Assembly: GCF_013408795.1 (NCBI RefSeq)
Contig: NZ_JACCCC010000001.1
Span: 6,262,001-6,326,000 of the forward strand
Origin: Spinactinospora alkalitolerans
Lineage (GTDB): Bacteria; Actinomycetota; Actinomycetes; Streptosporangiales; Streptosporangiaceae
Length of the DNA stretch: 64,000 nt
Direction of reading: 5' to 3'
A program made the position numbers and the translations under genes. This document shows positions 1 to 64,000 of the stretch, one piece after another; positions within the stretch are counted from its first letter, which is position 1, and each line of letters begins with the position of its first letter. Under the pieces are notes generated by a model. That model was not told where the DNA came from. It worked only from the letters and a program-made list of their open reading frames with translations, and did not search any database.

Positions 1-348
1 CTCTTCGGCGTACTGCCGGATCAGCTTGGTCTCGAACTTCACCTTCCGGCCGCCCGACACGGCTCCGGTCTCGCCCTTGCCCCCGATGAGGTTCCTCGGC
101 AGCCCTTCGCCGGTCACCGCCCTCAGGTAGAACTCGGCCTCCAGGTACTCCAGGTTCAGCGCGAAGTTCAGGACGGCTGCGTCGCTGGGCCCGTCGCTCG
201 ACGTGTCGGCCAGTGCGAAGCCGGGGACCAGGCTCGCGCCGGCCACCCCCAGCCCCGCCGCACCCGCCGCCGTGAAGAACCGGCGCCGGTCGAGGCCGTT
301 CTCGGCGCTGCGGTCGATCGCGTTCTTGATGAAGGAATTGTTGAACAC
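1..348 (-). CDS. Secreted ferritin-like domain protein (3' end cut off by the window)
   Basis: The reverse strand reads open from a GTG at 348 to the window edge (116 codons). Residues 22-47 form a twin-arginine signal (DRRRFF followed by an Ala/Gly-rich stretch ending ALADT), so the protein is probably exported folded. The mature start contains [17 protein letters not shown], the first helix signature of the ferritin_2 (PF13668) family of exported ferritin-like proteins. The Glu residues of that helix would be metal ligands if the four-helix fold is complete, which cannot be checked here. GAGGAAG lies just upstream of the GTG and supports this start. Physiological role is unknown for the family; oxidant or metal handling outside the cell is an inference. 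Confidence 0.75.
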
Positions 349-1042
349 GCTGCTTCCTCGGTGTCGATTCGTGCGGGAATTCCCGCAAACCAGTATTTCC
401 GCCCGTTTTCCGACTCGGCGTGAAACGTGCACCGCGAGACGGCGAGAAGCGCGTTCCAAGTGAGTGGAGCGGAAATCCCGGCCAATGATCACCCTCGGAG
501 CGTCCAATGTGAATTTCCGTCTCCTGTGTTTAATGTCACCCCATCCGCCAGGCCGTCGGCTACGAATTCGTATCTCGCGAAACGCGTTCTCCGCAGAGGG
601 CGACAGAGCCCCGAACAGGGAAAACCCGGCCCATTGCTGGGCGTTCCACGGGAGATCGCCCTCCGAACGGCATCGAAGCACAAACCACAGGCAAAGCCGG
701 ACCGGACGCATTGCGAGTTTCATTCCCTCTTCAGACGCTTCCCCACTAAAAACACGCTCATCCCCCCATCACCTCGGATAGCTTCTTAAATTCCTCAGAG
801 GCGCGTTTACGGGCCTCCGTACGGCGTCGCGCACACGAGGCTCCGGTACCGCCACGGAGGGAGATCCACGAAAAGCGGGGAATTCGCTCTGATCGCGCTC
901 GCGGTGCCGCTGAGCGTCATGGCGACCGCCGCGCCCGCCCACGCCGAAGACACGATGGGCCTGCGGGCGAGGGCGACCTCGATCCCAAGCGGCCCCGGCC
1001 CCGGCCCCGGCCCCGGCCCCGGGGCCGGGGCCGCCGGAGGTG
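349..1042. other. Gene-free stretch with a signal-peptide-like remnant
   Basis: No convincing gene. On the plus strand a frame without an ATG or GTG start, open from about 790 to 1074, reads like the start of an exported protein: a hydrophobic stretch ending ATAAPAHA, then a short tail with five Gly-Pro repeats. It looks like a decayed or start-less secreted peptide. The rest (349-790) is comparatively AT-rich and probably holds the promoter of the ferritin-like gene. Confidence 0.4.
991..1032. terminator. GGCCCC repeat with inverted GGGGCC copies
   Basis: Five GGCCCC units are followed at once by two GGGGCC units, so the sequence can fold into a very stable GC hairpin. It begins about 10 bp past the stop codon of the L,D-transpeptidase gene on the minus strand and is well placed to end its transcription, although no T-run follows. 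Confidence 0.45.
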
Positions 1043-1843
1043 TCACCGCACGATGACGGGGGTGCCGTGGTCGAGGCTGCCGTTCTCCCACAGCCAGTCC
1101 ATCGCGGCGATGCTCACCCTGGCGCAGCCGTGGGAGGCGGGGTAGGGCGGGACCGAGGAGTAGCCGTGGACGGCGATGCCGCCGTTGAAGTACTTGGGGC
1201 GGTACAGCGAGCCCAGCGGGCCGGGGTCCCAGGCGTCGACCTGGCGGAACACCGAGTACTCGCCGGTCGGGGTGACGGCGACCTGCTGCTGCCCGCGGGA
1301 CTCGTAGCTCTCCCCCGAACCGGTCGACGTGTTGAAGACCTGCCGCACCTCCCCGTCGGAGACCACGAGCAGCAGTTGGCGCTCCAGGTCGATCTCGACC
1401 ACGTCGCCCGACCCGCTGGTGGCGCTCGGCCGGACGCCCTCGTCGAGGGCCGCGCGCGTGTCGGGCCCGACCACGCCGTCGCGGCCGATGCCGGCCGCCT
1501 TCTGCGCGGCGTAGACGGCCTGGACGGTGAGGTCCTGGAACTCGCCGTCGGCCGGACCGACCCAGTAGCCGAGCTCCCGCAGCCGCTCCTGCAGTCGGAC
1601 CACCTCGGCCCCCGAGTCGCCCCGGTGCAGCAGGTCCGCGGCCTCGGCCCCGGGCCAGACGGCCGCGGCGGCGGGGGCCGAACGGGCGGTGGAGGCCGAA
1701 TGGGCCGCGGGGGCGTCCGCGGCCGGGGCGGTGCCGGCGTGCGCCGCGGCGCCGCCGTACCCGGCCGCCACGACCGCCGACAGCGCCAGCGTCGCCGCCC
1801 TCGCCGCGTACCTGGGGGGATTTCCGGATTCTCGAATAGCCAT
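1043..1843 (-). CDS. L,D-transpeptidase with peptidoglycan-binding domain
   Basis: Exported cell-wall enzyme (266 aa) predicted to form 3-3 cross-links in peptidoglycan or to anchor proteins to it. The N-terminus has a signal sequence (about residues 12-40, ending AHA) and an Ala/Pro-rich linker. Residues 70-130 match a PG_binding_1 module (GDSGAEVVRLQERLRELGYW). The C-terminal YkuD domain holds HGYSSVPPYPASHGC followed by ARVS, giving the catalytic His, Ser-His-Gly-Cys and the Cys nucleophile at about 240. The ATG at 1841-1843 is the first start in frame. It is divergent from the oxidoreductase gene. The length and domain order are usual for actinobacterial Ldt proteins carrying one peptidoglycan-binding module. 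Confidence 0.88.
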   Translation of the reverse strand: MAIRESGNPPRYAARAATLALSAVVAAGYGGAAAHAGTAPAADAPAAHSASTARSAPAAAAVWPGAEAADLLHRGDSGAEVVRLQERLRELGYWVGPADGEFQDLTVQAVYAAQKAAGIGRDGVVGPDTRAALDEGVRPSATSGSGDVVEIDLERQLLLVVSDGEVRQVFNTSTGSGESYESRGQQQVAVTPTGEYSVFRQVDAWDPGPLGSLYRPKYFNGGIAVHGYSSVPPYPASHGCARVSIAAMDWLWENGSLDHGTPVIVR

Positions 1844-2035
1844 ACGTGCTCTTTACCCGTCTTTGACATCGGCATTGGCGCTTTGCCGCCCCGGATGGCG
1901 GCGGGAGCGCACCACCTGCGCCTTCTCGGACGAGAAATCCGCGGATCGGGATTTCGCCGGAATCGCCCGGTCGGCGGCGGATGCGCGGCGCCGCATCCGG
2001 GCACAATGGCCACGGTCGAGAAAAGGAGCGAGGGC

Positions 2036-2965
2036 ATGGGCCTCAGGTTCGGGCTGTTGGGAACGGGGTACTGGGCGGCGGAGACGCAGGGCGCGGCGCT
2101 GGCCGGGCATCCCGGCATCACGTTCGCGGGGGTGTGGGGACGCGACGCCGCCAAGGCGGGGGCGCTCGCCGACCGCTACGGCGTCGGCGCCTACCGCGAT
2201 GTCGACGCCCTGCTCGCCGACGTCGACGCCGTGGCCGTCGCCTTGCCCCCCGACGTGCAGGCGGAGCTCGCGCTGCGCGCGGCGCGGGCGGGTCGGCACC
2301 TGCTGCTGGACAAGCCGGTGGCGCTGTCCGCCTCCGCCGCCGAACTGATCGCGGCCGAGACCGGGCGCAACGGCCTGGCGTCGATGGTGTTCTTCACCAA
2401 CCGGTTCTGCGACGACGTCGAGGCGTTCCTGCACGAGGCCGCCGAAGCGGGCGGCTGGGACGGCGTCCGGGCGACGCTGTTCGCGTCCGTCTTCCAACCG
2501 GGCAACCCCTACGGCGCCTCGCCGTGGCGCCGGGAGAAGGGCGGCCTGTGGGACATCGGGCCGCACGCCCTGTCCGTCATCCTCCCGGTGCTCGGCCCGG
2601 TGGAGGAGGTGGCGGCGGTCGAGGGGCCGCGCGGCACCGTGCACCTCCTCACCCGGCACAGTGGCGGCGCGGCCGGCACGCTCTCGCTGACCCTCGACGC
2701 CGCGCCGGCGGCGACCCGCCACGAGATCGCGTTCCACGGCAGCGGCGGCTGGGCCGCGGTCCCCAAGGGAGAGCGCACTCCCGTGGAGGCGTTCGGCGCG
2801 GCGATCGACCGGCTGGTGCGCGACGTGGACCGGGGCGTCACCGGCGACCCCTGCGACGTGCGGTTCGGCCGGGAGGTCGTGGACGTGCTCGCCGCGGCCG
2901 AGGCGGCGCTGCGGCGGCGCGGCACCGTCCGCGTCTCCGAGGTCACCGGGACGGACCCGGCCTGA
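2036..2965 (+). CDS. Gfo/Idh/MocA family NAD(P)-dependent oxidoreductase
   Basis: Cytosolic dehydrogenase of 309 aa acting on a sugar, inositol or related polyol; the substrate cannot be told. The N-terminus is a Rossmann fold with GLLGTGYWA, and LLLDKPVALS matches the conserved catalytic-lysine motif of the family (EKP in most members, DKP here). The C-terminal alpha/beta domain (about 125-300) carries the usual GGLWDIGPHAL segment. The ATG at 2036 is chosen because AAAAGGAGCG precedes it; the reading frame stays open far upstream but the extra sequence is low-complexity shadow coding. An ATG at 2006 in the same frame is a less likely start. It stands alone between the L,D-transpeptidase and GH64 genes. 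Confidence 0.85.
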   Translation: MGLRFGLLGTGYWAAETQGAALAGHPGITFAGVWGRDAAKAGALADRYGVGAYRDVDALLADVDAVAVALPPDVQAELALRAARAGRHLLLDKPVALSASAAELIAAETGRNGLASMVFFTNRFCDDVEAFLHEAAEAGGWDGVRATLFASVFQPGNPYGASPWRREKGGLWDIGPHALSVILPVLGPVEEVAAVEGPRGTVHLLTRHSGGAAGTLSLTLDAAPAATRHEIAFHGSGGWAAVPKGERTPVEAFGAAIDRLVRDVDRGVTGDPCDVRFGREVVDVLAAAEAALRRRGTVRVSEVTGTDPA

Positions 2966-3019
2966 GCCCTCTCCCGCCGACGTCGGCCGGGGGCTCCGGC
3001 GGTCGCACGCCGGGACCGG

Positions 3020-4204
3020 TCAGAACGGGGTCAACGTCACCTCGAGCGACGCGGGCGCGTGGTCCTGGATGTAGGAGGCGAAGCCGCCGACGTCGTCGAA
3101 GGCGAAGCCGTAGGCCCTGCCGTCCTCGGTGTTGTCGTGGAACACCTCGGCGTAGGTGTTGGTGACCGCGTGGCGGTAGAAGGCCGCCGGGTCGGTCGTG
3201 GGCTGCTCGGCCGAGTCGAGCAGGGTGGAGCGGTTGAAGGCCGCCCCGAGGACGGCGGCGACCGGGCCGGTGACGCCGTCGTTGGGGGCGGCCAGAGCGC
3301 CGTCGCAGAAGAACACGTCGCGGGTCGAGGGCTTGGCGATGGGCGCCACTCCCCCGTCGAAGAGGAGCCGGCCCGAGCCGTCCACGCGTCCGGTGAAGGT
3401 GCCGGCGTTCGTGGTGACCGACAGGTCGGTCGCCGCGTAGCGCGCCCACACCTCGTCGACGTAGGGGTCGTAGTAGGTGCCGGAGAAGAGACCGGCGTCG
3501 ACGCCGTGCCCCGGTGCGATCACGCGGAGCCGGTCGCCGACCACGAGCGGGGAGTGGTCGGCGTCGGCGGCGATGGCGTCGAAGACGGCGTCGCGGCCGC
3601 CCTCCTTCAGCGTTCCGGTGGTCTGCTCCTGCTCACCGGACAGCCGGATGGACAGCGGGACGCTGAACTGGTCCACCATGCTCGTGTTGCAGAACATGCC
3701 TGACGCGTTGTGGGTGAACTCGACCGTGTCGTGGAGGACGTCGTAGTTCGGGTCGGACTCCACCCAGCCGGCCGGGTACTGCAGCGCCGCGTCGCCGTTG
3801 CCGTCGGTGACGGCCTTGAAGCGGAGCTTGCCCCCCAGTGCGAAGTAGACGCGGCCCGACATGAAGGGCAGCGAGAGTCCGGCGCCGACCTCGTCGAGCG
3901 GGATGGAGTAGTCGGTGAAGCCGCCGTCGACGTTGTCGGCCTCCTTGACCGGCGTCAGCGTCCCGTCGGGGGTGACGTAGGACTGCCGGCCCGTCTCCAG
4001 GTCGGTGCCGACGATGTAGACGCGCACCGCGCTGTCGGCGTGGGCGCCGCTGTTGTTGACGATGGTCATCGGGAGCGCTCCCGCCGATGCGGAGCCTCCC
4101 GTGAGGCTCGCGGTCGACGGCCGCCCGCACCCGGCGGCCCCGAGCAGAGGGGCGCCGACGGCGGCCAGTGCCGCACCGCCGAGGAAGGACCTTCGTTTCA
4201 TCAT
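3020..4204 (-). CDS. GH64-type beta-1,3-glucanase, exported
   Basis: Predicted endo-beta-1,3-glucanase (394 aa) of glycoside hydrolase family 64, the laminaripentaose-releasing thaumatin-like family, secreted to degrade fungal or algal glucan. The N-terminus KRRSFLGGAALAAVGAPLL is a twin-arginine signal and is followed by a Gly-Cys that could be a lipid-modified cysteine, although the -3 residue is Ala. The family core is visible: YFALGGKL, HDTVEFTH with the candidate catalytic Glu, SMVDQFSVPL with the candidate catalytic Asp, and FFCDGAL. No carbohydrate-binding module follows. Start 4204 has GAGGAAC seven bases upstream; the next codon (4201) is also ATG. The intergenic segment 4205-4403 contains GTTAAC-rich sequence that may hold an operator. 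Confidence 0.82.
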   Translation of the reverse strand: MMKRRSFLGGAALAAVGAPLLGAAGCGRPSTASLTGGSASAGALPMTIVNNSGAHADSAVRVYIVGTDLETGRQSYVTPDGTLTPVKEADNVDGGFTDYSIPLDEVGAGLSLPFMSGRVYFALGGKLRFKAVTDGNGDAALQYPAGWVESDPNYDVLHDTVEFTHNASGMFCNTSMVDQFSVPLSIRLSGEQEQTTGTLKEGGRDAVFDAIAADADHSPLVVGDRLRVIAPGHGVDAGLFSGTYYDPYVDEVWARYAATDLSVTTNAGTFTGRVDGSGRLLFDGGVAPIAKPSTRDVFFCDGALAAPNDGVTGPVAAVLGAAFNRSTLLDSAEQPTTDPAAFYRHAVTNTYAEVFHDNTEDGRAYGFAFDDVGGFASYIQDHAPASLEVTLTPF

Positions 4205-4403
4205 TCGAGGTTCCTCACATAGGGGTCGGAAGTGGGGAACCAATCTGGCGATCCGGCGAGACGAACGTCAACCCTGAGTGATGAGTACACGACGTTAAGG
4301 CAGCATCCTTACTGGTAACAAAGTTAACAGGTGATGCAGATCACACTTCTGGAATCCCTGGAGTCGAGGCCTCCCTCCTCCCCGGGGGCCGAGGTCGCTC
4401 GCC

Positions 4404-5972
4404 TCATCCGGCGTCGAGGCGCCGCCACGTGCGGCGGATCAGGACGGCGGCGGTCGCCGCCGTGACGAGCGTGCCGACGGCGAGCGACACCAGGGGGTGC
4501 GGGCCCGCGTCGGAGTACCCGGGCAGGGCGAGGACCGGCCACGCCGGGGAGAGCGCCAGCAGCGGCCACCACCAGCCGCCGGGCAGGACCCACATCGCGA
4601 CGGGCACCAGGACCAGCACGGCCCCGGCACCCTTCACCACCACCAGCGCCTCGACCTTGTTGCCGGCCAGCGCGGTCATCGCGAGGAGCAGCACCGGCGC
4701 CTGGAGCGACGCGAGCAGGACCGCCGCCGCCAGGTCCGCCGGGTCGGCCGCACCCGCCATCGCGCTGATCGGCAGTGCGGCGGCGAGCCCGGCCAGGGTG
4801 GCGAGCGCGGTCACGAGCATCCGGTAGCCGAAGTAGGCCCCCAACGAGAGCGGGGAGACCCGCAGCGCCGGCAGCACGTGCTCGTCGATGTCCTCGACGG
4901 CGCGCAGCCCGCCCGCGACCCCGAACATCATCGGCACGTGCAGCAGGACGAACGCGGCGAGGGCCGCCGGCGTGTGCGGGGCCAGGTCGAACCCGTAGGA
5001 GGAGCGCACGTGCTCGACGGCGGGCGGATAGCCGAACCGGAGCGCGACCGCCAGCAGCGCCGGGGCGAGCAGGAGGACGAGGAGCATCGGGTCGCGGCCG
5101 ACGCCGAGCAGGTCGACGCGGGCGAACCGCAGGACCGGCGGCATCGCGCCGGTCCGCGCCGCGGCACCCGGTCCGGCGGCGCCCCGCCCGACCGCGGCCG
5201 AAGGGCGGCCGGGCCGGGCAAGGGCCCGGACTCTTGCCCGGCCCGGCCGGGGGGCCGCGGCGGCGCCGGACTCGATCGCCCGGTGGGCCGCGACGGCGCC
5301 GGCCGCGATCCACAGCAGCGCGTAGCCCAGCCCCAGGGCCACGAGCGCGGGCCCCGCCTCGACCGATCCGGGCCGCACGCCCAGCCGGATCAGGTCGGCG
5401 CCGACCGTGGTCGGCACCGCGTACATGACCGGATGCTCGACCACTCCGGACGCGTGCAGCATCGGCACCGCGATCAGCGGCACCAGCGCCGGCGGCATCG
5501 CCAGCAGGAACCCCTGCAGGGTGCGGGCGCGCGCGCCGATCGCCAGGCACAGGGTGAGCAGCAGCAGCGACGTCACCGCGACGCCGAGCAGGACCGGGGC
5601 GAGCGCCCGCGCGACCTCGTCGAGCCGGCCGCGCAGCGCGGCGGCCGGCATCGGGGCGGCGATGGCCAGGGACAGCGCGACGAGCACGATCAGCCGCGCG
5701 GCGACGGACTCGCCCGTGCGCAGCGGAGTGGCGGTGAGCGCGGCGCGCGTGCCCTCGCCGCGTTCGAACAGCAGCAGCGCGACGACGAGCAGAGCGCCGA
5801 ACCCGGCGGTGTCGAGGAACAGCAGGTACGGGGCGAGCACCCGGGCGCCCTCCGCGGGGACGGCCAGCAGCACCAGCGTCCACAGCAGGGCGAGCGCACC
5901 GGCGGCGGCCACGATCCCGTAGCGCCATTCGACCCGCGCCTCCAGGGCGACGGCGGCCGGCAGCCTGCTCAC
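4404..5972 (-). CDS. ABC-2 type exporter permease, double-length
   Basis: Integral membrane protein of 522 aa, predicted to form the channel of the exporter powered by the ATPase encoded just upstream. About twelve hydrophobic segments fall in two blocks, roughly residues 20-245 and 290-515, separated by a Pro/Arg/Ala-rich cytosolic linker (about 235-280). This looks like two six-helix ABC-2 permease halves fused in one chain, as in fluoroquinolone-type exporters. It overlaps the ATPase stop by four bases (ATGA), so the two are translationally coupled. The cargo is unknown; the adjoining TetR repressor suggests a toxic small molecule. Confidence 0.82.
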   Translation of the reverse strand: MSRLPAAVALEARVEWRYGIVAAAGALALLWTLVLLAVPAEGARVLAPYLLFLDTAGFGALLVVALLLFERGEGTRAALTATPLRTGESVAARLIVLVALSLAIAAPMPAAALRGRLDEVARALAPVLLGVAVTSLLLLTLCLAIGARARTLQGFLLAMPPALVPLIAVPMLHASGVVEHPVMYAVPTTVGADLIRLGVRPGSVEAGPALVALGLGYALLWIAAGAVAAHRAIESGAAAAPRPGRARVRALARPGRPSAAVGRGAAGPGAAARTGAMPPVLRFARVDLLGVGRDPMLLVLLLAPALLAVALRFGYPPAVEHVRSSYGFDLAPHTPAALAAFVLLHVPMMFGVAGGLRAVEDIDEHVLPALRVSPLSLGAYFGYRMLVTALATLAGLAAALPISAMAGAADPADLAAAVLLASLQAPVLLLAMTALAGNKVEALVVVKGAGAVLVLVPVAMWVLPGGWWWPLLALSPAWPVLALPGYSDAGPHPLVSLAVGTLVTAATAAVLIRRTWRRLDAG

Positions 5973-6832
5973 AGCGTCTCCCTGGTGACGGTGGCGAACA
6001 CGTCGTCCAGCGACGCCTCCCGGGTGTGCAGCGTCTCGACGGCCCCCGCGCGCAGGAGCCGGGTGAGCTCGGGGTCGTCGGCCAGCGCGCCGATCCGGAG
6101 CTCGCGCCGCACCCGGCGCCCGTCGCTGCGGTACTCCACCACGACACCGGACCGGCCGTGGCGCAGTTTGAACCCGCGGGGCGTGTCGACGGCGGCGATG
6201 CGTCCCCCGGTGACGAAGGCCACCCGGTCGCAGAGGAGGTCGGCGGTGGCCATGTCGTGGGTGGTGAGGAAGACCGTTCCCCCGTTGTCGGCGACACCGC
6301 GGATCACGCCGCGCAGCATGGCCGCCCGCACGGGGTCCTGCCCGGAGGTCGGCTCGTCCAGGAACAGCAGTTCCGGGCGGTTGACCATCGCCCTGGCCAG
6401 GTTGAGGCGCATGCGCATGCCCTTGGAGAAGGTGCCGACCCGCTGATCGGCGGCGTGGCCGAGGTCGACGGCGCGCAGCAGTTCGTCGGGGTCGGCGACC
6501 GGCCCGCGGTACAGGGACGCGAAGGCGGCGAGGTTCTCGCGCGCGGTGAGCCTGGTGAACTCGGCGGGCAGCTCGAATCCGACGCCGACGCGCTCGAAGT
6601 AGCCGCCGCCCCAGTCCTTCAGCGGGCGCCCCAGGACGCTGACGGCACCCTCGTAGCGGCGCAGCAGCCGGGTGAGGACGCGCTGGGTGGTCGTCTTGCC
6701 GGCACCGCTCGGACCGAGGAACCCGAAGATCTCCCCCCGCCCGACGGTGAAGGACATGGCGTCGACGGCGGGGGCCGCGGCGCCGGCGTAGTGCACTCGC
6801 AGGTCCTGGACCGCGATGACCGGGTCGGTCAT
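5969..6832 (-). CDS. ABC exporter ATP-binding protein
   Basis: Cytosolic ATPase (287 aa) energising the neighbouring permease. Walker A is GPSGAGKTTT (about residue 42), the signature is FSKGMRMRLNLARA, Walker B is LLFLDEPTSG, and a switch His follows (TTHD). The C-terminal tail of about 80 aa resembles that of drug-export ATPases such as DrrA. The frame is open further upstream, but the ATG at 6832 starts the conserved sequence MTDPVIAVQDL and is preferred. The gene lies 76 bp downstream of the TetR gene and overlaps the permease, forming a TetR-ATPase-permease operon. Confidence 0.88.
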   Translation of the reverse strand: MTDPVIAVQDLRVHYAGAAAPAVDAMSFTVGRGEIFGFLGPSGAGKTTTQRVLTRLLRRYEGAVSVLGRPLKDWGGGYFERVGVGFELPAEFTRLTARENLAAFASLYRGPVADPDELLRAVDLGHAADQRVGTFSKGMRMRLNLARAMVNRPELLFLDEPTSGQDPVRAAMLRGVIRGVADNGGTVFLTTHDMATADLLCDRVAFVTGGRIAAVDTPRGFKLRHGRSGVVVEYRSDGRRVRRELRIGALADDPELTRLLRAGAVETLHTREASLDDVFATVTRETL

Positions 6833-6908
6833 GTTCGGCGTCCTCTCCTGGGCGTTTCGTTCAAGGTCGGGGTGGGGACCGAGGGTCGGCGGGTCGGCCG
6901 CCGGGGCG

Positions 6909-7520
6909 TCAGGGCGCAGGCTCGCCACCCGAGCCGGTGCGCAGCGCGTCGAACGCTCGCTCGACGAGCTCAGGGAGCTCCGAGGCGCCGTTCTCCTCGA
7001 CCCATGCGGTGATGGCGGTGGCCAGGGCCGCCGAGCAGGCCGCGGCCACCACCCGCACCCGCAGAGGCGGGTCGTGCGCCGAATCGGACCGGCACAGTCC
7101 GCGCTCGAACGCCTTCTGGGACGCGGCGAGGTTCTCCGAGATGCGGGCGCGCAGGGCGGGCGTCGTCAGCAGCAGCCGGGAGCGCAGGAAGAGGGCCTCG
7201 CGGTTGCCGGGGTAGACCTGTTCGAACCCGATCCCGACCGCCGCGCGGATCCGCTCCATCGGAGGCTCGCTCTCCGGCCTCGCGCGGATCAGCTCCTCCA
7301 GCATCGGGTCGTAGTCGTCGCTGAGGACGACGTCCTCCTTGGTGGGGAAGTGGCGGAAGAACGTCATGTGCGAGACGCCGGACGCCTCGGCGATCTGGGC
7401 GACGGTGGTGTTCTCGTACCCCTGCGCGAGGAAGAGCTCGAACGCCGCCTCCTGCATCGCCTGCCGCGTCTCCGCCTTCCTCCGCGCCCGCCGGTCCACG
7501 TTCCCCCGCCTCCACCGCAC
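6909..7520 (-). CDS. TetR family regulator of the ABC exporter
   Basis: Repressor of 203 aa. Residues 12-60 hold a TetR helix-turn-helix (FELFLAQGYENTTVAQIAEA, then GVSHMTFFRHFPTKEDVV). The C-terminal ligand domain (about 70-195) is of the acyl-type often seen beside exporters. It is the first gene of the TetR-ATPase-permease operon, and a palindrome of TetR-operator form lies 12 bp upstream of its start codon, so autorepression with control of the exporter is likely. The ligand cannot be inferred. Confidence 0.87.
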   Translation of the reverse strand: MRWRRGNVDRRARRKAETRQAMQEAAFELFLAQGYENTTVAQIAEASGVSHMTFFRHFPTKEDVVLSDDYDPMLEELIRARPESEPPMERIRAAVGIGFEQVYPGNREALFLRSRLLLTTPALRARISENLAASQKAFERGLCRSDSAHDPPLRVRVVAAACSAALATAITAWVEENGASELPELVERAFDALRTGSGGEPAP

Positions 7521-7531
7521 CGCCGAAGTAG

Positions 7532-7548
7532 ATGTTAGTTAATAACAT
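7532..7548. promoter_or_regulatory. Candidate TetR operator
   Basis: ATGTTA and TAACAT form a perfect inverted repeat separated by five bases. It lies immediately upstream of the TetR start in an AT-rich patch that stands out from the surrounding high-GC DNA, as expected for a promoter-overlapping operator. Confidence 0.6.
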
Positions 7549-7689
7549 TACCTCGTCGACGCGGCCGCCGCCGTGGGGATCGCGCCGTCGACGTCGCCGG
7601 AGGAGCGGGAGGCGGGGGCGCGAGGGGCGCGACGCGGTCGCCGCGCCGTCGGCCACGTCCTCTCGCGGCCGACGGCGCGGTCCGCGGGT

Positions 7690-8220
7690 TCACGGAATCG
7701 GACCGCTGCCGACGCGGGCCATGGTCACGCGGTCGGCGTCCATGAGGCGCCGGACCAGCTCCGGGTCGTAATCGGCGAATCCGGCCTCGTTGAGGATGCG
7801 CATGTCGGTGGGGTGCGGCAGGATCTCGCTGGGGTGGACCTGACCGATGTCGCTCACCTCCATCGGGTCGAGGACGAAGTCCGCCGGGACGACGCACGGT
7901 TCGAGGGCGCGGTAGACGTGCACCCGGAACCCGTAGGGCTCCCCGCCCTCCTCGGCGCGCCCGCGGATGTCGTAGACGCCGACGGGCACGAGTTCGCCGA
8001 CGGCGACGCCGGCCTCCTCGGCCGCCTCCCGCCGCGCGGCCTGCTCGGCGCTCTCGCCGGGGCCGATGCGCCCTCCCGGCAGCAGCCAGTGCCCCGCGTA
8101 GGCGCCGCGGTTCTGCAGCACGAACGTCACGCTCGCCTCCGGTCCGGGGACGATGGCCACGGCGGCCATGATCAGATCGTTCTCGATCGGCTGGTTCGAG
8201 GCGTCGGAGGCGGTCGTCAT
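7690..8220 (-). CDS. Nudix hydrolase
   Basis: Cytosolic pyrophosphohydrolase of 176 aa. The Nudix box is intact: GGRIGPGESAEQAARREAAEEAGV spans about residues 48-71, with the REAAEE metal-binding core. The substrate cannot be predicted; nucleotide sugars, oxidised nucleotides or NADH are usual. The ATG at 8220 is used because it starts the conserved domain; the open frame upstream is low-complexity sequence. It is divergent from the GNAT gene, and the two start codons are 113 bp apart. Confidence 0.85.
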   Translation of the reverse strand: MTTASDASNQPIENDLIMAAVAIVPGPEASVTFVLQNRGAYAGHWLLPGGRIGPGESAEQAARREAAEEAGVAVGELVPVGVYDIRGRAEEGGEPYGFRVHVYRALEPCVVPADFVLDPMEVSDIGQVHPSEILPHPTDMRILNEAGFADYDPELVRRLMDADRVTMARVGSGPIP

Positions 8221-8333
8221 GGGGGGCGTCCTTAGGGGTCGGTCGGCGGGGCCGGTCGGGCGGGCCGAGTCGGTCGGTGGTCTCCTGAATCGTGCGGTGG
8301 CGCCGGGCGGGGAGCCGTGCGAGGCTGTCCGGC

Positions 8334-8741
8334 ATGACCGGACACCAGCATGACGGGGTTGTCCTCGCGGTGCGGCCCGCACTCGGCAACGCGGAGCTCA
8401 ACGACCTCTTCGGCGCCTCGTGGCCCGAGCACCGCGAGACCGACTTCCGCCCGGTGCTGGAGCACAGCCTGGCCTGGGTCGGCGCCCGCCGCGACGACCG
8501 GCTCACGGGTTACGTCAACGTCGCCTGGGACGGCGGTGCGCACGCCTTCGTCCTCGACGTCACGGTGCACCCGGACGAGCGGGGACGCGGCCTGGGACGG
8601 CGCCTGGTGGCGCGGGCCGCCGACCTCGCCCGAGAGGCCGGGGCGGCATGGCTGCACGTCGACTACGAACCGCACCTCGCCTCGTTCTACGCGGGCTGCG
8701 GATTCCGGCCGACGGCGGCCGGGCTGCTGCGCCTGGCCTGA
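8334..8741 (+). CDS. GNAT family N-acetyltransferase
   Basis: Cytosolic acetyltransferase of 135 aa. Motif A for acetyl-CoA is clear: VHPDERGRGLGRRLV, about residues 78-92. The C-terminal FYAGCGFRPT is the usual GNAT beta-strand and Tyr region. The acceptor is unknown. The ATG at 8334 is the first start giving a normal GNAT N-terminus; no strong ribosome binding site is seen. It is divergent from the Nudix gene. Confidence 0.85.
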   Translation: MTGHQHDGVVLAVRPALGNAELNDLFGASWPEHRETDFRPVLEHSLAWVGARRDDRLTGYVNVAWDGGAHAFVLDVTVHPDERGRGLGRRLVARAADLAREAGAAWLHVDYEPHLASFYAGCGFRPTAAGLLRLA

Positions 8742-9072
8742 ACCGGACCGAGACCCCGGGAGGACCGGGAGAGAAGGTCGGCCTCGTAGCCGGAGGCGAA
8801 CGTGCGGCCGCCCCGGATGGGCATATCGGCCGCGCGGTCCGGTCGACCCCTTTCGGAAGCCCCTCGTTGCCCCGCACGGCGACCTCTCCGCGTCCTCTCC
8901 ATGTTTCACGTGGAACTTCACCGCTCATCCGGTACGCGGCCCGCCGCGGACTCCGGCCCCGCCGCCGCTCGGCGGGGCGCGGGGAGGATCCCCGCGAAGC
9001 AGACCCGGAGTGTGAGCGGCCCCGCCCCGGGCGGCCGCCGCACCCGCCCGTTCGGGACCCCGGAAACGCGGA
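8742..9072. other. Intergenic region carrying a parS-like site
   Basis: No gene is seen. A Shine-Dalgarno-less GC-rich stretch with a small hairpin near 8958-8979 (CCCCGCCG with CGGCGGGG) follows the GNAT gene. The notable content is the parS-like sequence listed separately. Confidence 0.5.
8903..8916. promoter_or_regulatory. parS-like ParB-binding site
   Basis: GTTTCACGTGGAAC matches the 14-bp actinobacterial parS core (GTTTCACGTGAAAC type) with one substitution. parS sites cluster around oriC in actinomycetes. The location between genes, in a window that also holds dnaX, recR and ybaB, agrees with that. Confidence 0.7.
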
Positions 9073-9101
9073 ACGCCCGCCCCGCGCTCGGCGGGACGGG
9101 C
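9073..9101 (-). terminator. Hairpin after the pyruvate dehydrogenase operon
   Basis: CGCCCGCC and GGCGGGACGGGCG arms can pair in an imperfect GC-rich stem about 20 bp beyond the E2 stop codon on the minus strand. There is no T-run. Confidence 0.5.
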
Positions 9102-9123
9102 GTCTGCTGAGGACGGTGACGGA

Positions 9124-10452
9124 CTACAGGATGATCCGCATCGGCTCTTCCAGGGTCTCGGCGAGGTCCTTCAGGAACTCCGCGCCGACCGCGCCGTCGA
9201 CGGCGCGGTGGTCCACCGACAGCTCCAGCGCGATGGTGTTGCGGGCGACGACCTCGCCGTCGCGCACCACGGCCTCCTGCTTCATCGCGCCCACCGCGAG
9301 GATCGCGGCCTCGGGCGTGTTGATGACGGCGGAGAAGCTGTCGATGCCGAACATGCCCAGGTTGCTCACGCTGAACGTGCCGCCGCCCATCTCCTGCGGC
9401 TTCAGCTTGCCGTCGCGCGCCTTGCCGGCGAGCTCACGCGTCCTGGTGGCGATCTCCGACAGCGTGGTCTTGTCTGTGTCGTGGACGACCGGGACGACCA
9501 GGCCCTCGTCCAGGGCCACGGCGACGCCGACGTTGATGCGGTGGTGCCGCAGCAGTCTGCCGTCCACCCAGGAGGAGTTGACCCTGGGGTGGCGGCGCAG
9601 CGTGGTCGCCGCGGCCTTGACGATCAGGTCGTTGAAGCTGATCTTGACGCCGGTGTCGGCGAGCCGCTCGTTGATGTCGGCGCGGAACGCCTTGAGCGCC
9701 TCGGCGTCGATCGTGCGGCGCAGGTAGAAGTGCGGCGCCTCCTGCTTGCTCTGCAGCATGCGGCGCGCCACCACCTTGCGCATGTTCGTGACCGTGAGCT
9801 CCTCGGAGGCGCGGCCGTCGTCGAACTCCTCCTGGGGCGCGCCCTTGGCCGGGGCCTGCGCCGGGGTCTCCTTCGCGGCGGGCTCGGCCGGTCCGGCCTC
9901 GCCCCGCTCCTTGGCCGCGGCCTCGATGTCGGCGCGGACCACGCGCCCCTTGGGCCCGGAGCCCTTGATCTCGTCGATGTCGAGGCCGTACTCCCTGGCC
10001 AGCCGGCGGGCCAGCGGGGAGGTGCGGGTGCGCGGCGCACCGGCGCCCTTGTCCTCGGCCTTGCCGGTCTCCTGCGGCGCGGTCTCCTGCGGCGCCGGCT
10101 GCTGCGGCGCGGGCTGGCGCTCCTCGGCCTCCTCCTTCGCCGGGGCCTCCTTCGGAGCGGCCTCCTTCTCGCCCTCCTCCGGTTTTCCGGCGCCCGAGTC
10201 GTCGGGGGCCGCTTCGGGGCTGTCGCCCAGGACGCCGATCACGGAGCCGATCGGGACGGTGTCGCCCTCGTTCACCGACTGCTTGACGAGGTAGCCCTCC
10301 TCGTAGGCCTCGTACTCCATGACGGCCTTGTCGGTCTCGATCTCGACGAGCACGTCCCCCGGGGCGACCTTGTCGCCGACCTGCTTGACCCAGGAGCTGA
10401 TGACGCCTTCCTCCATGGTGTCGGAGAGGCGCGGCATGTAGATGTCAGTCAT
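9124..10452 (-). CDS. pdhC: Dihydrolipoamide acetyltransferase (E2) of pyruvate dehydrogenase
   Basis: Core component of the 2-oxoacid dehydrogenase complex (442 aa), transferring the acetyl group from lipoyl-lysine to CoA. Domains in order: one lipoyl domain (about 1-75, modified Lys in ETDKAVMEYE), a Glu/Pro/Ala-rich flexible linker (about 80-140), a peripheral subunit-binding domain (TSPLARRLAREYGLD), a second linker, and the catalytic domain (about 210-442) with the active-site DHRAVDGAVG near the end. It is last in the E1 alpha-E1 beta-E2 operon, 19 bp after E1 beta. No E3 gene is present, so dihydrolipoamide dehydrogenase must come from elsewhere. Confidence 0.93.
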   Translation of the reverse strand: MTDIYMPRLSDTMEEGVISSWVKQVGDKVAPGDVLVEIETDKAVMEYEAYEEGYLVKQSVNEGDTVPIGSVIGVLGDSPEAAPDDSGAGKPEEGEKEAAPKEAPAKEEAEERQPAPQQPAPQETAPQETGKAEDKGAGAPRTRTSPLARRLAREYGLDIDEIKGSGPKGRVVRADIEAAAKERGEAGPAEPAAKETPAQAPAKGAPQEEFDDGRASEELTVTNMRKVVARRMLQSKQEAPHFYLRRTIDAEALKAFRADINERLADTGVKISFNDLIVKAAATTLRRHPRVNSSWVDGRLLRHHRINVGVAVALDEGLVVPVVHDTDKTTLSEIATRTRELAGKARDGKLKPQEMGGGTFSVSNLGMFGIDSFSAVINTPEAAILAVGAMKQEAVVRDGEVVARNTIALELSVDHRAVDGAVGAEFLKDLAETLEEPMRIIL

Positions 10453-10471
10453 CGTGGTGTCATTCCCCTAA

Positions 10472-11470
10472 TCAACCGACCCGCCGGCCGACGGCGCGCA
10501 GGGTCTCGTGAACGGCGGTGGTGATCGACTCGGCCGACGGCAGGGCCGCCGTTTCGAGCGGCTTGGAGTACGGCATGGGAACCTCTGCCATGGCGACCCG
10601 GCGGACCGGGGCGTCCAGGTAGTCGAACGCGCCCTCCTGGATGGTGGCGGCGATCTCGGCGCCGATGCCGTAGGTCAGCCAGTCGTCCTCGGCGACCACG
10701 GCGCAGCCGGTCTTGCGCACCGACTCCACGATCGTCTCACGGTCCAGCGGGCGGAGGCTGCGCAGGTCGACGACCTCGACGCTGATGTCGTCCTCGGCCA
10801 GCTTCTCGGCGACCTGGCCGGCGACCGCGGCCATCCGGGAGTAGCCGATCAGGGTGATGTCGCTGCCTTCGCGGGTCACGGCCGCGCGGCCGATCTCGGC
10901 GACGGTGTCATCGTCGTCGGGGACCTCGCCCTTGGTGTTGTACAGGCCCAGGTTCTCCAGGAACAGCACGGGGTCGTCGTCGCGGATCGCGGCGCGCAGC
11001 ATGGCGGCGGCTTCGGCCGGGGTGCTCGGGGCGACGACCTTCAGGCCGGGGACGAACGAGTAGTACAGCTCGATGTTCTGGGAGTGGGTGGCGCCGAGCT
11101 GCTGCCCGCCGCCGCCCGGCATCCGGATGACCATCGGCACGCTGTTCTGGCCGCCGAACATCCCGTAGATCTTGGCGGCGTGGTTGACGATCTGGTCCAG
11201 CGCGAGCAGCGAGAAGTTGATCGTCATGACCTCGACGACCGGGCGCAGGCCCAGCATGGCCGCGCCGATGGCGGCGCCGACGAAGCCCTCCTCGGCGATG
11301 GGGGTGTCGCGCACCCTGCGCTCGCCGAACTCCTTGAGCAGCCCCTCGGTGATCTTGTAGGAGCCCTCGAAGACGCCGATCTCCTCGCCCATGAGGAAGA
11401 CGTCCTCGTCGCGGTGCATCTCCGCGCGCAGCGTCTCGCGCAGCGCCTGGCGGTAGGTGATGACGGACAT
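10472..11470 (-). CDS. pdhB: Pyruvate dehydrogenase E1 component, beta subunit
   Basis: Beta chain (332 aa) of the heterotetrameric thiamine-diphosphate E1 enzyme that decarboxylates pyruvate and acetylates the lipoyl arm of E2. The family sequence is intact from ITYRQALRETLRAEM to the C-terminal transketolase domain (GCAVVAEDDWLTYGIGAEIAATIQE). DTPIAEEGFVGAAIGAAM contains the conserved Glu that activates the thiamine cofactor. It lies between the alpha and E2 genes with gaps of 19 bp on each side, in one operon. Confidence 0.93.
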   Translation of the reverse strand: MSVITYRQALRETLRAEMHRDEDVFLMGEEIGVFEGSYKITEGLLKEFGERRVRDTPIAEEGFVGAAIGAAMLGLRPVVEVMTINFSLLALDQIVNHAAKIYGMFGGQNSVPMVIRMPGGGGQQLGATHSQNIELYYSFVPGLKVVAPSTPAEAAAMLRAAIRDDDPVLFLENLGLYNTKGEVPDDDDTVAEIGRAAVTREGSDITLIGYSRMAAVAGQVAEKLAEDDISVEVVDLRSLRPLDRETIVESVRKTGCAVVAEDDWLTYGIGAEIAATIQEGAFDYLDAPVRRVAMAEVPMPYSKPLETAALPSAESITTAVHETLRAVGRRVG

Positions 11471-11489
11471 GTGTTTACCCGCTCCTTGT

Positions 11490-12590
11490 CTACTCGGCGA
11501 ATACCGGGTCGGCGGGCATTCGGGTGGACTCGTTGGCCACCGGGGTGGCGTAGGTGTAGTCGAAGAGGGTGGAGACCTCGGGGTTCGGGCTGTTCTCCGC
11601 GAAGTCGGCGGCGTCGGTGACCTCGTCGCGCACCGAGTCGGCGATCTCCTTCTTGGCGTCGTCGTCGAGCACGCCGGCCTCTTCCAGCCTGGCCTCGAAG
11701 GCGGCGACCGGGTCGTTGGCCCTGGCCTCCTCGACCTGCTCCTTGGTCCGGTACTTGGCCGGGTCGACGACCGAGTGGCCCTTCATCCGGTGGCTCATCG
11801 TCTCCAGCAGGTACGGGCGCTGCTCGGAGCGGGCGCGCTCGACGAGGTCGCTCGCCGCGTCGCGGACCGCGATCACGTCCTGGCCGTCGACGCGCACGCC
11901 CTCGATCCGGTAGGCGGACCCCCGTTTGTGCAGCTCGGGCTCTGCCGAGGACTTGTCGACGGTGGTGCCCATGCCGGTGTAGTTGTTGATCACCACGAAC
12001 ACGACGGGCAGGTTCCACAGCGCGGCGATGTTCAGCGTCTCGTGGAACGCGCCGATGTTGGTGGTGCCGTCGCCCATCTGGCACATGACGACCTCGTCGC
12101 CGCCCCGGTAGGAGACGGCGAGCGCGGCGCCGGCGGCCAGGGGGAGCTGACCGCCCACGATGCCGTAGCCTCCGAGCAGCCTGGCCTCGGTGTCGAACAT
12201 GTGCATGGAGCCGCCCCAGCCCTTGGACACACCGGTGGAGCGGCCGTAGAGCTCGGCCATGACCTCGCGCGGGCTGATGCCCTTGCCGATCGCGTAGCCG
12301 TGCTCGCGGTAGTTCGTGAAGAGGTAGTCGCGCTCCTTCAGCGCGGTCATCAGACCGACGACGGTGGCCTCCTCACCCAGGTTCAGGTGGCAGTAGCCAC
12401 CGATGCGGGCCTGGGTGTAGGCCTGTGCCGTCCGCTCCTCGAAGCGGCGGATCAGCAGCATCTGCCGGTAGTACTCCAGCAGCGCCTTCGGCTGCTCGTC
12501 GGCGATGCTCGGCGCGGCGTCCTTGCGGCTCCGCCGGCGGCCGCCCGTGCTTCTGGCGGTGCCGCCGCCCTTCTTGGCCGTGTCAGCCAT
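11490..12590 (-). CDS. pdhA: Pyruvate dehydrogenase E1 component, alpha subunit
   Basis: Alpha chain (366 aa) of E1, carrying the thiamine-diphosphate binding motif GDGTTNIGAFHETLNIA (about residues 190-206) and the NN end of that motif (VVINN). RIGGYCHLNLGEEA and HRMKGHSVVDPAKYR (phosphorylation-loop region) match pyruvate rather than branched-chain enzymes. The first 28 residues are basic and Ser/Gly-rich, as in actinobacterial homologues. It is the first gene of the operon; the promoter region 12591-13000 separates it from the GntR gene. Confidence 0.92.
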   Translation of the reverse strand: MADTAKKGGGTARSTGGRRRSRKDAAPSIADEQPKALLEYYRQMLLIRRFEERTAQAYTQARIGGYCHLNLGEEATVVGLMTALKERDYLFTNYREHGYAIGKGISPREVMAELYGRSTGVSKGWGGSMHMFDTEARLLGGYGIVGGQLPLAAGAALAVSYRGGDEVVMCQMGDGTTNIGAFHETLNIAALWNLPVVFVVINNYTGMGTTVDKSSAEPELHKRGSAYRIEGVRVDGQDVIAVRDAASDLVERARSEQRPYLLETMSHRMKGHSVVDPAKYRTKEQVEEARANDPVAAFEARLEEAGVLDDDAKKEIADSVRDEVTDAADFAENSPNPEVSTLFDYTYATPVANESTRMPADPVFAE

Positions 12591-13000
12591 GGTGGTGCCT
12601 TTCTACGTGCGGGGTCGGCCCCGACCGGACCGGTGGGTCCGCCGGGAGCCGGCGCCGTGCCGCGCGGTCACGCGTAAGCACGGCAAAGGTGCGCCGTCGC
12701 CGGGCTCAACGGCGGGCGCTGGAGTGGCTGGAAAACCTGGTCGCCGGACTCCTCGGATCGCCGCGCGGTCGGCCCCCGCAGGTGTAGCCGCTGGGGTTGC
12801 GGGGAATGTAATCCGACCACTTCGCTCACCGTGTCGTCAGCGTTGTCGTGTGAGGTTCGTCGCGCACACTCTACGTACTGATCGATGATCGATCAATACG
12901 ACTTTAGAGTAGATCCCGGACTTTTGCCCCGCGAAGGGTGAGGTGAGAGAGGTCCGGACGGCGCAGGAGACGGCGCCGCGGACCGCGGCGGAGCAGACGC
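12591..13000 (-). promoter_or_regulatory. Promoter region of the pyruvate dehydrogenase operon
   Basis: No gene is seen in these 410 bp. On the minus strand TTGATC (12891-12896) and TAGAGT (12868-12873) form a -35/-10 pair with a 17-bp spacer. The spacer and -35 are occupied by a perfect palindrome, TGATCGAT-G-ATCGATCA (12879-12895), a likely binding site for the adjacent FadR-type regulator. The leader to the E1 alpha start is about 275 nt. Confidence 0.55.
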
Positions 13001-13681
13001 TCAGCCGACGGCGTCCCGGGACTTCAGCGCGGCCTCCACGTAATTGAGCACGTGGTCGCTGAGCATCCGGCCGACGCCGGGATCGCGGTCGCGGAACGCC
13101 CGGGTGATCTGGTGGTGGTCGGCGGCCTTGGCGTGCAGCTCCATGTTGAGCCAGCGGACCGAGAGCGCCGTCCAGACCTCCACGCCCAGCGACTCCCATG
13201 TGTGAAGCAACACACTGTTGTCCGCCGCGCGCACGATCTCGCGGTGGAAATCGACGCTGTGCTTGATCTGTTCTTCCACGTCACCGCTTGTGGTGGCCCG
13301 CTTCAGCGCGTCGACCTCGCGCTCCAGCGGGCGGATGTCCTCGGCCAGGGCCGGGGCGGCGAGTTCGGCCGCGACGAGTTCGAGACCGGCCCGAACGGGA
13401 TAGATCTCTGCCATGTCCGCGACACCAAACGCGCGCACCCGCGCCCCCTTGTTCGGCACGGACTCGATCAGCCGCAGCGTCTCCAGTTCGCGCAGCGCCT
13501 CCCGCACGGGCGCCTGGCTCACGTTGAGCTCGGCCGCCACACGCCGTTCGACGATGCGCTCCCCCGGCTGCCACCGTCCGGACAGCAGGCCATCGACCAG
13601 CACGCGCCGGATCTGCTCCCGCAGCGGATTGCGCGCCAACCGGGAAGGGGCATCCGGCCTCTCCGGGAGGTCGACCATCAA
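13001..13681 (-). CDS. GntR family (FadR/VanR type) regulator
   Basis: Transcription factor of 226 aa. Residues 18-80 are a winged helix (LREQIRRVLVDGLLSG, then RVAAELNVSQAPVREALREL). The all-helical FCD domain (about 85-220) has the metal-binding His pattern seen in FadR/PdhR-like proteins (HREIVRAADN and the C-terminal HVLNYVEAA). It is oriented toward the pyruvate dehydrogenase operon, and a palindrome lies on that operon's likely promoter, so a PdhR-like role is proposed. The start is ATG 13681; the next codon is also ATG. Confidence 0.85.
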   Translation of the reverse strand: MMVDLPERPDAPSRLARNPLREQIRRVLVDGLLSGRWQPGERIVERRVAAELNVSQAPVREALRELETLRLIESVPNKGARVRAFGVADMAEIYPVRAGLELVAAELAAPALAEDIRPLEREVDALKRATTSGDVEEQIKHSVDFHREIVRAADNSVLLHTWESLGVEVWTALSVRWLNMELHAKAADHHQITRAFRDRDPGVGRMLSDHVLNYVEAALKSRDAVG

Positions 13682-14203
13682 CGACCTTTCTGTTCTGGGT
13701 GGACCATGGGCGAAGGCTCATTTGAGAGTGCCACATCGCGTCTGCGCCACCGACACGTGACGCTGTTTCCTCACGGAACGCTCACGCGGAGGTCTCAGCA
13801 GGATGAACAGTGCGCGCTCGGTGCCTTACCCATCGGCAAAGCACGAGGTAGGACGATCGTAATTCCCAGGTCTCCGGGTGGCTTGACCACGGGGGACGGT
13901 ATGCTCTCCTGTCGGAAATGTTCTGAAACGCTGACCGCGGCGTCCAGGTGACCACCCCCACAAGAGTCACCCGGTCCCCGGTCGAAAGAGACCCTGCGGT
14001 GTGCTGCGGTCTCGCGGGAGCGCCGTCACGAGCGGTTGCGCCCGCACCGGTTCCAGGGCTCCTTCCCCCAGGCCCGTGCCGACGCGTCCGCCCGACGCGT
14101 CGCGTCCCTTCCGACCCGACGACCAGTCCCAGCGGCGAGCCCGTCCCCCTTACGCACGATCGTGCCGCAGGCCAGCCCACACCCGTGAGACAGCACTGAG
14201 CAC
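13682..14203. other. Divergent intergenic region, no gene seen
   Basis: 522 bp between the divergent GntR and PAP2 genes. It should contain both promoters. No conserved RNA, repeat or coding region is recognised. Confidence 0.4.
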
Positions 14204-15076
14204 ATGATGCATACATTGCGGATCCGGCCCAAGCCGCCCAACCGAGCCGGCAATCCCCTCCTCCTTCCAGTCCTCTACCGATTCAGCAGAGTCGACGTCA
14301 ACCGGGTCGCGACGGGACCGTTCGCCCTGCGCCCCAAGACCGGGAGGCCCCGGAGGGTCGTCTGGCCCAGCACGAGCGAGCTCGCGTGGGGCATGGCCTC
14401 CGACAAGACCGCCATCCTGCTGGCCGTGGTGCTGGTCACGATGACGGTCCTCTCCGCGGGCGTGCTGCAGCCGATCGACAACCTGGTCAACACGCTGCCG
14501 CGCCCGTTCGAGGCCGACATCAGGGAGTTCCTCATCCTCTGGCCCGACACGGTCGCCTCGCGTTTCGTGGCGCTGCCCGTGCTCGGCGTGGTCTCGCTGC
14601 ACCTGGCCTACCACCACCGCTCGTGGCGCCCGATCGTGCTGGCCGGCGGCGGCGGGTTCGTCATGGTCTGCCTGGTCGCGACGATGAAGGTGGTGCTGGC
14701 CCGATCGCACCCGCGCACCTTCGACCCGTCGTTCTTCAGCGGCACGGGCGACGTCTCCTTCCCCTCCGGGCACGGCGCCAACGCCATCCTGATCTACGGC
14801 CTGGTGCTCTACATGATCGTGCGCTACCGGGCCGCCCGGCCGCACATCGTGCGACGCCTGGCCTACTGCATCGCCGCGATCGCGGTCCTGCAGTCGATGG
14901 TCTCGGTCTACCTGCACTTCCACTGGTTCACCGACCTGGTGGCCGGGATGATCGCCGGCGCGCTGGCGCTGCGCCTGACGATGCGGCTCGACGAGATGAT
15001 CCCCGAGGGGCGGACCGCGTACTGGTGGCCGTGGTACGGCCGCAGAGCGGACGGCGAACCGGTCGAGCAGCCCTGA
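14204..15076 (+). CDS. PAP2 family membrane phosphatase
   Basis: Integral membrane acid phosphatase (290 aa), probably acting on a lipid phosphate such as undecaprenyl diphosphate or phosphatidate at the outer face. About six membrane segments follow a basic N-terminus of some 60 residues. The three phosphatase motifs are recognisable: KVVLARSHPR, FPSGHGAN and SVYLHFHWFTDLVAG; the third has Tyr where the family usually has Arg after Ser, so its Arg is missing. A later start (MASDKTAILL) would still give the complete membrane part. A strong terminator lies 160 bp downstream. Confidence 0.82.
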   Translation: MMHTLRIRPKPPNRAGNPLLLPVLYRFSRVDVNRVATGPFALRPKTGRPRRVVWPSTSELAWGMASDKTAILLAVVLVTMTVLSAGVLQPIDNLVNTLPRPFEADIREFLILWPDTVASRFVALPVLGVVSLHLAYHHRSWRPIVLAGGGGFVMVCLVATMKVVLARSHPRTFDPSFFSGTGDVSFPSGHGANAILIYGLVLYMIVRYRAARPHIVRRLAYCIAAIAVLQSMVSVYLHFHWFTDLVAGMIAGALALRLTMRLDEMIPEGRTAYWWPWYGRRADGEPVEQP

Positions 15077-15196
15077 TCGGGCTCTGACCGCCGCGTTCGG
15101 GGGCGAGGCGGGGCTTTCGGGGCCCGGGCCGCTGTGCCGCCGGCGGCTTGCGCGCACCGCGGCAGCCGCCCCCTGCGCGAACCCGATCGTCGAACA
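15073..15196. repeat. Dispersed inverted repeat, copy A
   Basis: The reverse complement of this segment matches 17197-17322 over about 125 bp with roughly 85 per cent identity by eye, starting TGTTCGACGATCGGGTTCGC in both. Copy A begins at the stop codon of the PAP2 gene; copy B begins just after the stop of the nuclease gene. Confidence 0.75.
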
Positions 15197-15237
15197 TCAG
15201 TGAGGCGGGCCCGCCCCCGCCTGTCGGCGGTGATCGG

Positions 15238-15277
15238 ACGGTGGCCGCCGCGCGGAACCCCGCGCGGCGGCCACCGT
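15238..15277 (+). terminator. Perfect 18-bp stem terminator
   Basis: ACGGTGGCCGCCGCGCGG pairs perfectly with the sequence at 15260-15277 across an AACC loop. It follows the PAP2 gene and may also shield the Lrp gene. Confidence 0.75.
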
Positions 15278-15386
15278 CGTCTCAGGCGTGGCCGGGTTTG
15301 GCCGTATCGGGTCCGCGGCGGCTCCCGGCCGGTTCTCCCATGGACAATGTGAGGTCGGACACCCAGGCGCCGGGAGGGATGACGCG

Positions 15387-16298
15387 GTGGAACTCGACCA
15401 CACGGATCTGGCGATCGTGCGCGAACTGCAGGCCGACGGCCGGTTGGCGTTCGAGAGCCTGGCCGGCCGCGTCGGGCTCTCCCGCGCGGCGGCGCGGCTG
15501 CGGGTGCAGCGGCTGGTGGACTCCGGCGCGATCCGTGTGGTCGGGGTGGTGCACCCGGAGGTCCGCGGCATGAGCGTGCAGGCGCACCTGTCGATCGACG
15601 TCGAGGCCGACGCCGCACCGGTGGCGGCGGCCGTCGCCGCGCTGCCGCAGGTGGCGCTGGTGAGCCTCACCGCCGGCCGGTTCCCCGTGCTCGCCGAGCT
15701 GCGCGGCAGGGGGCTGCCGGAGCTGACCGGCTCCATCGAGCGGATCCGGGCGCTGCCCGGCGTGCGCGACGCCAACACGGTGGTCCACACCGACGTCCTC
15801 AAGGACCCGCACCTGCCCCGGGACACCGTTCCCGAGATCGACCTCGACGAGACCGACGCGGCATTGCTGGAGCTGCTGGAGCGCGACGGACGCGTCTCCT
15901 TCGCCGACATGGCGGGCCGGATCGGGCTGTCCGCCGGAGCGGTGCGCAGCCGGGTGCTGCGGCTGCTGGCGGCCTCGGCGGTCCGGGTGACCGCCCTGGT
16001 CGACCCGGGCGCCTTCGGACTCGTCCAGTTCGGCGGGTTCATGCTGCGGCTGGAGGACGCCGACGCCGGCGTCCTCGCCGGGATCGCCGCGTGGAGCCGG
16101 ATCCGGTTCCTGGCGCGCTGCCTGGGCCGCGCCGACGTCATCGGGACCGTCGCGGCCGAGTCGGTCACCGACCTGCACGCGGTCTACGAACGGATGCGCG
16201 CGCTGCCCGGCGTCCGGGTCACCGAGACCTGGGTGTACGTGGAACCGGTGAAGCAGGCCCACGACGCCCCCCGGCCCGAGTGCGCGCGGAGCGGGTGA
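15387..16298 (+). CDS. AsnC/Lrp regulator with two tandem HTH-RAM units
   Basis: Transcription factor of 303 aa, twice the usual Lrp length. Unit one (about 1-145) opens with VELDHTDLAIVRELQADGRL and the helix-turn-helix SLAGRVGLSRAAARLRVQRL. Unit two (about 160-295) has LDETDAALLELLERDGRVSF, then DMAGRIGLSAGAVRSRVLRL. Each is followed by a RAM ligand-binding domain. The GTG at 15387 is chosen because GGGAGGG stands nine bases upstream and the first HTH begins directly after it; the longer frame has no ribosome binding site. Tandem Lrp proteins of this form are common in actinobacteria. The target is unknown. Confidence 0.85.
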   Translation: MELDHTDLAIVRELQADGRLAFESLAGRVGLSRAAARLRVQRLVDSGAIRVVGVVHPEVRGMSVQAHLSIDVEADAAPVAAAVAALPQVALVSLTAGRFPVLAELRGRGLPELTGSIERIRALPGVRDANTVVHTDVLKDPHLPRDTVPEIDLDETDAALLELLERDGRVSFADMAGRIGLSAGAVRSRVLRLLAASAVRVTALVDPGAFGLVQFGGFMLRLEDADAGVLAGIAAWSRIRFLARCLGRADVIGTVAAESVTDLHAVYERMRALPGVRVTETWVYVEPVKQAHDAPRPECARSG

Positions 16299-16568
16299 GC
16301 GCTGAAGGGCCCGCCGAGGGGCCGCGTCGGCCGCACGGGGCGGAGTGTACGGAGGCTGCGGCGAGAGTGCGGCCCCTTTGTGGTCGGGACGGGTGTGAAG
16401 GGCCGCACTCCCCCGGCGACCTCCCGGGGAACCGGCCCCGGCGACTCCGGGCCGCCAACTTCCGCGAACCCCGGCGGGGACGGGGATCGCGCCGTTTCGG
16501 TGCGCGCCGAGCGCGGTAGTTTCATCCGGGAAGTGAAAAATTCAATCGTCTGCGGTGAAAGGGCCTTC

Positions 16569-17192
16569 GTGGGGCGTTCGCGTACCAGGCGCCGGGGTCG
16601 GCGGCCGGGAGCCGGAGCCGTGCTCGCGGCGCTCCTCATCGGCGGAGTGCTCTGGCAGTGGGTCACGGCGCGCGCGGAGCACCCCTGGCTGTGGGTCACC
16701 GGCGCGGCCCTGCCGGCGGTGGTCGGCATCGCGGCCGTGCTGTGGCTGTTCCAGCGGCTGCGAGCCGGGCGCCGGCGCGAGTTCCTCGCCCGCAACGCCG
16801 ACCTGTCCTACATCGACGGCCTCACCGGGCGCGCCTTCGAGCACTACGTGGCCGAACTGCTCAGGCGCGACGGCTGCCGAAGGGTCACGGTGGTCGGCGG
16901 CGCCGGCGACGGCGGAATCGACATCACCGGCGCGGCCCCGGGCGGCCGCCCGTTCGTGGTCCAGTGCAAGCTGCACAGCACCCCCGTCCGGCCCGGCGCG
17001 GTCCGGGAGTTCCAGGGGGTCCTGCACGTCACCCACCGCGGCCGCGTCGGCGTCTTCGTGGCCTCCCACGGCTACACCTCCGCCGCGCGGGCCGCCGCCG
17101 ACGGCATCCTGCTGGTGGACCGCGAAGGGCTCGCGCTGTGGGCGGCCGGGAGGTGGCGCCCCGATCTCGCCGGATCGGAGCCGGCGGCCTGA
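16569..17192 (+). CDS. Membrane-anchored Mrr-like restriction endonuclease
   Basis: Protein of about 207 aa. Two hydrophobic segments (about residues 15-35 and 45-65) precede a PD-(D/E)xK nuclease domain of the Mrr_cat (PF04471) type: LTGRAFEHYVAELLRRDG, then GGAGDGGIDI and VVQCKLH, giving the Glu, Asp and Gln-x-Lys catalytic positions, and FVASHGYTSAARAAA. Mrr relatives cut methylated or foreign DNA; the two-helix anchored form is common in actinobacteria and its role is not established. GTG 16569 follows GAAAGGG; GTG 16533 is an alternative start in frame. Confidence 0.78.
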   Translation: MGRSRTRRRGRRPGAGAVLAALLIGGVLWQWVTARAEHPWLWVTGAALPAVVGIAAVLWLFQRLRAGRRREFLARNADLSYIDGLTGRAFEHYVAELLRRDGCRRVTVVGGAGDGGIDITGAAPGGRPFVVQCKLHSTPVRPGAVREFQGVLHVTHRGRVGVFVASHGYTSAARAAADGILLVDREGLALWAAGRWRPDLAGSEPAA

Positions 17193-17196
17193 CCGG

Positions 17197-17322
17197 TGTT
17201 CGACGATCGGGTTCGCACAGGGGTCGGCTGTCGCGGTGCGTGCAGACCTTCGGCGGCACAGCGGACCCGGGCCCTGAAAGTCCCGCCTCGCCCCGCGAAC
17301 GCAGCGGCCACAACCCGATGAG
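17197..17322. repeat. Dispersed inverted repeat, copy B
   Basis: Counterpart of 15073-15196 in the opposite orientation, with identity high through the TTCGACGATCGGGTTCGC end and the CCCGCCTCGCCCC region. The pair brackets the Lrp and nuclease genes. Confidence 0.75.
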
Positions 17323-18151
17323 GGGCCGCCGGGCACGGGGCGAACGCACGAACCAGTGCCTATAGGCCCTGATCTCCCTGGGCGCACACCGCTCGTTTTA
17401 ACTATTCGCCTAGTCATATTGGGTCGAATGTGACGAAAAAGTGGTCAAATCCCGGTGGAGTTTGTAGGTTCGTGCACGTGGCCGGTGCGAATCTTCCCCC
17501 TTCGCACCGCCGTACGAGGGCGGGGCCTCCCTACCGGCGCGCGGGTCCTGCGCCCCGCTCGGCCGGCCCTGGCATTTCCCCCGATATGGCCAGGGCCGGC
17601 CACCCCGGTTCGTCATCCGCACTCCGCGGGAACGAGCGGGAACGCGATCGCGGTCGGTTCCGCCGGTCCGTCCCCGGGCCATCAGGGCCGACCGCGCCGA
17701 AGAGCAACCGGGATCCGGTCCGTGCACAGACCTGCGGGGCCCGCGGGCGCACGGCTGCTCGCCGCGCGCCCTCGCGGGCCCCGCACACGGCCGCTCGCCC
17801 GGGAAGAGAGCCCCCCAGCATCTTCCCTGCCCCAAGATCCCCCGATCGGGGCCGCGAGCCGACGGCGTCGTCCTGGGTGACCCCCGTCCACACCAGCGCC
17901 GTCTTTGCCGTTGGCCCTGCCACTACCCATGAGATCGGTGGAAAACATGCGTGCCGAGTTTTTTTCGTCCCGGTTTTCCGACCACTGAAACCGCAGTTCA
18001 CAGCCGCTTCGTCCGGTATCGGGGACACCCCGTCCCAATACGTCCGCGTGGAGGGCGCACGAGCCCTACATTGGGCATGCCGCCCCGGACACGGATCCGT
18101 GATCGGCGCCGGACGGCAGCCGAAGACCAGCCCTCAGCCGAGAGGTGACCC
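17323..18151. other. Long intergenic region, no gene seen
   Basis: About 830 bp without a supported gene; the open frames in it have low-complexity Arg/Pro/Ala content. A comparatively AT-rich stretch at 17395-17460 may hold a promoter. Nothing else is recognised. Confidence 0.4.
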
Positions 18152-18382
18152 TTGTCAATCCTCCAGCCGGACATGAAGAGCATCAAGCTGTCCGTCCCCG
18201 CCGACCCCGCCTTCGACGTGGTGCGCGACCTCGACGGCACGGTCGCCGAGGTGGCGGACCCCCGCGGCGCGTACCGCTACCGGCGGGACGACGTCTCGGT
18301 CGACTTCGAGGCCACCGGCCGGACCGCCGAAGAGGACGGCCGGAGGATCGAGGTGTTCCAGGCCGTGCGCGTCAACGCCTGA
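18152..18382 (+). CDS. Small hypothetical protein
   Basis: 76-aa soluble, acidic protein with no recognised domain; it has an alternating pattern suggesting a small beta-rich fold (VVRDLDGTVAEVADPRGAYRY). The TTG at 18152 is preferred because GAGAGG lies upstream at suitable spacing; ATG 18173 is the alternative. A perfect 44-bp palindrome follows the stop, so it is probably a single-gene transcript separate from the phosphatase downstream. Confidence 0.55.
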   Translation: MSILQPDMKSIKLSVPADPAFDVVRDLDGTVAEVADPRGAYRYRRDDVSVDFEATGRTAEEDGRRIEVFQAVRVNA

Positions 18383-18383
18383 G

Positions 18384-18427
18384 CGCCCGCGGGGTGCGCG
18401 GAGCGCGCTCCGCGCACCCCGCGGGCG
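18384..18427 (+). terminator. Perfect 44-bp palindrome
   Basis: Begins two bases after the stop codon of the 76-aa gene. Each 22-base arm starts CGCCCGCGGGGTGCGCGG and is fully self-complementary with no loop, so it can form a long hairpin or cruciform. No T-run follows. Confidence 0.7.
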
Positions 18428-18526
18428 TCGGCATAGGTCCCCCTGTTCCGGGCATACGGACCAGTCAGGGCGGCGCGTACTCGACGACCGCGTTGACGTG
18501 CACGGACCAATCGCCTGGGGGGCGCG

Positions 18527-20581
18527 ATGATGGATGCCCGCGAGAACCGGGCCAGCGGTCTGGCGTTGGAGGTGTTCGACCCGGTGCCGGTCGGGGTCCT
18601 GGTCACCGTCGGCCCGGAGCACCGGCTGGTGTACACGAACTCCCTCTACCGGTCGATCTTCGGTGAACGGCCGCTGGGGAGGCCCGTGCGCACGGTCTTC
18701 TCCGACCTCATCCCGCAGGAGCACCTGGCGCTGTTCGACCAGGTGGTGGAGACGGGAGAGGCCGTCCGCCTCACCGAGGAGCCCGTGGACGTGGACGGCC
18801 TCGGCGGTGCCGCACCGAAGCGCTTCTTCAACTTCAGCCTCTCGGCGGTCTCCCTCGGCGGCGAACGCGGGGTGCTGGTGGTGGCCGTGGAGGTCACCGA
18901 GCAGGTCGACGCCGTGCAGCGGGTCCGCCTGATCTCCGAGGAGCGGCGGCGTGCGCTCCAGCGGTACCAGAGCCTGGTGCGGGCGGGCACCCAGGTGGTG
19001 TGGGTGGCCGACGCCGGCGGCGCCATCGTCGAAGCGGGTCCGGGCTGGGAGGAGATGACCGGGCAGGCGTGGGAGGAGGCCCGCGGGTTCGGGTGGATGA
19101 ACGCCGTCCACCCCGACGACCGTGATCCGGTCGCGCGGGCCTGGGCCCTGGCGACCGGGGAGGTGTCCCCGCTGTTCGAGCACACCTACCGGATACGCAC
19201 GGTGGACGGCGCATTCCGGCACCTCTACGTCCGCGCCGCGCCGGTGCTCGAAGACGACTCCGTGGTGGAGTGGGTGGGAATCGCCAACGACATCGAGGAG
19301 CAGTGGCAGGAGCGCCGTCGCAGGGATCTGCTCGGCCGGGCCGCCGCCGCCACGGCCGACGCCATGCGCCTGGACGAGATGTTCTCGGCGCTGGCCCGGG
19401 TGATCGTGCCGGCGCTGGCCGACGGGTGCGGCGTCTACCTGCTCCCCGAGCCCGTGGAGCGGCCCGTCGAGGGCCTACTCGTCGCCGAGCGCGTCGCGGG
19501 GGCGGCGCGGGACGGGCTGCCGGAGGTGCCTCCGCGCCGCGAGGAGCACTTCTCCCCCGACAGCGCGTTCGCCAGCGCGGTGCGGCGGCGCTCCCCCGTC
19601 CGCAGCTCGTTCCCTCCCGGGGTTCCGCCACCGGGGTTCGCCCCCACCGGCAGCGGGCGATGGCTGGCCGAGGCCGAGGCCAACAGCATGATCATCCTGC
19701 CGGTCGTCGTCGACGGCGCCGTGGCCGCGGTGGTGGCCGCCGCAGCGTGCGGCGGGCGCACCCCGTTCAACGGCGACGACGTGATCCTGCTGGAGCGGAT
19801 GTTCGACCGGGTGCGCGTCCCCCTCAGCCACATCATGGAGTTCCAGCGCACGCAGAGCGTGGCGCTGGCCCTGCAGCGCAGCCTGCTCTCGGAGCCGCCC
19901 GATGTCCCGGGCCTGCGGATCGCCGCCCGCTACCGGCCGAGCTCCGCCGCCGCAGCCGAGGTCGGCGGGGACTGGTACGACTCCTTCGTGCTGCACGACG
20001 GCGCGACCGCGCTGGTCATCGGGGACGTGGCGGGGCACGACCTGTCCGCCGCCGTCACCATGGGCCAGTTGCGCAACATGCTGCGGGGACTGGCCGTCGA
20101 CCGGGAGGAGCCCCCGGGGGAGATCCTGCGGCGCCTGGACGTCGCCCTGGCGGCCCTGCACGAGTACGAGGGCACCGCGACCTGCGTCCTGGCGCGCGTC
20201 GAAGGCACCGGCGACGGCGGGTGGGAACTGAACTACACCATCGCCGGGCATCCGCCGCCGCTGCTGGTCACCGGTGACGGCGGCCGCTTCCTCACGGAGC
20301 CGTCCGAGCCGCTCCTCGGCCTGGTCTCCGACCACCCGCGCAGCAGTGCCGTCGAGCCGCTCCCGCCGGACGGCACGCTGCTGCTCTACACCGACGGTCT
20401 GGTCGAGCACCCGGGCGAGCACCTCGACGAGGGCCTGCTCCGGCTGCGCCGGCACGCCGAGTCGCTCGCCCGCGAGCCACTGGAGACGTTCTGCGACGAG
20501 CTGCTGGCCGGACTGCCCAAGACCGGGCGCGACGACATCGCGATGATCGCGCTGCGACTGCCCTCAGCGGCCCCGGCGTGA
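18527..20581 (+). CDS. PAS-PAS-GAF-SpoIIE serine phosphatase (RsbU type)
   Basis: Cytosolic sensor phosphatase (684 aa) of the partner-switching type that activates anti-anti-sigma factors. Domains: a first PAS (about 15-125), a second PAS (about 145-265, with GWEEMTGQ and AVHPDDRDPVARAW), a GAF-like domain (about 280-445), and a PP2C/SpoIIE domain (about 460-680) with EVGGDWYDSF, IGDVAGHDLSAA and GRDDIAMIAL metal-binding motifs. There is no kinase or membrane segment. No anti-sigma or sigma gene adjoins it, so its partner is elsewhere. The first two codons are both ATG. Confidence 0.88.
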   Translation: MMDARENRASGLALEVFDPVPVGVLVTVGPEHRLVYTNSLYRSIFGERPLGRPVRTVFSDLIPQEHLALFDQVVETGEAVRLTEEPVDVDGLGGAAPKRFFNFSLSAVSLGGERGVLVVAVEVTEQVDAVQRVRLISEERRRALQRYQSLVRAGTQVVWVADAGGAIVEAGPGWEEMTGQAWEEARGFGWMNAVHPDDRDPVARAWALATGEVSPLFEHTYRIRTVDGAFRHLYVRAAPVLEDDSVVEWVGIANDIEEQWQERRRRDLLGRAAAATADAMRLDEMFSALARVIVPALADGCGVYLLPEPVERPVEGLLVAERVAGAARDGLPEVPPRREEHFSPDSAFASAVRRRSPVRSSFPPGVPPPGFAPTGSGRWLAEAEANSMIILPVVVDGAVAAVVAAAACGGRTPFNGDDVILLERMFDRVRVPLSHIMEFQRTQSVALALQRSLLSEPPDVPGLRIAARYRPSSAAAAEVGGDWYDSFVLHDGATALVIGDVAGHDLSAAVTMGQLRNMLRGLAVDREEPPGEILRRLDVALAALHEYEGTATCVLARVEGTGDGGWELNYTIAGHPPPLLVTGDGGRFLTEPSEPLLGLVSDHPRSSAVEPLPPDGTLLLYTDGLVEHPGEHLDEGLLRLRRHAESLAREPLETFCDELLAGLPKTGRDDIAMIALRLPSAAPA

Positions 20582-20664
20582 GCGCGGTGGTTTGCGCTGG
20601 ACGGCGGGAGGTAGCTGCCCGATGGCCGCAAGCAGGAGGATCGCGCACCGTCCGGGGGGACACC

Positions 20665-20889
20665 ATGGACACCGCCGCAACCCACGTCGCCCACGACTTC
20701 GGCGACAGGATCCGGATCATCGCCGTCGACCCGCAGAGCGCCCAGAGCCACCACCAGTTCGACGACGCGCACGAGGTGTCGATGGGCGGCGACCGCGACT
20801 CCACCCTGGACGCCGCCGGCTACCGCCGCATCGGCGAGTGGAGCAAGGAGGGCGACCACGACGCCGCCCGCGTCGAACGCATGACCTAG
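20665..20889 (+). CDS. Small hydrophilic hypothetical protein
   Basis: 74-aa protein rich in Asp, His and Arg, with no recognised domain (HDFGDRIRIIAVDP, then YRRIGEWSKEGDHDAARVERMT). The ATG at 20665 follows GGGGGGA. The frame extends upstream to a GTG overlapping the phosphatase stop, so the two genes may be co-transcribed. Function is unknown. Confidence 0.5.
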   Translation: MDTAATHVAHDFGDRIRIIAVDPQSAQSHHQFDDAHEVSMGGDRDSTLDAAGYRRIGEWSKEGDHDAARVERMT

Positions 20890-20929
20890 CGGGCCCAGCG
20901 GCGACCGGTTCGGCCTGGCGTGCTTCCGG

Positions 20930-21210
20930 CGATCTTGACCTTGAGATTCAACCTCGATCACCGGGGGTTTTGAAGCTCAGCCCCAGGAGGGATCCGCGGT
21001 GACCGGGCGATCCTCTCGTGTGGCCGCAGGCCCTTGGCAGGGATCGCCCCGGCGCCGCGCCGCCCACGCCGCCACCGTGCGTGCCAGGCCGAAACCGCGG
21101 TGTCGGTGCGCGCCCGAGGCGACGGGTCCGCTTCACGCGGTCGAGGAGATCGGCGAGCGACATCGGTGTATCAGTCGGCATACCGGTCATTGTGCCGCGC
21201 AAAGGTGACA
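20930..21210. repeat. Dispersed intergenic repeat, copy C
   Basis: Shares blocks with 31500-31850. GGCCGAAACCGCGGTGTCGG (about 21087) matches GGCCGAAACCACGGTGTCGG near 31645. GGGGGTTTTGAAG, CAGGAGGG and TCTCGTGTGGCCG match the other copy in inverted order. No gene is supported here; the rest of 20890-21347 is promoter space for the peptidase gene. Confidence 0.6.
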
Positions 21211-21347
21211 TTCACCTGACCCCTGGACGCACCGCCGCCCCGGCACACCGCTCTGAACAGGGGTTTCGTTCCCCGGCCGTCTCGGAGTGGTCAACCCGAC
21301 TCCGCGTTCCTCCTCCTCAGAGGCACGGCGTTGATTTACTGGAGATC

Positions 21348-23141
21348 ATGGGCGAGCGTTGGCAGGACCGGTTCCGTGCGGCCAGGATCAGTCTCCCGTC
21401 ATCGGCCAGGGAGGCTCCCGACCGCGGGCTGTTCCGCAGCAACGCGAGCGGCACCTGGGAGATCTACGCCTGGGACCGCACCACGGGTGAGCAGCGCCAG
21501 GTGACCAAGCGGCACCAGGGCACCATGTCCGGGGTGATCGACCCGACCGGAACGTGGGCGTGGTGGTTCGACGACACCGACGGCGACGAGTTCGGCGTCT
21601 GGCGCCGGCAGCCGTTCACCGGCGGCCCCGACGAGACCGCGGCCCCCGGCCTGGCCCCTTCCTACGCGGGCGGCCTCGCGCTCGGGGCCTCCGGCGCCGC
21701 GCTGGTCGGCCGGTCCACCGATGACGGGTTCAGCGTGCACCTGAGCAGGCCCGGAGCCCAGCCGCAGACCCTCTACGCCCACCGCCAGGAGGGCTACCTC
21801 GCCGACCTCTCCCGGGACGAGTCGCTGTTCGCCATCGGGCACAGCGAGCACGGCGACAGCCGGCACATGGCCGTGCGCGTGCTCCGCCTCGGCGCCGCCG
21901 GGACCGCCGAGGCCGTCGCCGACCTGTGGGACGGCCCGCACCGGGACCTCACCCCGGTCGGCTTCGCACCCGACGACCACCGGCTGCTCGTCCTGCACGA
22001 GCGGCGCGGCAGGCTCGAACCGCTCATCTGGGACGCCGTCGCCGGGATCGAGCGGGAGATCGCGATCGACCTGCCCGGCGACCTGCTCGCCGGGTGGTAC
22101 CTCGACGGCCGCTCGCTGCTGATCTCGCAGGACCACCAGGCCCGCTCCCAACTGCACCGCTACGACCTCGACACCGGTGAGCTCGTCTCGCTGGACGTCC
22201 CGCGCGGGCTGGTCTCCGCGGCGGCCGCCCGGCCCGACGGCACCGTCGAGTACTCCTGGTCCAGCTCCGCCCGGCCGCCGGTGATCCGCAGCACCACCGG
22301 TGCGGTCGTGCTGGCGCCGCCCGGTCCCGAGGCCCCGGCGTCGGTTCCGGTGCGGGACGTGACCGTGGCGGGCCCCGGCGGCGACATCCACGCGCTGGTC
22401 TCGCTGCCGGAGGAGGGTGCGGCCCCCCACCCGACCGTGTTCATCGTGCACGGCGGCCCGCAGGCGCAGGACTTCGACTCCTTCGCACCCGACGTCGCCG
22501 CATGGGTCGACCACGGCTTCGCCGTGGTGCGGGTCAACTACCGCGGCTCCACCGGCTACGGCAGCGCCTGGCGCGACGCGCTGGAGGGCCGGGTCGGCCT
22601 GACCGAGCTGGAGGACATCAAGGCGGTGCGCGACTGGGCCGTGGGCTCCGGGCTCTCCGACCCCGACCGGATGGTCCTCGAAGGCGGGTCGTGGGGCGGT
22701 TACCTGGCCCTGCTGGGCATCGGCCGCCACCCCGGCGACTGGAGCGCCGGCATCGCCGCCGTCCCGATCGCCGACTACGTCGCGGCCTACGAGGACGAGA
22801 TGGAGGCCCTGCGCGCGTTCGACCGCTCCCTGTTCGGGGGGTCGCCGCAGGACGTGCCCGACCTGTACCGCGCCTCCTCCCCCATCACCTACGCCGCCGA
22901 CGTCACCGCCCCGGTGCTGGTCCTGGCCGGTGAGAACGACCCCCGGTGCCCGATCCGGCAGATCGACAACTACATCGCCCGGCTCGCCGAGCTCGGCAGG
23001 CCGCACGAGGTCCACCGGTTCGACGCCGGGCACGGCTCGTTCGTCGTCGAGGAGCGCATCCGGCACATGGCGGCCGAGCTGGACTTCGCGCTCAGAAGCA
23101 CCGGCCTGCGCACGGAGGGAACGCGCTCAGGGCACACCTGA
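21348..23141 (+). CDS. S9 family prolyl oligopeptidase-type peptidase
   Basis: Cytosolic serine peptidase of 597 aa, probably an acylaminoacyl peptidase or dipeptidyl-type enzyme. The N-terminal half (about 30-330) is a beta-propeller; the C-terminal half is an alpha/beta hydrolase with PTVFIVHGGPQAQDFDSF, the nucleophile elbow GGSWGGY, the acid in GENDPRCPI and the His in DAGHGSF. The ATG at 21348 with GGAGATC upstream is used; the longer frame covers the intergenic repeat and is not credible. The GntR gene follows after two bases and may be co-translated. Confidence 0.87.
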   Translation: MGERWQDRFRAARISLPSSAREAPDRGLFRSNASGTWEIYAWDRTTGEQRQVTKRHQGTMSGVIDPTGTWAWWFDDTDGDEFGVWRRQPFTGGPDETAAPGLAPSYAGGLALGASGAALVGRSTDDGFSVHLSRPGAQPQTLYAHRQEGYLADLSRDESLFAIGHSEHGDSRHMAVRVLRLGAAGTAEAVADLWDGPHRDLTPVGFAPDDHRLLVLHERRGRLEPLIWDAVAGIEREIAIDLPGDLLAGWYLDGRSLLISQDHQARSQLHRYDLDTGELVSLDVPRGLVSAAAARPDGTVEYSWSSSARPPVIRSTTGAVVLAPPGPEAPASVPVRDVTVAGPGGDIHALVSLPEEGAAPHPTVFIVHGGPQAQDFDSFAPDVAAWVDHGFAVVRVNYRGSTGYGSAWRDALEGRVGLTELEDIKAVRDWAVGSGLSDPDRMVLEGGSWGGYLALLGIGRHPGDWSAGIAAVPIADYVAAYEDEMEALRAFDRSLFGGSPQDVPDLYRASSPITYAADVTAPVLVLAGENDPRCPIRQIDNYIARLAELGRPHEVHRFDAGHGSFVVEERIRHMAAELDFALRSTGLRTEGTRSGHT

Positions 23142-23143
23142 CC

Positions 23144-23893
23144 GTGGGCCGGCCACGCTACCTCCGGGTAGCCGACGCCCTGCGCGTCCCCATCCTCGAC
23201 GGCGCGCTGCCCCCGGGCGCCCGCCTGCCCTCCCGAGCCCAGCTCGCCCGGCGCCACGAGGTCAGCGAGCAGGTGTCGCGCAACGCCCTGCGGCTGCTCA
23301 TCGCCGAGGGGCTGGTGGAGAGCCGTCCGGGCTCCGGGTACTACGTGCGCGAGGTGCCGGAGTCCTACCGGTTCGCGCGCACCGACCGCTTCTCGGGGTC
23401 CCTCCTGCGGCCGCTGGCGGGCGAGGACCGCGACACGATCACGCGTCCGGCGTGCGACCGGATGGCGGAGCGGCTGGGGATCGGGGAGGGGGAGCCGCTG
23501 TACCGCACCCGGTGCGTCGGCACGGCCGGGGGCGCGCCGGTCGCGGTGCACACCTCGTGGGAGCCCGCGGTGCTCACCCACAACACCACCCGCGCGCCCG
23601 GTGACGCCGATGCGGAGACGGGCGTGCTGGAGCGGCTCGCCGCCGCCGGGGTGGTCATCGACCGCGTCGTGGAGGAGGTGGCGGTGCTCCCCCTGACCGA
23701 GCCGGAGGCCGTACTGCTGCGGCTCGCCCCGGGGGCGCCGGTGCTGGTGGTGGAGCGGACGCACTACAGCGGGCAGCGTCCGGTGGAGACGTCGGACCTG
23801 GTGGCCGTGGTCGAGCGCTGCCGGCTGTCCTACCGGCTGAGTCTGGCGCGGACGCCGGCCGGGGGCGGCCCCCGGCCGGACCCGCACCGCTGA
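23144..23893 (+). CDS. GntR/UTRA (HutC type) regulator
   Basis: Transcription factor of about 249 aa. Residues 5-70 are a GntR winged helix (ADALRVPILDGALPPGARLPS, then QVSRNALRLLIAEGLVESRPGSGYYV). Residues 95-240 are a UTRA ligand domain (ERLGIGEGEPLYRTRCVG and VVERTHYSGQRPVETSDLV). The start is uncertain: GTG 23144, two bases after the peptidase stop, has no good ribosome binding site and probably depends on translational coupling. The ligand is unknown; the peptidase gene may be its target. Confidence 0.8.
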   Translation: MGRPRYLRVADALRVPILDGALPPGARLPSRAQLARRHEVSEQVSRNALRLLIAEGLVESRPGSGYYVREVPESYRFARTDRFSGSLLRPLAGEDRDTITRPACDRMAERLGIGEGEPLYRTRCVGTAGGAPVAVHTSWEPAVLTHNTTRAPGDADAETGVLERLAAAGVVIDRVVEEVAVLPLTEPEAVLLRLAPGAPVLVVERTHYSGQRPVETSDLVAVVERCRLSYRLSLARTPAGGGPRPDPHR

Positions 23894-23938
23894 CCCGCGT
23901 GCGGGTCCGCGCGCACAGCGGCCCGCACGCATGAAAAC

Positions 23939-23971
23939 GGCGCCGTGGGAGCTCGGGACTCCCGCGGCGCC
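23939..23971 (-). terminator. Terminator of array gene 1
   Basis: GGCGCCGTGGGAG and CTCCCGCGGCGCC form a long stem about 80 bp after the first array gene. Closely related hairpins follow all six genes. Confidence 0.7.
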
Positions 23972-24051
23972 TGCGGTGCCACCGGCCGGCGGGTGCGATC
24001 AGTTCGGCGACTCACACCCGCACGGCACGGCGGTCAAACGCGACCGCGCTC

Positions 24052-24294
24052 TCAGCCGCCGTTGGTGTTGGCGCAGCCGGAGGTCGTGTTGGACTCGGCC
24101 TGGCCCAGGATGCCGATCGCGATACCGAGGCCGAGGCCCTGGTTGGACGCGCAGGACTGGGACACGCTGCTGTTGTTGTTGGTGATGGTGTCGCCTTCGT
24201 CCTTCTTCTTGTCGGCGAAGGCGGTGCCCGAGCCGAACGCCATCATCGCGCCCGTGACCAGACCGATGGCGGCAACCTTCTTGGCGAAACGCAT
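24052..24294 (-). CDS. Small secreted two-cysteine protein, array gene 1
   Basis: 80-aa precursor. MRFAKKVAAIGLVTGAMMAF begins a Sec signal that ends at AFA (about residue 26), leaving about 54 residues. The mature part is Asn/Ser-rich, then SQSCASNQGLGLGIAIGILGQ, then a second Cys in SGCANTNGG. Both cysteines are conserved in all six paralogues and could form a disulfide around the Gly/Leu-rich hydrophobic segment. The size and composition recall chaplins, but the chaplin sequence motif is absent. This copy is the most diverged: it has a Lys/Asp insertion after the signal and an NNNSS in place of NTNTS. It lies last in the array in the direction of transcription. Function is unknown; a surface or aerial-growth role is only a guess. 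Confidence 0.75.
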   Translation of the reverse strand: MRFAKKVAAIGLVTGAMMAFGSGTAFADKKKDEGDTITNNNSSVSQSCASNQGLGLGIAIGILGQAESNTTSGCANTNGG

Positions 24295-24359
24295 ATGTCT
24301 TGCCTCTCCTCGTGCATCGTTCAGAACAGGCCACCTCCCCCCACTCTTCGTGTTGGATA

Positions 24360-24432
24360 GTGACCGAGAGTAACGATAACCGACACGGGTTCCACCAAAA
24401 CCCGCGGATCGGCGAAATGCCGTGTCTTTGCC
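24360..24432 (-). promoter_or_regulatory. Paired upstream boxes of array gene 1
   Basis: Box A (24360-24381) reads GTGAC-N5-GTAAC on the plus strand, followed by GATAACC. Box B (24410-24432) is an imperfect inverted repeat, GGCGAAAT to TTTGCC. Box A is 65 bp from the start codon and 28 bp from box B. Confidence 0.65.
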
Positions 24433-24506
24433 GCCTCGTGGGGCGACGATTCCCTTCCGGGGAAGGGGCCGGGTCTGCCCACCACACCGCCCCGCAGCAC
24501 GAAAAC

Positions 24507-24539
24507 GGCGCCGCGGGAGCTCGGGACTCCCGCGACGCC
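24507..24539 (-). terminator. Terminator of array gene 2
   Basis: GGCGCCGCGGGAG with CTCCCGCGACGCC, nearly identical to the hairpin after gene 1. Confidence 0.7.
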
Positions 24540-24621
24540 TGCGGTGCCACCGGCCGGCGGGTGCGATCAGTTCGGCGACTCACACCCGCACGGCACGGCG
24601 GTCAAGCGCGCGACGGCGCTC

Positions 24622-24852
24622 TTAGCCGTTGCTGTTGCCGCACGCGGCGGTCGGGTTGGCGGAGGCCTGGCCCAGGAGGCCCACGGCGAGACCCAGGCCG
24701 AGGCCCTGGTTGGCCACGCAGGACTGGGACACGCTGGTGTTGGTGTTGGTGATGATGTCACCCTCACCATCGGCGAAGGCGGTGCCGGCGCCGAACGTCA
24801 TCATCGCGCCCGTGACCAGACCGACAGCAGCGACCTTCTTGGCGAAACGCAT
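24622..24852 (-). CDS. Small secreted two-cysteine protein, array gene 2
   Basis: 76-aa precursor with the family signal peptide (cleavage after GTAFA) and a mature part of about 50 residues: an acidic start, ITNTNTSVSQSC, ANQGLGLGLAVGLLGQ, then ACGNSNG at the C-terminus. There are 25 residues between the cysteines. The gene has its own upstream boxes and terminator, so each member is probably a separate transcript. GAGGAGAGG precedes the ATG. Function is unknown. Confidence 0.78.
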   Translation of the reverse strand: MRFAKKVAAVGLVTGAMMTFGAGTAFADGEGDIITNTNTSVSQSCVANQGLGLGLAVGLLGQASANPTAACGNSNG

Positions 24853-24918
24853 GCGTCTTACCTCTCCTCGTACATCGTTCAGGACAGGTCACCTCCCCCC
24901 ACTTCGCGTGTTCGGATA

Positions 24919-24991
24919 GTGACCGAGAGTAACAATAACCGGCACGGGTCAGATGAAAACCCGCAGACCGGCGAAATGCCATGTCTTTGCC
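24919..24991 (-). promoter_or_regulatory. Paired upstream boxes of array gene 2
   Basis: Box A 24919-24940 (GTGAC-N5-GTAAC) and box B 24969-24991, spaced 28 bp apart and 66 bp from the start codon, as in the other members. Confidence 0.65.
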
Positions 24992-25076
24992 GCTTCCAGG
25001 GGTGGTGATTCCCTTCCGGCGCCCAAAAGCCGGGAAAGCGGCGATTCAGTACAGTACGGTCCCGGAACACGCAAAA

Positions 25077-25110
25077 GGCGCCGCAAGAGTCGAAAGACCC
25101 TCGCGGCGCC
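25077..25110 (-). terminator. Terminator of array gene 3
   Basis: GGCGCCGC and GCGGCGCC arms enclose an AAGAGTCGAAAGACCCTC centre. Confidence 0.65.
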
Positions 25111-25187
25111 CGCGACGCCGCCGACCGGTGCAGGCGGTCAGACCGGTGGTCCGGACCCGCCCGGCCGGACGGTCAAGCTCGCAGGGC

Positions 25188-25421
25188 TCAGGTGGCGTTG
25201 CCGCAGCCGGCGCCCGTGTCGGCCTCGCCCTGGCCCAGCAGCCCCACGGCGACGCCCGCGCCGAGGCCCTGGTTGGCGACACAGGACTGGGACACGCTGG
25301 TGTTGGTGTTGGTGATGGGCTCGCCGTCCCCCTTCTCGTCGGCGAACGCGGTGCCCGAGCCGAACGCCATCACCGCGCCCGTGACCAGACCGACAGCAGC
25401 GACCTTCTTGGCGAAACGCAT
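25188..25421 (-). CDS. Small secreted two-cysteine protein, array gene 3
   Basis: 77-aa precursor of the same family. The signal is as in gene 2 apart from VMAFGSG. The mature part starts DEKGDGEPITNTNTSV and keeps SQSCVANQGLG and LLGQ; the second Cys is in GAGCGNAT, so the C-terminal Asn-Gly is replaced by Ala-Thr. Its upstream box A is the most degenerate of the six (GTGAC-N5-GCAAC), so its expression may differ. Confidence 0.77.
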   Translation of the reverse strand: MRFAKKVAAVGLVTGAVMAFGSGTAFADEKGDGEPITNTNTSVSQSCVANQGLGAGVAVGLLGQGEADTGAGCGNAT

Positions 25422-25483
25422 GCGTCTTGCCTTTCTTCTCGCGTTGTTCAGGACAGACCGTCACCACTCCTGGTTGTCAAATG

Positions 25484-25556
25484 GTGACCGCGGGCAACGG
25501 TAATCGGCGCGGTACGGCTGGGGGTCCGCGGACCGGCGAAATGCCGTCTCTTTGCC
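25484..25556 (-). promoter_or_regulatory. Paired upstream boxes of array gene 3
   Basis: Box A is altered to GTGAC-N5-GCAAC; box B (25534-25556) is intact. Spacing to the start codon is 62 bp. Confidence 0.55.
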
Positions 25557-25654
25557 GTTTCCAGGGGTTCCCATTCCTTTCCGGCACCCAAAAGCCGGGA
25601 AAGCGACGAATCAACCTGCGGCGCGGCCCCGCACCGTCGTTCCGCGCACACGAC

Positions 25655-25689
25655 GACGCCGCGAGGATCGAGGAGATCCCCGCGGCGCC
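25655..25689 (-). terminator. Terminator of array gene 4
   Basis: GACGCCGCGAGGATC pairs with GATCCCCGCGGCGCC, with mismatches near the loop. Confidence 0.6.
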
Positions 25690-25773
25690 TAGGACATCAC
25701 CGGTCGGCGAACGCGATCGGTTCGGCGACTCAGCGGTCCGCCCGACCCGGCGGTCGAGCGTGCAGCGGCGCTC

Positions 25774-26001
25774 TTAGCCGTTGGCGTTGGAGCAGCCGGC
25801 GCTCGGGTTGGCCTCGGCCTGGCCCAGGATGCCCAGGGCGACGCCCGCGCCGAGGCCCTGGTTGGCGACACAGGACTGACCCACGCTGGTGTTGGTGTTG
25901 GTGATCTCGTCACCGCCCTTGGCGAGGGCGGCGCCCGCGCCGAACGTCATCATCGCGCCCGTGACCAGACCGACAGCGGCAACCTTCTTGGCGATACGCA
26001 T
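25774..26001 (-). CDS. Small secreted two-cysteine protein, array gene 4
   Basis: 75-aa precursor starting MRIAKK, with signal cleavage after GAALA. The mature protein has about 48 residues: KGGDEITNTNTSVGQSC, then ANQGLGAGVALGILGQ, then the second Cys in AGCSNANG. Genes 4 and 6 share the MRIAKK start, the ALAKGGDE junction and GQSC in place of SQSC, and form a subgroup that probably arose by duplication. The ATG is the one aligned with the other family members; the frame extends further upstream without a ribosome binding site. Confidence 0.77.
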   Translation of the reverse strand: MRIAKKVAAVGLVTGAMMTFGAGAALAKGGDEITNTNTSVGQSCVANQGLGAGVALGILGQAEANPSAGCSNANG

Positions 26002-26067
26002 GTGGTTCACCTTTCCTCGTGCTTCGTTCAGGACAGGCCACCTCCCCCCACTCCACGTGTTCGGATA

Positions 26068-26140
26068 GTGACCGAAAGTAACCATAACCAACTTGGGTCG
26101 GCCAAAAACCCGCAGCTCGGCGAAATACCGTATCTTTGCC
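26068..26140 (-). promoter_or_regulatory. Paired upstream boxes of array gene 4
   Basis: Box A 26068-26089 (GTGAC-N5-GTAAC then CATAACC) and box B 26118-26140, spaced 28 bp apart and 66 bp from the start codon. Confidence 0.65.
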
Positions 26141-26214
26141 ACTCGCGGATACGGCGATGCCCGTCCGCCCCCGGGAGGTGGTGGGCCCACGCACTTTCGG
26201 CTCGCACACACGAC

Positions 26215-26249
26215 GGCGCCGCGAGAGTCTCCTCGACCCTCGCGGCGCC
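26215..26249 (-). terminator. Terminator of array gene 5
   Basis: GGCGCCGCGAG and CTCGCGGCGCC pair around GTCTCCTCGACC. Confidence 0.7.
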
Positions 26250-26333
26250 CGCGGCCGTACCGGCCCGCGCAGATGCGATCGGTTCGCCACCCCGCACCCG
26301 CACGGCACGGCGGTCAGAAGCGCGACGGCGCTC

Positions 26334-26561
26334 TTAGCCGTTGCTGTTGCCGCACGTGGCGGTCGGGTTGGCCTGACCCTGACCCAGCAGACCCAGGGCG
26401 ACGCCCACGCCGAGGCCCTGGTTGGCCGCGCAGGACTGGGACACGCTGGTGTTGGTGTTGCTGATCTCGTCACCACCACCGGCGAAGGCGGCGCCCGCGC
26501 CGAACGTCATCATCGCGCCCGTGACCAGACCGACAGCAGCGACCTTCTTGGCGAAACGCAT
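26334..26561 (-). CDS. Small secreted two-cysteine protein, array gene 5
   Basis: 75-aa precursor. The signal ends GAAFA. The mature part is GGGDEISNTNTSVSQSC, then ANQGLGVGVALGLLGQ and TCGNSNG. It keeps the SQSC form of genes 1-3 but has the short acidic start of genes 4 and 6. The reading frame is open upstream of the chosen ATG, which is fixed by alignment with its paralogues. Confidence 0.77.
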   Translation of the reverse strand: MRFAKKVAAVGLVTGAMMTFGAGAAFAGGGDEISNTNTSVSQSCAANQGLGVGVALGLLGQGQANPTATCGNSNG

Positions 26562-26625
26562 GTGTTCTCCCTCTCTTCGTACTTCTTTCGGACAGGCCAC
26601 TTACCTCACTCTATGTATTGGCATA

Positions 26626-26699
26626 GCGACCGAAAGTAACAATAGCCAGTACGGGTCGGACGAAAACCTCACAGCTCGGCGAAATACCGTATCTTTGCC
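26626..26699 (-). promoter_or_regulatory. Paired upstream boxes of array gene 5
   Basis: Box A 26626-26647 is GCGAC-N5-GTAAC (one change); box B 26677-26699 is intact. Spacing to the start codon is 64 bp. Confidence 0.6.
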
Positions 26700-26769
26700 G
26701 GTCACAGAGGCGGCAAGGATCGAAAGGCCGGCGGGTGCGCGCACGGCGCCTTGCCCCCGTACACACGAC

Positions 26770-26804
26770 GGCGCCGCGAGGGTCTCCTCGACCCTCGCGG
26801 CGCC
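26770..26804 (-). terminator. Terminator of array gene 6
   Basis: GGCGCCGCGAGGGTC pairs perfectly with GACCCTCGCGGCGCC, the strongest hairpin of the set. Confidence 0.75.
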
Positions 26805-26888
26805 CGCGGCTTCCACCGGCCGTGCGGATGCGGTCGGTTCGCCGCCCCGCACCCGCCCGACCCGGCGATCGAACGTGCAGCGGCGCTC

Positions 26889-27116
26889 TTAGCCGTTGCT
26901 GTTGCCGCAGGTGGAGGCCGGGTTGGCCTGACCCTGACCCAGGATGCCCGCGGCGATCCCCAGGCCGAGGCCCTGGTTGGCGGTGCAGGACTGACCCACG
27001 CTGGTGTTGGTGTTGGTGATCTCGTCACCGCCCTTGGCGAGGGCGGCGCCCGCGCCGAACGTCATCATCGCGCCCGTGACCAGACCGACAGCGGCAACCT
27101 TCTTGGCGATACGCAT
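26889..27116 (-). CDS. Small secreted two-cysteine protein, array gene 6
   Basis: 75-aa precursor, first gene of the array in the direction of transcription. The signal and KGGDEITNTNTSVGQSC are identical to gene 4; the mature end is TANQGLGLGIAAGILGQ, then STCGNSNG. It is close to gene 4 in the leader as well, so one probably derives from the other. Function is unknown. Confidence 0.77.
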   Translation of the reverse strand: MRIAKKVAAVGLVTGAMMTFGAGAALAKGGDEITNTNTSVGQSCTANQGLGLGIAAGILGQGQANPASTCGNSNG

Positions 27117-27182
27117 GTGGTTCACCTTTCCTCGTGCTTCGTTCAGGACAGGCCACCTCCCCCCACTCCGCGTGTTCGGATA

Positions 27183-27255
27183 GTGACCGAAAGTAACCAT
27201 AACCGGCATGGGCCAGAAAAAAACCCGCAGCTCGGCGAAATACCGTAGCTTTGCC
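27183..27255 (-). promoter_or_regulatory. Paired upstream boxes of array gene 6
   Basis: Box A 27183-27204 (GTGAC-N5-GTAAC) and box B 27233-27255, spaced 28 bp apart and 66 bp from the start codon. Confidence 0.65.
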
Positions 27256-27292
27256 CGCCCGTGGGGACGGCAATGGCCTTGCGGCGCGCGAA

Positions 27293-27323
27293 AGGGGCGG
27301 GGACGCAGCGCGTCCCCGCCCCT
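27293..27323 (-). terminator. Terminator of the ask-asd operon
   Basis: AGGGGCGGGGACGC pairs perfectly with GCGTCCCCGCCCCT about 50 bp beyond the asd stop codon. Confidence 0.75.
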
Positions 27324-27374
27324 CGCGGTTCTCGTCACCGGGCCCACCGGGCGTGGCGGGCCCGGTCGCCCCTT

Positions 27375-28436
27375 TTAGTCGCGGGTGAACTCCCGGGCCA
27401 CGACCTCGGCGATCTGGGCGGTGTTCAGCGCCGCGCCCTTGCGCAGGTTGTCACCGCACAGGAACAGGTCGAGCGACCTGGGGTCGTCGATCGAGCGGCG
27501 GATGCGGCCGACCCAGGTCGGGTCGGTGCCGACCACGTCGGCCGGGGTCGGGAACTCCGCCTTTGCCGGGTCGTCCTGCACGACCACGCCGGGCGCCGAA
27601 GCCAGCAGCTCGCGGGCGGCGCCGGCGTCGACGTCCCGCTCGAAGGTGGCGTGCACGGCGAGCGCGTGGGTGGTGATCACCGGGACGCGCACGCAGGTGG
27701 CCGACACCTTCAGGTCGGACAGGCCGAGGATCTTGCGGGACTCGTTGCGGACCTTCAGCTCCTCCGAGGACCAGCCGTCGTCCTTCAGCGAACCGGCCCA
27801 CGGCACGACGTTCATCGCCAGCGGGGCGGGGAACGGGCCGAGCTCGCCCACCGCCGCGCGGACGTCACCGGCGCGGCTGCCCAGCGTGCGGTCGGTGGCG
27901 GCCTTCTCGATCTGGTCGTGCAGCGTGTCGACGCCCTCCTGGCCGGCGCCCGAGGCCGCCTGGTAGGAGGAGACGACGAGCTGGTCGAGGCCGTAGGCCC
28001 GGTGCAGCGCGCCGATGGCGACGATCATCGACAGCGTGGTGCAGTTGGGGTTGCTGATGATGCCGCGCGGCCGGTTGCGGGTCTGCTCCGCGTTGACCTC
28101 GGGCACCACGAGCGGGACGTCGGGGTCCATCCGGAACGCGCCGGAGTTGTCGACGGCCACCGCGCCGCGGGCGGCCGCGATGGGCGCCCACTCCTTGGAG
28201 ACCTCGTCGGGGACGTCGAACATCGCGACGTCGACGCCGTCGAAGACCTCCGGGGCCAGCGCCTGGACCTCGACCTCCTCACCGCGCACGGTGAGGCGCT
28301 TGCCGGCCGAACGCGGCGAGGCGACCAGCCGGATCTCGCCCCACACGTTCTCGCGGGTGGAGAGGATGTCCAGCATGACGGTGCCGACGGCGCCGGTGGC
28401 GCCGACGACGGCGAGGGTGGGAAGACGGTTGCTCAT
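27375..28436 (-). CDS. asd: Aspartate-semialdehyde dehydrogenase
   Basis: Cytosolic NADPH-dependent enzyme (353 aa) that reduces aspartyl phosphate to aspartate semialdehyde, feeding Lys, Thr, Met and diaminopimelate synthesis. The Rossmann motif VVGATGAVG is at about residue 11, the catalytic Cys is in ISNPNCTTL (about 135), and the substrate-binding Arg and His segments ([10 protein letters not shown]) are present. It overlaps the aspartokinase stop by four bases, so the two successive pathway enzymes are translationally coupled, as in corynebacteria and streptomycetes. Confidence 0.95.
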
Positions 28437-29704
28437 CGGCCGGTACCTCCGTAAACGACGGCCTCTACCTGCTCGGCGTCGAGCGCGAATTCGGTGTGCG
28501 CCGCGGCGACGGCCGCGTCGACGTCGTCCTGACCGACGATCACCGAGATGCGGATCTCCGAGGTGGAGATCATCTCGATGTTGATGCCGGCGCCGGCGAT
28601 GGAGTCGAAGAAGCGCGCGGTGACGCCCGGGTAGGACCGCATTCCGGCGCCCACCAGGGAGACCTTGCCGATCTGGTCGTCGTAGCGCAGCGACTCGAAG
28701 CCGACCTTGTCCTGGACCTTCTTCAGCGCCGACAGCGCGGTCTGCCCGGAGTCGGCGGGGAGCGTGAAGGAGATGTCGGTGCGCGCCGTGGAGGCGGCCG
28801 ACACGTTCTGCACGATCATGTCGATGTTGATCTCGGCGTCGGCGAGGGTCTTGAAGATCGCCGCGGCCTCACCGACACGGTCGGGAACGCCGACGACCGT
28901 GATCTTGGCCTCCGTCCGGTCGTGCGCGACGCCGGAGATGATCGGTTGTTCCATGCCTTCGCTTTCCTCAACTTCCGAGACGACCCAGGTACCGGGCTTC
29001 TGACTGAACGACGAGCGGACGTGCAGCGGCATGCCGTATCGCCGTGCGTACTCCACGCAGCGCAGGTGCAGGATCTTGGTGCCGCTCGCGGCCATCTCCA
29101 GCATCTCCTCATAAGAGATCTTGGGGATGCGCCGGGCGCTCGGCACGATGCGCGGGTCGGCGGTGAAGACGCCGTCGACGTCGCTGTAGATCTCGCACGC
29201 GTCGGCGTTCAGCGCCGCCGCGAGCGCGACCGCGGTGGTGTCGGACCCGCCGCGGCCCAGCGTGGTGATGTCCTTGCTGTCCTGCGACACCCCCTGGAAC
29301 CCGGCGACGATGCAGATGGAGCCTTCGTCGAGGGCCTCCTGGATACGGCCTGGCGTGACATCGATGATCTTGGCGTTGCCGTGCAGGGACGTCGTGATGA
29401 CGCCGGCCTGCGAGCCCGTGAAGGAACGGGCCTCGTAGCCCAGGTTCCCGATGGCCATGGCGACCAGCGCCATGGACATGCGCTCACCGGCGGTCAGCAG
29501 CATGTCGAGCTCGCGGCCCGGAGGCAGCGGCGTGATCTGCTCCGCGAGATCGAGGAGTTCGTCGGTGGTGTCGCCCATGGCCGAGACCACGACGACGACG
29601 TCATATCCCGCTTTTTTCTGGGCGACGATCCGCTGGGCTACCCGCTTGATGGCTTCCGCGTCAGCCACGGAAGACCCACCGTACTTCTGCACGATTAGAG
29701 CCAC
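28433..29704 (-). CDS. ask: Aspartate kinase
   Basis: First enzyme of the aspartate family pathway (423 aa). The kinase domain begins [11 protein letters not shown] (about 2-12) and contains [18 protein letters not shown]. Two C-terminal ACT domains bind lysine and threonine ([21 protein letters not shown] and [21 protein letters not shown]). The GTG at 29704 is supported by AGGAGC seven bases upstream; the frame extends a further 15 codons. In actinobacteria the regulatory beta subunit is often made from an internal start in frame; the ATG at 28954 ([10 protein letters not shown]), preceded by GAGGAAAG, fits that. Upstream of asd in an operon. Confidence 0.94.
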
Positions 29705-29923
29705 GGTCGGCGCTCCTGAGGAGTTGGGATCAAGGTAATCAACCGTCAAGTGTAGCGATCGTATTTCTTCGGCACCCTTGTCACCTGCGACAAGGCCACC
29801 GGCGCGAGGGTTTACCCCCTGAAGGGACGAATACGCGCGATTGCCGTAAATCGGCCTGCTAGCTCACGGAACGGCGCCGCGCGGATCCGCTGTTCGCGGC
29901 GGCGGCGCGCACCGGGAGGCGGA

Positions 29924-30523
29924 CTAGAACTCCAGACTGCGCCGGCCCTCGAACGCCCGGCCCAGCGTGACCTCGTCGGCGTACTCGAGGTCGCCGCCGA
30001 CGGGCAGCCCGCTGGCCAGGCGGGTGACTTTCAGGCCCATGGGTTTGACCAGGCGCGCCAGGTAGGTGGCGGTGGCCTCGCCCTCCAGGTTGGGATCGGT
30101 GGCCAAGATCAGCTCGGTGATCTGGCCGTCGGACAGTCGCGTCATGAGTTCCTTGACGCGCAGGTCGTCGGGGCCGACGCCCTCGATGGGGCTGATGGCG
30201 CCGCCCAGGACGTGGTAGCGGCCGCGGAACTCGCGTGTCCGCTCGATCGCCACGACGTCCTTGGGTTCCTCGACCACGCAGATCACCGCGGCGTCGCGGC
30301 GGGGATCGCGGCAGATCCGGCACTCGCTGTCCTCGGCGACGTTGCCGCAGACGGTGCAGAACCGGACGCGCTCCTTGACCTCGACGAGCGCGTTCACCAG
30401 CCGCTTGACGTCGGCCGTCTCCGCCGCGAGCAGGTGGAAGGCGATGCGTTGCGCGCTTTTCGGACCGACGCCGGGCAACCGCCCCAACTCGTCGATCAGA
30501 TTCTGGACCGCGCCCTCGTACAT
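29924..30523 (-). CDS. recR: Recombination mediator RecR
   Basis: 199-aa protein that works with RecO and RecF to load RecA on gapped DNA. Domains: an N-terminal helix-hairpin-helix ([21 protein letters not shown]), a Cys4 zinc finger ([16 protein letters not shown], about 57-72), a Toprim domain ([17 protein letters not shown]) and a C-terminal Walker-B-like tail. Its place with ybaB and dnaX follows the conserved bacterial order, here interrupted by inserted genes. Confidence 0.95.
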
Positions 30524-30740
30524 CGTCGTCTACCCACTCACTCACTCGCGTCGTTTCCAAGGTAATGGAGGTGGGAGGGGTCCCGCGAATCCTCGGCCCG
30601 GCAACCTCGGGCCGGGCGCCCACGGGTGCAACCCGGACCGGCCCGGCAACGTCTGACCCCGGTACCCGCCCGCATCGCACGGGCGCGCAGGCGGCCGCGG
30701 GACGGCCGGGACCAGGGACCCGACGAAGGATGAGACGCAG

Positions 30741-31490
30741 ATGAACGACGCCCCGAGCACGCAGACCCCGCAGCGCCGTTGGTTCGGCCCCGGCCTGGAG
30801 GAACTGGGCGCCGCCCATGTCGCCGTGGCGATGGAGCAGGTGCCCGTGTTCAACGACTACCAGCCCATGGGGGACTGGCACGTCGACGTCGAGAAGAGCA
30901 CGTTCCGGCAGGGCGACGTCACGGTCGGGATGGCCCCGCTCGGCACGTTCGGCACCGACGGCAGCTGGCTGTGGGCCTGGGCGAACGAGCACATGCACCC
31001 GCCCGGCTCGCCGCGCCTCGCTCCGGTCCTCGCCCTGCGCAACATCGGGGAGCGGCACGACATTCCCGAGCTGGTGACGCCGCGGCTGGAGCTGTCGGAG
31101 TTCGCCGACCCGAGGATGGCCGCCGAGCGGCTCTCCATCGCGGCCATGGGCGCGCTCGGCGCGCGCGGGTACGGCGGTGTGACGGCGAACACGGGCGCGC
31201 GCTTCTACATGGTCATGAACGACCCCGCCATCCCCGCCGCCGAGTTCGACGCGGTCACCCTGCCCCGCATGATCATGCAGGCCCTGGAGGTCTTCCCGCA
31301 CGACCACCGCGCCACCGCGACCGGCTACCTGAACCGGCACGGCTTCCGCGTCAAGCACTCCCCCGCGGGCGGCATCACCGCCGAACGCCCCGACTGCGCC
31401 GTGCAGCTGGAGTTCGACGACCAGGGACGGCTCGGCAACATCTCGGTGCAGCCGTCACCGGGCAACCGGGAGGGCTCCGCCGGGGCCTGA
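30741..31490 (+). CDS. DUF6882-like hypothetical protein
   Basis: Soluble protein of 249 aa without catalytic motifs that I recognise. The Trp-rich segment DGSWLWAWANEHM (about 74-86) with the preceding LGTFGTDG is typical of the DUF6882 group of actinobacterial proteins. Function unknown. It lies between recR and ybaB on the opposite strand, so it interrupts the usual gene order. A good ribosome binding site is not obvious (GAAGGATGAGACGCAG). Confidence 0.65.
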   Translation: MNDAPSTQTPQRRWFGPGLEELGAAHVAVAMEQVPVFNDYQPMGDWHVDVEKSTFRQGDVTVGMAPLGTFGTDGSWLWAWANEHMHPPGSPRLAPVLALRNIGERHDIPELVTPRLELSEFADPRMAAERLSIAAMGALGARGYGGVTANTGARFYMVMNDPAIPAAEFDAVTLPRMIMQALEVFPHDHRATATGYLNRHGFRVKHSPAGGITAERPDCAVQLEFDDQGRLGNISVQPSPGNREGSAGA

Positions 31491-31499
31491 GGCCGGTCC

Positions 31500-31850
31500 C
31501 GTCTTCAGTGGATTGCCCGGCCACCGGGGGTTGTGAACCCCGACCAAAGGGCTCGCGGAGAACGGGCGGCCCGCCGTGCGGCCGAAGGCCCGTAAGCCGG
31601 GTGCCCGGCTCCGCGCGAAGCACACCGGACGCCCTGTACTCCGGGCCGAAACCACGGTGTCGGCCCGGAGCGAAGGCAACAGGTCCGCTTCGCGCACGGG
31701 TGCGACGTCCACCTCAAGGAGCCTTCGGCCACACGAGAGAACCGCACCCGCACGAGCCCCCTCCTGCGGCTGAGGTGACAGACCCCTGGGGGCAAGCCCC
31801 CTTCAGACCCTCCTGAGGCGGGCCTTCAAAACCCCGGAGGCCAGGGCTTG
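31500..31850. repeat. Dispersed intergenic repeat, copy D
   Basis: No gene is supported. The segment shares GGCCGAAACC-CGGTGTCGG and CAGGTCCGCTTC-type blocks with copy C (20930-21210). Its right half is the inverse complement of copy C's left half (CTCTCGTGTGGCCG, CAGGAGGG, GGGGTTTTGAAG). It ends close to the ybaB stop codon. Confidence 0.6.
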
Positions 31851-31859
31851 CCCTTAGAG

Positions 31860-32237
31860 CTAGAAGCCGGGCAGCCCCGGCATTCCGCCTCCGGGCATGC
31901 CTCCTCCGGGCATGCCGCCCAGGCCCTCGGCCAGCGGGCCCATCTTCTGCTGCTGAAGCTCCTCGACCACGCGCTCGGCGTCGCGGATGGCCGCGAGCAC
32001 CAGGTCGGCGATGGTCTGCGCGCTCTCGGACGCGTCGTCGGGGTCGATGGCCTTGGGGTCGATCTTGATGTCCTCGACCGTGCCGCGCCCGCTCACGGTG
32101 ACCGTGACCAGCCCGCCGCCCGAGGTCCCCTCGACCTTGGCCTCGTCAAGCTCCTGCTGGGCGGCCATCAGCTGCTGCTGCATCTGCTGCGCCTGCTGCA
32201 GGATCGCCTGCATGTCCATTCCGCCACCAGGGTTCAC
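31860..32237 (-). CDS. ybaB: YbaB/EbfC nucleoid-associated protein
   Basis: DNA-binding protein of about 125 aa that coats and bends DNA. The N-terminal helix MDMQAILQQAQQMQQQLMAAQQ and the core GLVTVTVSGRGTVEDIKIDP are diagnostic. The C-terminus is a Gly/Met/Pro repeat. The GTG at 32237 follows GAGGAG; a Met seven codons later is the alternative. It is normally encoded between dnaX and recR, and that is its place here. Confidence 0.92.
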   Translation of the reverse strand: MNPGGGMDMQAILQQAQQMQQQLMAAQQELDEAKVEGTSGGGLVTVTVSGRGTVEDIKIDPKAIDPDDASESAQTIADLVLAAIRDAERVVEELQQQKMGPLAEGLGGMPGGGMPGGGMPGLPGF

Positions 32238-32306
32238 TGTCACTCCTCGCACGCGTTGTCCGTCCCCTGCGAGCGTAGCCGCTCACCGGCCGGGAGGCGC
32301 GTGCTC

Positions 32307-32684
32307 TCAGGGCGGGACGGCGAGATCGGCGACGACCCCGAAATGGTCACTCGCCCAGACGCCGCCCACCAGCTCGTCGAAGGCCGGCGCGCAGGCGGAC
32401 ACCTTCAGCGTCGGCCCGCGGTCACCGCAGCGCACGAGGACGTAGTCGATCCTGCGGCCCTGCTCCAGCGGCATCTCGCCTGCGGTCACCAGCGGATTGC
32501 GCGGCGAGAAGGTGGGGCCGGGGTCTCCGGGGCGCGCGCTCTCCCAGGCGTCCAGGTAGCAGACGCCGGCGCCGCTCAGGGACTGCCGACCGGTCCAGAA
32601 GCGCACGCTGGTCGGACGTACCGGCATCGTAGGCGGGCGACACACCTCATACGCGGCGAACCGGAACGCGGACTTCGGCGTCAT
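32307..32684 (-). pseudogene. C-terminal fragment of an endonuclease/exonuclease/phosphatase
   Basis: Only the last third of an EEP-family metal-dependent nuclease or phosphatase is left. RIDYVLVR and the final ASDHFGVVADL are the conserved C-terminal motifs (the catalytic Asp-His of the family), and GAGVCYLDAWESA precedes them. The N-terminal Asn/Glu metal site and the GDFN motif are missing. The homology stops near 32620-32680, immediately before the unrelated gene at 32762, so an insertion or deletion has removed the 5' part. Confidence 0.7.
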
Positions 32685-32761
32685 CCCTCCGGAGTCGGGG
32701 TGCGCTCATATAGTGGGCTTCGCCTATACCGCTGCCTCACGCACCCACCACGGAAGTTCCC

Positions 32762-33268
32762 ATGCGCCTGCCTCGTTTCGAGACTTACCTGAAGGACCTG
32801 CTCACCGGCGATGCCTCGCCCTCGATCACGTCCGTGCAGACGTTCGCGGAGGCCGATTACGCCAAGCGCCCCCACGGGTTCCGTCTCCAGTTCGCGAGCG
32901 GCGGGCAAGCTTATCTCCAGCTGGTGCGCACCTCGCCCTCGGACGGCTCCGACCAGCGCCCCGAGGAGCCGATCGTGGAAGGTGAGCCGCCGACGCCCAT
33001 CGAGCCGCGGCCCCTGCCGGACGGTGGCGGGCAGGTCCGCACAAGGGACCTGGAGCAGTACATCAAGGCGCTGATCACGAACTCCGGTAGCACGGAGCTC
33101 AAAGACACCGAGGGGTATTCCGAGGCTCCGGCCGAGTCCGGCCAGACCTACGGCGTGCGGGTTTTCTTCCACTCCGGCGCGGCCATCTACATCTTGTTCG
33201 TGCACACCCTGCGATCGGGGCAGGGACCGTCCGCGGACACCGAGTTCAAGGTGCTGGAGGCCGTATGA
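32762..33268 (+). CDS. Hypothetical protein with an internally duplicated module
   Basis: 168-aa soluble protein, no known domain. Two halves are alike: FETYLKDLLTGD, then GFRLQFASGGQAYLQLVRT (about 6-57), and LEQYIKALITNS, then GVRVFFHSGAAIYILFVHT (about 97-148), joined by a Pro/Glu-rich linker. This points to a duplicated 50-residue fold. The stop overlaps the next start (ATGA). The pair sits between the EEP fragment and the displaced dnaX end, and may be a transferred cassette. Confidence 0.65.
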   Translation: MRLPRFETYLKDLLTGDASPSITSVQTFAEADYAKRPHGFRLQFASGGQAYLQLVRTSPSDGSDQRPEEPIVEGEPPTPIEPRPLPDGGGQVRTRDLEQYIKALITNSGSTELKDTEGYSEAPAESGQTYGVRVFFHSGAAIYILFVHTLRSGQGPSADTEFKVLEAV

Positions 33269-33408
33269 GGATCCGCAGACTGCCCGTGGTACTCGAAGCC
33301 GGTTGCCCGGAATGCGGTGCCTATGTGGGTGACGTCGCGACGACGCCGCCGCACCAGCCCCAAGGCAGTCGAGGGACTTGCCCGGGCAGTGGTCGACCGA
33401 CGGTGTGA
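33265..33408 (+). CDS. Short protein with a Cys-Pro-Glu-Cys knuckle
   Basis: 47-aa reading frame whose ATG overlaps the stop of the preceding gene. It contains CPECGAYVGD at residues 14-23 and a further Cys at 39, possibly a small zinc knuckle. Translational coupling supports it; no homologue is recognised. Confidence 0.45.
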   Translation: MRIRRLPVVLEAGCPECGAYVGDVATTPPHQPQGSRGTCPGSGRPTV

Positions 33409-33413
33409 ACCAC

Positions 33414-33449
33414 GGCAAGGCCCCCGGTCTCCGGGTGCGGGGCCTTGCC
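33414..33449. terminator. Terminator beside the displaced dnaX 3' end
   Basis: GGCAAGGCCCC and GGGGCCTTGCC form a perfect 11-bp stem. It lies 18 bp beyond the duplicated dnaX stop codon on the minus strand, where the original dnaX terminator would be expected, and also serves the 47-aa gene. Confidence 0.7.
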
Positions 33450-33467
33450 GTTCGGAGCCGCTCGGGC

Positions 33468-33543
33468 TACACCGCGTTGTGGTCGACCTCGTCGATGACC
33501 TTGCCGCCCAGTTCGGTCTCGATCAGGGCGAAGCCCGACGGGG
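33468..33543. repeat. Duplicated 3' end of dnaX, distal copy (att-like)
   Basis: 76 bp identical to 36382-36457 in direct orientation. It encodes the last 24 residues of DnaX (PSGFALIETELGGKVIDEV, then DHNAV) and part of a stop codon; here the stop is TAG, in dnaX it is TAA. Confidence 0.92.
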
Positions 33544-33573
33544 CGGGGGCGCCAGGCTGCTCACCGAGTGTCC

Positions 33574-34323
33574 TCATCGACGGAGCGACACGGCCGTACG
33601 GATTCCCATGGAGATGAAGGGGATCAGGACGGCGAACGGCACGAGAAAGGTCAATGCCACCTGATTGAGGAACGGTGCGAGCAGGATGGTGAGTGCGCCG
33701 ACCGCCATCATGATCCAACCGCCGACTCTGTGCGAGGAACGCCAGGCTTCGAGAAGTCGACGGCTCTCCGGAGAGGATGACCGCGGCCGGCCAGAGGCGA
33801 TCTTCGGCAGAAAATTGCCGACCACGGCGATGAGCGCACCGAGTGCGATGGTCACCATGGTCATGACGGGGATCTGCTGCCCCGCGTAGAAGAGCAGAAC
33901 GGCGACATGGACCGTGGTGAACACGGGAGAGAGCACGATGAGGATGAGGTTGTGCCGCATCGACTTGTTTCGCCGGCCGCCGCCGAATTGGTGACCGACC
34001 CCCCGCTCGACCAGGCCTTCGAGTCGGAACGAGAGCGGCAGCAGCCCGGCGACCAGAATGAGTGCGGCCGGTGTGGCCAGAGAGATAATCCACCTGGGCA
34101 CCTCGGTCGCTTCTCGGTACTCCGTCTCCCGCCGCGTAGTGATGAGCTCCGGTAGCCGGTCCCATAGGGACCATGTCATGGCGAGCATCGCGGCGATACA
34201 GAAGAGTGTGACGAGTGCACCGCTACGGAGCGACGGTGCGTTCGCATCGAGGGTGTCAGCGGGGCTCGGCAAGATGTCATCGCCTTTCTCCACGTCGTGT
34301 CCCGTGGGCTCTTTCCTACTCAT
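33574..34323 (-). CDS. SdpI-like multi-pass membrane protein
   Basis: 249-aa membrane protein with about seven hydrophobic segments and no signal peptide. The first part (LVTLFCIAAMLAMTWSLWDRLPELI) resembles the DUF1648 segment, and the arrangement with an ArsR gene overlapping upstream matches the SdpR/SdpI immunity pair of Bacillus, in which SdpI gives immunity to a secreted toxin and sequesters the repressor. The ATG at 34323 overlaps the ArsR stop by eight bases; GC content is lower than in flanking genes. Immunity function is inference. Confidence 0.65.
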   Translation of the reverse strand: MSRKEPTGHDVEKGDDILPSPADTLDANAPSLRSGALVTLFCIAAMLAMTWSLWDRLPELITTRRETEYREATEVPRWIISLATPAALILVAGLLPLSFRLEGLVERGVGHQFGGGRRNKSMRHNLILIVLSPVFTTVHVAVLLFYAGQQIPVMTMVTIALGALIAVVGNFLPKIASGRPRSSSPESRRLLEAWRSSHRVGGWIMMAVGALTILLAPFLNQVALTFLVPFAVLIPFISMGIRTAVSLRR

Positions 34324-34612
34324 CTCGGTTCTGCCGCGTGTCCGCACCGGCACGCACCAGGCTCAGCAGCGCGTCCAGCACATCTTCCAGCACGGTCGTG
34401 TTGATCCTGTAGTGAATGGACGTTCCTTCACGCTCGCCGATGACGATGTCGGCGGCCTTCAAGACGTTGAGGTGTCCGGACAGTGTGGGCTTGGCCAGCT
34501 GCAGCTCACTCGCCATCTGCCCGGCGGTCACGTGATCCCGGTCCCGGAGTATGCGCAGCACAGCACGGCGAGATGGATGCGCCAGCGCCTCGTAAGCCTT
34601 GTTCCTGGACAC
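34316..34612 (-). CDS. ArsR/SdpR family repressor
   Basis: 98-aa winged-helix protein: YEALAHPSRRAVLRILRD, then AGQMASELQLAKPTLSGHLNVLKAADIVI and the wing GEREGTSIHYRI. It lacks ArsR metal-binding cysteines, like SdpR. The GTG at 34612 is preceded by AAGGACC. It is first in a two-gene operon with the SdpI-like gene and probably represses it. Confidence 0.78.
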   Translation of the reverse strand: MSRNKAYEALAHPSRRAVLRILRDRDHVTAGQMASELQLAKPTLSGHLNVLKAADIVIGEREGTSIHYRINTTVLEDVLDALLSLVRAGADTRQNRDE

Positions 34613-34960
34613 TACTTTGGTCCTTCTTTTATTCGGGAATAAAGAAAATACCAGCCGGCAAGCAGCGGGGGCCAAAATGTCCTCACGCGTCAGCGAGGGC
34701 GGGAGTCACCGCATAGGGTTCCAGCAGCTCGCGGAGAACTCCCGGGCCCTATCGGAAGCGTATACAAAACTACAGGTCAGGCGGAAGTAGGCCGGTTAAC
34801 CGGCAAGCCGTCCATCCAGTCCCACGCCACCGTCAACATGATTCCACGTCCGGATCCGGTCAGATATTCAGGCTCCATGGAGCGCAAAATCCTAATCTGC
34901 CCTCTTAGCGTTCTATTTGACTCCGCAGACCGAACAGAGATGATCAACTAGGAGCAGAGA
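34613..34960. other. Lower-GC intergenic region of the island
   Basis: 348 bp, clearly richer in A and T than the surroundings. A 24-codon frame (34877-34951, starting MERKILICPLSVLFDS) ends right at the ribosome binding site of the lanthipeptide synthetase remnant and could be a relic of a precursor gene, but it lacks the Ser/Cys pattern of a class III precursor core. Nothing else is seen. Confidence 0.35.
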
Positions 34961-35290
34961 GTGGAACTCCATTACTTTGAGTATTGCTTCGCTGATCGTC
35001 TCTTCTACGATGAGCCAAATAAGTGGAACGCCGATCAGGACGGATAAGACCAGACTCGGACACCTCCACCCTCGGGATGGGTAACCGGCGTAAAAGGACC
35101 TTGGTTTCACTACACATCCCGATCTTCCCGACTACCCAAGCAAGGGTGGAAGATTCACGTATCAGCGAGCAAGGATACCGCCCAGGAAGTCCTCAACACA
35201 GTCTCGGAATACTGTCTGGACAAGGGCGTTGCCTTCAAATTCCTGGTGAATGAGTCAACACTCATCGCACGCAATATCAAATACCGATCC
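34961..35290 (+). pseudogene. N-terminal remnant of a class III/IV lanthipeptide synthetase (LanKC-like)
   Basis: GTG 34961 with AGGAG upstream opens VELHYFEYCFADRLFYDEP, the usual start of LanKC lyase domains. A TAA in frame at 35045-35047 breaks it, yet the same frame continues with GWKIHVSASKDTAQEVLNTV, then YCLDKGVAFKFLVNESTLIA and RNIKYRSSGA, which are the conserved LanKC segments. Homology ends abruptly at about 35290, where the sequence switches to an ABC transporter ATPase. Kinase and cyclase domains are absent. The gene is dead by both a nonsense codon and truncation. Confidence 0.8.
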
Positions 35291-35719
35291 TCAGGGGCGC
35301 GCCGAAGTACTGGACCTCATCACCGGGCTGCGGAAGACGGTCACCGTCATCTTCTCCAGCCACCTCCTCTCCGATGTCCAGCGCGTCTGCGACGACGTCG
35401 GAGTGCTGCGGGCGGGCCGACTGGTCTATCAAGGGGCGATGTCCGGGCTCGTGCAGCAACACGTCCGGCCGTCTTGGCGAATCCAGGTACGGGGTCCGGC
35501 AGAGCGGTTGCACTCGGTGCTGGCCCGGGAGTCGTGGGTCCGCCGTATCCGGTCTCCACGGGAGGACACCGTGCTCGTCGACGCGGAGTCGGTGGATGCG
35601 GGTGAGGTGGGAATACCGGCGGCTGTGGCAGCGGCCGGGCTCGGCCTGACAGCTTGGTCCCCGAGGAGGCCGATCTTGAGTCGGCGTTCCTGTCGCTTGT
35701 CGGGGAGGAGATCGAGTGA
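35286..35719 (+). pseudogene. C-terminal remnant of an ABC exporter ATPase
   Basis: Begins inside the D-loop (DPQGRAEVLDLITGL) and keeps the H-loop (VIFSSHLLSDVQRVCDD) and C-terminal domain; Walker A, signature and Walker B are missing. Near 35650 the frame shifts: LGLT is followed in the next frame by SLVPEEADLESAFLSLVGEE, which completes the family C-terminus and ends in TGA overlapping the permease ATG. So one base has been lost or gained in addition to the 5' deletion. Confidence 0.78.
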
Positions 35720-36217
35720 TGCCTGGCCTGTGGCGGCTTGAATGGCTCCGCCTGTTCCGGGCGCATAGATGGATTGCCATCGCCGCCGTCTACATGGTGT
35801 TCGGCTTCACGGGTCCCTTTCTGGCGAAGTACGCGGCGGAGCTCTTCGCCGGTACAAGTCCAGAAGCGCACGTGGAGTTGCCCCCGCCCACACCTGCTGA
35901 CGGTGTGGAGGCCTACGTCGACAATGGGATCGGCCTTAGCATGCTGATCACCGTGATCATCGCGGCGGGAACCATGGCGGTCGACGCCCGCCGACCGCTC
36001 GCGCTCTTCTACCGCACCCGCGTGCGCCACCCCCGCGATCTGGTACTCCCGCGCTACACGGTACTGACGATCGGGGTAATCAGCGCCTACGTTGCCGGGG
36101 CGACCGCGGCCTGGTACGAAACAGCGGTGCTCAATTGAAGCATTCGCCGTTTCGGTCACAGCCACCATCGCCTGCCTGGCTCTCGCAGTATGGCGCATGG
36201 GGAAGCGGGAGGCCTGA
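35719..36217 (+). pseudogene. Deleted and frameshifted ABC exporter permease
   Basis: The N-terminal 140 residues are intact (MPGLWRLEWLRLFRAHRWIA, then further membrane segments and RPLALFYRTRVRHPRDLVLPRY). After YVAGATAAWYETAVLN the frame closes, but another frame gives EAFAVSVTATIACLALAVWR and MGKREA with a stop at 36215-36217, a plausible last helix and basic tail. The middle half of the permease is missing. It starts by TGATG overlap with the ATPase remnant. Confidence 0.7.
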
Positions 36218-36380
36218 CTCGCAGGGATCGCCACGAGTCACCAGGCGCGCCATTCTCCTCACGTCATTTGACAGACCGGTCCCTCTGGCCGACCTCCGTA
36301 TGCGGCAGAGCGGACATCTGACGTCATCGGCAAGAGTTCATCGCTTTGAACAGAACCCGACCGGACGGAACGGGAGACGG

Positions 36381-38426
36381 TTACACCGCGTTGTGGTCGA
36401 CCTCGTCGATGACCTTGCCGCCCAGTTCGGTCTCGATCAGGGCGAAGCCCGACGGGGACGGGGCGTCGGTGGCGTCGAGGTCGTTCTCCGGGTCGGGGAT
36501 GTCGGGCCCGGGGTCGGGTTCCGGCGGGGGCGGCTCCCGGTCGACCACCGGGGGCGGCTCCGGCGCGGACGGCGGACGCGCGGGCTCCTGCGGTCCCGTG
36601 GGCGTGCGTCGGGGCTCCGGCGGGGCGGGCGCCGGAGACGGCGGGGCGTCCCAGTCCGCGGGCTCGGGCGCGGGCGCGGCGGGCCGCTGCGGCGCCGGGG
36701 GCGGCGGCGCGCCGTTCGCCGGGACCGCCGCCACCCGCATCTCCACCCGCAGCACGTCCTGGATCGCGCCCTGGACCACCTGGTCGCTGCCGCTGTTGGA
36801 GAACCCCTTCGCGTCGTTGGGGCGTTCGAAGCCGAGCTGGGCGATGTTGCCGTCGACCCCGACGATCCGGACGTTGTTGCCGGTGAGGATCATCCAGGTG
36901 AACCGGCGGCGGCGCTTGACCGCCTCCAGGATCTGCGGCCAGGCGCCTTGCAGCGTCCCGGCGTCGACCTGCCCGGAGGCGGCCGGGGGCGACGACGGCG
37001 CCTGCGGCGCGGGCTGCGGCGCGGGGGCCGGGCTCGCCGCGCGGTCGGGGAGGTCGCCCCACCCGTCGCCGGCGGGCGGCGCGGAGCGCTGCGGCGCCGA
37101 TCGGGCGGGTTCGGCCCGGGGCGGCTCCGGACGCCGCTGCGGCGCGGGGTCGTCGGGCCGATCGGCGGCTGGGGTCGGGCGCTGCGGGCGCGGCTCGGCC
37201 GGTGGCGGCGGGGCCGCTGCGGGTGCGGGCGGCGCCGGTGCGGGCGCAGCGGCTCCGGCGGCCACCCGGCGCTCCAACTGCTCCAGCCGGGCCGTCAGCG
37301 CCGAACCGTCGCCGCCGCCGGCCTCGGCGCCGGGCAGCAGCACACGCGCGCACAGCAGTTCCAGCAGCAGGCGCGGGGACGTGGCGCCGCGCATCTCGGT
37401 CAGGCCCTTGTTCAGGACCTCGGCGGCGCGGGTGAGCTCGGCGGTGCCGAGCCGGGTCGCCTGGTCGCGCATCTGCTCCACGGACTCCGGCGAGACGTTG
37501 ATCAGGCCCTTGTCCAGCGCGTCGGGAACGGCGGCCAGCACCACGAGGTCGCGGACGCGCTCCAGCAGGTCGGCGGTGAACCGGCGGGGGTCGTTGCCCC
37601 CCTCGATCACGCGGTCGATCAGGCCGAACACCGCCGCGCCGTCGCGCGCGCCGAGCGCGTCGACCATCTCGCCGAGCAGTCCGGAGTCGGTGTAGCCGAG
37701 CAGCGCCACCGCGCCGTCGCGGGTGATGCCCTGCTCGTCGGAGCCGGCGAGCAACTGGTCGAGGATGGACAGCGAGTCGCGCGCCGAGCCCCCGCCGGCC
37801 CGCACCACGAGCGGCAGCGCCGCCGGGTCGAACGGCACGCCCTCCTCGCTGAGGACCTCCTCCATGAGCTCGCGCAGCGTGCTCGGCGGGATCAGCCGGA
37901 AGGGGTAGTGGTGGGTGCGCGACCGGATCGTCCCGATGACCTTCTCGGGTTCGGTGGTGGCGAAGACGAACTTCAGGTGCGGCGGCGGCTCCTCGACGAG
38001 CTTGAGCAGCGCGTTGAAGCCCTCGCGGGTCACCATGTGCGCCTCGTCGATGATGTAGACCTTGTAGCGCGAGCTCACCGGCGCGAAGAAGGCCCGTTCG
38101 CGCAGGTCGCGGGCGTCGTCGACGCCACCGTGGGATGCGGCGTCGATCTCGATGACGTCGATGCTGCCGCCGCCGTCGGGCGCGAGCGCCACGCAGGAGT
38201 CGCACGTCCCGCACGGATCGGGAGTGGGGCCCTTCTCACAGTTGAGCGAGCGGGCGAGGATCCGGGCGCTGGAGGTCTTGCCGCAGCCGCGCGGGCCGCT
38301 GAACAGGTAGGCGTGGTTGATCCGGCCGTTGCGCAGCGCCTGGCGGAGCGGGTCGGTGACGTGCTCCTGCCCGCGCACCTCGCCGAACGTCGCAGGCCGG
38401 TACTTGCGGTACAACGCGATGCTCAC
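36381..38426 (-). CDS. dnaX: DNA polymerase III subunit gamma/tau
   Basis: Clamp-loader ATPase of about 681 aa. Walker A is GPRGCGKTSSARILA, the zinc module is CEKGPTPDPCGTCDSC, Walker B/sensor is YIIDEAHMVT and the SRC-type Arg finger region is RAGGGSARDSLSILDQL. The C-terminal third (about 380-681) is a long Pro/Ala/Arg linker with a folded segment (WPQILEAVKRRRRFTWMIL), as in actinobacterial tau. GTG 38426 begins SIALYRKYRPATF, the universal start of the family. The last 24 codons are duplicated 2.9 kb downstream. Confidence 0.94.
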   Translation of the reverse strand: MSIALYRKYRPATFGEVRGQEHVTDPLRQALRNGRINHAYLFSGPRGCGKTSSARILARSLNCEKGPTPDPCGTCDSCVALAPDGGGSIDVIEIDAASHGGVDDARDLRERAFFAPVSSRYKVYIIDEAHMVTREGFNALLKLVEEPPPHLKFVFATTEPEKVIGTIRSRTHHYPFRLIPPSTLRELMEEVLSEEGVPFDPAALPLVVRAGGGSARDSLSILDQLLAGSDEQGITRDGAVALLGYTDSGLLGEMVDALGARDGAAVFGLIDRVIEGGNDPRRFTADLLERVRDLVVLAAVPDALDKGLINVSPESVEQMRDQATRLGTAELTRAAEVLNKGLTEMRGATSPRLLLELLCARVLLPGAEAGGGDGSALTARLEQLERRVAAGAAAPAPAPPAPAAAPPPPAEPRPQRPTPAADRPDDPAPQRRPEPPRAEPARSAPQRSAPPAGDGWGDLPDRAASPAPAPQPAPQAPSSPPAASGQVDAGTLQGAWPQILEAVKRRRRFTWMILTGNNVRIVGVDGNIAQLGFERPNDAKGFSNSGSDQVVQGAIQDVLRVEMRVAAVPANGAPPPPAPQRPAAPAPEPADWDAPPSPAPAPPEPRRTPTGPQEPARPPSAPEPPPVVDREPPPPEPDPGPDIPDPENDLDATDAPSPSGFALIETELGGKVIDEVDHNAV
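36382..36457. repeat. dnaX 3' end, proximal copy (att-like)
   Basis: The 76 bp at the 3' end of the intact dnaX gene, repeated exactly at 33468-33543. The two copies are 2.9 kb apart and enclose the decayed island. Confidence 0.92.
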
Positions 38427-38620
38427 GGTGCGCTCACTGCTCCCTCCGCGGACCGGCACGGTGTGGCCGCATGCGTGACCGCGGTCGCGGTCACCGGCCT
38501 CATGGTCGCATCCACGCCACCCATTGAACCGCGAACCGACGACAGCCAGGGCGGCTTTCGCCGACCGCCGACCGCGAGCGCCCGGACGCGCGGACCTCGG
38601 GGGCGCCCCGGAAAACAGAA

Positions 38621-38712
38621 AGACCCCCCGCGCACCCGCCAGAGCTTACTTATCCTTGCTGCCTTCCGGCCCTGGGGAGGTTCATAAGGTGACGCCGCGC
38701 GAGGGGCTGTCC
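38621..38712 (-). ncRNA. ffs: Signal recognition particle RNA (small, 4.5S type)
   Basis: On the minus strand CAGGGCCGGAAGGCAGCAAG is the universally conserved apical hairpin with the GGAA tetraloop and the asymmetric loop bound by Ffh. Flanking arms CCCCUCGCGC and GCGCGGGGGG pair to close the RNA. A T-rich run follows the 3' arm and may terminate it. Ends are approximate. An ffs gene next to dnaX is the usual actinobacterial arrangement. Confidence 0.9.
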
Positions 38713-38853
38713 ATGAGTCTATAGGGTTGCGGCCGCTTCGTCGAAACAGCGCCGCGGCGCCGGCCCCGCCCCGCCCGTCCGCGCTCGGACCCGCTCGCGG
38801 CGCTCCCGCAAACCCGTTCGCGGCACCCCGTGGCGGCATGTAGAGTTGTTCGC

Positions 38854-38938
38854 GGAGGATTCGCCTAGTGGCCTAGGGCGCACGCTTGGAAAGCGTGTTG
38901 GGGGCAACCCCTCACGAGTTCGAATCTCGTATCCTCCG
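38854..38938 (+). tRNA. tRNA-Ser (GGA anticodon)
   Basis: Cloverleaf with acceptor arms GGAGGAT and ATCCTCC, the T-loop GTTCGAATC, an anticodon stem CACGCTT-GGA-AAGCGTG (anticodon 38888-38890) and the long variable arm of a serine tRNA. The CCA tail is not encoded. Confidence 0.95.
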
Positions 38939-38956
38939 CACCGCCTGAACAGGCAG

Positions 38957-38998
38957 CGACGAAGGCCCCGACCGGTGATCCGGTCGGGGCCTTCGTCG
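38957..38998 (+). terminator. Terminator after tRNA-Ser
   Basis: CGACGAAGGCCCCGACCGG pairs perfectly with the arm ending CTTCGTCG across a TGAT loop, 18 bp beyond the tRNA. Confidence 0.8.
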
Positions 38999-39019
38999 TG
39001 TCTCGGCCTCAGCCGCCGT

Positions 39020-39950
39020 TCAGTCCGCCGGGACCCGGCGGGTCGAAGTGAGGTGATCCGCCCGGTCCAGGCCGGCGACCATGTCGCCGCCGATCGCGGA
39101 GCAGCGGCTCGCGATGCCGCGCGGTCCCGTCCCGTGGACGCCGTTGGTCCGGAGGACGCCGTCGTTGCGCACGCGCAGCGCCACGAGGCTTTTCGCCTGG
39201 CTCAGTGACAGGTGGATCTCGGTGGCCCTGCTGTGCGTCAGGGCGTTGGTCACCGCTTCCCGGATCGCCAGGGCCAGGACCTGCTCCGTCTCGGCCCGCA
39301 CCGAGTACGGCCCGATATCGGTGACGAGGTCGACCGGCACGTCGGCGAGGAGCGAGCGCGCGTGCACCAGCTCCGCCTCACGGGTGGTGGTCCACGAGGA
39401 CGCGATGGCGGACCGGACCTCGGAGCGCGCACTGCGCGTCAGCATCACCGGGGATCGGCTCGCCATCCTGCAACCCCGGTTGATCGGAGCCCATGCGGGG
39501 GATGATCTCGCCCTTGAGCGCGATGGCGGTGAGCGTCCGGCCGAGGATGTCGTGCACGTCCGCGGCGATCCGGCCCCGCTCCTCCGCGAGCGCGCTCCGC
39601 TCCGATGACCGCCGGTCCCGCAACCGCTCGTGGACGATGTCCACGAGCCGCGCCAGGACGTAGGTGCCCACCATGGCGGCCGTGTGGCAGGCGGCCCAGT
39701 GCAGGGCCTTGTCCAGTGGTAGCGACAGCAGAAGGGCGAAGGGCAGAAGAGCCGCGGTGACCACGGCCGCCACCGCCCATCCGATCCGGGGCCGTAGCAC
39801 GACGAGGGCCGTGGCGGTCAGCGGTCCCGTCATGCCGTGCCACAGCCATCCACCCGTCAGCAGCAGAAGGACGGACAACGCCGTCTGCGCGGCGAGGAGC
39901 CGGCACCGCCCCGGTAGCGCGCGCAGGCGAGCCGTCCGGTGGACCTGCAC
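39020..39950 (-). pseudogene. Frameshifted sensor histidine kinase (NarL/DesK class)
   Basis: The first frame (39378-39950) has three or four membrane segments, a coiled region and the HisKA_3 phosphoacceptor box EERGRIAADVHDILGRTLTA, then loses homology after IIPRMGSDQPGL. The second frame (39020-39466) resumes with RSEVRSAIASSWTTTREAEL and the ATPase domain (N box REAVTNALTHSRA, G box GTGPRGIASRCSAIGG). The break is at about 39460-39500, best explained by one small indel. No response-regulator gene adjoins it. An assembly error could also give this. Confidence 0.75.
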
Positions 39951-39995
39951 GGCGAAGGCCGCCTGCTTCAGGGGAGTCCTCGGGCCCTTCGGGGG

Positions 39996-41639
39996 TCAGG
40001 CGACGGGCCGCTCCCGGATCAGCTCGATGTCGTCCAGGTCGAGCCACTGACCGGACGGGTCCTGGTCGACCATCCGGTCGGTCCAGCGCAGCCGAACGCG
40101 GCCCGGGCGGACTTCGACGAGCTCGGCCTCCCGCCATTCCGCCTCGTCGAACGTCAGCACCCACCACGGTTCGGCCAGGCACGACAGCCCTCTCGTGTGG
40201 AGGGTGTCCAGCGCCTCCTCGCGGCTCACGACGTCGCCCAGGGGCGCACCGAACGTCGTCGTGGCCCGCCACCCGCCCGAGGTCGGGACGAGGCGCCCCA
40301 AGACCTGGCCGTCGTCACGGGTGACGTCCTCCGGTGTCGGGAAGTCGGGCCGCATGTCCCGGATCGCCGCGCTGATCTTCGCGGTCGACTCCCGGAGCCA
40401 GGCGATGCCCTCGCGCTCGGTCTCGCTTCCGGTGTACGCCTCGGGCGCGGCCAGGCGTCCCCGCACCCACGTGTGGCGCAGCGACTGCGTCGCCTCGATG
40501 TTCGTCGTCGCGTCTCCGTCGACGAGGACGAGGTCCGCCCGCGAGCCGACGTCGAGCCGCCCCCGGTCCGCCAGACCGAAGACCTCGGCGGGGCCGGCGG
40601 TGGCCGCGGTCAGCGCCTCGGTGGGCCGCAGCCCCGCCCTGACGAGGTGCTGGAGCTCACGGTGCAGGCCCGCCCCGAACACCAGTCCGGGGTTGGGCGC
40701 GTCCGTGCCGGCGAGTACCCGCACCCCCGACTCCATCAGGGCGGCGGTGTTGTACCGCGCCGCGGCGCCGTCCGGTGGCTCCGGCGGCGTCCACCGCGTC
40801 GACTGGGCGACCAGGACCCTGCGCCACCGCGGCGTCAGACGGGCCGCGAGCTCACGCTGAGCCAGCAGCGGCATGACACCGTCCGGACCCGGGAAACCGT
40901 CGATGACGCCCAACGTCGCGATCATGGAGACCCCGATGCCGGCCACGTCGCGGATCTCACCGTCCGACATGCGGTCGAACGGCGCATGCGCCAGCACGTC
41001 GACCCCGCACCGCGCGACCGTGACCGCACCCGACGCCGTCGAGGCGTGCGCCACCACCGGGAGGCCGTGCCGGTGGGCCGCCTGCACGAGCGCCTCGATC
41101 GTCGCGCCGTCCAGCGACGGGATGTCCAGCATGGCGCCCGAGCCGTCGTCGTAGATCACCTTGATGTGCGTGGCGCCCTCAGCCATCCGGGACTCGACGA
41201 AGGGCCGAGCCTCCGCCGGCCCCGTGACGTACGGGAAGGGCGAGTACGCCATCGTCGGGTGGCCGTTCGGCGCCGTCGCCCCGATGCTCGACGTGCGCAG
41301 GTCGGCCCGGACGGGCCCTTCCCCTCGTGCGGATGCGGTGATCGCGGCCACTTCCGGGTCGATGACTTCGGGCTTGCTGAACTGGTCGATCAGCGTCGTG
41401 ACGCCGAAGGCCGCCGCGAGCTGGGTGCACCCGGGCAGCAGGTGGACGTGCGCGTCGACGAGGCCCGGCAGCAGCGTGCCGCCGCGCCCGTCGACGAGAG
41501 CGTCACCGGCGCGGGCGATCGCGGCGCCGCCCAGGGCGTCGATGCGTCCGTCCGCGACGCGCAGGTGGGTCGCATCGGCGATCCGATGACCGTCGAAGAC
41601 GCGGACATCGGTGATGGTGAACGGTTGATGTGTGCTCAT
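39996..41639 (-). CDS. Amidohydrolase family protein (imidazolonepropionase-like)
   Basis: Metal-dependent hydrolase of 547 aa, cytosolic. The TIM-barrel metal site is present: GLVDAHVHLLPG (first His pair), the HIKVIYDD lysine, PVVAHAST and the catalytic Asp in LAGTDAPNPG. The N- and C-terminal strands make the usual composite beta-sandwich (DVRVFDGHRI and GSRADLVLVDGD). A C-terminal extension of about 130 residues (410-547) is not part of the hydrolase core and has no recognised match. It is divergent from the TipA-like MerR gene, which may control it. Confidence 0.8.
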   Translation of the reverse strand: MSTHQPFTITDVRVFDGHRIADATHLRVADGRIDALGGAAIARAGDALVDGRGGTLLPGLVDAHVHLLPGCTQLAAAFGVTTLIDQFSKPEVIDPEVAAITASARGEGPVRADLRTSSIGATAPNGHPTMAYSPFPYVTGPAEARPFVESRMAEGATHIKVIYDDGSGAMLDIPSLDGATIEALVQAAHRHGLPVVAHASTASGAVTVARCGVDVLAHAPFDRMSDGEIRDVAGIGVSMIATLGVIDGFPGPDGVMPLLAQRELAARLTPRWRRVLVAQSTRWTPPEPPDGAAARYNTAALMESGVRVLAGTDAPNPGLVFGAGLHRELQHLVRAGLRPTEALTAATAGPAEVFGLADRGRLDVGSRADLVLVDGDATTNIEATQSLRHTWVRGRLAAPEAYTGSETEREGIAWLRESTAKISAAIRDMRPDFPTPEDVTRDDGQVLGRLVPTSGGWRATTTFGAPLGDVVSREEALDTLHTRGLSCLAEPWWVLTFDEAEWREAELVEVRPGRVRLRWTDRMVDQDPSGQWLDLDDIELIRERPVA

Positions 41640-41656
41640 GCCGACGACGGTAGAAG

Positions 41657-41687
41657 TTGACGTAACGAGAAGGTCCAGCGATTAGTC
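41657..41687 (+). promoter_or_regulatory. MerR-type promoter with a long spacer
   Basis: TTGACG (41657-41662) and TTAGTC (41682-41687) are 19 bp apart, the over-long spacing typical of promoters activated by MerR proteins through DNA untwisting. It sits 8 bp before the MerR start codon, so transcription may be leaderless or nearly so. Confidence 0.55.
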
Positions 41688-41694
41688 TCTCGGC

Positions 41695-42465
41695 ATGGAG
41701 TACTCCATCAGCCAGGTCGCCCGAATGGCGGGGATCTCGTCGAGGACGCTGCGGCACTACGACGACATCGGGATCCTTCCGCCCGCGCGCGTTTCGGCGA
41801 ACGGCTACCGCTGGTACGGACGCCCGGAGCTCCTGCGCCTGCAGCGCATCATGCTGCTGCGAGAACTGGCGATGCCTCTCGGTACCATCGCGGAGACGCT
41901 CGACGGCGAGACCGACGAGCTCACCGCGCTGCGCCGGCACCGCGAACAGTTGACCGCCGAGAGGGACCGTCTCGACCGGATCCTCGACACCGTCGACCGC
42001 ACCGTCGCCGACCTCTCGGGCGGGCGACCCGTCAGCGATGAGGGTTTCTTCGTCGGACTGGCCGAAGCCAAGGACCGCCTCCGCGAGGACCTCCGAGCTC
42101 GGTACGGCGAGAACGTCGACGGCCACTTGGCCAGCGCCGAGCTCGCCACGAGCGGGTGGACCCGCGAGGACCACGAGCACGCCGCCGAGGAGGGACGGCG
42201 CCTGTTCGCCCGCATGGCACGCGCCCGCAGACGCGGTGTCGCCCCTGACGACGAGGAGGCGCTCGATCTCATGGTCGAGCACTACCAGGGGGTCCGCGCC
42301 ATGTGGCCGGCCGACGCTGCGGCCTACCACGCCCTCGGTGACCTCCTGATCGATAACCCGGAGCAGCGCGCCATCATCGCCGCCGTCGATCCGGAGCTCC
42401 CGCCCTGGCTGTCGGCGGCCGTTCAGGCCTATGCCGTGCGCAGGCTCGGCCACGTGGAGGGCTAG
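41695..42465 (+). CDS. MerR family regulator with TipAS ligand domain
   Basis: 256-aa regulator. Residues 1-70 are a MerR DNA-binding domain (YSISQVARMAGISSRTLRHYD), followed by a coiled-coil dimer helix (about 80-112). Residues 120-250 resemble TipAS, the all-helical multidrug-binding domain of TipA (FFVGLAEAKDRLREDLRARYG and the C-terminal LPPWLSAAVQAYAVRRLG). In TipA this domain binds thiopeptide antibiotics; here the ligand is unknown. It is divergent from the amidohydrolase. Confidence 0.85.
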   Translation: MEYSISQVARMAGISSRTLRHYDDIGILPPARVSANGYRWYGRPELLRLQRIMLLRELAMPLGTIAETLDGETDELTALRRHREQLTAERDRLDRILDTVDRTVADLSGGRPVSDEGFFVGLAEAKDRLREDLRARYGENVDGHLASAELATSGWTREDHEHAAEEGRRLFARMARARRRGVAPDDEEALDLMVEHYQGVRAMWPADAAAYHALGDLLIDNPEQRAIIAAVDPELPPWLSAAVQAYAVRRLGHVEG

Positions 42466-42695
42466 TGTCCCGAGTCCGGGGCCCGGTGCTCGTCCCGTTC
42501 GGGCGGCGCGGGTACGGCGTACGGCGAACGATCGCGCCCGCGCCTGGGACCCCTGTCTGCGCACCCTCCCGGCCGGTCCGCGACCGCGCATGGTCGGGCG
42601 CCTGCTCAACGGGTCCGCCTACATCCTGCCGGCGGTCATCCCGGTACCGAACGGGGGGCAAGGCGGCCTTCAGCCGAAGGCCCGGCGGGGCTCTC

Positions 42696-43184
42696 CTATT
42701 CCAGCGAGAGCCGGACGACCGCGTGGTCGGCGCCGGCTTCGACGACCCTTATGGCCACATCGTTGAGGTAGAGCGCCGACTCCTCGTCGAACGGCGCCCC
42801 CATGCTGGACGACATCATGATGCCGGGGCCGTACGCGGTGAAGGACACCTGCTCCTGGTCGGCCGCCTCGACCACCAGCCGGTCCATGCCCTGGGTCCCG
42901 CCCATGGGGATCTCGTCGCCCTCCTCGATCCTGACCTCGCAGTCGGCGTCGGCGCAGGCGTCGAGATCGGTGCCGCCGGCCGCCTCCGACGGGCCCTCAG
43001 GGGCGGGCGAGGCCGTGGCGCCGTCGCCGGCCGGGGACGCCGCGGCACTGCCCGCAGCCGAGCTCGGGCTCGCCGGTTCCGGGCTCGCTCCGCCGTCTGC
43101 TCCGGCACAGCCGCACAGCACGGCGGCCAGGGCGCCGGACACGGCGGCGGAGGCGGCGATCCGGTGAGGGAGGGTCGTGGTCAT
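42696..43184 (-). CDS. Secreted lipoprotein, hypothetical
   Basis: 162-aa protein. Residues 1-25 are a lipoprotein signal with lipobox LAAVLCGC. A Ser/Pro/Ala/Gly linker (about 28-70) precedes a folded beta-rich domain of about 90 residues with a likely disulfide (CADADCEV). No domain is recognised. The ATG at 43184 with GAGGC upstream is used; the longer frame lacks a signal at its start. It stands alone between the MerR gene and the biosynthetic cluster. Confidence 0.7.
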   Translation of the reverse strand: MTTTLPHRIAASAAVSGALAAVLCGCAGADGGASPEPASPSSAAGSAAASPAGDGATASPAPEGPSEAAGGTDLDACADADCEVRIEEGDEIPMGGTQGMDRLVVEAADQEQVSFTAYGPGIMMSSSMGAPFDEESALYLNDVAIRVVEAGADHAVVRLSLE

Positions 43185-43482
43185 GGCGCCTCGTCCAGGG
43201 TTCGGCCGCGCTTTTTCCGAGGGGCGGACGAAGCCGCGCGGCGGTCGCGTCGTCACCGGAGAGCCCTTGTCCCGGAGCGCCCACCACCACGCCGCCCCGG
43301 CCGCCTCCGGCCCCGTACCAGATTGGCACGGGATCGGAGGATGCGCACTCGGTCTCCGGATATTCACCCTGAGTTCGCGATTTTTCACCGCCCCGTGTTC
43401 CGCGTTCCCCGCGGCCGCTCGCGGGAAAGACGCGGCGCGCTGTGCCACGGCCGGGCCAGGCACATCCGGATTTCCGTGGAAT

Positions 43483-43848
43483 TCAGTGGGAGCGGCCGCC
43501 GCTCGTGCGGTCCGCGGGCGGGGCCGCGTCGATGATCGCGGGGAAGAGGCCGGGGAATCGCTCCTCGATCTCGTCCCAGCGGAGACGGCTCAGCCGGGAG
43601 GTCCCCTGCAGTCTGGTCGACACCACGCCGCTGTCGCGCAGTATGCGCAGGTGATGGGAGACCGTGGACCGGTTGACGGGAAGCTCCAGAGAGCCGCAGG
43701 AGCCCTCCCCCTTCTCCATGAGAAGGCGGACGATCTGCAGGCGCGTGGGGTCGGCCAGCGCATGGAGCAGAACACCGACGTCAAGGGTCGCGAGGTCCGG
43801 CTGCGGCAGCCAGGTGAACTCCGCACTCGTCTCGGGAAGAGAACTCAC
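43483..43848 (-). CDS. ArsR family regulator at the cluster edge
   Basis: 121-aa winged-helix repressor: LLHALADPTRLQIVRLLMEK, then VNRSTVSHHLRILRDSGVVS and a wing. Two Cys-free helices suggest it does not use the classical ArsR thiol site. It is divergent from the asparagine synthetase gene, and ATCGTAA repeats lie between them, so it may repress itself and the first cluster gene. Confidence 0.82.
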   Translation of the reverse strand: MSSLPETSAEFTWLPQPDLATLDVGVLLHALADPTRLQIVRLLMEKGEGSCGSLELPVNRSTVSHHLRILRDSGVVSTRLQGTSRLSRLRWDEIEERFPGLFPAIIDAAPPADRTSGGRSH

Positions 43849-43872
43849 GCTTTCATCGTCTCCCTCCGCTTG

Positions 43873-43890
43873 TTACGATGCCCATCGTAA
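43873..43890. promoter_or_regulatory. ArsR operator candidate
   Basis: TTACGATG-CC-CATCGTAA is a perfect inverted repeat. The half-site ATCGTAATTAT recurs 18 bp further on (about 43902-43912), giving two direct copies in the divergent promoter. Confidence 0.65.
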
Positions 43891-44074
43891 TTATGGACAA
43901 CGATCGTAATTATAGATCACCGTCGTCATAAGAACCGGCGACGGGCCTCCATGCCCGAACGGCTCCCGGCCTCGGTACAGGTCGCCGCCTACCTCGATCG
44001 CGCCCATGGCGGCATGCGCATGGCGACATGGGCGTACCCCCTATGTACGACCATCGACCGTGAGGAAAATTCAC

Positions 44075-45916
44075 ATGTGTGGAATCGCTGGATGGGTGAA
44101 CTTCGATCAGGGCGTCCACGATGAGCGGGACCTCCTCTCCCGCATGACGGAGACCATGGCCTGCCGGGGTCCGGACGCCTCCGGCACCTGGACGGACGTG
44201 CATGTGGCACTCGGCCACCGGCGGCTCTCCGTCATCGACATCGAAGGCGGCCGTCAGCCCATGGCCGCCGAAGAGGGGGGCCGCTCCCTCGCCTGTCTGA
44301 CCTACAGCGGCGAGGTCTACAACTTCCGGGAACTCCGCAAGGAGCTGATCTCCCGCGGGCACAGGTTCCGCACCCGCAGCGACACCGAAGTCGTCCTCCG
44401 CGGGCACCTGGAATGGGGCGAGGGGCTCGTCGACCGCCTGAACGGAATGTTCGCCTATGCCGTCTGGGACGCCGTCCACCAGGAACTGCTCCTGGTCCGC
44501 GACCGGATGGGGATCAAGCCCCTGTACTACTTCCCGCTGGACGATGGGGTGGTGTTCGGCTCGGAGCCCAAGGCGATCCTCCCCCATCCGAACGTTCCGC
44601 GCAGGATCGGGGAGGACGGTCTGCGCGAGGTCCTGGAGATGGTGAAGACTCCCGGGCAGGCGGTCTTCTCCGGAATGTCCGAGGTCCGCCCGGGGGAGAT
44701 CGTGCGGGTGCGGCGCGGCGGGCTGACCAGGCGCACCTACTGGGCCCTTGAGGCCCGCGAGCACGGCGACGACCTGGACACCACCATCGCGACGGTGCGC
44801 TCACTGCTGGAGGACGTCGTCGATCGGCAGCTCGTCGCCGACGTGCCGCTGTGCTCGCTGCTCTCAGGCGGGCTGGATTCGTCGGCGATCACCGCTCTGG
44901 CCGCCAAGGGGCTCGGTGACACCCCCGTACGGTCGTTCTCCGTGGACTTCGCCGACCACGGGACGGGTTTCCGCGGCGACTCGATTCACGGATCGCCCGA
45001 CGCTCCCTTCGCCCGCGACCTCGTGCGGCACGTGGGGGCCGAACACAGCGAGGTCATCCTGAACAGCGGAGAACTCGCCGATCCCGGGCTGCGCGCAGCC
45101 GTCGTCCGGGCCACCGACCTTCCGCCGACGTACTGGGGCGACATGTGGCCGTCGCTGTACCTGCTGTTCCAGGAGATCCGGAAGGAGTCCACGGTGGCCC
45201 TGTCCGGTGAGTCCGCGGACGAGGTCTTCGGGGGCTATCCCTGGTTCCACACCCCTGAGGCCGTGAACGCCTCGACCTTCCCCTGGCTTGCCTCGCCCAC
45301 GAAGGCGCTGTTCGACGGGCAGGGACTGTTCGAGCCGTCCCTCCTGGACAAGCTGGACATGCGGGCCTTCCTGCGCGACAGCTACTCCCAGGCCGTGTCC
45401 GAGGCCCCCGTGCTGCCGGGGGAGAGCCCTCTGGAACGCCGGATGCGGCAGCTCACCTATGTCAACCTGACCCGCTTCAACCAGGCGCTGCTGGACCGCA
45501 AGGACCGCATGAGCATGGCGGTGGGCCTCGAAGTCCGCGTGCCCTTCTGCGACCACCGACTGGTGGACTACGTCTACAGCGTCCCCTGGTCCATGAAGAC
45601 CTTCGACGGGAAGGAGAAGAGCCTGCTGCGCGCCGCGGTCGCAGACCTGCTTCCCGACTCCGTCGTGAAGCGGGTGAAGAGCCCCTACCCGACGACCCAG
45701 GATCCCGGATACGAGCTCGCCCTGCGCGGCGAGATGGCCCGCGTGCTGGAGGACCCCGGTTCACCGGTGGTCCCGCTGCTGGACACCGCGGCGGTGCGGA
45801 CGCTCCTGGAGTCGCCGCTGGGCGACACCAGCCGGAAATACGAGCGGATGGGCCTGGAGACCGTGCTCGGCCTCAACTCGTGGCTGGTCTCATACTCGGT
45901 CGCCCTCGACCTCTGA
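44075..45916 (+). CDS. Asparagine synthetase B-like amidotransferase
   Basis: Glutamine-dependent, ATP-using amide synthetase of 613 aa. Cys2 after the initiator Met (MCGIAGWVNF) is the class II glutaminase nucleophile; the N-terminal domain runs to about 210. The C-terminal synthetase domain has the PP-loop LLSGGLDSSAI and the acidic SGESADEVFGGY. ATG 44075 is certain because Cys2 must follow it; TGAGGAAA precedes it. In antibiotic clusters such enzymes often amidate a pathway carboxylate rather than aspartate. It is the first plus-strand gene of the cluster; the exporter gene follows behind its own operator. Confidence 0.88.
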   Translation: MCGIAGWVNFDQGVHDERDLLSRMTETMACRGPDASGTWTDVHVALGHRRLSVIDIEGGRQPMAAEEGGRSLACLTYSGEVYNFRELRKELISRGHRFRTRSDTEVVLRGHLEWGEGLVDRLNGMFAYAVWDAVHQELLLVRDRMGIKPLYYFPLDDGVVFGSEPKAILPHPNVPRRIGEDGLREVLEMVKTPGQAVFSGMSEVRPGEIVRVRRGGLTRRTYWALEAREHGDDLDTTIATVRSLLEDVVDRQLVADVPLCSLLSGGLDSSAITALAAKGLGDTPVRSFSVDFADHGTGFRGDSIHGSPDAPFARDLVRHVGAEHSEVILNSGELADPGLRAAVVRATDLPPTYWGDMWPSLYLLFQEIRKESTVALSGESADEVFGGYPWFHTPEAVNASTFPWLASPTKALFDGQGLFEPSLLDKLDMRAFLRDSYSQAVSEAPVLPGESPLERRMRQLTYVNLTRFNQALLDRKDRMSMAVGLEVRVPFCDHRLVDYVYSVPWSMKTFDGKEKSLLRAAVADLLPDSVVKRVKSPYPTTQDPGYELALRGEMARVLEDPGSPVVPLLDTAAVRTLLESPLGDTSRKYERMGLETVLGLNSWLVSYSVALDL

Positions 45917-45947
45917 CCCCGCTCCACACTTCCTTCGCCGCACCCTC

Positions 45948-45980
45948 TTGACGCAAGACGGTACCGATCGGTACCGTCTT
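45948..45980 (+). promoter_or_regulatory. Promoter and perfect 26-bp palindrome before the MFS exporter
   Basis: TTGACG (45948-45953) is a good -35. It is followed at 45955-45980 by a perfect palindrome with arms AAGACGGTACCGA and TCGGTACCGTCTT, placed so that a bound repressor would block polymerase. Half-sites match the region upstream of the TetR gene at 58.9 kb. Confidence 0.75.
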
Positions 45981-46098
45981 GCAGTGGATGGACACGCCAA
46001 TACATGGCACCGCTCGGCGGAACGGCCCTTCGGCTACTCCTCCTCCCGACCGGCATCTCGCTGTTCAGCGAGTGCGACCAAGAGAGGATCCAAAGCGC

Positions 46099-47358
46099 AT
46101 GTCCCAGGACCGATCCTCGCCGAGTCCGGCGGCGGCCGACCGGCCGTCGCCGTGGAGCGTCCCTATGCTGGCGTTCGGGACCTTCGCGATCGGCACGTGC
46201 GAATTCGTCCTCGCCGGCCTCCTGCCCCAGTTGGCGGAGTCGCTCGACGTCACGATCCCCACCGCGGGGCAGGTCGTCACCGTGTTCGCGCTGACCTGCG
46301 CGGTTCTGGCCCCCGTGCTGGCCACCTCCACCGCGGGCCGTCCCCGTCGCCAGGTCCTGCTCATCGCGGCTGCGGTCTACTTCGCGGGGAACGTCGGGAC
46401 CGCGCTCTCGCCGTCCTTCCCCGTCCTCCTCGTCACCCAGATGGTGGCGGCGGCGGGAGCCGGCCTCTTCGTCCCCATCGCCTCGGTCACCGCCTCGGCA
46501 CTGGTCCAGCCGGAACGGCGCGGAAGGGCCATCGCCATCGTGACCACGGGGTTGACGGCGGCGACAGCGCTCGGAGCGCCGATCGGCACCGTGCTGGGCG
46601 GACTGCTCGGCTGGCGGGCCGCGATGTTCTTCGTCGCCGCCCTGGCCCTGATCGCCATGCTCGGGATCGTCTCGGTGGTTCCGAAGAAGGTGGACGCTCC
46701 GGCCCCCGAGAGGCTGCGCGAACGGATCGCCCCCCTGGCCGACCGCAGAGTGGTCACCGTCCTGGCGACGACCCTGGTGGCATTCACCGCGGTCTACATC
46801 CCCTACACCTACATCTCGGTCGTGTTCGCGCCCGCCACCGGGGGCAGCAGCGTGCGGCTGGCCGTCCTCATGTCCATCGTCGGAGTCGTCGGCACGCTCG
46901 CCAACTACGTTGCCGGATCACTGGCCGACCGCATCGGCAGCCGTCCCGTGGTCGCGGGCGCGCTCGTCTGGCTGGCCGCCAGCCTGTTCATCATTCCGCT
47001 GGCGACCTCGCTCTACCCCGCCGCCCTGGTCATGGTCTTCCTCTACGGCTTCGCCGCCTTCGCCATCACCACACCGCAACAGCACCGCCTCATCACGCTG
47101 AAGCCGGAGTCGGCATCCGTTCTGATCTCGCTCAACGCCGCCATCCTTTACCTGGGCATCACGATGTCCGGCGTGCTTGGGGCAGCGGGGATCAGCCTCG
47201 TCGGCGCGGGCATGCTGACACTCCTGGCCGGCGGTCTGGCGCTGCTCGCCCTCCTGCTGTCCGAACTGGCACACCGGCTGTCGGCTCGCGGTTCGACGAC
47301 CGCGGAACCGGAGAAAGGGGAGTCCGGCAAGGAGTCCGCGGCCGGCCTGAGCACCTGA
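46099..47358 (+). CDS. MFS exporter (DHA1 family), probable product efflux
   Basis: Twelve-helix membrane transporter (419 aa) using proton exchange. FAIGTCEFVLAGLLPQLAESL is the conserved first helix of the arabinose-efflux/chloramphenicol-resistance group, and VLGGLLGWRAAMFFVAAL is motif C with its following helix. The ATG at 46099 preceded by AGAGAGGA begins a normal short N-terminus; the frame open to 45979 runs into the operator. Located between the asparagine synthetase and the core operon, under a palindromic operator, it is the obvious export or self-resistance gene. Confidence 0.85.
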   Translation: MSQDRSSPSPAAADRPSPWSVPMLAFGTFAIGTCEFVLAGLLPQLAESLDVTIPTAGQVVTVFALTCAVLAPVLATSTAGRPRRQVLLIAAAVYFAGNVGTALSPSFPVLLVTQMVAAAGAGLFVPIASVTASALVQPERRGRAIAIVTTGLTAATALGAPIGTVLGGLLGWRAAMFFVAALALIAMLGIVSVVPKKVDAPAPERLRERIAPLADRRVVTVLATTLVAFTAVYIPYTYISVVFAPATGGSSVRLAVLMSIVGVVGTLANYVAGSLADRIGSRPVVAGALVWLAASLFIIPLATSLYPAALVMVFLYGFAAFAITTPQQHRLITLKPESASVLISLNAAILYLGITMSGVLGAAGISLVGAGMLTLLAGGLALLALLLSELAHRLSARGSTTAEPEKGESGKESAAGLST

Positions 47359-47448
47359 CCCGCCGCTCTCTCCCGGACGGCGGGGCCGCGGAAGCCGTCC
47401 TTCCCGGCCCCGCGGGAAGCCGCAGCCCCCAGAGGTAACCGGTGCCGT

Positions 47449-47484
47449 AAAGGCCCTTCGATCTCCACAGATCGAAGGGCCTTT
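47449..47484 (+). terminator. Terminator of the MFS gene
   Basis: AAAGGCCCTTCGATCT pairs perfectly with AGATCGAAGGGCCTTT across CCAC and is followed by TT, a textbook terminator about 90 bp after the stop codon. Confidence 0.85.
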
Positions 47485-48054
47485 TCGCGTGTCCGACCGA
47501 AGGCGCCCGCGCATGAATCAGGAGAGCACTTCTTTCACGTACCGTTTTTTGCTCGGAGTACCCCGCAACCTCCGGGCGGGCGCTCGGCGACACGAAGACA
47601 TGCATTCGAGTCGGAAAACAAACGGAACATCCTCCCGCCCTCGGATTGAAGACAGGCCTATCAATCGGCAAAACATTTGGCAGCACGGGCGCAGCTTTTT
47701 GTCAATTACTTGTCCTCATTCGGACCGGCCATCACTCGGCGCGCTCGATATCGGCCGCCTCTTTCCGTCCAAAAATCAGCGCCGATACAACCGATAACCG
47801 CTCTACTGGAAACCCTCCGAAGTCTCGGATAGAAGAACGGAGGCGCCGGCGACCATTGATTACACAGGGTAGTAAATTGCCACAGCACCCCCCTGTCCGG
47901 CCTCAGTCATTTCGGATATAACTGGTTCCGGAATTGACCGGGACTCCGCGACCGCTGCCCGAGGGAGCGAACAGCTCCGGAGCGGGCACGGAATCTCCGG
48001 CAGCCGTGGACTGAAACCGGCGTTTCACTTTCCCAGCTCGGAGGTATTTCTGCT
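47485..48054 (+). promoter_or_regulatory. Promoter region of the core biosynthetic operon
   Basis: 570 bp without a gene, noticeably more AT-rich than the coding DNA on either side. It must contain the promoter for the twelve-gene operon starting at 48055. GGAGG at 48040-48044 is the ribosome binding site of the first gene. I cannot place the -10/-35 elements with confidence. Confidence 0.5.
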
Positions 48055-48981
48055 GTGGTGAGCACCCTGATCGACGAGAACCCTCGTTTCAAGGAGATCA
48101 TCGACAGACTCAATTCGAAGTCGGTCGAGGACTACTACAACCCGTACCGGGTATTCGAATGGCCGGACGAACTTCCTGCAGGAATGTGGTGGATGACCCC
48201 GGAGCTGACCACCACACATGGAAGTGAGATCGCGGACGGCCTCTCGCGGGAGCAGCTCCACGCGCTTTCCCGATACGAGAGCATCAATTTCTACAGCCTC
48301 AATGTCCACGGGATCCGAGAACTCCTGATCGAGGTCACCAAGAGGATCCACACGACGGAATTCGCGACCCCCTCCGAATTCTTCCACCACTTCATCGGCG
48401 AAGAGAATGAGCACATGTGGTTCTTCGCCGAGTTCTGCCTGCGCTACGGCGGGAAAATCTATGCTCAGCCGCGCGGCGGCGCCGAAACCATTCCCCCGAG
48501 CAACGCTGAGAGTCTTCTCGTCTTCGCTCGCATCCTCATCTTCGAGGAACTCGTTGACCATTTCAATTCGAAAATGGCTCTGGACACGAACCTGCACGAA
48601 ACGATCCGGCAAGTCAACCGAATTCACCACCAGGACGAATCCCGGCACATCGCGTTCGGGCGGGAACTGGTCCGGGTCCTTTTCGAGGACTTCCAGAAGC
48701 AGGCGACCGAAGCCGAGATCGGCCAGGTGAGCGACTACCTGAAGCGCTACATCACCTTCAGCTTCGAGTCGCTGTACAACCCGCACGTCTACAGGGACGC
48801 GGGCATCGACAGTCCACTGGACGTCCGCAGGCGGCTTCTTGAGAGTCCCAGGCGCAAGGAGTTCGAGCAGCAGGTGTTCCGTAAGACGCTCTCCTTCCTC
48901 ACCAAGACCGGAATGTTGACCGACCGCGACCTCTCGGACTCCTCCGGGGAGCAGTCGGGGAAGGGAGCCGAACGACGATGA
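48055..48981 (+). CDS. AurF-type di-iron N-oxygenase
   Basis: Predicted amine oxygenase (308 aa) of the AurF/CmlI family (PF11583), which converts amino groups to hydroxylamine, nitroso or nitro groups. The seven metal ligands of AurF have counterparts: Glu75 (SRYESINF), Glu117 and His120 (GEENEHMW), Glu164 (IFEELVDHF), and His191, Glu195 and His198 (IHHQDESRHIAF). The spacing E164 to H191 is 27, as in AurF. It is first in the core operon and overlaps the ligase gene by ATGA, which suggests that the carrier-bound aminoacyl group is the substrate. Starts GTG 48055 or GTG 48058. Confidence 0.82.
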   Translation: MVSTLIDENPRFKEIIDRLNSKSVEDYYNPYRVFEWPDELPAGMWWMTPELTTTHGSEIADGLSREQLHALSRYESINFYSLNVHGIRELLIEVTKRIHTTEFATPSEFFHHFIGEENEHMWFFAEFCLRYGGKIYAQPRGGAETIPPSNAESLLVFARILIFEELVDHFNSKMALDTNLHETIRQVNRIHHQDESRHIAFGRELVRVLFEDFQKQATEAEIGQVSDYLKRYITFSFESLYNPHVYRDAGIDSPLDVRRRLLESPRRKEFEQQVFRKTLSFLTKTGMLTDRDLSDSSGEQSGKGAERR

Positions 48982-49805
48982 ACAAGGTATCCGACGGTCT
49001 GGCGATCCTGGACTCCGACCACACGGAGCTGCTCGACACCCTGGACTCGGTTTTCACCGAGTGGGCACTGAAAGCAGGGGCGAAGAAGATATCTCCGCCT
49101 CCCGTCTACCGAGTCGCACAGCTGGAGAAATTCGACGTCTACGACAACTTCCCGCACTTGGCGCTCGTCGCCGGCCCCTTGAGACCGGCCGACGAATCAC
49201 GGCCCGATGCCCACAGATTCCACCCCGGCAAGCTCGCCGACGCCCATCTCGGCCTCCCCACCGCCACGTGCTTCGGCGCCTATCTCTTCTTCGAGGGAAT
49301 GCGGGTTCCCTCCTCCGCCCTCGTCACTCTCGCCAACCACTGCTTCAGAAACGAAGAGTATTTCGACGGGTTGCGCCGACTGCTCAGCTTCAGGATGCGG
49401 GAAATCGTGGCCCTGGGGACGTATGAGCACACCCGGAACGTCATCGAGGATTTCAAGGCGAGAATCGAGGCGTTCCTCGGGGAACTGGACCTGGATTTCA
49501 CCTCCGAGGCCGCGACAGACCCCTTCTTCGATCGTGAGGGCGGGCGGGCGCTTCTGCAGAGACTGCAGGAGGTGAAGCGCGAGTTCACGGTCGACGGCCT
49601 GGCGATCGCGTCCGTCAACACGCACCGGAACTTCTTCGGTGAGAGGTGCGGCATCACCGTGGAGAACGGTTCGTCGCACGCCTTCACGAGCTGCGTCGCC
49701 TTCGGGCTCGAGCGGTGGGTGAGCGTGCTCGTCGACCGGTACGGTACGGCCGCCAAGGCGGCCGAGGTGGCACGTTCGGCCGCCTTGAACACCGGATCGG
49801 ATTGA
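48978..49805 (+). CDS. Amino acid:[carrier protein] ligase (seryl-tRNA synthetase-like)
   Basis: 275-aa class II synthetase core without a tRNA-binding domain. Such enzymes activate a small amino acid with ATP and load it on a carrier protein. Cys98 (PTATCFGAY), Glu142 (RMREIVALG) and Cys239 (AFTSCVAFGLERW) match the three zinc ligands of the Bradyrhizobium enzymes in spacing; FRNEEYFDGLRRLLSFRMRE is motif 2 and CVAFGLERW is motif 3. Characterised members use Gly or Ala; the specificity here is not known. ACP1 is encoded two genes downstream. Confidence 0.83.
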   Translation: MNKVSDGLAILDSDHTELLDTLDSVFTEWALKAGAKKISPPPVYRVAQLEKFDVYDNFPHLALVAGPLRPADESRPDAHRFHPGKLADAHLGLPTATCFGAYLFFEGMRVPSSALVTLANHCFRNEEYFDGLRRLLSFRMREIVALGTYEHTRNVIEDFKARIEAFLGELDLDFTSEAATDPFFDREGGRALLQRLQEVKREFTVDGLAIASVNTHRNFFGERCGITVENGSSHAFTSCVAFGLERWVSVLVDRYGTAAKAAEVARSAALNTGSD

Positions 49806-50224
49806 TGTCCCAGCGGATCGGCGTCGATCTCGTACCGCTGGCCCGGATCCGCCCCCTGCTCGCCGCCGAACGGCGAGAGGTACTCGAACGGATGCTGCGG
49901 CCGGACGAGATCTCGAACTGCAGGCGCGGGGGGCGGCTCGACGTACCGGCACTGGCCGGCCGTATCGCGGCGAAAGAGGCGGTCTTCAAACTGCTCCGCG
50001 AAGACGGCGTGCCTCTTCCCTGGCTGTCGATCGGGGTCTCGGCCAAGAGCGGAACGTGGCCGAAGGTCGCTCTCGAAGGAGAGGCGCTTTCCCTCGCGCA
50101 GGCATCAGGAATCCAATCCGACATATCGGTGAGCATCTCGCATGACGGGGACTACGCCGTCGCCGCAGCCGTATGCGAAATAGCGGACCCGGTGTACGAG
50201 CCGTCTCCTCCCACGGCGGATTGA
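49805..50224 (+). CDS. AcpS-type phosphopantetheinyl transferase 1
   Basis: 139-aa enzyme that attaches the phosphopantetheine arm to a carrier protein. IGVDLVPLARI has the Mg-binding Asp and AGRIAAKEAVFKLL the second metal and CoA motif; VSISHDGDYAVAAAV is the C-terminal His motif. The ATG overlaps the preceding stop (TGATG). It lies directly before ACP1, which is the likely substrate. Confidence 0.87.
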   Translation: MSQRIGVDLVPLARIRPLLAAERREVLERMLRPDEISNCRRGGRLDVPALAGRIAAKEAVFKLLREDGVPLPWLSIGVSAKSGTWPKVALEGEALSLAQASGIQSDISVSISHDGDYAVAAAVCEIADPVYEPSPPTAD

Positions 50225-50273
50225 CCGCCCGGATGGAACGGACAAGCCCATCCTGTCAAGAAAGAGGGATCAC

Positions 50274-50531
50274 ATGTCCCAGTCCACTGCCGACCAGATC
50301 GACGACGTCAGGAATTGGATTCTGGCCCGGAATCCGGAGCGCGAGAGCCTGGACAACAGCGAGGACCTGGTCGAGAACCGCCTGGTCGACTCGCTGTCGT
50401 TCGTCGAGTTCATCTTCACCATCGAGCAGGCAAGCGGAAAGGAGATCCCGATGGACGACCTCAACCTCGATGACCTGCGGACCCTCGGCAGCATCGAAAA
50501 GGCCTACTTCACCGACTCGCGCCGCTCTTAG
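50274..50531 (+). CDS. Acyl carrier protein 1
   Basis: 85-aa carrier protein. Ser40 in LVDSLSFVEFI is the phosphopantetheine site. The four-helix pattern is normal (DDVRNWILARNPE at the start, DDLRTLGSIEKAYF at the end). Its place between the ligase/PPTase pair and the methyltransferase makes it the probable acceptor of the amino acid activated by the aaRS-like ligase. Confidence 0.88.
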   Translation: MSQSTADQIDDVRNWILARNPERESLDNSEDLVENRLVDSLSFVEFIFTIEQASGKEIPMDDLNLDDLRTLGSIEKAYFTDSRRS

Positions 50532-50558
50532 GCGCGCCGGAAGAGGAGATCGCATTCC

Positions 50559-51413
50559 ATGAAAGAGATCTCATACACCGCCCAGTGGACCGCGGCAGCG
50601 CGGGCGGTCGAAAGCGAACGGACCGGCGACCGGCTCTTCCGGGACGAATACGCGAGAACACTCGCCGCTCCCCGCGGATTCGAACTGCTGAACAAGTACC
50701 GGGGTGCGGCGGTGGCCGATTTCATCGCCGTGCGCACCCGGTACATGGACGACTCGGTGGGGCGGGTGATGGCGGAGGGCTGGATCGACCAGGTCGTCAT
50801 GGTGGCCAGCGGGATGGACACCCGCCCTTATCGGCTGGCCTGGCCGGACCGCACGACCGTCTACGAAGTGGACCACGCCGCGCTACTCGCGGAGAAGCAC
50901 GACCGGCTGAGCGGCCTGTCGGCGCGGCCGAGGGTGCGCACCGTACACGTAGGAGCCGACCTCGCCGAAGAGTGGCGCCCGATGCTCGCGGACGTCGGAT
51001 TCGACGCGGCACGCCCCACCCTCTGGGTCGCCGAAGGACTGCTGTTCTTCCTGACCGAGGAACAGGCGGCGGATCTGCTCTCGGCCCTGGCCAAGGAGTC
51101 CGCCCCCGGAAGCGAACTTGCCGTCGACATGACCAGTGCGTCGCTGCTCGCCCATCCGATGACCCAGCCCTTTCTGCGGGCCCTGCGCGAGGCGGACACG
51201 CCCTGGCTGTTCGGAACCGACGACCCGGTTGGCTTCCTCTCCGGCTGCGGCTGGGCCGTACACGACCTCAAGCAGCCAGGAGAGCCGGGGGCCGGCGAGG
51301 ACCGATGGCCCTACCCGCCGCCTCCGCGGGGGATCGCGAACGCGCCGCGGAACTGGCTGATCAACGCGGCCCTGACCGAAATCTCCTCCCCCCAACAGGA
51401 GGTCCGCCCATGA
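50559..51413 (+). CDS. SAM-dependent O-methyltransferase (LCMT/TIGR00027 type)
   Basis: 284-aa methyltransferase of the leucine carboxyl methyltransferase-like family (PF04072). VVMVASGMDTRPYRLAWP is the SAM-binding loop, VYEVDHAALLAEK the acidic second motif and PTLWVAEGLLFFLTEE the third. Family members methylate carboxylates or other oxygen acids, so ester or O-methyl formation on an intermediate is expected. It overlaps the KAS III start by four bases. Confidence 0.82.
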   Translation: MKEISYTAQWTAAARAVESERTGDRLFRDEYARTLAAPRGFELLNKYRGAAVADFIAVRTRYMDDSVGRVMAEGWIDQVVMVASGMDTRPYRLAWPDRTTVYEVDHAALLAEKHDRLSGLSARPRVRTVHVGADLAEEWRPMLADVGFDAARPTLWVAEGLLFFLTEEQAADLLSALAKESAPGSELAVDMTSASLLAHPMTQPFLRALREADTPWLFGTDDPVGFLSGCGWAVHDLKQPGEPGAGEDRWPYPPPPRGIANAPRNWLINAALTEISSPQQEVRP

Positions 51414-52375
51414 CGGGGACCGCGACCCTGGAACGCGTCGAGTCCTTCCTGCCCGAGCGGCGCGTGGACATCGGCGACCTGGCCGAACGGCTGGGCCTGC
51501 GCACGACAGAGATCGGGGTGTTCCGTAAGATCTACGGCCTCGGCGAACTGCGTTTCGACCCGGACATGGACCTGTTCGACCTGGTCATGCCCGCGGCCCG
51601 CCAAGCGCTCGCCGCGCTCCCGGAGGGCCGACGGATCGACTACGTCGTGTTCGCGCACACCATGCAGACCGTCGCCCCGCCCGATACCGACGCCGCCCAG
51701 GTGATCCGCGACGAGCTCGGCCTGCGGGGCGCCGAGGCGTTCGCACTCAACCAGCAGGCATGTGTGAGCAGCATGGGCGCGATCGATGTCGTGGCCGAGC
51801 TCATGCGCGCCGACATCGGTACCGGGAGTCGCTCACGCCCCGGTTACGCCCTCATGGTGACCGGAGAGCGCGCCTACTCACCGCGGATTCAGTTGATTCC
51901 GCACAGCGCGATCATGGCTGAGGCGGCGGCGGCCTGCCTGATCACCCTCGACGGGCCGGGTGACGCGGTGGTCTCCTACGTTGACCGGACCCATGGCGAG
52001 TTCGCCGCCGGGCTGGAGATGGGCAGCGAGGAGATCCAGCGCTTCGGCCAGGTCTACGCCCCCGAATTCGCCGACGTGATCAGGCAGGCCGTGGCCGAGG
52101 CCGGCCTCGGCCTCTCCGACATCGACCGGATCATTCCGCACAACGTCAACCTGATCTCCTGGCGCCAGGTGATCAAGGAGCTGAAGATCGATCCGGAGCT
52201 GGTGTTCCTGGACAACGTTCCCAGGCTCAGCCACTGCTACTCGTCGGACGTCTTCGTCAACTACACCACCCTGCGCGACGAAGGGCGCCTTGTCGAGGGC
52301 CGCAACTACGTTCTCGCATCCGTCGGCCTCGGCGCCACCTTCGGCGCCATGGTGCTCACCCATTCCGGGAAGTGA
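51410..52375 (+). CDS. KAS III-like condensing enzyme with a Cys-His dyad
   Basis: 321-aa thiolase-fold enzyme. Cys118 (NQQACVSSMGA) and His244 (IIPHNVNLISW) are in the standard FabH positions, but the third residue, normally Asn in a GNTS-like loop, is replaced: the sequence there is SHCYSSDVFVN (274-284). A Cys-His dyad without Asn is known in PqsC of the PqsBC heterodimer. The enzyme could form a C-C bond or transfer an acyl group. A paralogue lacking the Cys is encoded downstream. No acyltransferase or malonyl-loading domain exists in the cluster. The ATG overlaps the methyltransferase stop. Confidence 0.85.
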   Translation: MTGTATLERVESFLPERRVDIGDLAERLGLRTTEIGVFRKIYGLGELRFDPDMDLFDLVMPAARQALAALPEGRRIDYVVFAHTMQTVAPPDTDAAQVIRDELGLRGAEAFALNQQACVSSMGAIDVVAELMRADIGTGSRSRPGYALMVTGERAYSPRIQLIPHSAIMAEAAAACLITLDGPGDAVVSYVDRTHGEFAAGLEMGSEEIQRFGQVYAPEFADVIRQAVAEAGLGLSDIDRIIPHNVNLISWRQVIKELKIDPELVFLDNVPRLSHCYSSDVFVNYTTLRDEGRLVEGRNYVLASVGLGATFGAMVLTHSGK

Positions 52376-52379
52376 TCGC

Positions 52380-53744
52380 ATGGCAGACGCCTCTTACACC
52401 GAAGCCGTGAAGGAAGCCCTGGTCGGCGACCGCGACGCCGAGTTCGTATGGCTGTGCAACTTCGAAGTGGAGCACGAGTGGGCGCGGGGGTTTCCAGGCC
52501 TCCCGTCCGCACAGGCATCGGCCACCGCATCGATCGTTCAGCGCATGGAGGAGTTTGGAGCACTTCTGGCCGCCCCCGGAGATCACCTGCTGCTGGGGTC
52601 GGCCCTCGATCCCGGTTACCGGGCCTACCTCGGCAGGACGGTGTCCCCTCCACCCGGCGAGATCGTCGTCGACGGCGCCGACACCGCCAGGGCCGTGCTC
52701 TCGTCGCCGGCGGCGATCAACCGACTGCGCGCGCTCGCCGACCGGGGCGCCTACCTCATGCCTATGGGGGTCTCCCGGAACGAGGAGGAGATCACCACGG
52801 CGACCGGACTGAAGCTGGCCGCTCCCGACGCGGACACGGCTCAGCGGGTCAACAGCAAGATATACAGCCGAAGACTGGTCGAGGAGCTCGGTCTCCGCGG
52901 CATCCCCGGCCACACCTGCGAAACCGTGGAAGAGCTCCGGAACGCACTGCGGCCGCTCCCGACGCCGGAATCCCCCCTGATCGTCAAGGACGCCTACGGG
53001 ATGTCCGGCAAGGGCCTCCTCGTCCTCGACTCGCCGCGGCGGGCCGAAGGCCTGCTGCGCATGGTCGAACGCCGAGCGCAGCGCACGGGCGACCCGAGTA
53101 TCCATGTCGTCGTCGAGGAGTTCCTGGACAAGCGCTTCGACCTCAACTACCAGTTCACCGTCGACCGCACGGGCCGGGTCCGGCTCGACTTCGTCAAGAG
53201 GGCGCTGACCTCCGGGGGCGTCCACCAAGGGCATGTGATCCCGGCCGGGCTGAGTTGCGGCCACATCGAGGAGATCGGCACCGTCGCCGAGCATCTGGGC
53301 AACCGGCTCTTCGCCGACGGCTTCTTCGGGATCGTCGGCGTGGACGCGCTGCTGAGCGACGACGGCCTCCTCTACCCGGTCCTGGAGATCAACGCCCGGT
53401 TGAACATGTCGAGCTACCAGGGACGGGTCCTGGAAAGGTTCCACCGCCCGCCCGCGGTGGCGCTGGCCAAGCACTACACACTGCGGCTCCGACGCACCGT
53501 CGGATTCGAGGAGGTCCTCCACGAACTCGGGGACCTGGCGGCGCCGCCGACCGGTGGCAGCGGGCTGGTGGTCACGTGCTTCGGGACCCTCAACGCGGCC
53601 CGCGCGGAAATCGAACGCGCCGGCACCCGGGAGGGGCGCCTGTACACGGTGCTGATCGCTCCGGACGACGCCCGGCTCCGGGAACTCGACGGCCGGGTCG
53701 CCGACCGGCTCGGCCGCCTCACGACCAAGGAGGCATCGGTATGA
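52380..53744 (+). CDS. ATP-grasp amino acid:carrier protein ligase (BtrJ-like)
   Basis: 454-aa ATP-grasp enzyme. SPLIVKDAYGMSGKGLLVLD (about 200-219) is the ATP-binding Lys and Gly loop; VVVEEFLDKRFDLNYQFTV and LLYPVLEINARLNMSSYQGR are the second half with Mg-binding Glu and Asn. The order ligase, decarboxylase, ACP matches the BtrJ/BtrK/BtrI set of butirosin synthesis, in which BtrJ links glutamate through its gamma-carboxylate to the carrier. ATG 52380 follows GGGAAG, four bases after the KAS stop; it overlaps the decarboxylase start (ATGA). The substrate amino acid is not certain. Confidence 0.8.
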   Translation: MADASYTEAVKEALVGDRDAEFVWLCNFEVEHEWARGFPGLPSAQASATASIVQRMEEFGALLAAPGDHLLLGSALDPGYRAYLGRTVSPPPGEIVVDGADTARAVLSSPAAINRLRALADRGAYLMPMGVSRNEEEITTATGLKLAAPDADTAQRVNSKIYSRRLVEELGLRGIPGHTCETVEELRNALRPLPTPESPLIVKDAYGMSGKGLLVLDSPRRAEGLLRMVERRAQRTGDPSIHVVVEEFLDKRFDLNYQFTVDRTGRVRLDFVKRALTSGGVHQGHVIPAGLSCGHIEEIGTVAEHLGNRLFADGFFGIVGVDALLSDDGLLYPVLEINARLNMSSYQGRVLERFHRPPAVALAKHYTLRLRRTVGFEEVLHELGDLAAPPTGGSGLVVTCFGTLNAARAEIERAGTREGRLYTVLIAPDDARLRELDGRVADRLGRLTTKEASV

Positions 53745-55063
53745 GCGACGGCGAGTGGCGGGTTCAGGGCGTCTCCGCCTCCGAACTCGCCCGAGAGTTC
53801 GGCACCCCTCTCTTCGTCTACGACTCGGAGGTACTGAAAGCGAGCTACGCGGGCCTGCGCGAACGCCTGCATCCGGCCGTCGACGTACTTCTGTCGCTGA
53901 AGGCCAACCCGAACGTCAGCGTCTGCTCCTACCTGGGGTCCCTCGGAGCGGGGGCGGAAGTCTCCTCGCTGACGGAACTCAACACCGCGCAGTGGGCGGG
54001 CATCCCTCCCGAGCGGACCATCTTCCTCGGCCCGGGAAAGACCCGCCGGGAACTCGAGGCATGCGTCTCCGGCGACCTCCACGCCACGGTGTGCGAGTCC
54101 CTTGAGGAGCTCCTCGTCCTCGAGCGGATCGCCCGGGAGGCCGGCGTCGACGACGTGCCCGTCCTGCTCAGGATCAACCCGGACTTCCACACCAAGGGCT
54201 CGGGACTGGCGATGGGCGGTAAACCCAGGCAGTTCGGCACTGACGTGGAGGTCCTGCGCGGCGCTTCGGGCATGCTGGCCGGACTGCGCCGGGTACGGGT
54301 GCTGGGGTTCCACGTCTACATGGGGACGCGCTTCCTCAAGCACGAGGATCTCGTGCACAACACCGAGCAGATCCTCAGGATCGTCTCGGAGCTCGCGGTG
54401 GAGACGGGGACCTCCCTGGAGACCGTGGACTTCGGGGGCGGGTTCGGCATCGCCTACTTCGACAATGAGAAGGACCTCGACATCGACCTCCTCGTGGCGG
54501 GGATCAACGATGTCGTGCGGTCCTTTCTCAGGGACCACCCCGGGTGCCGGCTCATCACCGAGCTCGGCCGCTACCTGACCGCCCTGTGCGGCACCTACAT
54601 GGTCAGCGCGCTCTATGTGAAGCAGTCCATGGGCGAGCACTTCGTGGTGACCGACGGAGGGACCAACCACCACATGGCGGCGGTCGGAGTGGGCAGCTTC
54701 GTCAAACGCAACTTTCCGATGCGGTCGCTCAGCCGCGGCCGGGACGGCGGAAGCCGGGAGTACACCGTCACCGGACCGCTGTGCACGCCCAACGACGTGC
54801 TGGGCAGACGGGTCCTCCTACCCGCCGTGGAGCCCGGGGACCTGCTCGGTGTCGAGAGGTCGGGCGCCTACGGCCCCACCGCCTCCCCAGGATTGTTCCT
54901 GAGCCACGGCTACCCGAGCGAGGTCCTGGTGCACAACGGGGTTCCGCACCTGGTGCGCACCCGCGACCGCAGCACCGACCTGCTCGTCAAGCAGAGACTG
55001 ATCGATTTCACCGCCGACCCCGAGCAGACGTACGAGTACCGGGAACAGGAGCTTCGCAAATGA
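53741..55063 (+). CDS. PLP-dependent decarboxylase acting on a carrier-bound amino acid (BtrK-like)
   Basis: 440-aa fold-type III decarboxylase of the diaminopimelate/ornithine family. Lys54 in LSLKANPN forms the PLP aldimine; DFGGGFGIAYFD binds the cofactor phosphate; TGPLCTPNDVLG supplies the Cys and Asp of the second active-site half, and RSGAYGPTASPG closes the site. Next to an ATP-grasp ligase and ACP, it probably decarboxylates the aminoacyl-ACP2, for example gamma-glutamyl to 4-aminobutyryl. AAGGAGG precedes the ATG. Confidence 0.86.
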   Translation: MSDGEWRVQGVSASELAREFGTPLFVYDSEVLKASYAGLRERLHPAVDVLLSLKANPNVSVCSYLGSLGAGAEVSSLTELNTAQWAGIPPERTIFLGPGKTRRELEACVSGDLHATVCESLEELLVLERIAREAGVDDVPVLLRINPDFHTKGSGLAMGGKPRQFGTDVEVLRGASGMLAGLRRVRVLGFHVYMGTRFLKHEDLVHNTEQILRIVSELAVETGTSLETVDFGGGFGIAYFDNEKDLDIDLLVAGINDVVRSFLRDHPGCRLITELGRYLTALCGTYMVSALYVKQSMGEHFVVTDGGTNHHMAAVGVGSFVKRNFPMRSLSRGRDGGSREYTVTGPLCTPNDVLGRRVLLPAVEPGDLLGVERSGAYGPTASPGLFLSHGYPSEVLVHNGVPHLVRTRDRSTDLLVKQRLIDFTADPEQTYEYREQELRK

Positions 55064-55332
55064 GCCGCCAGGAGATCATCACCGCCATCACGGCCGCATT
55101 GAGCTCGGTCCTCGAAAGAGAGGTGGAGGGCACGACCGAGGAGACCCGCCTGTTCGACGAGCTGCACCTGGACTCCACCTCCGTTCTGGAGCTGCTGATG
55201 TCCATCGAGGACGGCACGGGGATCGAGGTGGACCCTGAGAACCTGGACATGAACGACTTCGCGTCGGTGGGAACGCTCGCCACCTACCTGCAGTCGCAGG
55301 AAGCGGCGCCCACCGGCGCCGAGCAGGTGTGA
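55060..55332 (+). CDS. Acyl carrier protein 2
   Basis: 90-aa carrier protein with Ser39 in LHLDSTSVLELL as the phosphopantetheine site. It overlaps the decarboxylase stop by four bases, so it is made in step with that enzyme; it is the expected BtrI counterpart. Its sequence is clearly different from ACP1 (acidic helix III, longer C-terminal tail), in line with separate loading enzymes. Confidence 0.88.
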   Translation: MSRQEIITAITAALSSVLEREVEGTTEETRLFDELHLDSTSVLELLMSIEDGTGIEVDPENLDMNDFASVGTLATYLQSQEAAPTGAEQV

Positions 55333-55333
55333 A

Positions 55334-56152
55334 ATGGGGACGACACCCGTACTGCGGTCCGCCTCAGCGGTGGTCTCCCCGGAGAGCGCGCCGCCCTCCG
55401 ACGACACCGCGCTGCTCGAGTACTACCGCGATCTCGTCGAGCCCTTCGGCGGAGTCGTCGACGAGGAAGGCGTTCGCGCCGGAACCCGCGTCGCCCATAG
55501 TGATCTCGTCGATCATCTCGTCGGCCCGCAGGACCGGGAGAGGGCCCCCGGGCTGATCGTCCTCACCCATGCGCTGCCCGACCTGCATCCGTTCACGGCC
55601 GTTGCCCCCTACCTGAACATGCTGCTCGGTGGCACGGCGAGCAGCTTCGGGATCTCCCAGCAAGGGATTTCGGCCCCCTTCACCGCGTTGCGCGTGGTCA
55701 GCGCCTTCCAGCGCGCCGGGCGCTGTGACAGGGCCGTCGTGGCGGTTCTCGAACAGAGCACGCTGCCGACACCGCATCCGGGCGTTCCGGCCGACGGCCT
55801 CATCGACTCCGGGGTACTGCTCGAATTCGGTGCGGGCGAGGGGCCGGGCCTGAACGGCGTGGAGGCGGTCGGCCCGCCCCACTCGCCCGCGTCGAGGCTG
55901 TACGGGATCGCCGCGGCCGACCCGGAGGGCACGCTGCTGGTCGTCGGCCCCTCAGTCGGTGCGGAGGGGGTCGCCGACGCGGCCGGGTGCCATCGAGCCC
56001 GCTCGGACACCTACTGCACCGGTGTCTGGCTGGCCCTCGCCCAGGAGTGGCGATCCTGGGCCGAGCGGTACCGCCGGATCGTGCTGTGCGACACCGACCC
56101 CGTCTCGGGGCGCAGCCACCTCGCGGTGTTCGACTCCCCGGCCCGGAACTGA
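55334..56152 (+). CDS. KAS-like protein lacking the active-site cysteine
   Basis: 272-aa protein with the thiolase-type pattern but no catalytic residues. GISQQGISAPFTALRVVSAF (about 106-125) aligns with ALNQQACVSSMGAIDVVAEL of the neighbouring KAS III; Ile112 stands where that enzyme has its Cys. The C-terminal His-Asn loop is also absent and the protein is about 50 residues shorter. A structural partner role like PqsB or a chain-length factor is the simplest reading. Starts one base after the ACP2 stop. Confidence 0.72.
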   Translation: MGTTPVLRSASAVVSPESAPPSDDTALLEYYRDLVEPFGGVVDEEGVRAGTRVAHSDLVDHLVGPQDRERAPGLIVLTHALPDLHPFTAVAPYLNMLLGGTASSFGISQQGISAPFTALRVVSAFQRAGRCDRAVVAVLEQSTLPTPHPGVPADGLIDSGVLLEFGAGEGPGLNGVEAVGPPHSPASRLYGIAAADPEGTLLVVGPSVGAEGVADAAGCHRARSDTYCTGVWLALAQEWRSWAERYRRIVLCDTDPVSGRSHLAVFDSPARN

Positions 56153-56160
56153 ACGGCCGC

Positions 56161-56640
56161 GTGCGGGTCGGGGTCGATGTGCTGTGCGTCGGTGAGCTGG
56201 ACGGGCTGTTCGAACGTCCGTGGTTTCGCCGGTACGCCTACTCCGCGGAGGAACTGGCCGCCGCCGGGGCGTGGGGCCGGGAGCGCGCCCGTGAGTTCCT
56301 CACCGGCCGCTTCGCCTGCAAGGAGGCCGTGGTGAAGGTACTGCGCTGCGGCTTCTCCGGCGGCGTGGTCCCCAACCAGGTGTCGGTGCTGCGCGACACG
56401 GCCGGCGCTCCGGAGGTCCGGCTGACCGGACACGCCGCCGAGCGCGCCCGGGCCGTCGGGGTCGCGGAGGTCACCGTCTCCATCGCGCACAAACGCGGAC
56501 TGGTCATCGCCGTCGCCGTCGGCCTACCCGCGCGCGCCTCGGGACGGTCGACGGCGCGTCCCGGTGCCGACCCCGCGGCACTCGCCACCGGAATCACCGG
56601 CCGTCTGGACGAACACACATGGAAGCAGAGGAGAGCCTGA
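56161..56640 (+). CDS. AcpS-type phosphopantetheinyl transferase 2
   Basis: 159-aa second PPTase of the operon: VRVGVDVLCVGEL with the metal Asp, then TGRFACKEAVVKVL, and VTVSIAHKRGLVIAVAVG. It has a Ser/Arg/Ala-rich C-terminal tail of about 35 residues not seen in PPTase 1. GTG 56161 is the best start at the edge of the domain, eight bases after the KAS-like stop. It probably serves ACP2. Confidence 0.83.
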   Translation: MRVGVDVLCVGELDGLFERPWFRRYAYSAEELAAAGAWGRERAREFLTGRFACKEAVVKVLRCGFSGGVVPNQVSVLRDTAGAPEVRLTGHAAERARAVGVAEVTVSIAHKRGLVIAVAVGLPARASGRSTARPGADPAALATGITGRLDEHTWKQRRA

Positions 56641-56717
56641 TGAGACCACACGTCGGCGCGGCCCGCCGCGCCGTGGAACCGATCCGGCAGAGCCGCGGAG
56701 AAGGAGGGCGGCGATGA
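56640..56717 (+). CDS. Possible 25-codon coupling peptide
   Basis: ATG 56640 overlaps the PPTase 2 stop and the frame runs to a TGA at 56715-56717 overlapping the thioesterase ATG. The basic peptide (MRPHVGAARRAVEPIRQSRG, then EGGRR) has no homology; it may only pass ribosomes between the two genes. AAGGAGG for the thioesterase lies inside it. Confidence 0.3.
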   Translation: MRPHVGAARRAVEPIRQSRGEGGRR

Positions 56718-57472
56718 CACGGCCGCACGTCCGGAGAACGGAGGATTGGGTGCGTGCCCTTGAGCCGTCGCCGCAGGCCGCGTCCCGGGTGCTGGTCTGC
56801 CCGCACGCGGGCGCGTCCGCCGGTGCGTTCACCGCATTGGCCGGCGGACTCGCCCCCGGCGTCGAACTCCTTGCCGTCCAGTACCCGGGCCGACAGGACC
56901 GGAGGAGCGAACCGGCGGTCCGCGACGTGTCAGTGCTCGCCGAACGGATCGCGGACGAGGTGCGGCCCTGGACCGATCGGCCGATGGCCGTCCTCGGCCA
57001 CAGCATGGGTGCGGCGGTGGCTTTCGAGGTGACCCGCAGGCTGGAGGACGACGGCACGGCCCCCGTCCGGCTGTTCGTCTCCGGCAGGCGCGCCCCGGGG
57101 GCCGGGCTGGGGCTGCCGCCCCCCGAGAGCGACGACGACATCGTCGCCGAACTGCGCAGGACCGACGCCGTCCCGCGGAAGCTGCTGGAGCGCGCCGCCT
57201 ACCGGGAGTCGATCCTTTCGGTGCTCCGCCACGACTTCCATGCGAACGCGACCTACCGGTGCCCGACCGGAACACGGGTGCTCTCGCCCATCACCTTCCT
57301 GCTGTCCGACGAGGACCCCTACGTCGACGGTGAGGGCGCGCAGGGGTGGGCGGACCACACCGAGTCGGACTTGGACGTCGTGCGGTTCCCCGGTGGCCAC
57401 GATTTCCTCCTCACGTCATCCGACGCCGTGATCAGCGAGGTCAGGGCGGGTCTCTCACGCCCCGTCCGCTGA
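56714..57472 (+). CDS. Type II thioesterase
   Basis: 252-aa alpha/beta hydrolase that clears misloaded carrier proteins or releases the product. LVCPHAGASAGAF begins the fold, AVLGHSMGAAVAFE is the nucleophile elbow, and the Asp (LLSDEDPYVDG) and His (FPGGHDFLL) complete the triad. AAGGAGG is nine bases upstream of the ATG. It is the last gene of the core operon. Confidence 0.9.
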   Translation: MTRPHVRRTEDWVRALEPSPQAASRVLVCPHAGASAGAFTALAGGLAPGVELLAVQYPGRQDRRSEPAVRDVSVLAERIADEVRPWTDRPMAVLGHSMGAAVAFEVTRRLEDDGTAPVRLFVSGRRAPGAGLGLPPPESDDDIVAELRRTDAVPRKLLERAAYRESILSVLRHDFHANATYRCPTGTRVLSPITFLLSDEDPYVDGEGAQGWADHTESDLDVVRFPGGHDFLLTSSDAVISEVRAGLSRPVR

Positions 57473-57664
57473 GGATGCGTGGAGGTAGCGCGGTACGGTG
57501 ACAGGCCTCCCGCCGGTCCCGCGGTGACGGGCTCCGGATCGGCGGGGGCGCGGGGAGCCGCCGCGAGGAGGCCGGGGCGCCTTCCACGCCACCGGCGGTG
57601 AGCGTGCGCCGCACCGGTCCTCACCCGGGCGGGCGGAGCGCCGACCGTGCCGGGCCGGCCGGGG

Positions 57665-58327
57665 TCAGGATCCCGGCCGGCCCGGATCCCGGTCCCCGAT
57701 GCCCTCCAACCTCCGCCGCAGCGCCCGGACCTCGAGCTCCAGTTCCCGGTTCTCCCTCTTCAAGGCCTGCATCCTCTCGGCCACGGGGGCCAGGTCCCTC
57801 TCGGTGAACCGCCGTGGGATGTGCTGGGTACAGTTCCAGCTGTAGGCCTCGACGCTGACGATCACGACCCGCTCGACGCGGCCGTCGGTGCGCCTGGAAT
57901 CCACACGTCGCCGCAGCTCGAGGTCCGCGTCCAGGTCCTGCGTACAGGCGTGGCCGAAGACCTTGAGCCGTGCTTGGGCCGGATAGTCCATGAAGAACAG
58001 CGCAGTCCGGTCGCTGGCGCTGATGTTCCCGTTGCTGATGTACTGGCGGTTGCCGCGCACATCCGCGTAGGCGATCGTGCGCTCGTCGATGACGTGCACG
58101 AACCCGGACGGCCCTCCTCGGAACTGCACGTAGGGCCAGCCCGTCTCGCCCACGGTCGCGATGTAGAAGCCGTCGCGGCCGGTGATGAACTCGGCCTCAT
58201 CGGGGCCGAGCGCGTCGGGGCCGTCGTCGCCCCCGTCCGCCAGGCGCCCGCCTGCCCGGCGGCTCCCCTGCTCCTCCTGAAACCGCCGCACGGATTCCGT
58301 GAACGCGACCTGAGCGTAGCGTCTCAT
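57665..58327 (-). CDS. Pyridoxamine 5'-phosphate oxidase-like flavin protein
   Basis: 220-aa protein with a split-barrel flavin fold (FITGRDGFYIATVGETGWPYVQ, then TIAYADVRGNRQYISNGNIS and RTALFFMDYP). The last 50 residues form a coiled coil (ERMQALKRENRELELEVRALRRRLEG). Such proteins often detoxify reactive compounds with FMN or F420. The start overlaps the TetR stop by four bases, so it is the second gene of a TetR-led operon and may respond to the same ligand. It is convergent with the biosynthetic operon. Confidence 0.8.
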   Translation of the reverse strand: MRRYAQVAFTESVRRFQEEQGSRRAGGRLADGGDDGPDALGPDEAEFITGRDGFYIATVGETGWPYVQFRGGPSGFVHVIDERTIAYADVRGNRQYISNGNISASDRTALFFMDYPAQARLKVFGHACTQDLDADLELRRRVDSRRTDGRVERVVIVSVEAYSWNCTQHIPRRFTERDLAPVAERMQALKRENRELELEVRALRRRLEGIGDRDPGRPGS

Positions 58328-58899
58328 CCGACCTTCGCCCCTCTGCTTCCCTCGCGGGGTCGATCAAGCAGGCTCTGCGCCATGGCCCTGGCGTGCTGCG
58401 CCGCGGCCGAACCCTGCTCGCGGAGCGCGGTCACTGTGGCCCCGTCAATGAGCAGCATGAAGCGCTCGGCGATCCTCTGGTGGTCCTCGTGGCCCGCCTC
58501 GGCCAGCAGACCGTCCAGATAGGCGATCACGGACCGCTTGTGCTCGGCCGCCACCCGGAACGCGGGGGAGTCCGGGTCGGCCGCCTCCACCATCGCATTG
58601 ACGGAGGCGCAGCCGCGGAAGTCCGGGGAGGCGAACTGCTCGCCCAACGCGTCGAAGGCGGCGAGCGGGTCCCCGCCCTGTGCCGTCACGACCTCCTCCA
58701 GCCAGGCGCGCCAGCGCGTGTCGTACCTCTTGAGGATCGCGACCACCAGCTCCTCCTTGCCGGCGAAGTGGCGGTAGAAGGAGGCCCGACCCACACCGGA
58801 GACGGACAGCAGCCGGTCCACCCCGACGGCCTGGATCCCCTCCCTGTAGAAGAGGTCTTCGGCGGCGGACATCAGACGCTCTCGAGCGTGAGTCGGCAT
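58324..58899 (-). CDS. TetR family regulator, probable controller of the exporter
   Basis: 191-aa repressor. Residues 5-55 are the DNA-binding domain (RLMSAAEDLFYREGIQAVGV, then SVSGVGRASFYRHFAGKEEL). The C-terminal domain is of the YcdC/TetR_C_11 kind. ACGGTACC half-sites stand both upstream of this gene and in the 26-bp palindrome of the MFS gene 12.9 kb away, so control of both is proposed. It is co-transcribed with the flavin-protein gene. Confidence 0.82.
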   Translation of the reverse strand: MPTHARERLMSAAEDLFYREGIQAVGVDRLLSVSGVGRASFYRHFAGKEELVVAILKRYDTRWRAWLEEVVTAQGGDPLAAFDALGEQFASPDFRGCASVNAMVEAADPDSPAFRVAAEHKRSVIAYLDGLLAEAGHEDHQRIAERFMLLIDGATVTALREQGSAAAQHARAMAQSLLDRPREGSRGAKVG

Positions 58900-58927
58900 A
58901 CCGTCAGGTTAACAACCCGGCGACCAC

Positions 58928-58950
58928 AACGGAACCGTCCGGTACCGTTT
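58928..58950. promoter_or_regulatory. TetR operator candidate
   Basis: AACGGAACCG-TC-CGGTACCGTTT is an imperfect inverted repeat (one mismatch in the arms) 28 bp upstream of the TetR start codon. The right arm, read in reverse, is AAACGGTACCG, close to the AAGACGGTACCG arm at 45955. Confidence 0.6.
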
Positions 58951-59004
58951 AATCGGTTCTCCGCCGGCGCCCGCACCCGCGGGTGCCCGCGCGAGTGCGC
59001 GGTG

Positions 59005-60258
59005 CTACGCCGGTGCTGCGGGGAAGTAGTGGTCGATGAGGGGGTTGCGGAACTTGCCCGCCGGGTCGAACCGGCGCAGCAGCCGGCGGAAGTCGTCCCA
59101 GCGCTCGTAGGAGGCGCGCAGCGTCTCCGGGGCGGTGGTGGAGAGCTTGCCCCAGTGGGGGCGGGCGTCGAAGGGGGCAAGTGCCTCCTCGATGCGCGTC
59201 AGCACGGGCGCGACGGCGGCGGCGTCGGCGATCCAGGTGAAGTGGAAGGCGACGCTGTCCCGGCCGTGGCTGGGGCTGAGCCAGTCGGAGTCGGCGGCCA
59301 CGGTGCGGATCTCCGACACCTGGAGCACGGGCGAGACCTCCGGCCCGATCTCCCTGAGCGCCTTCACGGCCTGGGCGGCGTCGGCGCGGGCGACGAAGTA
59401 CTCCGACTGCAGCTCGGCGCCCGCGCTGGGCAGGAACCCGGCGCGGAAGTGCGGGAGCCGCTCGTCCCACGGCCCGGCCGCGCCCATCTGGTCGGTGGTG
59501 TTGGCGGTGGGCATCCCCTCGATCGGGTGGCGGGCGCCGTCGGCGGGCCGGGCGCCGGTCCAGGCGAGATCGGGCAGCGGGTCGCCGACGCGGCGCTTCA
59601 CCCACGTCCGGATCCTGTCCGCCCAGTCGGTGAAGACGCTGACGCTGTAGGCGGCGGCGAAGACGTCGTCGAAGCGCTCGGTGAGCGCGGACCAGGCAAG
59701 CCCTTCGTGGACGTGCTGCTCGACCTCGAACGCCGGGCACAGGTCGAGGGTGAGGGCCGTGGCGACGCCGAGGGCGCCGAGCGAGGTGACGGCTCCCTCG
59801 AACCCCTCGGAGCCGCGCGAGAGGACGACGGGCGTGCCGTCGGCGGTGACGAGCTCGATGGAGCTGACGGCCGCGGCCAGCGTGCCGACGGAGTCGCCCG
59901 AGCCGTGGGTGCCGGTGGCGCACGCCCCGGCAAGGGTGAAGTGCGGCGTCGACGGCAGGCTCGGCAGGGCCAGCCCGTGCCGCCGCAGCGCCGCGCAGAG
60001 GGCGTCGAGCCGCACGCCGGCGCCGACCCGGGCCGATGCGCGGTCGGCGTCGACCTCGGCGACGGCGGGCATCCGATCCAGGGTGACCAGTGCGCCCGTG
60101 GTGTCGGCGATCCGGTTGAACGAGTGGCCGGTGCCCAGCGCGCGCACCCGGTCGTTCCCGGCGACGACCTCCCGGAGCTCGGCGATCGACGCCGGGCTGT
60201 GCAGGCTGCGCGCCGCGAACTCGACGTTGCCCGCCCAGTTCGTCGCGTGTGCGGCCAT
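59005..60258 (-). CDS. FAD-linked alditol/aldonolactone oxidase
   Basis: Flavoprotein of 417 aa in the VAO family, like xylitol/alditol oxidase. RALGTGHSFNRIADT holds the His that attaches FAD covalently; GACATGTHGSG and LGALGVATALTL are further FAD-binding parts. The substrate domain has the C-terminal PHWGKLSTTAPETL and FDPAGKFRNPL motifs of the ALO clan. The expected reaction is O2-dependent oxidation of a polyol or aldonolactone, giving hydrogen peroxide. No signal peptide. It stands outside the cluster by orientation. Confidence 0.87.
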   Translation of the reverse strand: MAAHATNWAGNVEFAARSLHSPASIAELREVVAGNDRVRALGTGHSFNRIADTTGALVTLDRMPAVAEVDADRASARVGAGVRLDALCAALRRHGLALPSLPSTPHFTLAGACATGTHGSGDSVGTLAAAVSSIELVTADGTPVVLSRGSEGFEGAVTSLGALGVATALTLDLCPAFEVEQHVHEGLAWSALTERFDDVFAAAYSVSVFTDWADRIRTWVKRRVGDPLPDLAWTGARPADGARHPIEGMPTANTTDQMGAAGPWDERLPHFRAGFLPSAGAELQSEYFVARADAAQAVKALREIGPEVSPVLQVSEIRTVAADSDWLSPSHGRDSVAFHFTWIADAAAVAPVLTRIEEALAPFDARPHWGKLSTTAPETLRASYERWDDFRRLLRRFDPAGKFRNPLIDHYFPAAPA

Positions 60259-60277
60259 CGGTGTTCCTTTCTCCGCC

Positions 60278-60481
60278 CTACAGGCGTCCGTGCTTCACGT
60301 CATCGAGGAACGCACGCCACTCGGCCGCGTCGAACGCGAGATGCCCGAGCCCCCGGTTCTGTGAGTCCCGGACGGCCGAGCCCACGGGGGTGTCGGCGAC
60401 CTCGACGCAGTTCTGCGTCACTGACCCGCTGTAGCCCGACTTGCGAAACCGCAGGTCGTCGTTCGGAGACAGGTCGGTCAT
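60278..60481 (-). CDS. DUF397 protein
   Basis: 67-aa small protein. LRFRKSGYSGSVTQNCVEVAD and AVRDSQNRGLGHLAFDAAEWRAF are the DUF397 signatures. These proteins pair with XRE/DUF5753 regulators in actinomycetes and affect development or antibiotic production, possibly as toxin-antitoxin-like partners. It is separated from the regulator at 61245 by a second DUF397 gene and a DUF421 fragment. Confidence 0.85.
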   Translation of the reverse strand: MTDLSPNDDLRFRKSGYSGSVTQNCVEVADTPVGSAVRDSQNRGLGHLAFDAAEWRAFLDDVKHGRL

Positions 60482-60587
60482 CTCGGCCCCTTCACGGTCG
60501 TTCGTCCTTGGGAACGCGCTTTCATCCTGCCAGGGCCGTACGGCCTTGAACACGGGCGGGGTTGTACCGCGGACCCCATGTGGCCGG

Positions 60588-60863
60588 AAGCGGTGCCTGG
60601 TGGCCATCGACCGCACCTTCGACTACCTGCAGTGGAAGTTCCCTTGGGTGACCAAGATGACGCAGAGCGTCCCGGTGGTGCTCGTGGAGAGCGGCACGCC
60701 GATCCGGCAGCACATGGCCAAGTCCCACGTCGACGAGAGCGACATCCTCAGCGCCGCGCGCAAGAGCCAGGGCCTGTCGCGCATGGACCAGATCGACTAC
60801 GCCATCCTGGAGCGTTCGGGGGGCATCAGCATCCTGCCGAAGAGCCCGGCGCAGCAGGAGTAA
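60588..60863 (+). pseudogene. C-terminal fragment of a DUF421 (YetF-like) membrane protein
   Basis: Only the soluble C-terminal domain remains: VAIDRTFDYLQWKFPWVTKM, then PVVLVESGTPIRQHMAKSHV, then LERSGGISILPKSP. The three N-terminal membrane helices are missing; the frame upstream has unrelated sequence. CCGGAAGCGGTGCCTGG occurs at 60584-60600, just where homology begins, and again at 60922-60938 after the stop codon, so recombination between short repeats may have brought the piece here. Confidence 0.65.
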
Positions 60864-60991
60864 GCCCCCGGCGCCCGGGCAAGGCCGGACAGAGCCCCGG
60901 ACGGGAACGGCCCCGGCACGACCGGAAGCGGTGCCTGGCTGACGGACTCGGCGCCCGCTATGATCGCGGTGGGACTGTTCAGGTAACAGCG

Positions 60992-61025
60992 GCGAAAGCC
61001 CCCGGCGCTTGCCGGGGGCTTTCGC
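60992..61025 (-). terminator. Terminator of the XRE-DUF397 operon
   Basis: GCGAAAGCCCCCGGC pairs perfectly with GCCGGGGGCTTTCGC across GCTT, just past the DUF397 stop codon. Confidence 0.85.
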
Positions 61026-61035
61026 CGTGTATCAG

Positions 61036-61230
61036 CTACAGTCTGTCGGCCTTCACATCAGCGATGAACGCTCGCCACTCAACCGTGCCGAACTCGATAT
61101 GGCCGAGATGCTGGCTCTGGCTGTCGCGGACGGCCGTACCGGCGGACGTCTCCGCGACCTCAACACAGTTCTGGCCCGTTCCGCTGCTGTAGGAACTCTT
61201 GCGGAACGCCAGGTGGGACTGCTCGGGCAT
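61036..61230 (-). CDS. DUF397 protein
   Basis: 64-aa protein (LAFRKSSYSSGTGQNCVEVAE, then AVRDSQSQHLGHIEFGTVEW). It is similar throughout to the DUF397 protein at 60278 and is encoded 14 bp after the XRE/DUF5753 regulator, the usual paired arrangement. The first copy probably arose from this pair by duplication. Confidence 0.9.
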   Translation of the reverse strand: MPEQSHLAFRKSSYSSGTGQNCVEVAETSAGTAVRDSQSQHLGHIEFGTVEWRAFIADVKADRL

Positions 61231-61244
61231 GATGATCTGCTCTT

Positions 61245-62171
61245 CTACTGGGAACGTGTCAGGCTCTCTTCCAAGAATGCCACCGAGTCATCGACGGACA
61301 GCGCGGCATCCTCAACCGCTGCGAAGACCCTCTCGTAGTGCTCCACTTCGCGCTGGTCTTCAAGGAACAGGCCGGTCATTGACTGCTCCAGGTAGACCAC
61401 CGAGGGATCGTGCGGGAACCCCATCACGACGAACGAGCCGTTCATTGCGGGATGCGGGCCTGAGGCATCTGGCACGATACGCACCCGGAGGGCAGGGCGC
61501 TGCATAACGATGAGGTGCCGGAGCTGCGCGGGAGCTACCTCACGTGGGAGCTTGCGGACGGCAGCTTCATCGATCAGAGCGGTGAAGACCGGTGCATCAG
61601 AACGCTCCAAGATCTGTCGGCGCATCATCCGCGCCTCCACACGCCGATTTACCTGGTGCTCATCAGTGATGCCGCTACCTCGAACGATGGCCCTGGCGTA
61701 TTCCTGGGTCTGTAGCAGGCCCGGGATGTACAGAGCCTCGTATGTGCGCAGCTCTGTCGCTTCGGTCTCCAAGTCGATATAGGCGCCGGTGCCGAGCACA
61801 TCCCGGTAGCCGACCCACCATCCGGCCTGGCTGGCCTCCTTTGCCAGCTTCACGTAAGCGGCGCGCTCTTCCTCGTCAGTGATCCCGTAGATATCGAGCA
61901 GGGTGAGCAGATCAGCCTCGCGCAGGTGCTGAAGCTGCCGATTCTCGATACGGGTCACTTTGGCCGCTGACCACGGACGGCCAGGACTTCGCTTCTTCGC
62001 TTCCTTGCCGACGGCATCGACCGTGAAGCCCTTGTTGGCACGCAGCGTCAGCAACTGTCGCGCAAGACGGCGTCGACGGAGCGTAGGACTGGCAGCCAAC
62101 TCGTGAGCACTCCTCGCTGAGGGTGACGTCCGGTGGCGCGATTCTACGCGTCGGGTTGATTTCTGTGACAT
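61245..62171 (-). CDS. XRE family regulator with DUF5753 domain
   Basis: 308-aa regulator. Residues 30-95 are a helix-turn-helix (LRRRRLARQLLTLRANKGFT, then WSAAKVTRIENRQLQHL). Residues 110-300 are the DUF5753 domain (ALYIPGLLQTQEYARAIV and FVVMGFPHDPSVVYLE). Proteins of this type control small DUF397 partners. The upstream region 62172-62329 is AT-rich and contains the divergent promoters. Confidence 0.9.
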   Translation of the reverse strand: MSQKSTRRVESRHRTSPSARSAHELAASPTLRRRRLARQLLTLRANKGFTVDAVGKEAKKRSPGRPWSAAKVTRIENRQLQHLREADLLTLLDIYGITDEEERAAYVKLAKEASQAGWWVGYRDVLGTGAYIDLETEATELRTYEALYIPGLLQTQEYARAIVRGSGITDEHQVNRRVEARMMRRQILERSDAPVFTALIDEAAVRKLPREVAPAQLRHLIVMQRPALRVRIVPDASGPHPAMNGSFVVMGFPHDPSVVYLEQSMTGLFLEDQREVEHYERVFAAVEDAALSVDDSVAFLEESLTRSQ

Positions 62172-62329
62172 TTAGTGCATCATTCAGTCTATACAGAGAT
62201 AACTAGTGCAGAATAATTCCATCAATCAGAAGTGAATATTGCAATCTCAGTCACGCTGCGGCACGATGGGGCTACCTGAACAGCTCCCGCCGGATCTCCC
62301 ATCCGGCTCCACTCCCGAGGAGTTCGCCC

Positions 62330-62803
62330 ATGCGACTCATCCGGACCCTCTACGCGTCCCTGTTCGAGGCGCGGCGGCGCCCGAACCAGCCGCCCCCGCG
62401 CCACGCCCGTACTCCCCGCCCGCCGGGGCCCGTGGTTCCTCCGGCTCGCTCCGCTCCCCCGGCAAGCCGTAAGAGCGCGGTCCCCGAACCGAGGCCCCGG
62501 CAGGCCGAGCGCCTGCGCTCCTACGCCGCGGCGCCGGTGGCGGTGGCCGACTCCGACCGGTTCGGCGAGGTCGGCGCACGCCACCGGCACCGCCGGCACC
62601 TGGCCTACGCCCCCGGCCAGGCCGCGCCGTACCAGGCCCACCACCGCACCAGGACCGGCATCGTGCCGGCCGCCGGCGACCCCGACACCCTCGACTTCGC
62701 GCTGACCGCGTTCACGCCGCCGTCCTACGCGCGCCCCTACCTCGACCGCCGCCCCGACTCCGCCCCTGCCCGCGGGCGGCCGATCACGGCCGGGGTGACC
62801 TGA
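62330..62803 (+). CDS. Basic Pro/Arg-rich hypothetical protein
   Basis: 157-aa protein, strongly basic, with a low-complexity Pro/Arg/Ala first half and no recognised domain. It is kept because its stop abuts the next ATG without a gap and because it is divergent from the XRE gene, a gene order often seen in these actinobacterial loci. Function unknown. Confidence 0.5.
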   Translation: MRLIRTLYASLFEARRRPNQPPPRHARTPRPPGPVVPPARSAPPASRKSAVPEPRPRQAERLRSYAAAPVAVADSDRFGEVGARHRHRRHLAYAPGQAAPYQAHHRTRTGIVPAAGDPDTLDFALTAFTPPSYARPYLDRRPDSAPARGRPITAGVT

Positions 62804-63157
62804 ATGCTCGACCTCACCCCTGACGAGGCCCGCCTGCTGCGCACCATGGCCGACGACATCGTCAAAGGCACCCAGGACCGCGCCTACCGGCTCGGCGGCG
62901 CCCGCGACACCTCCGTGGCGATCCTGCGCCGGATCGCCCAATGGCTCGGCGACGCCTGCAACCAGCACCGCCCCGGCGCCGAGCCGCGCCGCCTGCCGTG
63001 CATACGCCCCGCCGGCCACACCGGACACCACCTCGACGCCCACGGCCAAAGCTGGCAACAGCGCTGCGGACACTGCGGCCAGACACCCCCGAAGACCCCG
63101 GCGACCCGCACCACACGAGCAGGGCAGCGCCCCCGCCCCCCGCTCATCCACCCATGA
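62804..63157 (+). CDS. Hypothetical protein with Cys/His motif
   Basis: 117-aa protein. LTPDEARLLRTMADDIVKGT forms an N-terminal helix pair; the C-terminal part contains PCIRPAGHTGHHLDAHGQSW and CGHCG, suggesting a zinc site made of Cys and His. Starts directly after the preceding stop. The tail is Pro/Arg-rich. Function unknown. Confidence 0.55.
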   Translation: MLDLTPDEARLLRTMADDIVKGTQDRAYRLGGARDTSVAILRRIAQWLGDACNQHRPGAEPRRLPCIRPAGHTGHHLDAHGQSWQQRCGHCGQTPPKTPATRTTRAGQRPRPPLIHP

Positions 63158-63299
63158 GACCGCCGCGCCCCGGCAAACCTCCCCACCCACCCGCCGGGGC
63201 ACGGCCCCACAGGGGGCCCGGAGAAAAGGGCCGGACACCCCTCCCCTCCCGAAACAATCTCTCCGACTCACGACAGAAGCACGACAAGAAGGGAGTTCG

Positions 63300-63377
63300 A
63301 TGGCTACCGTCGATGGAAGCAGACCGAATCTCCGACGACTCTTTCCGGCTCTCTCCGGTGAGGAGGTTGTTGCATGA
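63300..63377 (+). CDS. 25-aa leader-like small protein
   Basis: ATG 63300 is preceded by AAGGGAG and the frame ends in a TGA overlapping the next ATG. The peptide (MATVDGSRPNLRRLFPALSG, then EEVVA) is too short for the usual gene finders. Both signals and the coupling support real translation. No homologue is recognised. Confidence 0.45.
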   Translation: MATVDGSRPNLRRLFPALSGEEVVA

Positions 63378-63535
63378 CCGCCGACGAGCGCCCGGATCAG
63401 GGCGAGAACCAGCGGACAGCAGAGAGGCTGCGCGACGCATTGTTCGCCGCCGATCTGAAACGCCTGGTCCAAGCCTCACAGGAGGACGATGACGAGAGCG
63501 TCGCGGAGATCAGACGGAACTACGCAATTGAGTAG
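63374..63535 (+). CDS. 53-aa acidic small protein
   Basis: ATG 63374 with AGGAGG seven bases upstream. The protein is helical and charged (RTAERLRDALFAADLKRLVQ, then SQEDDDESVAEIRRNY). No cysteine or membrane segment. It is the second member of a run of coupled small genes leading to DUF6879. Confidence 0.5.
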   Translation: MTADERPDQGENQRTAERLRDALFAADLKRLVQASQEDDDESVAEIRRNYAIE

Positions 63536-63622
63536 CCGGATCAGGCCATGAACCAGAGAGTCGCGACGGCGCGTGTTACGGTGAGTTCCCCTGTTCTCCA
63601 TAGTGAGATGAATAGGAGAATC

Positions 63623-63844
63623 ATGAGACTCACGTTACTGGCGAAAGACGGTAAGTCTCAGCTGAAGGATTGCCCCTCCGTCTACATGGCCGATACCGGC
63701 GAACTCGTCGTACAGGGACCTGAGCTGGACGCCACAGAGATACAGGAACTGCAGAGCCCCCTCTCTGGCGAGACCGCCGTGCGCATCGACCCGGAGATCG
63801 CCCTCAGGGCGATGGAGCTCTACAAGCAGGGTTCGAAGCATTGA
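63623..63844 (+). CDS. 73-aa small protein upstream of DUF6879
   Basis: The ATG at 63623 has AGGAGA upstream. MRLTLLAKDGKSQLKDCPSV, then VYMADTGELVVQGPELDATE is a compact beta-rich sequence often encoded directly before DUF6879 genes in actinobacteria. Its stop overlaps the next start (TTGA). Function unknown, likely a partner of the DUF6879 protein. Confidence 0.65.
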   Translation: MRLTLLAKDGKSQLKDCPSVYMADTGELVVQGPELDATEIQELQSPLSGETAVRIDPEIALRAMELYKQGSKH

Positions 63845-64000
63845 CCGAGTCGCGTGGAGGGAAGCATCTCGACCGCGACGAGTTTGAGTGCCTCTTCACA
63901 GATTTCCGCTATACCGCTTTCCGGTTGGAGACGCTCCAAAATTACTCCGTCAGTGACGAGAAAGGCCCCTTCGAGGAATTTATATCCGATGGGTTCCAGG
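63841..64000 (+). CDS. DUF6879 family protein (3' end cut off by the window)
   Basis: TTG start overlapping the preceding stop codon; 53 residues are visible. HLDRDEFECLFTDFRYTAFR and LETLQNYSV are typical of the start of DUF6879, a family found beside XRE/DUF5753 regulators. The sequence runs off the window. Confidence 0.7.
   Translation, partial: MTESRGGKHLDRDEFECLFTDFRYTAFRLETLQNYSVSDEKGPFEEFISDGFQ

Follow-up and report, generated by a model that had tools for sequence, protein, structure and literature searches.

The window analysed here is a 64,000-nucleotide stretch of the Spinactinospora alkalitolerans genome. The initial annotation described twelve packed genes of named families at 48055-57472 on the forward strand, and all twelve open reading frames (A-L), their spacing and their family assignments were borne out, that of J by fold only. 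The range itself proved too narrow, as relatives show that an AsnB-like gene and an MFS gene upstream and a PNPOx-like gene and a TetR gene downstream belong to the cluster too: all four are conserved alongside it in Nocardiopsis potens, S. inusitatus and Amycolatopsis coloradensis, despite differing gene order. The features are as follows.

43483..43848, -, small regulator, ArsR-like by eye, 121 aa (own gene call; peripheral, membership uncertain)
44066..45916, +, AsnB-like amidotransferase (PF00733 6.2e-95, GATase_7)
46099..47358, +, MFS exporter (PF07690 1.2e-40)
48055..48981, +, A, AurF-type diiron N-oxygenase (PF11583 3.9e-32)
48978..49805, +, B, aaRS-like amino acid:[carrier protein] ligase (NF005479 1.5e-32, below cut-off)
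49805..50224, +, C, AcpS-type PPTase of the A-E cassette (PF01648 1.2e-09)
50274..50531, +, D, ACP1 (PF00550 1.3e-05)
50559..51413, +, E, LCM/TIGR00027 SAM methyltransferase (PF04072 1e-45, TIGR00027 2.2e-61)
51410..52375, +, F, KAS III-like acyltransferase (PF08541, ACP_syn_III_C, 1e-15)
52380..53744, +, G, ATP-grasp ligase (PreAtp-grasp PF18604 2.7e-11, PF02655)
53741..55063, +, H, BtrK-like PLP decarboxylase (Orn_Arg_deC)
55060..55332, +, I, ACP2 (PF00550 3.5e-09)
55334..56152, +, J, degenerate KAS III partner lacking the catalytic Cys (AF2 model, KAS III fold)
56161..56640, +, K, AcpS-type PPTase of the F-J module (PF01648 9.1e-12)
56714..57472, +, L, type II thioesterase (PF00975 9.9e-42)
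57665..58327, -, PNPOx-like flavin split-barrel protein, cluster-associated (PF01243 1.8e-08)
58324..58899, -, TetR regulator (PF00440 7.1e-12)

From A to L the intergenic gaps are, in order, -4, -1, 49, 27, -4, 4, -4, -4, 1, 8 and 73 bases, and it is from these overlaps and this spacing that A-L may be read as a single operon. A promoter and terminator scan, which is uninformative on transcripts, returned two terminator-like sites, against 5.9 in shuffles, and no promoter-like site. At one related locus (L027), A, B, D and E lie on the strand opposite to F-K, so the two modules are not necessarily on one transcript everywhere. Among the flanking genes, the cluster copies of AsnB in L018, L023 and L027 are 72-82% identical, whereas the closest copies outside these clusters, across the nine genomes searched, reach 63%. 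The MFS counterparts in the same loci are at 64-79% and the TetR counterparts in L018, L019, L023 and L027 at 58-66%, while the PNPOx-like gene lies inside or at the edge of related clusters. Around the small regulator, a blastn block (43515-43973) is common to L018 (N. potens) only.

Within the first module (A-E), the residues of A kept in at least 90% of 12 sequences include E117, H120, E164, H191, E195 and H198, with ligand roles assigned from how they are spaced relative to the Dob3 ligands given in PMC12154687 and the first Glu ligand left without a placed position. B matches the class II aaRS-like amino acid:ACP ligases below both curated cut-offs (112.8 against an NCBIfam cut-off of 357), and its closest PDB match is 3mey (4e-25). 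C98, E126 and C239 of B, at the positions of the conserved Cys/Glu/Cys zinc residues of aaRS-like ligases, occur in 13/13 sequences. C is found with A-E in L105, where F-J have no match, and the aligned ACPs have Ser in 77/77.

In the second module (F-K), F has C118, H244, H275 and D280 in 82/82 sequences. C118, H275 and D280 have the spacing of the CerJ/ChlB3-type triad, with His and Asp five apart, the triad of ChlB3 being given as Cys113, His296 and Asp301 in the available text of PMC9573744. A normal C-C-forming KAS III is less likely, as the Asn column of FabH is His in F and is followed by an invariant Asp. By analogy, F is a predicted amide synthase, and the F/J pair probably forms an amide rather than a C-C bond. 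J has no Pfam or NCBIfam match, but its AlphaFold model (pLDDT 94.5) has the KAS III fold (ChlB3 Z 20.4, AbyA1 Z 20.2). The Cys column of the alignment is Ser113 in J, and Cys is not among the five commonest residues there in 72 sequences. The top PDB matches of H are BtrK (2j66) and 7ru7 (1.7e-87), and K54 and C348 are found in 60/60 sequences; H would act on an ACP2-bound substrate.

The distribution of these genes was examined in the best 80 of 273 relatives, giving 79 loci once L132 and L180, apparently one place, were counted together; 73 of the 79 are actinobacterial by record title. All eleven of A-K recur in 7/79 loci, and the smaller combination of A, D, E, F, I and J in 11/79, so the set is no chance neighbourhood. 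Orthologous clusters occur in S. albireticuli NRRL B1670, S. eurocidicus, Kitasatospora and Saccharothrix. By gene calling, F-J are together in at least 52/79 loci, and an AMP-binding family (f7) is present in 6/6 loci having H without G, compared with 33/73 of the others. Both counts are lower bounds, because the gene caller, which uses third-position G+C, overlooks genes in the low-GC loci L050, L059, L084, L088 and L092, in all of which tblastn detects G.

The earlier proposal of two separate carrier-loading systems was right, and each half is also found without the other. A-D-B, with or without C and E, adjoin NMO or PKS genes where the F-J module is missing. The cassette adjoins family f4 in 8/22 neighbourhoods examined, and one f4 protein tested is a nitronate monooxygenase. 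Likewise, F-J occur without the A-E half, adjoining AMP-binding ligases. Eight clusters (L026, L180, L182, L184-L187 and L189) have F, I and J but no match to G or to H, so F/J may act on another acceptor too; each of the eight has a condensation-domain match within the same 20 kb. Among the incomplete loci, only E is present in L178, a contig end truncates L024, and L175, which may be decayed, has no A match and a B match that begins only ~0.4 kb before C.

The initial annotation knew of no described pathway with this combination, which does not hold, at least for the first half. The logic of module 1 is published for enteromycin carboxamide, in which, as the available parts of the citing papers describe it, carrier-bound glycine is converted by a diiron oxygenase into a nitronate and then into the O-methyl nitronate (He and Ryan, 2021, Nat. 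Chem. 13:599, via PMC9967187, PMC11035981 and PMC12183544). The comparison with the S. achromogenes NRRL 3125 genes is made with their description in these papers. The window has the amino acid-activating enzyme and carrier protein (B, D), the AurF-type oxygenase (A) and, by family profile only, the SAM methyltransferase (E), and its AsnB, which probably forms a carboxamide, fits the product; it differs in having no acyl-CoA dehydrogenase pair for the C=C. By analogy, B would use glycine, A would turn glycyl-ACP into a nitronate, and E is a predicted nitronate O-methyltransferase. The akazaoxime/A-76356 cluster, as far as PMC9967187 describes it, shares the diiron oxygenase and nitronate O-methyltransferase on carrier-bound glycine, but an NRPS loads the glycine, NRPS and PKS add leucine and propionate, and F-J are not mentioned. 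L105, in which A-E accompany an A-PCP and a KS-AT-KR-ACP PKS, resembles that cluster.

Counterparts of the second half are known from bolagladin and AFC-BC11, which, in the available text, share a BtrK-like or PLP decarboxylase working on a free-standing ACP, KAS III-like enzymes and an acylated beta-alanyl-ACP (PMC7756342; PMC12186527). A beta-alanyl-ACP/KAS III logic is proposed for BolN/BolC/BolM/BolP/BolQ, where the KAS III role is only proposed and BolM and BolP have Ser/Thr at the Cys position (PMC7756342). For AFC-BC11 this logic is partly shown: AfcP uses ACP-bound Asp as its substrate in vitro, AfcL is a KAS III-like acyltransferase with Cys, His and Asp residues, and a FAAL, not the KAS III-like enzyme, adds the fatty acyl group to beta-alanyl-ACP (PMC12186527). 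The decarboxylase and ACP (H, I) and the KAS III-like proteins (F, J) are present in the window, whereas neither a VinN-like Asp-adenylating enzyme nor an acyl-CoA dehydrogenase was found there. The ATP-grasp enzyme G stands in place of the former and is, by analogy, a predicted Asp(beta-carboxyl):ACP2 ligase. The acyl donor also differs, being fatty acyl in these systems and, as predicted, O-methylnitronoacetyl in the window, and F retains C118. The autucedine 'dihydro-beta-alanine synthetases' (Zhang, 2022) are, by title, grouped with these two systems as close to module 2. A cispentacin-type pathway, suggested by a weak ACP match to AmcB, was rejected, as that match is far below cut-off and the other genes do not fit.

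Enteromycin has a structure that is the union of the A-E and F-J logics, and S. albireticuli, presumably its producer, carries the orthologous cluster; no statement that it is the producer was found in the literature examined. Based on these comparisons, the cluster very likely specifies an enteromycin-type O-methyl nitronate antibiotic made by two modules (A-E, F-K), with O-methylnitronoacetyl-beta-alaninamide as the predicted product. Each reaction, substrate and the order of steps are modelled on the published counterparts. B would charge ACP1 (D, activated by C) with glycine, A would oxidise the amine of glycyl-ACP1 to the nitroacetyl/nitronate form, and E would methylate the nitronate oxygen. 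In module 2, G would attach Asp by the side-chain carboxyl to ACP2 (I, which K activates), and H would strip the alpha-carboxylate to leave beta-alanyl-ACP2. The F/J pair would take O-methylnitronoacetyl from ACP1 onto Cys118 of F and pass it to the free amine of beta-alanyl-ACP2, forming the amide. After hydrolysis by L or another hydrolase, AsnB would convert the acid to the carboxamide and the MFS protein would export it. The predicted product (C6H11N3O4, [M+H]+ 190.0822) is the dihydro form of enteromycin carboxamide.

The saturated product is predicted because nothing closely homologous to the S. albireticuli-type desaturase is present. Clusters of the S. albireticuli/S. eurocidicus type (L022, L020, L019, L021, L031) have A-K in the same order with MFS and TEII genes nearby, but between J and K they have an acyl-CoA dehydrogenase pair, as 9 clusters do in all, and the 17-21 kb examined contain no AsnB, opposite to the window on both counts. 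Their dehydrogenase has no match in the window and no close copy genome-wide (best homologue 34% identical, 20 weaker matches), and the AsnB-bearing clusters are without the pair. Since enteromycin carboxamide has a C=C, these clusters either make a saturated analogue or desaturate by another enzyme. It is possible, if somewhat doubtful, that the product is unsaturated enteromycin carboxamide itself, desaturated by an enzyme other than the dehydrogenase pair, such as a flavoprotein encoded close by or in trans. Enteromycin carboxamide is a known product, the PNPOx-like flavoprotein travels with the cluster, and the genome holds the 20 weaker dehydrogenase matches; yet the PNPOx-like gene also stands beside clusters having the pair (L021, L031, L174, L175), so that it looks unlike a substitute, and the best dehydrogenase homologue in the genome is 34% identical. 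Loss of the dehydrogenase BolQ, according to the available text, led to released beta-alanine (dihydro) products (PMC7756342).

The amide-forming role of F/J has an unlikely rival, in which the pair transfers the acyl group between carriers, from ACP1 to the ACP2 thiol, in the way that ChlB3 works between ChlB1 and ChlB2, and another enzyme forms the amide. The ChlB3 triad in F and the condensation-domain matches near the eight G/H-less clusters are consistent with such a transfer, but one condensation-domain protein tried has no match in the window, where G and H are available to place an amine on ACP2.

The initial annotation joined an N-oxygenated amino acid on ACP1 to a decarboxylated one on ACP2, an outline that stands; its example of the latter, 4-aminobutyrate, is doubtful. 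The assembly of the butirosin side chain by BtrJ/BtrK/BtrI resembles the window in its ATP-grasp ligase, decarboxylase and ACP and differs in using Glu/GABA and another downstream transfer. A butirosin-like route from Glu on ACP2 seems quite improbable, even though BtrK, the best solved relative of H, is named a glutamyl-[BtrI ACP] decarboxylase. Beta-alanine is likelier because L022, the cluster of the enteromycin species, has orthologues of H, G and I (71, 61 and 59% identity) and the product of that species contains a three-carbon amino acid, and because the bolagladin and AFC-BC11 counterparts, in the text available, use Asp. A nitrite-releasing (denitrification) cassette, suggested by the NMO-family neighbours of A-D-B, can hardly be what the window holds, given its methyltransferase and F-K and the lack of a match in its 64 kb to one NMO protein tried.

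The cluster thus most likely joins, by analogy, two modules with published counterparts and is not an undescribed kind of pathway, and its genes offer a likely explanation for how both halves of the enteromycin scaffold are made. More tentatively, the window and the N. potens, S. inusitatus and A. coloradensis clusters may be a desaturase-free form making saturated O-methylnitronoacetyl-beta-alaninamides, in which F and J form a heterodimeric amide synthase of the KAS III-like type that links acyl-ACP1 with aminoacyl-ACP2 and needs no PKS or NRPS, and the O-methylnitronate and beta-alanine units act as exchangeable cartridges that have recombined among actinobacteria. No report of this subclass was found in the literature searched, mostly at listing level, and the predicted small molecule is specific enough to be searched by mass. 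The glycine-nitronate cassette has at least three different partners (the F-J module, PKS/NRPS and nitronate monooxygenase). Should F/J prove to link two units on carriers through an amide bond, this would be a condensation-domain-free amide route that recurs widely. A plasmid search with F matched 12 of 72,556 records, all below 60% identity.

Based on its gene content, the cluster in the window appears to be of the enteromycin type, with an informative gene difference. Its core is a set of twelve genes that the initial annotation had placed at 48055-57472; ORF calls bear out this placement, with all twelve on a single strand (forward). Eight of the eleven junctions overlap or span no more than 10 bases, and the remaining three span 27, 49 and 73 bases. 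Pfam and NCBIfam also upheld the families proposed for the AurF-type N-oxygenase (A), the two AcpS PPTases (C and K), the carrier proteins ACP1 (D) and ACP2 (I), the KAS III-like protein (F), the ATP-grasp enzyme (G) and the type II thioesterase (L). In the same searches, the methyltransferase E belonged to the LCM family and the decarboxylase H was of the BtrK/DapDC type, while matches of the aaRS-like amino acid:carrier protein ligase (B) scored under the curated cut-offs. The operon is real, looks functional and is well conserved. The genome also contains a second, distant AurF-like gene (24% identity; G000:C1:4951131-4951952).

The cluster extends beyond the operon. DNA blocks common to the window, Nocardiopsis potens (L018), S. 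inusitatus (L023) and Amycolatopsis coloradensis (L027) take in the AsnB, MFS, PNPOx-like and TetR genes. Because these blocks are conserved even though their order is rearranged in S. inusitatus and A. coloradensis, the four genes are regarded as cluster members. Among these three relatives, the thioesterase block is common to the window, N. potens and A. coloradensis only. The cluster spans about 44.1-58.9 kb of the window, perhaps starting at 43.5 kb. The G+C content is 67.4% in 44066-57472 versus 70.7% in the remaining window. One or both of the PNPOx-like and TetR genes (57665-58899) are found with enteromycin-type clusters of several genera, and the pair may perhaps serve in self-protection from nitronates.

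The initial annotation knew of no described pathway with this gene combination. The claim fails for the first half, for which papers citing the original enteromycin carboxamide work give the logic: carrier-bound glycine is converted to a nitronate by a diiron oxygenase and then O-methylated, with release of nitrite by a nitronate monooxygenase as an alternative fate of the nitronate (PMC9967187, PMC11035981, PMC12183544). The second half has close counterparts in two further papers. In the bolagladin proposal, BolO loads Asp onto BolC via its side chain. Decarboxylation by the BtrK-like BolN follows, then acylation of the amine by a KAS III homologue and finally desaturation by BolQ; a bolN mutant made no bolagladin, and a bolQ mutant made beta-alanine (dihydro) products (PMC7756342). 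The bolagladin KAS III homologues, however, have Ser or Thr in the place of the catalytic Cys, which F keeps (PMC7756342). In the AFC-BC11 system, AfcP was shown in vitro to decarboxylate Asp on its carrier. AfcL, which is KAS III-like and has Cys/His/Asp, acts in peptide transfer; a FAAL, not this enzyme, attaches the fatty acyl group, which sets the system apart from the amide step proposed for F and J (PMC12186527). In a partial survey of the literature, no statement was found that genes of the F-J type make the second half of enteromycin. A paper on autucedine names 'dihydro-beta-alanine synthetases' in its title.

In enteromycin, CH3O-N(O)=CH-CO-NH-CH=CH-COOH, dehydro-beta-alanine bears an O-methylnitronoacetyl group. 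The cluster of S. albireticuli NRRL B1670, presumably of an enteromycin-producing species, contains A-K and a dehydrogenase pair (Pfam was run on the 77% identical copy of locus L019), and this gene set is what that structure requires. The dehydrogenase pair is present in nine clusters (L019-L022, L031 and L173-L176, the last four examined as 20 kb windows alone). When L019's own dehydrogenase was used as query, the genomes of L019-L022 and L031 each had a single close copy, inside the cluster; this was the query itself in L019 and 77-90% identical in the other four. No close copy was present in any of the four AsnB-bearing genomes searched: N. potens and S. inusitatus gave no match at E <= 1e-25, the best match in Amycolatopsis was 39% over part only, and the best of 20 matches in the window's own genome was 34%. 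Conversely, the window's AsnB is 72-82% identical to the cluster copies of N. potens, S. inusitatus and A. coloradensis, the other AsnB-like gene of its genome being 38%, and AsnB of this type was not found in the five dehydrogenase-bearing genomes (best copies 59-63%). In four of these five, the cluster contig has no AsnB match; on the L019 contig the nearest good match (58%) lies about 260 kb off, and a 34% partial match lies about 36 kb from the locus edge. In three FastTree trees the AsnB-bearing clusters were not monophyletic. The simplest prediction for the window's product is a saturated carboxamide, C6H11N3O4, [M+H]+ 190.0822. Against it stands enteromycin carboxamide, a known, unsaturated compound, which shows that amidation and desaturation can co-occur. 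For the assignment as a whole, the main uncertainty lies in whether the genes are orthologous to those of the proven enteromycin carboxamide cluster and in whether the product has the C=C bond.

In the proposed pathway, F and J would join the O-methylnitronate on ACP1 to beta-alanyl-ACP2. Cys118, His275 and Asp280 of F are invariant in 82/82 sequences and His and Asp have the same spacing as in ChlB3; acyl transfer is therefore likelier than decarboxylative condensation. J has no family match in Pfam or NCBIfam, and part of its N-terminal half aligns to FabH in a profile search. Its AlphaFold model (pLDDT 94.5; alignment of 40 sequences, 39 of them homologues) best matched FabH in Foldseek (8.7e-11) and aligned by VIA-align with ChlB3 (Z 20.4, rmsd 5.3, 240 aligned) and AbyA1 (Z 20.2, rmsd 3.3, 233 aligned). 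The modeled fold is of the KAS III type. In the catalytic Cys column of J, the window has Ser113 and 38 of 72 sequences have Ala, with Cys absent from the five commonest residues, and for this reason J is probably a non-catalytic partner. Elsewhere, C98, E126 and C239 of B are kept in 13/13 sequences, K54 and C348 of H in 60/60, and the ACP serine in 77/77.

Scanning genome contigs with an alignment of F gave 273 encoding stretches, and 79 loci were kept from the best of these. By gene calling, which gives lower bounds, at least 77 of these contained F, 70 J, 64 I, 63 H and 62 G, with an acyl-CoA dehydrogenase family in 50 and its small partner in 48. All of A-K occurred in seven (L018-L023 and L031); 11 loci contained A, D, E, F, I and J together. 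Among the 68 loci without A, an AMP-binding family, f7, occurred in 38, an extra ACP in 21 and large acyl-CoA dehydrogenases in 19, named by Pfam from one protein per family plus one further f7 protein; in these, another acyl donor may feed the same F-J module. The f7 family is present in 6/6 loci having H without G, versus 33/73 others, and in Telmatospirillum (L025) an AMP-binding enzyme occurs where B is missing. Both exchanges are consistent with a carrier-loading role for B and G, though no proof of one. The version of the cluster in Telmatospirillum siberiense, a proteobacterium, lies at 5.8-14.8 kb of its locus and has a 34% AurF. At 4-17 kb of both L083 and L094, a B-like ligase (33-34%) lies opposite in strand to an F-G-H-I-J-dehydrogenase module, with no AurF match.

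The A-E cassette also occurs in other settings. AurF of A's clade (E <= 1e-60) was present in 9/297 genomes of the family and B (E <= 1e-20) in 21/394 of the class, own genome counted in both. In 8 of 22 neighbourhoods fetched, A-D-B was adjoined by a nitronate monooxygenase family (PF03060, 7.5e-37 for the one protein tested). At L105, A-E stand beside an A-PCP protein and a PKS of KS-AT-KR-ACP composition, a layout resembling the one given for the akazaoxime/A-76356 cluster (PMC9967187). E-like methyltransferases (E <= 1e-70) were found in 50/392 Streptomyces genomes, and 20 places from 18 of these were followed up in 20 kb windows. Four were of the S. albireticuli type (including L175, without an A match), seven had A-E with F, I and J and no G or H match, eight had A, B, D and E or more, without an F match, and one had E alone. 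Eight loci (L026, L180, L182, L184-L187 and L189) have A-E, F, I and J with no ATP-grasp or decarboxylase match; a condensation-domain match within the same 20 kb in each suggests a different amine acceptor. At L134, L138 and L139, A-D-B adjoins a Porphyromonas-type peptidyl-arginine deiminase family (L134 tested) and a condensation-domain family (L138 tested). At L142, L143, L145 and L146, where no AurF match was found in the neighbourhood, a D-like ACP and a B-like ligase are accompanied by a family with weak PPTase similarity and by three or four further gene families in common, apparently another use of the aaRS-like ligase.
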